DNA of 24,813 bases, taken from positions 1-24,813 of IMG/VR virus record IMGVR_UViG_3300034198_018293; one strand, 5' to 3'. Origin of the DNA: a virus. The translations under genes and the position numbers were made by a program. The notes under the pieces were generated by a model that worked only from the letters and a program-made list of their open reading frames with translations, was not told where the DNA came from and did not search any database. Positions 1 through 24,813 of the stretch are shown here, piece by piece (position 1 is the first letter of the stretch; every line of letters begins with the position of its first letter).

Positions 1-1815
1 GAGGGCTTCCGTCGCGGCCGTAGACAGGTAAGTCGTAAGTCTAGCCGTCGGGACTTTCACGCCATCGGGTAACTCGTTGTGTAAACGGGTTTCCTCTGGG
101 CTTCCGGCAACGTTACGGCGAGTCGCTTCTACTTGAGTCATCAAGTTGCGTTCGATCAGCTCAAACGCCGTCTGCTTCAACTGACTGGCAATATCGGGCG
201 CCCCTTGGGCAACAGCGATACATGCTTCAACAAGCTTTTTGCGGATCTCAAACGGGAAAGTCGGCGCGGTCGCGTTGTAGTCTTCTCGACGGGCCAAGAA
301 ATTGAAGTGATCTGTAGCTTCGGTTACCGCCTGGGACAAATACGCGGCAAGGCGGGTAGTCGGGTATTTGAGCCCCTCGGGAAGTTCGTTGTGCAGCTTG
401 GCGACGTCTGCATCAGCAGTGTACTCGCGCCGGGCTTTTTCGACCTGCGCCATCAAGTTGCGTTCGATTAGAGAAAACGCCTCGGATTTAAGACTCGCGC
501 TCAAATCAACGACTTTGTCGTTTCCTGCCGTTGCGGTGCCTCGCGCCGTGGCGAGATACGATTCAACGAGCTTCTTGCGGATTTCAAAAGGGAACGGGTT
601 GGGAAGGGTGCCGGTGGAGTAGTCCTCGCGGCGGATCAAAAAGTTCCAATGGGCCGTCGCGTCCAAGACAGCTTGGTTCAGATACTCGGTCATGCGGGCG
701 GTCGGCACTTTGACGCCATCAGGCAGTTCATCGTGCAGTTGCCCAACCTCGCCAAGTTCGTCGCGCCGCTCCGCCTCTACCGCCGCCATCAGATCGCGCT
801 CAATTAACAAAGTGGCTTCTTGCTTCAGGGCGGTTGCAACGTCAGCTTGTCCGCCAGCGGTTGCGGTATACGCTTCGACGAGTTTCTTCCTGATCTCAAA
901 AGAAAACACCGTCGGAGCTGTGCGTTTGTAGTCTTCGCGCCGCGAAAAGAATGCCCACTGAGCGCCAGCGTCAGTCGCCGCTTGATCCAGATATGTTTGA
1001 AGGCGACTGGATTTAATCCGAGTTCCGCCGGGCAATTCATTGTGCAAACGTCCGACTTCGCCGGTAAACCCTTTACGGGCCGCCTCGACCAAAGTTATCA
1101 CGTTGCGTTGGATCAGCTCGAAGGCTTGCGTTTTGATCGCGGCTCCGTCAGCCCCGTTGTCGGCCATCAACAAAGACAGCGTCAAAAGACGGATGACTTC
1201 TCCTGGAAGCGCGGCCGGAAACGAGTCACTGTTAGTGGAAAGCGCGACAAACGTCAGCGGGTCGCGATCAAATTCTTCCGACCGAGCAATAAAGTTATGG
1301 TGATCGATCGCCTGTTGATATGCTTGGTTAATGTAGGACCGAATACGCGCTTCAGGCATCCGATATTTGACGACAGTCTCAAGCCCGACGCGCCCGACCA
1401 TGCCTCCAAAAGTGTTTTGGCCGGTAAGAGCCAAAGTCTGAAACGCCGTCTTACGCTCGCGATCCACGTCGGCCGTGATTTTGCGCTCGATGTAAGAATA
1501 CGCTTTTTGCTCCAGTGTGGCCGAACGCTCCAAGTCGTTGTTCTCTTCGCGCCACAGCGCAAGGATCATCGACTTAGTGGCGTCGAGGTCGGGCAAAATC
1601 AGGCTACCCGTGGCGGGGTTTCCCGTCGTGCCGCCAGCCTGCCAAGTCAACGCGGCACGATCCGCGTCCTCTTGACGGGAGAAGAAATTGAAATGCTCGA
1701 TGAGCCGACGCTGCGCTTCGTCTATTCTTTGATCAATGCGCGTGGTATTGGTCGCCGCTACGCCGTTATCGACGTAAGGCGCAAGCATCGTCCGAGCGTT
1801 GAGGTAAGTTGACAT
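1..1815 (-). CDS. Giant tandem-repeat virion protein, 3' end outside window
   Basis: The minus strand is open for 605 codons from an ATG at 1815 to the window edge; the C-terminus is missing. The start overlaps the upstream stop as TAATG, indicating translational coupling. By my translation, an N-terminal unit (residues 1 to about 135) and a divergent second unit are followed by clear repeats whose LH(N/D)ELP motif begins at residues 257, 360, 474 and 578, a spacing of 103-114 residues. Each repeat reads roughly LHNELPxGxKxP, RLxxYLxQA, NFLxRREDY, FPFEIRKKLVEAY, LKQEAxxLIERxLM, then VEAxRR, and is predicted to be largely helical. The helices with R-xx-YLxxA and H-x-NF vaguely resemble head-tail adaptor proteins, but I do not recognise the family. 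Its position at the end of the tail/fibre genes suggests a virion component such as a stalk, adaptor or ejected protein. Function is inferred from context only. Confidence 0.8.
   Translation of the reverse strand, partial: MSTYLNARTMLAPYVDNGVAATNTTRIDQRIDEAQRRLIEHFNFFSRQEDADRAALTWQAGGTTGNPATGSLILPDLDATKSMILALWREENNDLERSATLEQKAYSYIERKITADVDRERKTAFQTLALTGQNTFGGMVGRVGLETVVKYRMPEARIRSYINQAYQQAIDHHNFIARSEEFDRDPLTFVALSTNSDSFPAALPGEVIRLLTLSLLMADNGADGAAIKTQAFELIQRNVITLVEAARKGFTGEVGRLHNELPGGTRIKSSRLQTYLDQAATDAGAQWAFFSRREDYKRTAPTVFSFEIRKKLVEAYTATAGGQADVATALKQEATLLIERDLMAAVEAERRDELGEVGQLHDELPDGVKVPTARMTEYLNQAVLDATAHWNFLIRREDYSTGTLPNPFPFEIRKKLVESYLATARGTATAGNDKVVDLSASLKSEAFSLIERNLMAQVEKARREYTADADVAKLHNELPEGLKYPTTRLAAYLSQAVTEATDHFNFLARREDYNATAPTFPFEIRKKLVEACIAVAQGAPDIASQLKQTAFELIERNLMTQVEATRRNVAGSPEETRLHNELPDGVKVPTARLTTYLSTAATEAL
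139..468. repeat. DNA-level echo of the protein repeats
   Basis: An identical 18-mer, CATCAAGTTGCGTTCGAT, occurs at 139-156 and 451-468. The copies are exactly 312 bases (104 codons) apart, inside the repeat-protein gene. It marks the LIERNLM segment of two adjacent protein repeats and suggests fairly recent repeat duplication or gene conversion. Confidence 0.8.
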
Positions 1816-2507
1816 TAAGGTTCGCTAAGCTCCTGCGCGGTGATCGCAAGAAAGCCATAAATCGTCGTGTTTCCCGCTCCGGCGGTGCGGAGAACGCCGA
1901 GCGTTGCGGCGCTTGTCGTACTGCCAAGACGGACTCCGTAGGTGATGTTGCCGGTCGTTCCCGGGGTGTCCAAATAATGGATCTGCAAGCTGACCAACGC
2001 GTCGGCTAGGGGCACACGTTGGTAGCTCGCCGCGATCGCCGACGTCACTCCAGACTTTGACAGCATGGCTACTAAGTTGTCGTTGGCTAGGCTGCTGGTC
2101 GCGACTGGAATAGAGGCCGTCACCAACACTTTGCTCGCCGTACTGCGGACATTCAACGTCACCGCGACAAGATTTGAAGCTGCTCCGGTCGGAAACGCCA
2201 TCTGGCTCCCGATGTTGGAAACCTGCACGTTCGTCAGCGTGGTAGGCGTCGTAGACATCGCAGTCTTTGTGTTGCCTTCTAGCGAAGTCCGCCATGCGCC
2301 GTTGTCGTAGACGTCCAGCGTTTTGTTAGTCGTATCGAACCAAAGAGTTGTTCCGTCTTGCGACCCTGTCATTGAAGCTCCGGAATACAGAGTCCGTGTT
2401 GCGGTCGGCGCATACAAAGCGTTGGCGAAGCGCACCAACAGATCTTGCGCGCTGGCGGGATACTTGATGTCGGTCAAAGTGCCGGGAGTAAGAGTGAGTG
2501 CAGACAT
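1815..2507 (-). CDS. Phage virion/fibre-type structural protein (230 aa)
   Basis: The product is a 230-aa Ser/Thr/Ala-rich protein with no signal peptide or membrane segment. An N-terminal part (about 1-80) contains LWFDTTNKTLDVYDNGAW, a motif style common in phage fibre attachment or display domains. It is followed by a beta-rich C-terminal domain with alternating hydrophobic/Thr-Ser stretches that ends in YGFLAITAQELSEP. It starts three bases after the stop of the 632-aa fibre-like gene and its stop overlaps the start of the repeat protein (TAATG). The composition and neighbours suggest a fibre, tail-tip or decoration component. I do not recognise a specific family, and the assignment rests on context and composition. 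Confidence 0.65.
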   Translation of the reverse strand: MSALTLTPGTLTDIKYPASAQDLLVRFANALYAPTATRTLYSGASMTGSQDGTTLWFDTTNKTLDVYDNGAWRTSLEGNTKTAMSTTPTTLTNVQVSNIGSQMAFPTGAASNLVAVTLNVRSTASKVLVTASIPVATSSLANDNLVAMLSKSGVTSAIAASYQRVPLADALVSLQIHYLDTPGTTGNITYGVRLGSTTSAATLGVLRTAGAGNTTIYGFLAITAQELSEP

Positions 2508-2510
2508 AAA

Positions 2511-4409
2511 TTATCGTTTGTTCAAATAGGGTCCAAGGGCCAGTTCTTCGGGCAGCGGCGTGGCTGGTCGCCGCGTGGAGATAATATACGCCTTTGTGCT
2601 CGTGCAGGGAACTAGGAAGACCCTACCGTCGGGCAATAAAACCCCGCCGGAGAACAATCCGTTTCCGGGGGCGAAGGTGTTAGCAAAGTCACCGGTCGCT
2701 GAAATATTAGCCTGTAGCCCCGGAATAGGGATGGCTATCGCGTCTTGCGGGCTACTTGATTGAGTATCTTGAGAGTCAAAGAGCAACACCGACGGAGTAT
2801 GCGACGCGCCCCAATAACCCGGAACCGCTACGACGTAGCCGTCCGCCATGCGTACAAGCCCCGAAACCCGATACCCTTGAACCGTGCCTCCGGTCGGCAT
2901 TGGCGTCTTAGCGACCGCCGCGCTCGTGTTGCCATTAACAAGGAAGTGACCGTTGGTCTGGTTAACTGTTATAAGCCGCGTTGCCGAGCCTGCGCTATTT
3001 ACCGCAAGCGTAGGATAATCCGTGTTCCCCGATGCCCACGCGCTGGCGGTCGTGTCTTCCGATGAAGCAACGAAAGTCAATGTGCCAAATGCGACATCCG
3101 TGCTTGCGTTGAACCCCGCACCGTAACCAGAAGAGCGGTCAGCCGAGCTTGAAACTGTCATGTTTCCGGTCGAATCGATAAGATACGGCTTTCCCGAGGC
3201 GTGGGGAACTGCAACCGCTACTCGATTGCCGCTTTTTATCTTGTCTGAACCCAGAGCGACGATACCGCCAAATGCTCGGTTAGGCAGCCCACTCACAGTA
3301 TTTCCGTAGGTGCATACGCCGGTCTGAACATTGTAAACCAATGCTTTTTTAGCAAAGAAAGGCGCGCAAACGACGACGGGGCCGTCGCTAAACGCGGGGC
3401 TGCCGGCTCCACTGCGGCCTCCGTTGACGCCTCCAACGCTCGGCGGCGCGCTCAAAAGAACGCCTCCAGAATACCCCGCATAATAGGGCGCCGTAAACGG
3501 CAGCACTCCTCCGGGCCACGCTACATTGGTCAGCGTGTCTTTAACTGGATCGTAGATTGCCGGTTGCGCGTTGTAAGGCACGAGAAACACTTTGCCGTCC
3601 GGCAAAAGAACCCCGCCGGAATACGCGCCACCCTTCATGTTATCGCTTGTCGTCCCCGGTCTTGTCCATGCAGGGAAAACAGGCGCACACTCTTGTACGC
3701 TTAAAAACCAATCGCAGTACCTGTTGTAAATTTCGTGGTTCCGCAAAGTCGCCGCGAGAACGTAATTGGTATCTGACGTCTCTGTCGCTTTGTTGGCTTG
3801 CGCGGGCCACGTTTTAGGCCCAGTTGGAAGGCCAAGGAAAGTAGACCAAGGATTGATGGGCCGCGTCTCTCCGCGCACGCCGCTCGCAGTATAAATCGAA
3901 CCAACGTCTTTAGAGATCGCAAGTTGGCTTACTGCGCCTACCTGCAACGCTCCAGCATCCACCGAGAGGTCCTGAAGCTGAGCCGCGCCGACTGAATTGT
4001 CGGTCAAATGTTCTTGAAGAATTGTACTCGTCGCGATCTTTGCGCCGGTCACCGCTCGGCTTTTGATGTGGTTGGTGGACACCGCTCGGTCATTGTCGGT
4101 GCTCGCGCTGTTCTGCAACTCGCTCCCAGTAACCGCGTTGTCCGCGATTTGCGTCGGCCCGACCGAGGACGCAGGAAGAAGACTGGACAGTTCCACGTCG
4201 TACATGGTCGTCCCCCGGCGCACCAGCAATCGATCGGTATTGGCCGTCGCTCCGGACAATACGCTCTTAGCCGACAGAACTTTATTTTCGATGACCAAAA
4301 CAGCGGCTTTTTTTGTTACCCCGCCTTGGTTGACGACCACGAGGTCGCTATCACTCACCGCCGTAGCAGCTTGCAGATTCGGCACAGTTGTGTTGGCGGT
4401 GTAAGACAT
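2511..4409 (-). CDS. Tail fibre-like protein with kelch-type propeller repeats
   Basis: A 632-aa protein. Residues 1-80 form an attachment-type region (SDSDLVVVNQGGVTKKA). Residues about 80-165 contain short repeats of the type IADNAVTGSELQ / RAVTGAKIATSTI / LTDNSVGAAQLQDLSV, a pattern typical of trimeric phage fibre shafts. From about 258 to 620 there are kelch-like blades: SGGVLLPDGKVFLVP near residue 264 and SGGVLLPDGRVFLVP near the C-terminus, with degenerate copies such as YSGGVLLSAPP between. A C-terminal beta-propeller on a fibre shaft is consistent with receptor or glycan binding. Start and upstream stop overlap (TAATG). Role as receptor-binding fibre is inferred; the repeats are seen directly. 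Confidence 0.7.
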   Translation of the reverse strand: MSYTANTTVPNLQAATAVSDSDLVVVNQGGVTKKAAVLVIENKVLSAKSVLSGATANTDRLLVRRGTTMYDVELSSLLPASSVGPTQIADNAVTGSELQNSASTDNDRAVSTNHIKSRAVTGAKIATSTILQEHLTDNSVGAAQLQDLSVDAGALQVGAVSQLAISKDVGSIYTASGVRGETRPINPWSTFLGLPTGPKTWPAQANKATETSDTNYVLAATLRNHEIYNRYCDWFLSVQECAPVFPAWTRPGTTSDNMKGGAYSGGVLLPDGKVFLVPYNAQPAIYDPVKDTLTNVAWPGGVLPFTAPYYAGYSGGVLLSAPPSVGGVNGGRSGAGSPAFSDGPVVVCAPFFAKKALVYNVQTGVCTYGNTVSGLPNRAFGGIVALGSDKIKSGNRVAVAVPHASGKPYLIDSTGNMTVSSSADRSSGYGAGFNASTDVAFGTLTFVASSEDTTASAWASGNTDYPTLAVNSAGSATRLITVNQTNGHFLVNGNTSAAVAKTPMPTGGTVQGYRVSGLVRMADGYVVAVPGYWGASHTPSVLLFDSQDTQSSSPQDAIAIPIPGLQANISATGDFANTFAPGNGLFSGGVLLPDGRVFLVPCTSTKAYIISTRRPATPLPEELALGPYLNKR

Positions 4410-4684
4410 TAGAACAAGAATAACTTATAGTCATCTGCCGTTCCGGCAACTCCGTCGGTGTTGGAAACCAACAAGAAGTGACCGCCCTCGATGAGCAAAA
4501 AATAAAGTAGCGCCCCAGGGGCTTCCTGCGGGGCTTCGTAGAAAGTCTGGTCGAGCAACAAGTCGCCGGTAACTGACAACGCGGTGCAGCCGGTCGGCGG
4601 CGTCGAGTCGGTGTATCCCGCGCCCGCGTAGTAGTTATCCGGCCCTTGAGTCGGCCCACTGGCGATCAGAGTCGTGCAGCTCAT
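4409..4684 (-). CDS. Small phage structural-region protein (91 aa)
   Basis: A 91-aa protein starting MSCTTLIASGPTQGPDN. I chose the ATG at 4684 because it overlaps the stop of the 693-aa gene as ATGA; a longer upstream extension would lie inside that gene. Its stop overlaps the next start as TAATG, so it is locked into a coupled trio. The sequence is beta-rich (LSVTGDLLLDQTFYE, LLYFLLIEGGHFLLVSNTDG) and acidic, without signal peptide or clear TM helix. The family is not recognised. Position between a nozzle-like protein and a fibre suggests a tail accessory or fibre-linker role, which is only an inference. Confidence 0.65.
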   Translation of the reverse strand: MSCTTLIASGPTQGPDNYYAGAGYTDSTPPTGCTALSVTGDLLLDQTFYEAPQEAPGALLYFLLIEGGHFLLVSNTDGVAGTADDYKLFLF

Positions 4685-6762
4685 TGCGCTCCTCCCACCG
4701 CTTCGGTTTGTTTCAAGCTGTGCATGAGAACCCGCGTCAACCGAGCGCGGCCTTTCCACTCGATCTTCAGGAGAAACTCATAGCCGAGGTACGCCGGAAC
4801 CGCCGTGGCGGGGTTCGCGTCCAACGGAGGAATGGGCGACCGCTGCTGCGGCACGTAGCCCCGAGCCAGATACGGAACCGCCGTTCCGTTCGGTAATTCG
4901 GCAGTTAGCGCGGTCTCTGTGTGAAAGCACTTGGTAAAGGTGAACCACGAAATCCACTCCGGAGCGTTGTCCGGCCGATACCACACTTGAGCCTCAAAGT
5001 CGTGATCTGGTCCGCCGCCGAGGTCATCAAACCAGACGTCGCAGCGAAGCAGCTTTTTCAGCGACATCAGCTCCTCGAACTGAAAAGCCTTCGGCACGAT
5101 AGAAGCGACGATGCGCTGCTCGCTGACCCCAATGTCGTTCTCTTCGTCGCGGGTTAGCTCCCAGAGCTGGAGCTGGCCGCCGGAAGCACTATTAGCGTTG
5201 ACGAAGCAAATAGCGAACGCCCGTTGCACGGCGTCAAAGTTGCCGCTCAGAAGTTGCAGGGTCGGCAACCCCGTCCAGACTCCGTCGTAGGTTGCCGCCG
5301 ATTTCCCTGCGTTGACTGCCGTGCTGCGAAAGTCCAAGGCAACAATCCCATTGTAGACGACGGGCGTCGGTATCGAGGTCACTAACGCAGCAGCATTGTT
5401 GAGCGTCCCCTCCCCCGCGACCGCTTTCTTGCGGCCTTCCGGCCAGCACGTCATCAAAAGCCGATCGTCAAAATAGGCAAAGGAAACTCCGTCGAGCATC
5501 CATAGCGTGTCCCGGGTCAGGATTGGATCAATCTCTGCCGACATGGGCGTCTGGCCGAAGCTGTCGAATTCAGCCCGTGCGCTGCGGTAGGTGCGAATGC
5601 CGTTGCCCTCTGCGCTGCGGAAAAAGATGTCGCCGTTCACAACTTGGACAGATCGACTAGCGGCTCCGATATCCAAAAACAACACGCGCTGGAAACCTCT
5701 AGTGATCTTCCAGTCAATGCGGGGCGCCGACACCGCAAACGAAGCAGCACCGCGCTCGCAAAACGCTACGAGATCTCCCTGCCCTGTCGCGTCATCTTGA
5801 ATCGGCACGAAGGCCAAGCTCTTCACCCGCCCCATCTGGCTGGGCAGCGCAAACGAGCCGCCTTCCGCCAGGAACCCATGCTCGGAAAAGCGCAACAGGT
5901 CGGCCGCTTCGCCTTGGGCGAAACGAACCGCAACCCCGCCGACGCCCTCGGACGCCACCGCCCCCGGCACAACAAACTTGGTAGTCGAAAGGACGTCGCT
6001 GACTACGTAGCTCCCGTTGATCATGGGGACGCTGCTGTGGCCGCTAATCGTGATGGCGTCGCCAATAACAAAGTTGTGTTCTGCCTTTGTGGTAAAGACA
6101 GTGGGAAATCCCTCCGCGCTGGAGTCGATGTCCACGTATTGTGTGCTGCCGCCGTAGATCAAATCGCCGGCCATGATTTCCCTGCCGCCATTGACCGCTA
6201 CAAAAAGCCGCCCTTGCCCGAAAGCCATCTGCTTGCCGGTCGGAATGGTCGGATTTCCATACGCTGAAGCCCGACGCACTTGCACGCCGTCGTAGACGAG
6301 AGGCTCCCCAACGCCATCCTGGATAATGACGAAGCGATCCGCTTGACAGAGATACACGTCGGTAGTCTGGACGAAGCGATCAGTGAGGCCCCAAATTGGA
6401 CGACACGAGCGATTTCTCAGGGTAATGGCAAACAAGCGGCCATCGACCGCGATTAGGATTTGGCTTGGCGCGTCATCCCGGGGGTCTTCATAGATAAACG
6501 CCCCTTGGAAAACCAACCCCGCTTGGACATAGACTGTGAAGTAATCCGACGACCGCTCTCCCGCGACTCCGTCGTCAGTGCGCCAAAACGAGCTTGGGAT
6601 CTGCCGAAACCCGGGACGAGTGCGGGGGCCGCCGCCGCCCCGGAACGTGCAGTTAACGGCATAGGCCGCTGCTCGCGGGTCAATCTGAGACGGATCGCGG
6701 CTTCCGTCCATGCCAAGCATACCTCGGAAGCCATCAACCAGTCTTTCCTGGTCGATAATCAT
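4681..6762 (-). CDS. Nozzle/tail tubular-like virion protein (693 aa)
   Basis: A large beta-rich protein of 693 aa. The N-terminus, with DPRAAAYAVNCTFRGGGG followed by RTRPGFRQI, is the 'list of segments then RPG' start typical of phage tail-tubular-B or packaged-DNA-stabilisation proteins (T7 gp12-like or P22 gp10-like in style). Around residues 205-285 a small inserted beta domain (HNFVIGDAITISGHSS, MINGSYVVSDVLS, TTKFVVPG) resembles the FCCH-like domains often found in such proteins. Many aromatic/Gly blade-like strands follow. A good Shine-Dalgarno (AGGAG at 6772-6776, nine bases before the ATG) lies within the end of the upstream gene. The likely role is the distal tail tube or nozzle. 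Confident as a virion protein, less so on exact identity. Confidence 0.65.
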   Translation of the reverse strand: MIIDQERLVDGFRGMLGMDGSRDPSQIDPRAAAYAVNCTFRGGGGPRTRPGFRQIPSSFWRTDDGVAGERSSDYFTVYVQAGLVFQGAFIYEDPRDDAPSQILIAVDGRLFAITLRNRSCRPIWGLTDRFVQTTDVYLCQADRFVIIQDGVGEPLVYDGVQVRRASAYGNPTIPTGKQMAFGQGRLFVAVNGGREIMAGDLIYGGSTQYVDIDSSAEGFPTVFTTKAEHNFVIGDAITISGHSSVPMINGSYVVSDVLSTTKFVVPGAVASEGVGGVAVRFAQGEAADLLRFSEHGFLAEGGSFALPSQMGRVKSLAFVPIQDDATGQGDLVAFCERGAASFAVSAPRIDWKITRGFQRVLFLDIGAASRSVQVVNGDIFFRSAEGNGIRTYRSARAEFDSFGQTPMSAEIDPILTRDTLWMLDGVSFAYFDDRLLMTCWPEGRKKAVAGEGTLNNAAALVTSIPTPVVYNGIVALDFRSTAVNAGKSAATYDGVWTGLPTLQLLSGNFDAVQRAFAICFVNANSASGGQLQLWELTRDEENDIGVSEQRIVASIVPKAFQFEELMSLKKLLRCDVWFDDLGGGPDHDFEAQVWYRPDNAPEWISWFTFTKCFHTETALTAELPNGTAVPYLARGYVPQQRSPIPPLDANPATAVPAYLGYEFLLKIEWKGRARLTRVLMHSLKQTEAVGGAQ

Positions 6763-6768
6763 CCGGCG

Positions 6769-6996
6769 TTACTCCTTGGCGAGGGCGGTCATCATCGCCT
6801 CGTCGAAACCGGCGTCTTCGGTCGGTTCGGCTTCCGCTTCGGCAGGAGCGTCGCCGACGGGAAGGCCGTCGATGGCGGTGAGAGTGAGATTGCCGGCGCC
6901 GAGCTGAAGAGTTGCCAAAGCTTCGAATGTCGAACCTTCGGTAACTCCATCAGGCGGAACCATGCCGTCAGGAACAGGGAATGTGATGGATTTCAT
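6769..6996 (-). CDS. Small acidic protein downstream of capsid gene (75 aa)
   Basis: A 75-aa protein, MKSITFPVPDGMVPPDG at the start, with an Ala/Glu-rich C-terminal half (APAEAEAEPTEDAGFDEAM). It lies 64 bases after the major capsid stop and six bases before the 693-aa gene, so it fits the operon with no competing ORF. No TM segment, signal peptide or recognisable motif is seen. Small proteins at this position in phages may be head-tail connectors, decoration or assembly factors, but nothing here discriminates between these. It carries the Shine-Dalgarno of the next gene in its last codons, which suggests coupling. Confidence 0.65.
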   Translation of the reverse strand: MKSITFPVPDGMVPPDGVTEGSTFEALATLQLGAGNLTLTAIDGLPVGDAPAEAEAEPTEDAGFDEAMMTALAKE

Positions 6997-7023
6997 GTGG
7001 TTTGCGAGGTTGCCCCCATTCTA

Positions 7024-7044
7024 CCCCGGAGGTTCACTCCGGGG
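7024..7044 (-). terminator. GC-rich hairpin after the capsid gene
   Basis: A perfect 7-bp inverted repeat, CCCCGGA / TCCGGGG, with a 7-base loop lies 17 bases beyond the capsid stop codon. In the direction of transcription it is not followed by a T-run (TAGAATGGG follows), so it is not a canonical Rho-independent terminator. It may instead attenuate transcription or protect the 3' end of a capsid transcript. Confidence 0.4.
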
Positions 7045-7060
7045 CAGTGTTGGGAACAAC

Positions 7061-8629
7061 TTAGGCCGTCAGAGCCGTAGCTGAAGTGGTCGGGATCGAA
7101 CCACCGCAACCGAAGGCTTCAACCACACGCGGGCAGCGGCGGTGACGAATCACGAAGCCGAGTTCAGGACGGAGGATCTTCGCTCCGTAGGCATACAGCG
7201 CCCGGAAGAACCCGATCGAGCCGTCAGGATTCAGGGTGCGATCCTGGATGTTCCTCCAGGTGAACTCACCCGACCACGAGTAGGCTGGATTGTACTTCAG
7301 TTGACCGACACCCGTAGGCTTCGGAATGAGGACCTTCATCACGTCCGCGTGGTAAACCACGGTGTCCGTGTACGGAGCGTCCTTGTAAGCCTGCGCCACT
7401 TCGTAAGCGCGACCAATGCTGGGGTCAACCAGGGTCGAGCCAGTGAAGGGATGAACGCGGGTCCAAGTGCCCGTGCCGCGAACCGCTGTTGCGGCTGCGC
7501 TAGCCCCACCGCCGCCGCTGAACGACACCGCCGGGACGGAGGTGTAGCCGCTGCCGGGATTGGTGATGGTGATCGCGGTAACCGCGCCGCTGGCGATTGT
7601 GGCTGTTGCCGTCGCAGTTACGCCGCCAGTAGGAGCAGCCGCAATCGTGACCGTCGGGGCCGAGGTGTAGCTGGATCCCCCCGCAGTAACTGTGACGGAG
7701 TTGATCGAGTCCGCTGCCATCAGCGTGTATCTCGGCGGGAATTCAACCGTGAAAAACTTAAATCCACGATAAACTCCAGACAGCCCCGGGGCCATCATCA
7801 ACGGGCTGCTGTTGCCAGAGCCCTCGAAGGCGTGACGGAAGTCGTCACGGACGTTGCTGTCCTGCATCTTCAGGTCGTAGAAGCTGAAGCGGTCACCAAC
7901 GAGCGCGTAGACTGGCGTCATTTCGTCAACCCGAGTGTACGGATTGATCGAGCCGCCGAGGTAGCCCATCTGCTCGTAGATGAATTCCAGAACGTTCCAC
8001 GACAAACGACCGACTTTCGACGAATCGACCGCGCTGTAAGCGGAGGACGCAGTGGCGTAGGTCGAAGCGTCGCCGTTGGCAAACAACTGGTTTCGGTTCG
8101 AGGGAGCCGCAATGAGACCGCCGGACGAAGAACCTTCCTGCACGACGAAGCAGTTAGCCGTCGCGATAGAGTTGAGGTATTCGTCTTGGTAAGCGTTGGT
8201 CCACACCCAGCGGGTGTTTTCAGTCAGGACGCGGATGATATTCCGGACCTGATCTTCGACCTGCCAAGCGAACTGAAGATCGTCCAAGCAAATGTCGGGC
8301 GAGTTCAGAGCTGCCTTTTTGAGAGTCGTCTGGCGCAGGGTGATGCCGAAGCGGTCAAGACTTTGACCTTCGTGGTTGCGGCACTGGCCGCCCGCTTCGT
8401 TGTTGCTGCTCGTCCAAGTCGAGAACGTGACCGGCGTGTTAGGCAGGACGCGCTCGTAAATCGGATACGAGTATTGGGTGCCCTGTCCGTCGAGCCAAGG
8501 CTCTTTGGACAAGTGTTTGAGATAGAAGTCGGAGTTCGTGATGTTCTTCGCAACGTTGTTGCGAATCAAACCGGCGTGCTCTTTGAACAACTTCTGAATG
8601 TTAGGTGCTGTTGCGTAATATACAGACAT
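7061..8629 (-). CDS. Major capsid protein with inserted beta domain
   Basis: A 522-aa protein, larger than a simple HK97-fold capsid protein. It is called major capsid from its place after the scaffold-like gene, its strong ribosome site and consensus-hexamer promoter, and its organisation: a helical N-terminal arm (TAPNIQKLFKEHAGLIRNNV), central motifs such as TENTRWVWTNAYQDEYLNS, and a C-terminal part with YNPAYSWSGEFTWRNIQD and YAYGAKILRPELGFVIRHRR. Residues about 308-388 are an insertion rich in Thr/Ala/Gly with two copies of a GGSSYTSAPTVTI / GSGYTSVPAVSF motif, flanked by sequence of ordinary composition; this is probably a surface-exposed domain. The family assignment is by context and overall pattern, not a specific diagnostic motif. 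The ATG at 8629 is supported by the Shine-Dalgarno. Confidence 0.72.
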   Translation of the reverse strand: MSVYYATAPNIQKLFKEHAGLIRNNVAKNITNSDFYLKHLSKEPWLDGQGTQYSYPIYERVLPNTPVTFSTWTSSNNEAGGQCRNHEGQSLDRFGITLRQTTLKKAALNSPDICLDDLQFAWQVEDQVRNIIRVLTENTRWVWTNAYQDEYLNSIATANCFVVQEGSSSGGLIAAPSNRNQLFANGDASTYATASSAYSAVDSSKVGRLSWNVLEFIYEQMGYLGGSINPYTRVDEMTPVYALVGDRFSFYDLKMQDSNVRDDFRHAFEGSGNSSPLMMAPGLSGVYRGFKFFTVEFPPRYTLMAADSINSVTVTAGGSSYTSAPTVTIAAAPTGGVTATATATIASGAVTAITITNPGSGYTSVPAVSFSGGGGASAAATAVRGTGTWTRVHPFTGSTLVDPSIGRAYEVAQAYKDAPYTDTVVYHADVMKVLIPKPTGVGQLKYNPAYSWSGEFTWRNIQDRTLNPDGSIGFFRALYAYGAKILRPELGFVIRHRRCPRVVEAFGCGGSIPTTSATALTA

Positions 8630-8641
8630 AAGCCTGAATTT

Positions 8642-8648
8642 CTCCTTT
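8642..8648 (-). promoter_or_regulatory. Strong Shine-Dalgarno of capsid gene
   Basis: On the minus strand AAAGGAG lies 12 bases before the capsid ATG. Most neighbouring genes start by stop/start overlap or have no clear ribosome site, so this site marks the capsid gene for independent, high-level initiation. Confidence 0.7.
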
Positions 8649-8805
8649 CAAGAGGTTTTGTGGTTATGAACCTAGTGATGTCCAAAACCGCCATTGCGGA
8701 GCCAGACGCTAGATCCAAGGTTTTCTTTACCCTCTGCGGAAAGGGCCTATACACGCAGTTGTTTTTTAGAGCCGAGTATTACCGCTACTCGTAAGCGTGA
8801 GATAA

Positions 8806-8832
8806 ATTATACGCAGCCGGAAAGCGTGTCAA
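8806..8832 (-). promoter_or_regulatory. Putative sigma70-type promoter for capsid gene
   Basis: Reading leftward, TTGACA (8832-8827) is followed after 15 bases by TATAAT (8811-8806). Both hexamers match the housekeeping consensus exactly, although the spacer is short compared with the usual 17. The -35 overlaps the stop codon of the 108-aa gene. Transcription would give a leader of roughly 170 bases before the capsid ATG. That leader (8630-8800) holds no gene I can support, but has a small hairpin CGAGTA/TACTCG at about 8773-8791. Confidence 0.55.
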
Positions 8833-9158
8833 ATGGCGCTGGGCTGGGATGGCGTCATCGGCAATAGATTTGGGGAATCGCCCATCCATGCAATGACCGC
8901 CGGAATTGCGGAGATGACAGCTTCAAAGGCTGCTGCCAATTCTGGAACTTGCTCTAAAGCTGGATGCAGGGTCACGCTGATGCGCTGCACGAGTTGCTCG
9001 TCTGCTAGCTCGCCGGATGATGTCGCAGGAAGCAGTTCAAGCGTGATGTCTCCGGTTGAGGCTGACGGTTGGCGTGCGTGCAGCGAAAAGATGTGGAGCT
9101 TGTCGTATGTTTTCGCTTCGACAGCAGGAACTTCGATTGGGGTAGGGTTAGTTAGCAT
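8829..9158 (-). CDS. Conserved-looking small protein before capsid gene (109-codon frame)
   Basis: The protein starts MLTNPTPIEVPAVEAKTYDK. I chose the ATG at 9158, five bases after the fibre stop; an upstream in-frame start would overlap the fibre gene by 64 bases. Residues 30-60 form a beta-rich acidic stretch (GDITLELLPATSSGELADEQ). The C-terminal half is alanine-rich and helical, with a hydrophobic stretch FEAVISAIPAVIAWMG that could be an amphipathic or weak membrane helix. I do not recognise the family. Its position between fibre and capsid genes suggests a head-associated or fibre-related role, but function is unknown. Confidence 0.65.
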   Translation of the reverse strand: MLTNPTPIEVPAVEAKTYDKLHIFSLHARQPSASTGDITLELLPATSSGELADEQLVQRISVTLHPALEQVPELAAAFEAVISAIPAVIAWMGDSPNLLPMTPSQPSAI

Positions 9159-9163
9159 AATGT

Positions 9164-11965
9164 TTAGACTGGGTAGCAGTAGAGGTCTACCATGACTTTG
9201 ACGTCGGCTGGATTTGTAGTAGGCCAACTAATTTTAAAGGAAAATTTATCTCCAGCCGACACCGGGATGTTCAAGTTAGTCGCGTCATGGGTCACAAAAG
9301 CCTGCGTTGTGTCTGCCACGAGGCCGCTATAAAGCACATAGTCCGTCGATGTCGTATTGTTGTAGAACGAAACCACGCCATCAGAGACAGTTGTCGCGTT
9401 CCCAGAGGACAATGTGATGCAGGCTTTCTTAATAACACACGCCTGATGCAAGGTGCGCTGTCTTTTGGCTACGCCACTGGAATACCCAGCACCGCCCGTT
9501 CCGTTGAAATAAGAAATAAACGGCCCAACGGTTTGTCCTGTTGTTCCTGCTAATCCAGAGGCGCTCGCGGCACTAATAACAAAAGGACTGTTAGTTGTGT
9601 TTATCGTCACCGCGCCTGTGCCGCTGGTTGGGCTGATAGAGACGTTGCTTCCCGCGACAATCTGAGTGACGCCGCCACTAGAACGGAGCGGAACGAGTTC
9701 CCACGCCGTTCCGTTGTAAATGAACTCTCTGCTATGACCTACCTGTAGTGTGGCTATCGGTGAACTAACAGTTATTGAAGACACTTCAACTGAGCCAAGC
9801 GCTGAAGCTCCAGCTTGCGCGGTAACAGCGATTACATCTCCAAGGACACCAGCGGACAAAGTAAATTGCCGAGCGCTGTTCGCGTCAAATATGAAGATCT
9901 GCTCGGATCGTTTTCCGTAAGATAAAGGATTTGTGCTGTTTGCTCCGCTGGCGGTGACAGTCTGAGTATATTTATTGTAAAAGCTGCCGCCAGCGATAAT
10001 TGCACCGCCCGTTGTCGTAGTAACATAGCAATTTGCGGCAGTTCCCAGCTTCCCATCGCTAGTCAAACTTCCATGAGTATGAATTCCCGACACCAAGCCG
10101 CGATATGCCCATGCCCCGTCCACAAGTTCGAATGCGTATAAACCCTCTGCTGTAATGGTGAGCAGATCACATTGTGAGTAATTTTCTATGCCCAATGGGG
10201 TCCCGCCCCAAAGATTCGTGTAGTAACCCACATACGGGATGAAGACGCCGCCAACATTGGCGAGAGTTACCAGTTGAAAAGGGTAAGCCTTGACCGTAAG
10301 TGTTGAATTAGTCGATGCTCTATAGTCTAAAATAAGCCGGTCCCCGTTTTTTGCTTTGTCGGTATGTGCGCTTGGGGGTGGACCTAAATTGAGGATGTCT
10401 CTCGTATCCCCATTGCCATCAATCTGCGTCTGTTGACGAGGCAGAATAATCGCTCGGTTTTGCCCAGTAACATTGCGAACCGTGAGATAGAGGTCGCGGC
10501 TCGCCGCGATTGGCATAGGCGGTTGAAGGCCTCTGCTTGTTTTTAGGTAGCCCGTGGTAGCATTAACAACATCGGTGGACCCATCGCCCACCCAATAAAC
10601 CATCCGTGTTTCTGGCATAACCGCGAGAGTTCCGCTGGCATCGGGCAATGCAATAGACCTGTTAGCCGTCGCTGTTCCTGTGAGCGTGGTGCGTTGGCCG
10701 TCGGTTCCTAACTGAATGCTTCCCTTGGCGCGGGTGTCTATACTGCCACCCCCCGCTGAAGTATTGATGGAGCCGCCGCTTAATGTGCCAGACGCGTTCA
10801 TAAGCAGAGAACCCCCGCTTCCTCCACTTCGGCTGCCAGACGCATTAAAAGGGGCCACAAGTTGCCCGACCTCTCCGCTTAAATTAATAGAACCAGAATC
10901 TCCTCCGTTACCTTCATCCTCATCTGCCGCCCCAGAATTACCGCCATTAAGCCGAATACTCCCACGACTGCCCCCGTATTTAGTCGGATGTCCAGCCATT
11001 ACTGAACCGGAACCACCATGCGTTTGAACGTCTGGCAACATTGACGTATAAACAAGTGAAGTTGGAGTGAAAACAACGCTCCATACTGCCGCGCCCTCGG
11101 TCGAGTTTTCGCACCTGTATAGGGTTCCGTCATTTAAAACCCACCGCGATCCCACAATAAATCCTTTGGTTACATCATCGGCGGTCTGCGGCACTGAAGT
11201 TCCGCAATGCTCAACGCGACGAATTGTGAACCCGTCTTGTTCCATAGCATAGAGCCGACCCGCCTCCCATTTCAGTTCGTATTGCGCCGAGCATTCAAGC
11301 GCAATGCCTTTGTATCCGCCGTTGCCTGCGTCGGTTGTTCCTTTGCGTAGCTTCGCGCCGTTGTCCAGCGTCAGCGCGGTGCTAGAAAGGTGCGTAGACT
11401 TCGTAGGATCCGAATCCGAATAGGCTCGGAACCCGTCCGGCTCCATCGTCGCCTGAGTTCCCGTGTTTGTGCCGTCGATCTTCTCTTTGACTCCGAATCC
11501 CCAGCCGCCGAACTCGGTATGCACGCTGCGGTCATTGCCGTCAGGCGAGGTGGATGCTGTTACTTCAGCGTCAACGTCAAGCGCTCCTCCAGCGAGGGGT
11601 AGGGCGAACACGCTCGACCACGAAGAAGTGCCGGGAGGATAGCCCGGATTTCCGGGGTTTGAGACACGGACGAAAAGTTGGCCCGGCCCTCCGTAGGGAC
11701 TGCCAACGGGCGTGCTAACTACGGCCCCAATTCCGTAATCCGCGCCGTTATCGTACTCGCCCACGTAGCCGGGATACGAGCTTTGAGGGCCAGCGGGACC
11801 GACGGGACCGACGGGGCCAACAGGGCCAGCCGGGCCACTCGGACCGACGGGGCCAACAGGGCCAGCCGGGCCACTCGCCCCCGGTATTTCGACTACTTCC
11901 TTCGGGGCCTCACTAATCTCGACTACCACTTTCGGAGCCTCGATGATTTCAATCACCTCGGCCAT
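9164..11965 (-). CDS. Collagen-like phage fibre protein (933 aa)
   Basis: The ATG at 11965 overlaps the upstream stop as TAATG and gives [17 protein letters not shown]. Residues about 29-61 are eleven uninterrupted Gly-X-Y triplets (GPAGPVGPV type), predicted to form a collagen-like triple helix, so the protein is probably trimeric. Middle regions are glycine/serine-rich, with short GGS-x-N/S-G repeats (residues about 340-460: [28 protein letters not shown]) suggestive of a beta-helix. They are followed by [14 protein letters not shown], a common phage fibre shaft/junction motif. The C-terminal 130 residues look like a globular beta domain. Location between scaffold and capsid genes allows a head fibre as well as a tail fibre. 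Fibre identity is well supported; attachment site is inferred. Confidence 0.8.
11805..11876. repeat. Exact tandem 36-bp duplication in collagen region
   Basis: Two identical 36-base units lie head to tail (11805-11840 and 11841-11876), each beginning GGACCGACGGGGCCAACAGG. Each unit encodes 12 residues, so expansion or contraction in whole units keeps the reading frame and changes the length of the collagen-like stalk in steps of four triplets. Confidence 0.9.
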
Positions 11966-12300
11966 TAGCGCGTAACCTCCGGAGTGCAAACCGCCACGCC
12001 TTCGATTAACCGCGTGACTTCGCTGTTTAAGACAAGCTCCAAGTCGTAGACGTATCGGCCCGCAGGAAGAGCCTGCGTTTGTGCCTCGGTAAGCGACACC
12101 TTAATTGTCCCAGCCGTCCCTCCCAGAGTAATTCCCGACGTGTTCGTCAATGAAATCGCTGCGGTCGGAGCGTCGTAGCTGGTCCGGAGCTGCATACGTG
12201 CAGACGCCCCCGTCAAACTCACCGGGACGCCGCCGCGCTTGTAGACAAGATCCAACGACCAAGTCGTGCCTTGCGGAATTGTGATGTCGTGGGAGACCAT
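11965..12300 (-). CDS. BppU N-terminal-like small structural protein (111 aa)
   Basis: A 111-aa beta-sandwich-like protein: [19 protein letters not shown], then [50 protein letters not shown] and a final [12 protein letters not shown]. This pattern (G-TW..., Lt.y.a.mqiR, l..g.yvYDLe..., G.v.v.peVTR) is the one I know from BppU-N-like phage proteins and related small baseplate, fibre-anchor or collar proteins. It sits directly before, and overlaps by TAATG, the collagen-like fibre, so it may form the anchor between virion and fibre. The stop of the scaffold-like gene lies 14 bases upstream. Family call moderate, role inferred. Confidence 0.65.
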
Positions 12301-12314
12301 CCGCTAATATACAC

Positions 12315-13523
12315 CTATGCGCCCATTCCTGCTTTCACCGCGTCGAGAAAGTCCTCGTAGTCGGCTCCGCCATCAGGAGAAACCGCAGGAGACGTTCCGC
12401 CGCCCGCCCCAGGGGTCGTGGCTGTGTATTTCTCTAAGGCAGACGACACTTCTTGATATTTCTCAAAAAGATTTGTGAGCTGCGTGTAGAGGAACGGCGC
12501 CGCTGCCGCCCGAAGCGCAAAATCGGCGCGTTGCGGGATTTCAAGGCGATCAATATCGACGGATCGCGCAGTCTGCACGACGTTGTCGATCGCCCCGTTC
12601 CACGCATCGTCCCCTTCCCGCTTGCGGAAAAGCGGAACGTTGTCCTCGACGGCTTTCCACACTGCGTCGATTGACGCGTTGTAGGTGCGGCCCATTTCCT
12701 CTTGGGCCTTGGCGGCTTGCGCTTGACGATGCTCGTCGAGCTTCTGGTTGGCGAGCTTGGCGTTGCCGGCGATCCGAGTGCGGATCCCTTGAACTTTTCG
12801 AAATTCCTCGGCCAGCTCGTACAAGCGGAAGCGGTCGAGGTCGTTCATCCCCGACGCAATGTCCACCAGCAACTCGGTTTGGCGCTCGGAGTCCGATTCG
12901 GCAAAAGCCGTGCGAAGATCCGCTTCACGGACTTCGTACTTCTTCGCTGTTGCGGAGATTATGCCGTCGATTCGCCGCAACGGCTCGACCACGGCCTCTT
13001 TGTATTCCTGGGTGGCTTCGACGCGAGCGATTTCCAGCTCACGTTCCTGAGCGTCAATGCGCTCCCGCATTGCCTTCAGTTCGGTCGGATCGGCCTCCCG
13101 GGGCTTGGATTCCAACGCAGCAAGCTTGGCTTCAAGCTCTTGGCGACGCGTCCGCTCTTCTTTCAAGGCGCGGCGTTGCTCTGCCCACTTGGTTTTGGCT
13201 CCAGGCGTAGGCGCAATGTCGTCGCCCGGAGGTTCTTCTAGATCGTCGTCTTTCGGGGCTGCTGGCTCATCTTTCTTACCTTTGAGCGCGGCGACCAACG
13301 AATCCGCCGAAGGCCCCTTGACCTCTGGCTTAACAGCCTCGGCCGTCGGAGCCGGTGCGGATGCTGGCGCTGGTGCGACAGGAGTAGCCGCTGCGGTTTC
13401 GGTCGCAGGACTCTCGAAAGCTTCGCGCATGGCGCGAGCTGCATCGAAACTGAGTGAACCGCCCGCCTCATCAGGCGACGGAGTGTTGTCGGCCGAAGCC
13501 GGAGCAGTGGTTTGGTTGTCCAT
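12315..13523 (-). CDS. Scaffolding-like head assembly protein (402 aa)
   Basis: I chose the ATG at 13523 (MDNQTTAPASADNTPSPDE), four bases after the upstream stop; an in-frame TTG five codons earlier is possible. Residues about 40-110 are Ala/Pro-rich and disordered. About 110-190 is a highly charged coiled coil (KTKWAEQRRALKEERTRRQE, ERELEIARVEATQEY). The remainder is helical and the protein ends in a short segment GADYEDFLDAVKAGMGA. Low-complexity N-terminus, central coil and acidic/basic C-terminal helix are the hallmarks of phage capsid scaffolds. It lies upstream of the capsid gene, though the fibre genes separate them. No protease motif is seen. Confidence 0.7.
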   Translation of the reverse strand: MDNQTTAPASADNTPSPDEAGGSLSFDAARAMREAFESPATETAAATPVAPAPASAPAPTAEAVKPEVKGPSADSLVAALKGKKDEPAAPKDDDLEEPPGDDIAPTPGAKTKWAEQRRALKEERTRRQELEAKLAALESKPREADPTELKAMRERIDAQERELEIARVEATQEYKEAVVEPLRRIDGIISATAKKYEVREADLRTAFAESDSERQTELLVDIASGMNDLDRFRLYELAEEFRKVQGIRTRIAGNAKLANQKLDEHRQAQAAKAQEEMGRTYNASIDAVWKAVEDNVPLFRKREGDDAWNGAIDNVVQTARSVDIDRLEIPQRADFALRAAAAPFLYTQLTNLFEKYQEVSSALEKYTATTPGAGGGTSPAVSPDGGADYEDFLDAVKAGMGA

Positions 13524-13527
13524 AAAA

Positions 13528-13809
13528 TTATTCTTCAACGAGTGACGGCATCAGATCTCGGGCCGACGGGGCTAGTCGGGCGGGCATTGCGAGTCGCTCA
13601 AGCGAGCGAAGTGCATGGAAGTAGCCTTCACGCCGAGCGTTCTGCATGGCGTTCCATTCCATAAAATTCAATCCGGGAGGAGTAGGCATCTCAAGCGGCT
13701 CGCCCAGTTCCTTGAGAATGTCGATAGCACGTTGAACGTGCGGTTCTCGTAGAGTTCCAGCCAACGCAGGGCGGAACAGCTCGTTTTTGCGGTATTCTTC
13801 GGCAGTCAT
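13528..13809 (-). CDS. Small protein between endolysin and scaffold (93 aa)
   Basis: The ATG at 13809 (MTAEEYRKNELFRPALAG) overlaps the endolysin stop as ATGA, so I prefer it to an extension into the endolysin gene. The protein is helical and charged: REPHVQRAIDILKELGEP, then FMEWNAMQNARREGYFHALR, then SLERLAMPARLAP. The motif 'N-A-x-x-EGYF-x-x-L-x-x-L' looks familiar from small phage head-region proteins located next to scaffolds, but I cannot name a family. No TM segment or signal is visible. Likely a head or assembly accessory protein; function unknown. Confidence 0.65.
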   Translation of the reverse strand: MTAEEYRKNELFRPALAGTLREPHVQRAIDILKELGEPLEMPTPPGLNFMEWNAMQNARREGYFHALRSLERLAMPARLAPSARDLMPSLVEE

Positions 13810-14387
13810 TGAGTGGCTTGAAAGTGCATGGCATCTCGGGACCAGAACGCTCCGGCGGAAAGCCAACCCTCGCGGGCAAAGATTTCCATTACGTCGAAAG
13901 GCATCCGCGACTTGGTCGGCCAATGGGTAAGATTTCCGTTTCGATTGGCATCGAGGTCTACAGCAGCGGCACGGGCATGAAGGCTCGGCAAGCTGCCGCC
14001 GCGCATCGAGCGATTAGCGAAAGCTCCGAAGAAACGATTCACTCCCGCTTCCGTACGGGCCTCGTCGGTCTTGTAGCGCTCCCCGAGAGCTTTGAGAATT
14101 CGCTCGAAACTCGGCGCGAGCTTTCCGTGAACGGCTATCGTCTTCACAGTCGAAGGGCCGTTGTACAAAAACATCTTGTACGGCACCGGAACCGGCTCCA
14201 GCAGGACATGTCCGGGACGCCCGTAAAAGTTGGTCAGCGCCGCTTGCGTAGTCTTAGGCCAAGGCTTTGATGCCGGCATCAGCCCCCGAAGATGCCGCTG
14301 GGCGGCTGCCACGGACTTGGGTCCCCAAAAGCCGTCAGGCTCAGTCCCGACGGTTTCTTGGATAATCTTGATCTGAGTCTGGTTCAC
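13806..14387 (-). CDS. Endolysin, M15-type peptidase with N-terminal cell-wall domain
   Basis: A 193-aa enzyme that would cleave peptidoglycan peptide stems for host lysis. Residues about 5-35 resemble a peptidoglycan-binding (PGB_1-type) repeat (IKIIQETVGTEPDGFWGPKS). The C-terminal domain carries the M15/VanY-like zinc site: S-L-H137-x6-D144 (SLHARAAAVDLDANRN) and the final M-H188-F. It starts at a GTG overlapping the stop of the lipoprotein gene (GTGA). There is no signal peptide, so export would need the neighbouring holin-like proteins. Its size fits phage M15 endolysins. L-Ala-D-Glu versus D-Ala-D-Ala specificity cannot be decided from the sequence. Confidence 0.85.
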   Translation of the reverse strand: MNQTQIKIIQETVGTEPDGFWGPKSVAAAQRHLRGLMPASKPWPKTTQAALTNFYGRPGHVLLEPVPVPYKMFLYNGPSTVKTIAVHGKLAPSFERILKALGERYKTDEARTEAGVNRFFGAFANRSMRGGSLPSLHARAAAVDLDANRNGNLTHWPTKSRMPFDVMEIFAREGWLSAGAFWSRDAMHFQATQ

Positions 14388-14530
14388 CGGGTCGGCTTGA
14401 CTACGCTTTTTCCTGTCGGCTCTACCGAAATAGTCACTCGCTGGTTAACGAAATCGTAACCAAACCCAATCTTCGGGGTCACGCAGCCCGCGAGTAGAAC
14501 CCCGCAAGCAAGGATAAAAGCCCGTCTCAC
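14384..14530 (-). CDS. Small lipoprotein of lysis cassette, o-spanin candidate (48 aa)
   Basis: A 48-codon gene missed by simple ORF cut-offs. It starts at GTG 14530 inside the stop of the holin-like gene (GTGA) and its stop overlaps the GTG of the endolysin. The sequence MRRAFILACGVLLAGC is a short positively charged signal with a textbook lipobox (L-A-G-C16), so the mature protein of about 33 residues would be lipid-anchored, presumably in the outer membrane. Small lysis-cassette lipoproteins of Gram-negative phages are usually the outer-membrane spanin (Rz1-like). However, the mature part is not proline-rich and no clear inner-membrane partner is seen, unless the 80-aa upstream protein serves. 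Gene call strong, spanin role tentative. Confidence 0.7.
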   Translation of the reverse strand: MRRAFILACGVLLAGCVTPKIGFGYDFVNQRVTISVEPTGKSVVKPTR

Positions 14531-14703
14531 TTGCGCGAAAACTTGGCGATCACGTTGACGATCGCGCGCAGGGTTTTCTCCGGCTGCTCGCCCGGTATAA
14601 GCTCAAAGACGGCGATCAGACCGACCATAACAGTGGTCAGGGCGCCAATGATTTCGAGCCAGTTCAGTCCGGAGATAAGAGTAAGGATTTCAGTGAGATT
14701 CAT
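14527..14703 (-). CDS. Holin-like single-TM protein (58 aa)
   Basis: A 58-aa gene found by reading the gap between its neighbours. The N-terminal part MNLTEILTLISGLNWLE is followed by a hydrophobic helix (IIGALTTVMVGLIAVFELI, residues about 18-36). The basic C-terminus, KTLRAIVNVIAKFSRK, is likely cytoplasmic or amphipathic. Length, single TM segment, positive tail and position directly upstream of lipoprotein and endolysin genes are typical of small phage holins or antiholins. No strong Shine-Dalgarno is visible before the ATG; the upstream gene ends 22 bases earlier. It does not match a named holin class I can identify. Confidence 0.7.
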   Translation of the reverse strand: MNLTEILTLISGLNWLEIIGALTTVMVGLIAVFELIPGEQPEKTLRAIVNVIAKFSRK

Positions 14704-14725
14704 ACATTTTGCGGTGTTCAGGTTA

Positions 14726-14968
14726 TTACCTATTCATCAGGTGTCGGAAGCTGTCAAATACCCAAGCGGACATTGCAGCTATGGCCGCTGCCACTCCGTA
14801 TATGGAGGACTTTGCCGTCTCTAGGTGCTTCAACCTCTCGTCGTGCTTATCGAAGACCTTACCGAACCTCTCTTGGTTGTCCAAAATGAGGTCCACCTTA
14901 GTCTCAAGCCGCACAAGCCGCTGAGCGTCTAGGAAGTGGTCTGATTCTTTGCCGGCCATTTCATTCAT
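14726..14968 (-). CDS. Coiled-coil/TM protein, XhlA-like lysis accessory (80 aa)
   Basis: An 80-aa protein with an N-terminal amphipathic coiled coil (residues 15-52: RLVRLETKVDLILDNQERFG, DKHDERLKHLET) and one C-terminal hydrophobic segment (SSIYGVAAAIAAMSAWVF, about 54-72). It ends in a short basic tail. This coil-then-TM layout is that of XhlA/hemolysin-type phage lysis accessories, and would also suit an inner-membrane spanin in inverted form. It starts 27 bases after the leucine-rich-repeat gene and heads the lysis cassette. An alternative ATG three codons in (MAGKES) cannot be excluded. Lysis role inferred from shape and context. Confidence 0.65.
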   Translation of the reverse strand: MNEMAGKESDHFLDAQRLVRLETKVDLILDNQERFGKVFDKHDERLKHLETAKSSIYGVAAAIAAMSAWVFDSFRHLMNR

Positions 14969-14995
14969 AATAAACGTGGTTCACAATCAGCGCAA

Positions 14996-17413
14996 CTAGA
15001 CGAACGTCGGGTCGATAACTTGCCATCCACGGCTGATGGCCGTTGCTTTACCAGAATCGTAGCCGCCAACTATCGCTCTTCGGCTTGACGGATAGGGCGT
15101 GCCCGCGAAGCTAATCACATTGCTGTCAGTTGACAGGGACGGCGAGAACGACCAATTCCCCAATCGGAAAAGAAAAGTTTCGATGTTACTGGCGGTCATC
15201 TGAGAGTTATTCGTTAATTGAATTCCGTTGCGGCAGATAATGCCGTAGCCATTAGCAGCAGTGCCGGTCGTGGTTGAGATGCTGATCTGGCCTTGGCCGC
15301 TGGTGACGCCGAACACATTGCTGATGATTAGACGATCAAAATTGTTTCGGTCAAACGGCGCTTGCTCACGAACAACGTGAATCACGCTGGGACAATTTTC
15401 GATTTCCAAGTGGGTAAGTTGACCTGAAATACCGGTCCAGCGAGCGGTTCCCGCAGCGGTTCCAGGAAACACGCTACGCACTGCGGATCCTCCAGTCGTT
15501 ACGTCGCCAGTCCCAAGTAGCGGGCAGTTCCTGATGACGGACTTCTTCAGCAACGGACAGCCAATCAACGACAATCTCGTCAGATTGGGGCAATTTTCGG
15601 CGGTGAAAGTCTCTAAAAACGGCATCCCACCGAATATGCTATAAATAGCAACTTCGCCTCCGGTTACCCCAGATAGTGTTATATACGTCGGACGTTGCTT
15701 TTCCAAATCATGGCGATCAGTTACGGTGAAAAAGTAAGTAGTGACGTTGTTACTCTCGCGCAATGCTGCATGGAGCATGTAGGCCGTGCCGGTACTCGGC
15801 CTATTAAATCCCGAAGGCGGCGATCCAGAAAATGTCAGATTGCGAAAGAAGACGGCAAATCTGCCGGATGCGTACATATTTTGCTGAGCCAGAGTTTGAT
15901 ACGAGGTGCCCTGCGAAGGGCCAGTAGTACCCGCAGGAACAGTACCGCTCAACCTAAATCCGTTAACAAGGTAGTTCGCGGGGACAAACGTCGCAAAATT
16001 ATGGTTTCCAGAGCTGGTATTCAAACCGAATATCGGAGAAGGATTGGAGTTGGGCAGCGAAGTCAAACCGCTGCCTGAAATATCAAGTTCGCGTACCGAC
16101 ATAAGTGCCGTTCCGGATGATATCGCGCTAATCTGGCTCAGCGCAGGGCAATTTCGAACGATAAGACGACGGGGGCCGCGTGTGTGACGATAAAAGAACG
16201 AATTGTTACCGTACGTACCGCTTAGCGGCGGGTCAGACCAATCGCCCGTTATGGCATCGGGCACATTCCATAGTAGGTTTACGCCACTGTCATTCCGATC
16301 ATACGTGATGACTGCATTATTCGGCAGCGTCAGACTGGAAAGCGGGGCGTTGTCAGATACATCCAAATCCAATAATGTGTCTACGTAACGGAGATCGAGC
16401 GTCGTTAATTGGTTGTTGCTGACGTTCAAGGAAGCCAAAAGATACCCGCCGGGGGTCGATCCATTACCCCACAAGTTCGCCGGGGGCGGCCCGTCGGGGA
16501 ACACTAATTCGGTGAGAAGATTGTTAGAGCAGTCCAATTCGCGGACCGCGCCCCAGCCAGATCCGTCGCTGCTGACCCCAGCTATTCCGAGGGGCAAACT
16601 TGTCAGACGATTGTTCTGCACGTACCAAAACGATGGCCGATTGACGCCATCAGAAAACGATAGCGAGGTCAGTCCTTGAGTTGGGCTATTCGGAAACTGA
16701 TTGCTGACATCAAACCGCTCAGGAGGCGGCATCGCCACCGCAATGCTGGTGATTTGATTGTTCGCGACGTCATACTCGCCGGTGACTATGCAATTTGCTT
16801 CGCTGATAAAAGGAGCTGTCGTCAAATTGTTAGACCGAACGCGCAATGTTGCTATGTGCCGAGGACCGGCGCCATCAAACACAATGCCCGAGTCGGCCAT
16901 GTTGAATGTTGCGCTGGTCAAGCTGTTCAGACTGCAATCAAGGACCTGCAATAAATTGTTCCCGCTCACGTCGAGGAATTGCAGTCCGTTGTTGGGAACG
17001 CGGATCTCAGAAAAAGGCACGTTCGCCAAGTTTAGCTCGATCAGCCGCCACGGCTCGTCAAGTCCTGGGCCGGCGCCAGTGCCGCTAAGCCCGTCAGCCC
17101 AAAAATTAGGGAATCGGTAGACCATTTCGTCGTATTCATTGACGCTAAAGTATTCGGGTTTAAGCAACCTCAGTTTAATCGGCTTGCCCGTTGGAAATCT
17201 AGCGGTGGCTATCTCATTCCATCCGTTCTCTTCGGTCCCTGGAATAATGGTAACATCGTAGATCGGTTTGAATATCTCCGTAAAATATCGAAAGACTTCG
17301 TTGGTATCGTAACCGCCAAACAAAGACAAAGACACAGTCCTCCACGGCCCCACAGCAGGGTCGAATACCATGTAGTTAGAGATCTGCTCTGATACTCCGC
17401 GAATCGCTAACAT
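14996..17413 (-). CDS. Leucine-rich-repeat protein in phage operon (805 aa)
   Basis: The first 120 residues are a non-repeat domain (SLFGGYDTNEVFRYFTEIF). Leucine-rich repeats follow from residue about 122: LQFLDVSGNNLLQVLDCSLN, RVRSNNLTT, YDVANNQITSI, VQNNRLTSLPLG, ELDCSNNLLTELVF, LNVSNNQLTTLDL, then LDVSDNAPLSSLTLPNN. A further set in the C-terminal half is of the NCPxLxxLxLxxCPxL type (ENCPNLTRLSLIGCPLL, RNCPLLGTG, LEIENCPSVIHVV). No signal peptide, TM helix or enzymatic motif is seen. One base separates it from the upstream stop (TAATATG), so it belongs to the operon. LRR folds bind proteins. A virion surface ligand, a host-interaction factor or a cargo gene are all possible; the function is not known. 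Confidence 0.75.
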   Translation of the reverse strand: MLAIRGVSEQISNYMVFDPAVGPWRTVSLSLFGGYDTNEVFRYFTEIFKPIYDVTIIPGTEENGWNEIATARFPTGKPIKLRLLKPEYFSVNEYDEMVYRFPNFWADGLSGTGAGPGLDEPWRLIELNLANVPFSEIRVPNNGLQFLDVSGNNLLQVLDCSLNSLTSATFNMADSGIVFDGAGPRHIATLRVRSNNLTTAPFISEANCIVTGEYDVANNQITSIAVAMPPPERFDVSNQFPNSPTQGLTSLSFSDGVNRPSFWYVQNNRLTSLPLGIAGVSSDGSGWGAVRELDCSNNLLTELVFPDGPPPANLWGNGSTPGGYLLASLNVSNNQLTTLDLRYVDTLLDLDVSDNAPLSSLTLPNNAVITYDRNDSGVNLLWNVPDAITGDWSDPPLSGTYGNNSFFYRHTRGPRRLIVRNCPALSQISAISSGTALMSVRELDISGSGLTSLPNSNPSPIFGLNTSSGNHNFATFVPANYLVNGFRLSGTVPAGTTGPSQGTSYQTLAQQNMYASGRFAVFFRNLTFSGSPPSGFNRPSTGTAYMLHAALRESNNVTTYFFTVTDRHDLEKQRPTYITLSGVTGGEVAIYSIFGGMPFLETFTAENCPNLTRLSLIGCPLLKKSVIRNCPLLGTGDVTTGGSAVRSVFPGTAAGTARWTGISGQLTHLEIENCPSVIHVVREQAPFDRNNFDRLIISNVFGVTSGQGQISISTTTGTAANGYGIICRNGIQLTNNSQMTASNIETFLFRLGNWSFSPSLSTDSNVISFAGTPYPSSRRAIVGGYDSGKATAISRGWQVIDPTFV

Positions 17414-17414
17414 A

Positions 17415-17777
17415 TTACGCCAAAAGCCAATCGTTAAGTCCGATGCAGATAAGCACTTGCCCCGTCGAAAGACTCGTAGGGGTCAACAACACGCCGGAGG
17501 CCGCTTGCACGTCGGGATCCTGCGCCCCGTCCCCGAGAGCAAAAATCAAAATCTGAGTGCCGACATCAAAAGGAACTGCCGAAAACGGAGGCACCGAAAT
17601 GATCGCGTCATCATTGGTAATGATGACCGAACCGCTGTCTTCGAGTTGCAATGAGTAAGTCCCCGCGCCGGTAACTCGTTTCACCGGACAGGCCAGCGAA
17701 GCGGCCCCCGCCTCGCGGGCAGTGGTTATGGGAAACAGCTCCCCGCTGAACGGGTTGAACTTGTACCCCGGGATCAT
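17415..17777 (-). CDS. Hypothetical phage protein following HNH gene (120 aa)
   Basis: A 120-aa protein beginning MIPGYKFNPFSGELFPI, a 'x-Y-x-NPF-x-GxFxxI' opening seen in some small phage head-fibre or tail-needle-linked proteins. The rest is beta-rich (TYSLQLEDSGSVIITNDD, FDVGTQILIFALGDGAQ, STGQVLICIGLNDWLLA) and may form a small Ig-like or jelly-roll domain. Start and the preceding HNH stop overlap as ATGA, and the leucine-rich-repeat gene starts one base after its stop. This tight arrangement suggests it works with, or adapts, the LRR protein. I do not recognise a defined family and the role is inferred. Confidence 0.65.
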   Translation of the reverse strand: MIPGYKFNPFSGELFPITTAREAGAASLACPVKRVTGAGTYSLQLEDSGSVIITNDDAIISVPPFSAVPFDVGTQILIFALGDGAQDPDVQAASGVLLTPTSLSTGQVLICIGLNDWLLA

Positions 17778-17986
17778 TGAATGCTTCGGTTAAGCGATTT
17801 AGGGATCGCGCGCAAATTGCTACGGCGATTCGACATACCATTCATGTGATGGACGTCTTTGCCGTCGCCCTTACGAACGTGGCCGAGCTTCTCCATCTTA
17901 CGGCGAGCCTTGTTCCGTTGGCTGCGACGTTTGATTTGCTCCGGCTTCGCGTGGTAGTCGGCGTATTCTTTGGCGTAGTTTCTCAT
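17774..17986 (-). CDS. Small HNH-motif protein (70 aa)
   Basis: A 70-aa basic protein with the minimal HNH signature DVHHMNGMSNRRSNLRAI: D44, H46-H47, N49-G50 and N57-L58-R59. A strongly basic helix precedes it (KRRSQRNKARRKMEKLGH). Small HNH proteins beside portal and terminase genes are common in phages, and some stimulate terminase cutting. Others are just orphan nucleases. At 70 aa it lacks extra DNA-binding domains, so it is either a minimal endonuclease or a partner of the packaging machine. It overlaps the portal stop and the following start by ATGA on both sides, arguing that it is a functional, retained gene rather than a homing insertion. Confidence 0.75.
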   Translation of the reverse strand: MRNYAKEYADYHAKPEQIKRRSQRNKARRKMEKLGHVRKGDGKDVHHMNGMSNRRSNLRAIPKSLNRSIQ

Positions 17987-20319
17987 TCGGTGGGTACGAT
18001 TTCGGGAACCGCCATGCGGCTCGCCATTTTAACCTTGGCCGCTGTCTCGGCGTCTTTTAGCGCCAGCTTCTGGGACATCTCGGCCTGTTTCAAAGCCATG
18101 GTCGCCTGATGCCTTTCGATGTCCATCTGGAGCTTGGCTTGACGCTCCATCAATTCTTGACGGGCTTTTGGCGAAAGCTGTTCAGACTCGGCGAGCTTCT
18201 GCTCCATCGCGGCGATGCGAGCTTGCTCCGACTCGATCATTCGCTGCTGTTCGGCTTGCTGCGCCATCGCTTGCTTCTCGGCGGCGGCTTTCAACTCGTC
18301 AGCCATGCGGTCGCGGGACGCGCCGAGCTGCTGGAGACGCTGGCGCATCAGGGCGACTTGATCTTTGCGGACAAGATCGCTGCCGAGCCTCTGAACATGC
18401 TCGGCCAAGTGCGGCAAGAACAAGTCCATGGCCTGAAGAGCCGCCATCGGGTCGGCCCCGTTGGAGATGCCCTCTTGCATTTGCTCAAGCGCCTGAAGGT
18501 GTCGGCCGGCATGAATAAAGTGGTTTTCTCCGTCGCTCACTGGCATCGGGCTGCCGCTCGACATCATGCCGTTCTCGATGACCGCAAGCTTGTCGTCCAT
18601 GGGCGGACGCAAAGACGTTCCAGGAGCGGGCAAATACCGATCCACAACCTCTTGGCCGAAGCGGGCCGCGATCCTATCACGCAAGAGGTTGATCCGACCG
18701 GCCTCGTCGAGGCTTCCGAAAATTGCCATTGTCTCCTCGATTGCGATTTGACGCATCCCAGGAGAGCCAAACCCAATCGATCGGACAGGTTCAACGCTGC
18801 GCCAGCGGTAGATGGCTTCCTCCGGAACTCCGCGCTTGATGCAACGGCGGCGGAAATCGACCGCCTCCCTGCCGCCGGGTTCGATGGCGGTGTATTTGCG
18901 ACGGCTGAGTCGGCGGTAGACTTCCGTGAGCAACCGCTTCCACGGGTGGTAAAACAGATTGATCGACGCCGAGCTTAGGACCGCTTCTTGCTGGAGCTGG
19001 GCTTTAACCTCGTAAGCAGTACGCGCCTGCCCGTCCGCATTCATGGCGCGAGACTGATACCCGACAGTGCGGTTGGTCATGTTCTGCGTCAGGTCTTGCA
19101 GGACCGGCAGCATGTTGCGGCTGTAGTCTGGGATGGCCTTCTCTACAACTTTGAGTCCTGGAGGAAACAACGCGTAAGGGCCGTAGTACGACAGCGTCAA
19201 ATCTTCGAGCGCGCGGCTGCCCTGATCGCCGGGCTGCACAATTAAAGCCGAGCTTAACAGCGCACCATCGACCATGCCGCAACGCAGACGATTCAGAAGC
19301 TGGATGTGCGGGTAGATCTTAAATCCAAGCCCGCGAATGCCGTGATACGTTCCGTTGCCGACCCCATACGTAAAGGTAACGAAGCAGTTGACGGGCGACG
19401 AAAAGCGATTGGCGCGGGTAAAGAGAAACTCCTCATCCGGATCGTCTTCGTCAATCGAACCCACTGGATCGCGCAAGAACATCAAATGCGAGACTTTCCC
19501 CGAGAATTCCCGAACCCACATGTGGACTACGTCCACTTTCTTGGCGCGGCTGTTCGTATAGAGGAGGTCATTATTCTTCAGCTCGACCTCCAGCTTTTCC
19601 CACTCGCCGATTTCGTAGTTCGTCCGTTCGTTGCAGGCCCTTAAAAGCGCGTGCCGGACCATCTTGACGTTCCAACCCAACGAGGCGGCGACCTTGGTAT
19701 CGCGGATGTAATGATAAAGTTGATGGGCCTGATACTCGCGCTCCACTGTCGCGCATTCGATATCGAACTCGTTGGCCTTTGTACCCCGAGGCATACGAAA
19801 CTCGGAAAGCCCCGCCACTCTCCAACGCCAATCGACTTCGTCTTCAAAATACGTCACGCCAACCCCGTGCGAAACGAACTGGTCAGCCAGCATTTGGTGG
19901 GAAAATTCAAACTCCGGCCATTCTTTAAGCGTCCGGTGAAACTCTTCCGAGATGACGCGCTCCCACTCGACCCGCTGCTCGGCCGTTCCGTAATCCAAAG
20001 ACACTCGGGCCAGTGAATCAACCGACGCCGTCAAATCGTAGTATCCGGCCAAGGCTTGCTCTTTGAGCGCCGCTGCCTCGCCAAAATCCAAGTTTGTTCT
20101 CTCGCCTTGACCCATCTCCGTCAGGTCGTCCTGATTGAAAGGGGGCGAGCCGTTGAACATCGAGTCGATCAACGCCCGGTTCTGGGAGCTTCCGGCATCA
20201 GAATCCTTCAGGGCTTTGTAAATAGAACGGGCCGCGTCAACAGTCGTGACGCGCATTTTCGGCGGCTTGCCTGATTCGTTTAGCCCCGCCAGTTCAAGTG
20301 GTTGCAATCCGGATTCCAT
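17983..20319 (-). CDS. Portal protein (778 aa)
   Basis: A large portal-type connector, forming the ring at the capsid vertex through which DNA is packaged. The N-terminal part (DAGSSQNRALIDSMFNG, GERTNLDFGEAAALKEQALA, YYDLTASVDSLARVSLDY) and the middle (YHGIRGLGFKIYPHIQLLNR, LQDLTQNMTNRTVGYQSRAM) have the layout of podovirus-like large portals. The final 130 residues (about 650-765) are an Ala/Gln/Glu-rich coiled coil (DELKAAAEKQAMAQQAEQQR), compatible with the long barrel of portals in short-tailed phages. It lies between a winged-helix-like protein gene and the HNH gene in standard packaging-module order. Identity rests on size, coil and position; no single catalytic motif exists for portals. 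Confidence 0.8.
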   Translation of the reverse strand: MESGLQPLELAGLNESGKPPKMRVTTVDAARSIYKALKDSDAGSSQNRALIDSMFNGSPPFNQDDLTEMGQGERTNLDFGEAAALKEQALAGYYDLTASVDSLARVSLDYGTAEQRVEWERVISEEFHRTLKEWPEFEFSHQMLADQFVSHGVGVTYFEDEVDWRWRVAGLSEFRMPRGTKANEFDIECATVEREYQAHQLYHYIRDTKVAASLGWNVKMVRHALLRACNERTNYEIGEWEKLEVELKNNDLLYTNSRAKKVDVVHMWVREFSGKVSHLMFLRDPVGSIDEDDPDEEFLFTRANRFSSPVNCFVTFTYGVGNGTYHGIRGLGFKIYPHIQLLNRLRCGMVDGALLSSALIVQPGDQGSRALEDLTLSYYGPYALFPPGLKVVEKAIPDYSRNMLPVLQDLTQNMTNRTVGYQSRAMNADGQARTAYEVKAQLQQEAVLSSASINLFYHPWKRLLTEVYRRLSRRKYTAIEPGGREAVDFRRRCIKRGVPEEAIYRWRSVEPVRSIGFGSPGMRQIAIEETMAIFGSLDEAGRINLLRDRIAARFGQEVVDRYLPAPGTSLRPPMDDKLAVIENGMMSSGSPMPVSDGENHFIHAGRHLQALEQMQEGISNGADPMAALQAMDLFLPHLAEHVQRLGSDLVRKDQVALMRQRLQQLGASRDRMADELKAAAEKQAMAQQAEQQRMIESEQARIAAMEQKLAESEQLSPKARQELMERQAKLQMDIERHQATMALKQAEMSQKLALKDAETAAKVKMASRMAVPEIVPTE

Positions 20320-20333
20320 GAGTGGTCAGGTTA

Positions 20334-20582
20334 TTATAGCTTAGGCCGAAGAAATGTCACCCGGCGGACTCCGACGGACCGCACAACCCGGAACGATTGA
20401 CGTTCAACCGAAGGGTTGCGGAGCATTCGCTGATACAGCCCCGAGCTTGCGAAGTCGCGATGGCTTTTCCATCCATCTTGGCGGAGCGCCTCTTCATTGA
20501 CGCCTTCAGATTCAGCCTCTATCGCCGCCCACGCCGAGTCGTAAAGATCAGACGCGGACGGCTTTACTTTCTTCTGGATCAT
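20334..20582 (-). CDS. Small winged-helix-like protein (82 aa)
   Basis: An 82-aa protein: a short N-terminal helix (SDLYDSAWAAIEAE), then ALRQDGWKSHRDFASSGLYQ, then RMLRNPSVERQSFRVVRSVG, ending FLRPKL. The pattern 'GW-x-S-x-DFA-(turn)-x-x-ML-x-x-x-VER-x-x-FRV…R-x-TF-x-RP' fits a small winged helix-turn-helix DNA-binding fold seen in some phage proteins. It starts 35 bases inside the end of the phosphoesterase gene and ends 14 bases before the portal. No small terminase subunit is otherwise visible in the packaging module, so this is a candidate for DNA recognition in packaging, although a regulatory role is equally possible. Family call by eye only. Confidence 0.6.
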   Translation of the reverse strand: MIQKKVKPSASDLYDSAWAAIEAESEGVNEEALRQDGWKSHRDFASSGLYQRMLRNPSVERQSFRVVRSVGVRRVTFLRPKL

Positions 20583-21369
20583 AGGTCAAAAGTTTTACCG
20601 CAGGGAGGCTGTTAGCCGGAAGATTACGCCAGTCGAGAATGCCGACCGATGGGCGGCACAAGCTATCGCCGACGACTTTGTGTCCGTAGCGGGTCAGCAT
20701 TTGCCACGCGCCGGTCACGAGGAAGAGCGCGTGAGCGTCCGAGTAGTAACCGCCGCAATGGCGATGGCCTCTCAAAAAGACCCGAGGCAGACGATGACCG
20801 GAGCGGGCGTAATTCAAACGAGCGTTTCCCATCGTGATGCTCATGGCCCCCGCTTCGAGATACGCTCGTGCGCTGGTCGGCATGTGGTGCGCTACGTCGA
20901 TCAGTGTTCCATTTAGTTCAAGCAACGCCTTGTCGCCGCAGAACTGACCGCCGCACTCTTGCGCGATATACTCTTCCCAATCGCCGGTATGACATTCAGT
21001 TCCGGCAATGAAGTAACGCTTTGCGGCTACTTTCGCCAGCGGAAGCAACGCTTGGATCGCCGCGCTGCTGTGGTCTTTCATCTTGGCGGCGACGACTTCC
21101 TGAGTCCCGTGGTGCTGGCCTTCGATGCAATCTCCGTTGACAATCAGCGCCCAGGGCGCCCCTTTGAAGTGTTCAAAGATCCGCGTCTGCATGTCGGCCC
21201 AACATGACCACAGCCACTGCTGATGAAGGTTATCGCCTAGATTGACAGTGTTGCCGTAACTGACTTTGGCGCCGTCAGGCCAAAGCCCGACAGAAGAACC
21301 GCAATGTAAATCAGATACTACAACTACTCCTGCTACTTCGGCTGACGCCGGTTTCGGTCTCTTACGCAT
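20548..21369 (-). CDS. Calcineurin-like metallophosphoesterase (273 aa)
   Basis: A predicted metal-dependent phosphoesterase with the full set of family motifs: D20-x-H22 (VVVSDLHCGSS), G79-D80 (LIVNGDCIEGQHHG), a G-x-E-C-H motif in place of the usual GNHE (FIAGTECHTGDWEEY, residues 120-134), a central HH (161-162) and G201-H-R-H204. It could hydrolyse phosphodiesters in nucleic acids or cyclic nucleotides, or a phosphomonoester; the sequence does not decide. In this phage it lies between terminase and portal. Related enzymes occur in phage packaging neighbourhoods, but the biological role is not established as far as I know. The key residues are all present, so the enzyme is expected to be active. 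Confidence 0.85.
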   Translation of the reverse strand: MRKRPKPASAEVAGVVVVSDLHCGSSVGLWPDGAKVSYGNTVNLGDNLHQQWLWSCWADMQTRIFEHFKGAPWALIVNGDCIEGQHHGTQEVVAAKMKDHSSAAIQALLPLAKVAAKRYFIAGTECHTGDWEEYIAQECGGQFCGDKALLELNGTLIDVAHHMPTSARAYLEAGAMSITMGNARLNYARSGHRLPRVFLRGHRHCGGYYSDAHALFLVTGAWQMLTRYGHKVVGDSLCRPSVGILDWRNLPANSLPAVKLLTYDPEESKAVRV

Positions 21370-21393
21370 GAGGTTAGTCGGTTATGATAAACG

Positions 21394-23169
21394 CTAAAAG
21401 CGGGAAAGCAAACTGGGGTTACGCGACGGCGTAAACTTTGTCATCGCTCGCTTCCACCGGGTTTCATGCCCGCCGGTCCCAGAGTTACCATCTTGGGGCG
21501 CCCGAATACCAAACCGCTCACGGACAACTTCAAGCAAAACGAATGACGCGTCCGCTATGTCAGGCGACCGCCCTGTCCTAGCCTTCATGTCAACTTTGCT
21601 CTCAACCAACACTTTCATCGCCCCACTTTTGCGCGTGTCGTAGTGGCGACTCGTCATCTCTCGGGCCAGATCCGGCCCGATACCTCGGAGCTGCCCACGC
21701 TGGAGGAATTCTTTCGCGCCGAACCACAACTCGGTCACCCTATTGCAGTATTTCTCGCTGCCTTTGGTCGAATCATACGAGGACAACGCTCGCTCCGAAG
21801 GCGCCCCGCCAAAGTGAACCCGCATGAACTCATTATTCCCCGCCACCGACGCGAGCGCGTCGCAGAACGGGACGCCACCGCCCGTCACGTCCACGCCGAC
21901 GTTGTACCAGGGGACGTTGTGCTGGACGATGATATCGCGAATCTTCTTGGCAATCTGCATGGTGCGGGGTTCGGGGCTGGTCACCTCGTCTTCTAGATAG
22001 TGGAATTCGTCGAACGATACTTGGTCGAACCCTTCTTTGTTCACGCCGTAGGAGCCGAGGTACAAGACGCAGCGGTCACCGCCGGAAACGAACGAGGGGT
22101 CGATGCCGACCACGCGCTGTGGCGTTTTCAGCCAGACCGGCGGCTGGTCGCCCCTAAACCGAATGATTTCCGTCTCCGAATAGATAGCTTTCGAGGCTGC
22201 CTGGGGCGCCCAAAAGCCACGATAATCCCTCCAAAACAATGGCGAATCTTCGCCGAGTCGTAACTTGGCTTCGTCGATCTTCTCAAACTTTTGAATCGGC
22301 CATCGGTTTTCTCCGGCCAAGTAATTCGGGTTTTTCAGCGCGTCAAAGTGCAGACAGACGCCACCGATCTTGGTCTCCCAGCGGCCGGTGTCCACATTGA
22401 TGGACCCCCACCCGTCCTTTGGCTCCACAAACTTGCCGAAGGGGTCGTAGTAGCTTGTCGGGTTGGACGCGGCGCAAATGTGCAGCACCGGGTTGTTCGC
22501 CATGTTGGACAGCGCGGTGTCGATCAACGCGTGGCTCAACTCAGACAGCTCGTCGGCCGCCAGATAGACCCGGAGAGCTTTCATGCCTCTCATTTTGCCA
22601 GTGATTTCATTGCTTTTGCGGGCTTCGGCGGGAATCAGGTAAACGCCGGATTGTTCCTGCCTTTGGCCGTTTTTCATCACGTAGATCGCCGGAGTCGGCG
22701 TATCCGCAAGCTTGGCAGGGGCGACATCTTTGATCGCAGGCCAATACCTCTGCACAGCGCCCCAAACTCTTTTCTTGGCGTCGCGGATCGAGGTCGAGGT
22801 CAGCAATCCCAGCGTGTGATACGGAGCGGAGAGCCAATTCAACAAAACCCACACCGCCATGAAATCCGACTTGCCAGACGATCCGCAACCGGCGAAACCG
22901 ACATAACGATTATGGCAGCACTCGTGCAACATCGATTCGGCCCAAGGGTGCCAAATGAAGTTCTCGGTCTTGTGGTTCCAAAAGATTTTGGCCGCACGTT
23001 TGAAGTGCTCTTCGCGCCCCAACCAATCAGGCGAGCGACCGCCCTCGCGGTACATAAAAAGCTCGATGGCCCAATCGGCATACTCCGGCGGGAAAATGAA
23101 TCCGTAGCGGCGGATCGCCGTCGAGGGGACGAGTTTTGCGTCGTTAATGAGACAGGGTTTGAAAATCAT
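21394..23169 (-). CDS. terL: Terminase large subunit (591 aa)
   Basis: The DNA-packaging motor. The ATPase domain has Walker A GCGSSGKS (residues 94-101) and Walker B LRVYLAADEL (D206-E207). The nuclease domain has the RNase H-like acidic residues D357 (VVGIDPSF), D427 (VGVDVTGGG) and D537/D540 (SPDIADASF). Length is normal for the family. It is the first gene of the leftward operon and starts at ATG 23169 with no strong Shine-Dalgarno, beside the putative attachment site. No separate small subunit lies upstream. The packaging strategy (cos, headful or direct repeats) cannot be read from this window. Confidence 0.93.
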   Translation of the reverse strand: MIFKPCLINDAKLVPSTAIRRYGFIFPPEYADWAIELFMYREGGRSPDWLGREEHFKRAAKIFWNHKTENFIWHPWAESMLHECCHNRYVGFAGCGSSGKSDFMAVWVLLNWLSAPYHTLGLLTSTSIRDAKKRVWGAVQRYWPAIKDVAPAKLADTPTPAIYVMKNGQRQEQSGVYLIPAEARKSNEITGKMRGMKALRVYLAADELSELSHALIDTALSNMANNPVLHICAASNPTSYYDPFGKFVEPKDGWGSINVDTGRWETKIGGVCLHFDALKNPNYLAGENRWPIQKFEKIDEAKLRLGEDSPLFWRDYRGFWAPQAASKAIYSETEIIRFRGDQPPVWLKTPQRVVGIDPSFVSGGDRCVLYLGSYGVNKEGFDQVSFDEFHYLEDEVTSPEPRTMQIAKKIRDIIVQHNVPWYNVGVDVTGGGVPFCDALASVAGNNEFMRVHFGGAPSERALSSYDSTKGSEKYCNRVTELWFGAKEFLQRGQLRGIGPDLAREMTSRHYDTRKSGAMKVLVESKVDMKARTGRSPDIADASFVLLEVVRERFGIRAPQDGNSGTGGHETRWKRAMTKFTPSRNPSLLSRF

Positions 23170-23177
23170 AAGTGTTT

Positions 23178-23208
23178 TGTGCCAAAAGCCTTGCCAAACG
23201 CTGGCACA
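23178..23208. repeat. Inverted repeat TGTGCCA / TGGCACA near terminase start
   Basis: Perfect 7-bp arms at 23178-23184 and 23202-23208 are separated by 17 bases, directly in front of the terminase gene. The right arm is part of TGGCACAGAC, which recurs as a direct repeat at 23398-23407. These could be arm-type integrase sites or an operator for the divergent promoters. Confidence 0.5.
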
Positions 23209-23222
23209 GACCGATTTGATAA

Positions 23223-23237
23223 CAGCGCAAGGCGCTG
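23223..23237. repeat. Palindrome CAGCGC-AAG-GCGCTG
   Basis: A perfect 6-bp inverted repeat with a 3-base loop lies in the terminase-integrase spacer. It is a good candidate for a protein-binding dyad (excisionase, integration host factor-type or repressor); as an RNA hairpin it would lack a T-run. Confidence 0.4.
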
Positions 23238-23257
23238 GTACTCTGAAGGTTTACGCA

Positions 23258-23373
23258 TTTGTGCAAACAACTTCGAATCCCGTACGCGCTGCCCCTTTTT
23301 CAAATTCGTAAGTCACTCGACTTACTCTGTTAAACGGAAAGTTACGCAACATTTGTTGTGAACCTTTGTGCAA
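23258..23373. repeat. Direct repeats TTTGTGCAA flanking the att core
   Basis: TTTGTGCAA occurs at 23258-23266 and 23365-23373, one on each side of the tRNA-like core. TTACGCA likewise occurs at 23251-23257 and 23342-23348. A paired arrangement of short direct repeats around a core is that expected of integrase arm-type sites. Confidence 0.5.
23272..23293 (+). other. Putative attP core resembling a tRNA 3' end
   Basis: The stretch starting TTCGAATCCCGTACGCGCTG reads as a T-loop (TTCGAAT), T-stem 3' strand (CCCGT), acceptor 3' strand (ACGCGCT) and discriminator G of a tRNA. The matching 5' T-stem strand (ACGGG) is absent before it, so this is only the 3' part, as in phage attachment sites that restore a tRNA gene on integration. 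It is followed by a run of five T (23296-23300). It sits next to the integrase gene. Whether this is the true crossover site needs comparison with a host genome. Confidence 0.4.
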
Positions 23374-23382
23374 GGTTATGAA
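23353..23382 (+). promoter_or_regulatory. Possible integrase promoter with overlapping dyad
   Basis: TTGTTG (23353-23358) and TATGAA (23377-23382) are separated by 18 bases upstream of the integrase. The spacer contains a perfect dyad, AACCTT-tgtgc-AAGGTT (23361-23377), which could be an operator or integrase-binding site overlapping the promoter. Hexamer match is partial, so this is a weak call. Confidence 0.3.
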
Positions 23383-23423
23383 TAATTTTGAACGAATTGG
23401 CACAGACTTACGTCAAATTCACC

Positions 23424-24674
23424 ATGAGCAAATCCAGACTTATTGAGACAGCGACCGGCGTCCACGAACTCGAACTGAACGGCTCGCGGGTCAAAATCCG
23501 TGAGACCAAAAACGGCAACTACAAGTTTTTTCGGCTCGACTGGAAAGTCGGTAGCCGGGCCTTCCGCCGCGCTTTCTCCAGCTCCGAAAAAGCCATCGAC
23601 GAAGCCGAGCGCATTGTACGGGATCTTGCCCGGGCCGAAGGGGAAAAAACAACCGTGCGTAGCGAGGATATCGTCTACTACCGCGAATGCGCCCGAAAGC
23701 TTGGCGGCGTTCCCCTGCACGAAGCCGTCGAGTTCTACTGCAAGTTCCACCGCGTCGGCGCTCCCCGCAAGACAGTCGCCGAGATCTGCAAAGAAGTGGA
23801 GGCTGCCAGCCGAGCCCGCGAAGCCTCCAAGCGGCACATTGAAACAACAGTTCACCTCAACAAGATATGGACTTCTTGGGCGGGCGCAATGGCCCTGCCC
23901 GAAGTCACGTCTGCCTTCATCGAACGCAAGTTCATCGAGAGCGGGTACTCGGCCCACACGAAGCGAAACCTTCTGCGCGGCTATCGTGCGCTGGAACTAT
24001 TCGCCATGCGGCAGAAATACCTGCCGCGTGAGTTTGAAAGCGTGGCCGAAAGCGTTGTTGTTCCGAAAACGCGCAACTCGACGCCAGCCGTGTTCTCACC
24101 GGAAGACCTGATGCGTCTCTTCATCGCAGCGGGTCCCCGTCATATCGCCTACATCGCCATGATGGCGTTCGCGGGCGCCCGCCGGGCCGAGTTTGAGCGC
24201 ATGACCCGCGACCACGTTTCGTTGGAAGACAAAGTCGCCGTCATCGGGGCCGAGATCGCCAAAAAAGGGTCACGCCGCGTTTTGGAACTGCCGGACAACC
24301 TCTGCGAGTGGCTCGCGATCGGGCTGCCTGAGAAAGGACCCCTGACCTCCCGCAAGAACATCGAGCGGCTGTCCTTGAACAAGTCGGCCCTCAAAGAGGT
24401 CGGGCTCGACGCCAAATGGGAGCAAAACGTGTTGCGCCACAGCTTTTGCTCCTACCATCTGGCCCTGCACCGCAACGCAGCCCTGACCTCGGAGCAGGCC
24501 GGCAACTCGCCGCAGATGCTCCGTGAGCACTACAAATCTCTGGTGGCGCCAGCCGCCGCCAAGGAATGGTTCGAGATCACTCCCGAGAAGGTTAATCAAT
24601 TCGCGGGTGCGAATAATCTTACCGGGTTAATAAAATGGTCTTGCCAAAAGAAAGGAGGGGTAACAATCTCGTAA
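23424..24674 (+). CDS. int: Tyrosine-recombinase integrase (416 aa)
   Basis: This protein would catalyse site-specific recombination between attP and attB. I chose the ATG at 23424; an in-frame TTG at 23388 would add 12 residues. Residues about 1-75 are a small N-terminal domain (SRLIETATGVHELELNG, YKFFRLDW), 130-215 a SAM-like core-binding domain, and 222-385 the catalytic domain. Active-site residues seen: R253 (AGARRAEFERM), the beta-hairpin lysine near K280/K281 (AKKGSRRVLELP), R338-H339 (NVLRHSFCSYHLAL) and nucleophile Y370 (LREHYKSLV). The positions normally His in HxxR and in LGH are Asn here (N335, N361). The overall form resembles Verrucomicrobiota-type integrases. It is transcribed away from the late operon. 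Confidence 0.9.
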   Translation: MSKSRLIETATGVHELELNGSRVKIRETKNGNYKFFRLDWKVGSRAFRRAFSSSEKAIDEAERIVRDLARAEGEKTTVRSEDIVYYRECARKLGGVPLHEAVEFYCKFHRVGAPRKTVAEICKEVEAASRAREASKRHIETTVHLNKIWTSWAGAMALPEVTSAFIERKFIESGYSAHTKRNLLRGYRALELFAMRQKYLPREFESVAESVVVPKTRNSTPAVFSPEDLMRLFIAAGPRHIAYIAMMAFAGARRAEFERMTRDHVSLEDKVAVIGAEIAKKGSRRVLELPDNLCEWLAIGLPEKGPLTSRKNIERLSLNKSALKEVGLDAKWEQNVLRHSFCSYHLALHRNAALTSEQAGNSPQMLREHYKSLVAPAAAKEWFEITPEKVNQFAGANNLTGLIKWSCQKKGGVTIS

Positions 24675-24711
24675 CAACCTTGAAACCCCAATCAAAGGAA
24701 AACACAACATC

Positions 24712-24813
24712 ATGCCCAATCAACTAAAACCAGGAACACGCCGTCTCTCCTATGTCGAGACGCGCCAAGCAGCCAAAGCTTTGGATATCTTAGCTGCGGC
24801 CAAAAGCACCAAC
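24712..24813 (+). CDS. Start of small protein, ribbon-helix-helix candidate (partial)
   Basis: The first 34 codons of a gene running off the right edge, starting MPNQLKPGTRRLSYVETR. A ribosome site (AAAGGA, 24694-24699) lies 12 bases upstream and the gene begins 37 bases after the integrase stop in the same direction. The start 'GTRRLSYVETRQAAKALDIL' resembles the beta-strand plus first helix of small regulators with a ribbon-helix-helix fold. In that case it could be a repressor or excision-control protein of the lysogeny module. Most of the protein is outside the window, so this remains a guess from the N-terminus and context. Confidence 0.5.
   Translation, partial: MPNQLKPGTRRLSYVETRQAAKALDILAAAKSTN

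Follow-up and report, generated by a model that had tools for sequence, protein, structure and literature searches.

Phage head fibres include phi29 gp8.5 and crAss001 gp21 and gp29. The crAss001 head fibres are described as binding shell hexons through short N-terminal segments (PMC10172136), and SPP1 gp12 as a collagen-like protein that forms a trimer on the surface of the capsid, encoded between the scaffold and major capsid protein (MCP) genes (PMC6316719, PMC7602432). Fibres are also held by collars. In T5, p132 is reported as a 12-mer collar round the tail tube, with an Ig fold that DALI links to BppU; the fibre pb1 probably passes through this collar with its first 50 or so residues (PMC10038345). 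The DT57C report describes LtfA N-termini that augment the sheets of LtfC with short strands and lie as a lasso in the ring groove (PMC10713586). For Douge, 12 BppU ring domains are described as encircling the distal tail protein, and the capsid protein also bears Ig-like domains (PMC13033339). The model of the podophage DEV has 15 fibre N-domains forming a collar at the head-tail adaptor (PMC10925440), and neck collars with or without fibres are reported for myophages (PMC10491603).

Here we analysed a window of 24,813 nucleotides (IMG/VR record IMGVR_UViG_3300034198_018293), part of an uncultivated phage, in which a 111-aa protein and a collagen-containing fibre are encoded between a scaffold-like and a capsid-like gene (Table 1). 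A preliminary description had read this layout as two fibre systems, one possibly on the head. An IMG/VR contig of 72,313 bases from the same virus (locus L004) carries the capsid region of the window at 100%.

The 111-aa protein, hereafter the anchor, has the same single Ig-like domain fold as DT57C LtfC and T5 p132, with profile similarity to both, and its partner fibre, judged from sequence, would likewise have a strand-forming N-terminus. However, LtfC and p132 ring the distal tail tube of siphophages, whereas the window genome looks short-tailed and its pair lies beside the capsid gene; LtfA has a helical bundle, where the window fibre has a collagen stem instead. The Douge BppU ring domain shares the fold and the expected ring role of the anchor, but it is described as forming one chain with the binding module, whereas the window has two genes. 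Among the PMC matches listed, no BppU-like head fibre was found by title or start of abstract, and collagen in Streptomyces phages yielded the SPP1 review alone.

Table 1. Features of the window discussed in the text, in their order along the minus strand.
Feature	Position	Strand	Basis
Presumed portal	17983..20319	-	41-74% identity in 9 relatives
Scaffold-like protein	12315..13538	-	PHROG 4708, 1.5e-5
111-aa collar/anchor protein (T5 p132 / LtfC / BppU-N fold)	11965..12300	-	PHROG, PDB profile, AlphaFold
933-aa collagen-stemmed fibre	9164..11965	-	ATG at 11965 overlaps anchor stop (TAATG)
Fibre residues 1-28, putative docking segment	11882..11965	-	Strand repeats EVIEI, VVVEI, EVVEI
Collagen-like stretch, fibre residues 29-61 (933-aa numbering)	11783..11881	-	11 unbroken Gly-X-X triplets
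Variable distal fibre part, presumed receptor-binding	9167..11782	-	No alignment to L005/L006
109-aa protein 3' of collagen fibre, probable fibre-associated accessory	8829..9158	-	50-62% alike copies
Presumed major capsid protein	7061..8629	-	Relatives in 48 loci, gene order
Presumed tail nozzle	4681..6762	-	Kept in relatives; T7 gp12-like by eye
Second fibre, 632 aa, kelch-like repeats	2511..4409	-	PHROG 892 tail fiber, 4.9e-7

Gene content of the window

Read along the minus strand, the genes are TerL, 273- and 82-aa ORFs, the portal-like gene, 70- and 120-aa ORFs and an LRR protein; then a holin-like gene, an endolysin, a 131-aa ORF, the scaffold-like gene, the anchor, the collagen fibre and the 109-aa ORF; and finally the capsid-like gene, a 75-aa ORF, the nozzle-like gene, a 116-aa ORF, the 632-aa fibre, a 230-aa ORF and a repeat protein. 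TerL matched PHROG 2 (3.9e-20), the endolysin PHROG 17001 (1.5e-24), and the holin-like gene gave a weak match (0.015). The 70-aa ORF 3' of the portal-like gene looks by eye like an HNH gene.

This order agrees with the earlier placement of the pair between scaffold and capsid, but the names of these two neighbours are less secure than the identities of the anchor and the fibre. The capsid protein is presumed from its place 3' of the scaffold-like gene in the 46 loci (48 in total) that show both. In a scan of 15 members, the capsid outside the inserted domain of the window copy had no PHROG match better than 0.086, and one ‘major head protein’ match was recorded at 0.34. A capsid profile had no match among PDB sequences, tblastn against 50,697 phage records found none, and AlphaFold on the 15 aligned capsids reached a pLDDT of only 38, from which we draw no structural claim. 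The portal had no PDB profile match and no PHROG match. The nozzle profile gave nothing meaningful against the PDB (a single chance-like match at 0.5), and its PHROG match to a ‘major tail protein’ is weak (0.099).

By eye the phage appears to be short-tailed, and no sheath or tape-measure match occurred among the proteins scanned. Downstream in the contig, the end of a 1223-aa helical-repeat protein resembles the T7 gp11 adaptor by eye, and ORFs of 381 (partly read), 841 and 3907 aa are ordered and sized like the T7 internal proteins. Profile support among these T7-like ORFs is confined to the 3907-aa protein (PHROG 22602); the C-terminal part of the adaptor-like protein found only matches of E 0.35 and worse in the PDB. 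Pfam matches on the 1223-aa protein (PAX, Phasin and others) were judged to be chance matches on helical repeats and discarded.

The second, kelch-bearing fibre of the preliminary description is indeed a fibre by its PHROG match, and three GGVLL-type repeats are visible in it, but Pfam returned no kelch match. More than one fibre system is therefore present, as had been proposed, and there may be three if one includes the LRR protein at the usual fibre locus of the relatives.

The collagen-stemmed fibre

The fibre ORF (9164-11989, minus strand) would encode 941 aa from a TTG; we set this start aside in favour of the ATG at 11965, which shares bases with the stop of the gene before it and gives 933 aa. 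A single continuous anchor-fibre gene is ruled out by that stop, and the coordinates and sizes originally given for both ORFs hold. The three strand repeats stand immediately 5' of the collagen run, and by analogy with DT57C LtfA we regard the first 28 residues as a putative docking segment. The collagen noted earlier is genuine: none of 10,000 residue shuffles reached 11 triplets (shuffle maximum 7), which rules out a chance run. Pfam Collagen (PF01391) matched at 11786-11881 (0.0038, 17.4 bits), under its curated cut-off of 27.2 bits.

Two distal pieces, of 115 and 54 residues, are 72% alike to the anchor-linked fibres of L063 and L061. Searched against viral contigs, the distal part found itself and five further loci, the latter with no more than partial similarity, and tblastn of the fibre against the 50,697 phage records gave no match.

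The anchor has the predicted fold of fibre collar proteins

The anchor matched PHROG 1084 (1.7e-25) and PHROG 3304, named ‘L-shaped tail fiber protein assembly’ (6e-14). In Pfam, LtfC was matched weakly (0.068) and no BppU model at E 0.1. A profile built from a 46-sequence alignment and run against PDB sequences recovered DT57C LtfC (1.9e-5) and T5 p132 (2.8e-4); its best match was 26dk_M (3.8e-10), a ‘structural protein’ with no stated site, which is absent among the fold-search matches listed.

The AlphaFold (AF2) model (pLDDT 96.0, pTM 0.85) was used in a fold search. DT57C LtfC (Z 12.6) and T5 p132 (Z 12.4) each matched at 2.0 Å over 107 residues, the Douge BppU ring domain at Z 11.2 (2.4 Å over 97), a P74-26 neck chain at Z 10.0 (2.3 Å over 82) and the Bas63 connector at Z 9.2 (2.5 Å over 93). 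The Bas63 match and those ranking below it are weak, since unrelated Ig domains reach Z 8.9 in the same search. The TP901-1 and 80alpha entries are, by their titles, presumably BppU N-terminal ring domains. Where a phage site is stated for the solved fold relatives among the matches listed, it is a baseplate or a neck. Of the 50 matches listed from a search against predicted viral proteins, most bear no informative name; one is named for BppU, three are minor tail proteins, one is a tail protein, and no capsid or head name occurs.

By its predicted fold, this computation places the 111-aa protein among the Ig-like anchors of the T5 p132, DT57C LtfC and BppU-N kind, and it has the Ig-like subtype, the profile similarity and the fibre-coupled gene of such collar proteins. 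Calling it BppU-N-like was thus right at the level of the fold, though Pfam has no BppU match for it.

Anchor and fibre genes are paired

We examined the best 80 of 223 loci found with the 111-aa protein. An anchor gene was called in 78 of these, 77 had a next gene on the same strand, and in 71 of the 77 this gene lies within -10 to +6 nt of the anchor gene. Among these 71 partners there are 55 distinct N-termini, rich in V, I and T over their first 40 residues: the median is 0.35 (n=55), compared with 0.20 in 706 other genes from these loci (Mann-Whitney p 1.7e-24, with no correction for relatedness). A GPxGP motif lies within the first 90 residues in just 17 of the 55, so a collagen start is absent from most partners. 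N-termini that follow the anchor in relatives resemble that of the window, for example MAEIIEIIGSGLTGPQGP.

Computationally, then, the anchor and the collagen fibre form a pair. The evidence for docking in the window fibre consists of its three strand repeats together with the V/I/T enrichment of partner N-termini, and these repeats may be strands donated to the anchor sheets. Such strand-rich N-termini fit the arrangement in DT57C, whose 12-mer collar receives strands from the fibre N-termini.

The module occupies four places in phages sharing the capsid

Relatives of the capsid were found in 48 loci, and the scaffold was also visible in 46. Between the two, an anchor and fibre pair was present in three of the 46 (L004, L005 and L006), and a lone 270-aa collagen gene in a fourth (L035). 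The other 42 had no gene called in this interval with at least 6 Gly-X-X triplets. Whole contigs were searched with the anchor profile for 29 of the 48, many of them fragments: the anchor was detected at E 0.001 or better in 14 and not found in 15. Among the 11 contigs longer than 66 kb, which may themselves be incomplete, four carry the anchor and none was seen in seven. The anchor and fibre cassette appears to be optional.

Four genome places were found. The first is the interval between scaffold and capsid (L004-L006). In the second, the anchor lies after the capsid and p75 genes, 5' of the nozzle (L026); in the more distant L063 (capsid 27%) it likewise follows a p75-like gene. The third is upstream of the portal, either directly after TerL (L035, L038, L039, L047 and L049) or after other genes (L036 and L041). 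The fourth is the tail block of a near-identical set, L042, L045 and L046, whose anchor matches more weakly (6e-9). In the third place the anchor is followed by a collagen gene, with a second anchor-like ORF in between in L036; L026 has a 251-aa ORF separating the anchor from a 1550-aa collagen gene; and in the tail block the ORFs behind the anchor are one of 76 aa and one that is fibre-like but has no collagen run. The genes 5' of the anchor were identified neither by PHROG scans (L059 and L063) nor by Pfam scans (L059, L106 and L118). Stable linkage to the capsid gene, a trait that supports but does not define a head fibre, is not seen across these four places.

Anchors in annotated phages

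We also examined 11 annotated phage records outside this group. In six (ACP17, ACG-2014f, AP1, Melnitz-1, LESphi2 and HTVC008M) the anchor lies among annotated tail, baseplate or fibre genes. In ACG-2014f neck genes come after it, in Melnitz-1 fibres and then neck genes, and in LESphi2 a 63-aa collagen-like ORF. For DC31 and a Vibrio phage the context was uninformative.

Anchor matches occurred in 26 Streptomyces records, and gene order was examined in three, all Stanwilliamsviridae: Enygma (gp51-gp52), Beuffert (gp28-gp29) and Wakanda (gp25-gp26). These phages are long-tailed, as their genomes carry tape-measure or major tail protein genes. Their anchor is homologous to that of the window (25% identity over 110 residues in Enygma) and, as in the window, coupled to a downstream gene, which in Enygma (gp52) has Gly-X-X runs of 54 and 30 residues. 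However, the pair starts one gene after the MCP gene, between it and the head-tail adaptor, whereas the window pair lies between scaffold and capsid. With six tail-side records and three near the MCP, both tail-side and head-proximal gene places recur.

The distal fibre is exchanged

Compared with L005/L006, the window proteins are highly similar in portal (98-99%), TerL (95-96%), scaffold (93-96%), anchor (95-96%) and p75 (96%), less so in the adaptor-like protein (84-85%) and the capsid (77-78%, over 424 of 522), and least in the nozzle (58%) and the 632-aa fibre (32-33%). The collagen fibres align at 57-64% over the first 58-69 residues (of the 941-aa form), with nothing beyond. Judged from these alignments, the distal fibre is exchanged and the N-terminal attachment part is kept, as in a modular adhesion fibre. 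The contrast in identity might hint weakly at a partner in the neck; recombination blocks could also have caused it.

Site of the anchor on the virion

We consider it fairly probable that the anchor sits at the neck or upper tail stem as a collar and holds an optional, swappable adhesion fibre. It would form a ring, presumably a 12-mer, round the portal-adaptor part of the short tail. By analogy with DT57C, the first 28 fibre residues would supply short strands that extend the anchor sheets at their edges and lock in the fibres, presumably as trimers. A short collagen triple helix would then run outward and carry the swappable receptor-binding distal part.

A fibre-bearing collar has a precedent in a podophage. 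As described, DEV gp53 of this N4-like phage resembles the collar proposed here in being modelled round the head-tail adaptor, but its collar domain is a part of the fibre and a 15-mer, with no separate anchor in that account (PMC10925440), whereas the window has an anchor gene. A neck site just below the head is quite possible. Several observations run against the collar reading: portal, capsid and nozzle had no meaningful profile matches to solved structures; Ig-like domains are reported on a phage shell, that of Douge; the lone collagen gene of L035 and SPP1 gp12 both occupy the slot between scaffold and capsid; the Stanwilliamsviridae pair near the MCP allows a head site; and 26dk_M, the best profile match, comes with no stated site.

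A broader proposal, plausible if somewhat doubtful, is that BppU/LtfC-type collars are head-proximal, round the portal and adaptor or at the portal vertex, in uncultivated short-tailed phages and separately in Stanwilliamsviridae, where they would bear collagen fibres. One clip-on domain would then, depending on the phage, mount fibres at tail tip, neck or head, and move as a unit of anchor and fibre.

The homologues of T5, DT57C and Douge, as well as the 80alpha and NF5 matches, are found in baseplates, and L042/L045/L046 have their weaker homologue with a fibre in the tail block. Indeed, the six of the 11 annotated records with a tail-side anchor favour the tail as much as the neck. All this would suit an ordinary distal-tail fibre whose anchor encircles the nozzle at its far end and whose gene position is accidental. 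We nonetheless judge such a site unlikely: the P74-26 match suggests that the anchor fold is used in necks, and, as a weak argument, the nozzle has diverged far more than the anchor between the window and L005/L006.

The head site that the preliminary description read from gene order is not supported, because phages with the same capsid carry anchor and fibre modules in four genome places, three of them away from the window’s. A fibre mounted on the shell, its anchor bound to the capsid lattice and its collagen displayed over the head, is possible but less likely than the neck site, and taken by itself we regard it as distinctly improbable. The layout of the window and the Stanwilliamsviridae pair would fit it, and so would the hexon-bound fibres reported for crAss001 (PMC10172136) and the Ig-like domains said to decorate the Douge capsid protein (PMC13033339). 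SPP1 gp12 is likewise a collagen-like gene between scaffold and capsid, names that are weakly supported in the window; at 64 aa, however, gp12 is described as binding the capsid by itself, with no anchor partner mentioned in that account (PMC6316719), whereas the window fibre, at 933 aa and anchor-coupled, is no small self-standing protein. Also against a shell mount are the seven contigs over 66 kb in which no anchor was seen, the baseplate or neck sites of the solved fold relatives among the matches listed and, weakly and perhaps owing to recombination blocks, the lower conservation of capsid than of anchor in L005/L006. Gene order speaks neither for a head fibre nor against a neck site.

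That the anchor is a fibre assembly chaperone outside the virion, as the word ‘assembly’ in the name of PHROG 3304 and the tight coupling of partner genes might suggest, is very improbable, given that its close solved relatives T5 p132 and DT57C LtfC are described as virion collar proteins (PMC10038345, PMC10713586).

The cassette is thus known in kind but informative, as an optional clip-on collar with its fibre. If the collar reading is true, one small Ig-like domain and strand-donating partner N-termini would be a general phage fibre mount, and the anchor, not gene order, could then serve to judge fibres encoded near capsid genes. Sequence matches to the anchor domain range from cyanophages to Streptomyces phages and presumed podophages, and the partner N-terminus offers a sequence sign for anchored fibres that distal-domain searches miss. 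Virion position is unreliably read from gene neighbourhood, as the module sits in different places under one capsid.

Putative accessory genes shared between two fibre loci

The genes behind the collagen fibres recur elsewhere. The 153/155-aa gene that follows the fibres of L005/L006 has relatives in the anchor-linked loci L058, L059, L062, L106 and L118 as well as in L028-L030 and L017, there at the portal-holin fibre locus. Copies of the window 109-aa gene, 50-62% alike to it, also occur in the portal-holin fibre locus of relatives; those 50-57% alike sit 3' of genes that are fibre-like by eye, and paralogues that are 21-30% alike come after the capsid gene. Since relatives of both genes occur in both loci, adhesion modules seem to pass between the two.

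Collagen-like, anchor and other candidate structural genes

In the viral contig carrying L035, the pair formed by the anchor and the collagen fibre gene is separate from a lone 270-aa collagen gene and is located after TerL. We consider the lone gene, lying between scaffold and capsid, a better candidate for a head protein resembling SPP1 gp12. In the contig of L036, where two anchor-like ORFs occur in tandem, the second encodes 219 aa and its domain is split by an insertion.

Relatives of the 109-aa protein fall into two kinds, one 50-57% alike and positioned behind fibre-like genes, the other 21-30% alike and positioned immediately behind the capsid gene. The capsid-like protein itself carries an insertion with GSGYTSVP/YTSAPTV repeats, which was not found in any of 14 aligned relatives and is possibly a surface-displayed domain.

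At the portal-to-holin locus, the motif KFNPFSGELFP in the 120-aa ORF resembles FNPFTGNLD at the start of the relatives' fibre-like genes, and this ORF and the LRR protein perhaps constitute a third adhesin. The 3907-aa protein, from which cysteine is nearly missing, is perhaps an ejection protein. The relatives' versions of the 1223-aa protein are split or of other length, some being truncated at contig ends; by eye, the end of this protein appeared adaptor-like. Finally, the integrase-like ORF points away from the late genes, and the phage may be temperate.

Locations of the features in the window and in loci of viral contigs (L004, same virus as the window; L153, window virus's contig; L141, contig of L036, G021)
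Feature	Position	Strand	Observation
Lone collagen gene (270 aa) and two small ORFs	L035:8334-9800		Between scaffold and capsid
Two tandem anchor-like ORFs	L141:1462-2489		Upstream of collagen gene
109-aa protein, two kinds of relatives	8829-9158; L007:4723-5028		Sequence likeness and gene position
Inserted capsid domain, ~80 aa	Residues 302-385 (gene 7061-8629)		PHROG 5342, 1.7e-18
120-aa ORF and 805-aa LRR protein	14996-17777		Take up the interval between portal/HNH and holin, where fibre genes usually lie in relatives
3907-aa protein	L153:4062-15785		End matches PHROG 22602 virion structural protein, 1.7e-30
1223-aa protein	1-1815; L004:14296-17964		Tandem helical repeats, ~100 aa each
Integrase-like ORF	23388-24674	+	Weakly similar to Phage_integrase, 3.5e-5, below cut-off
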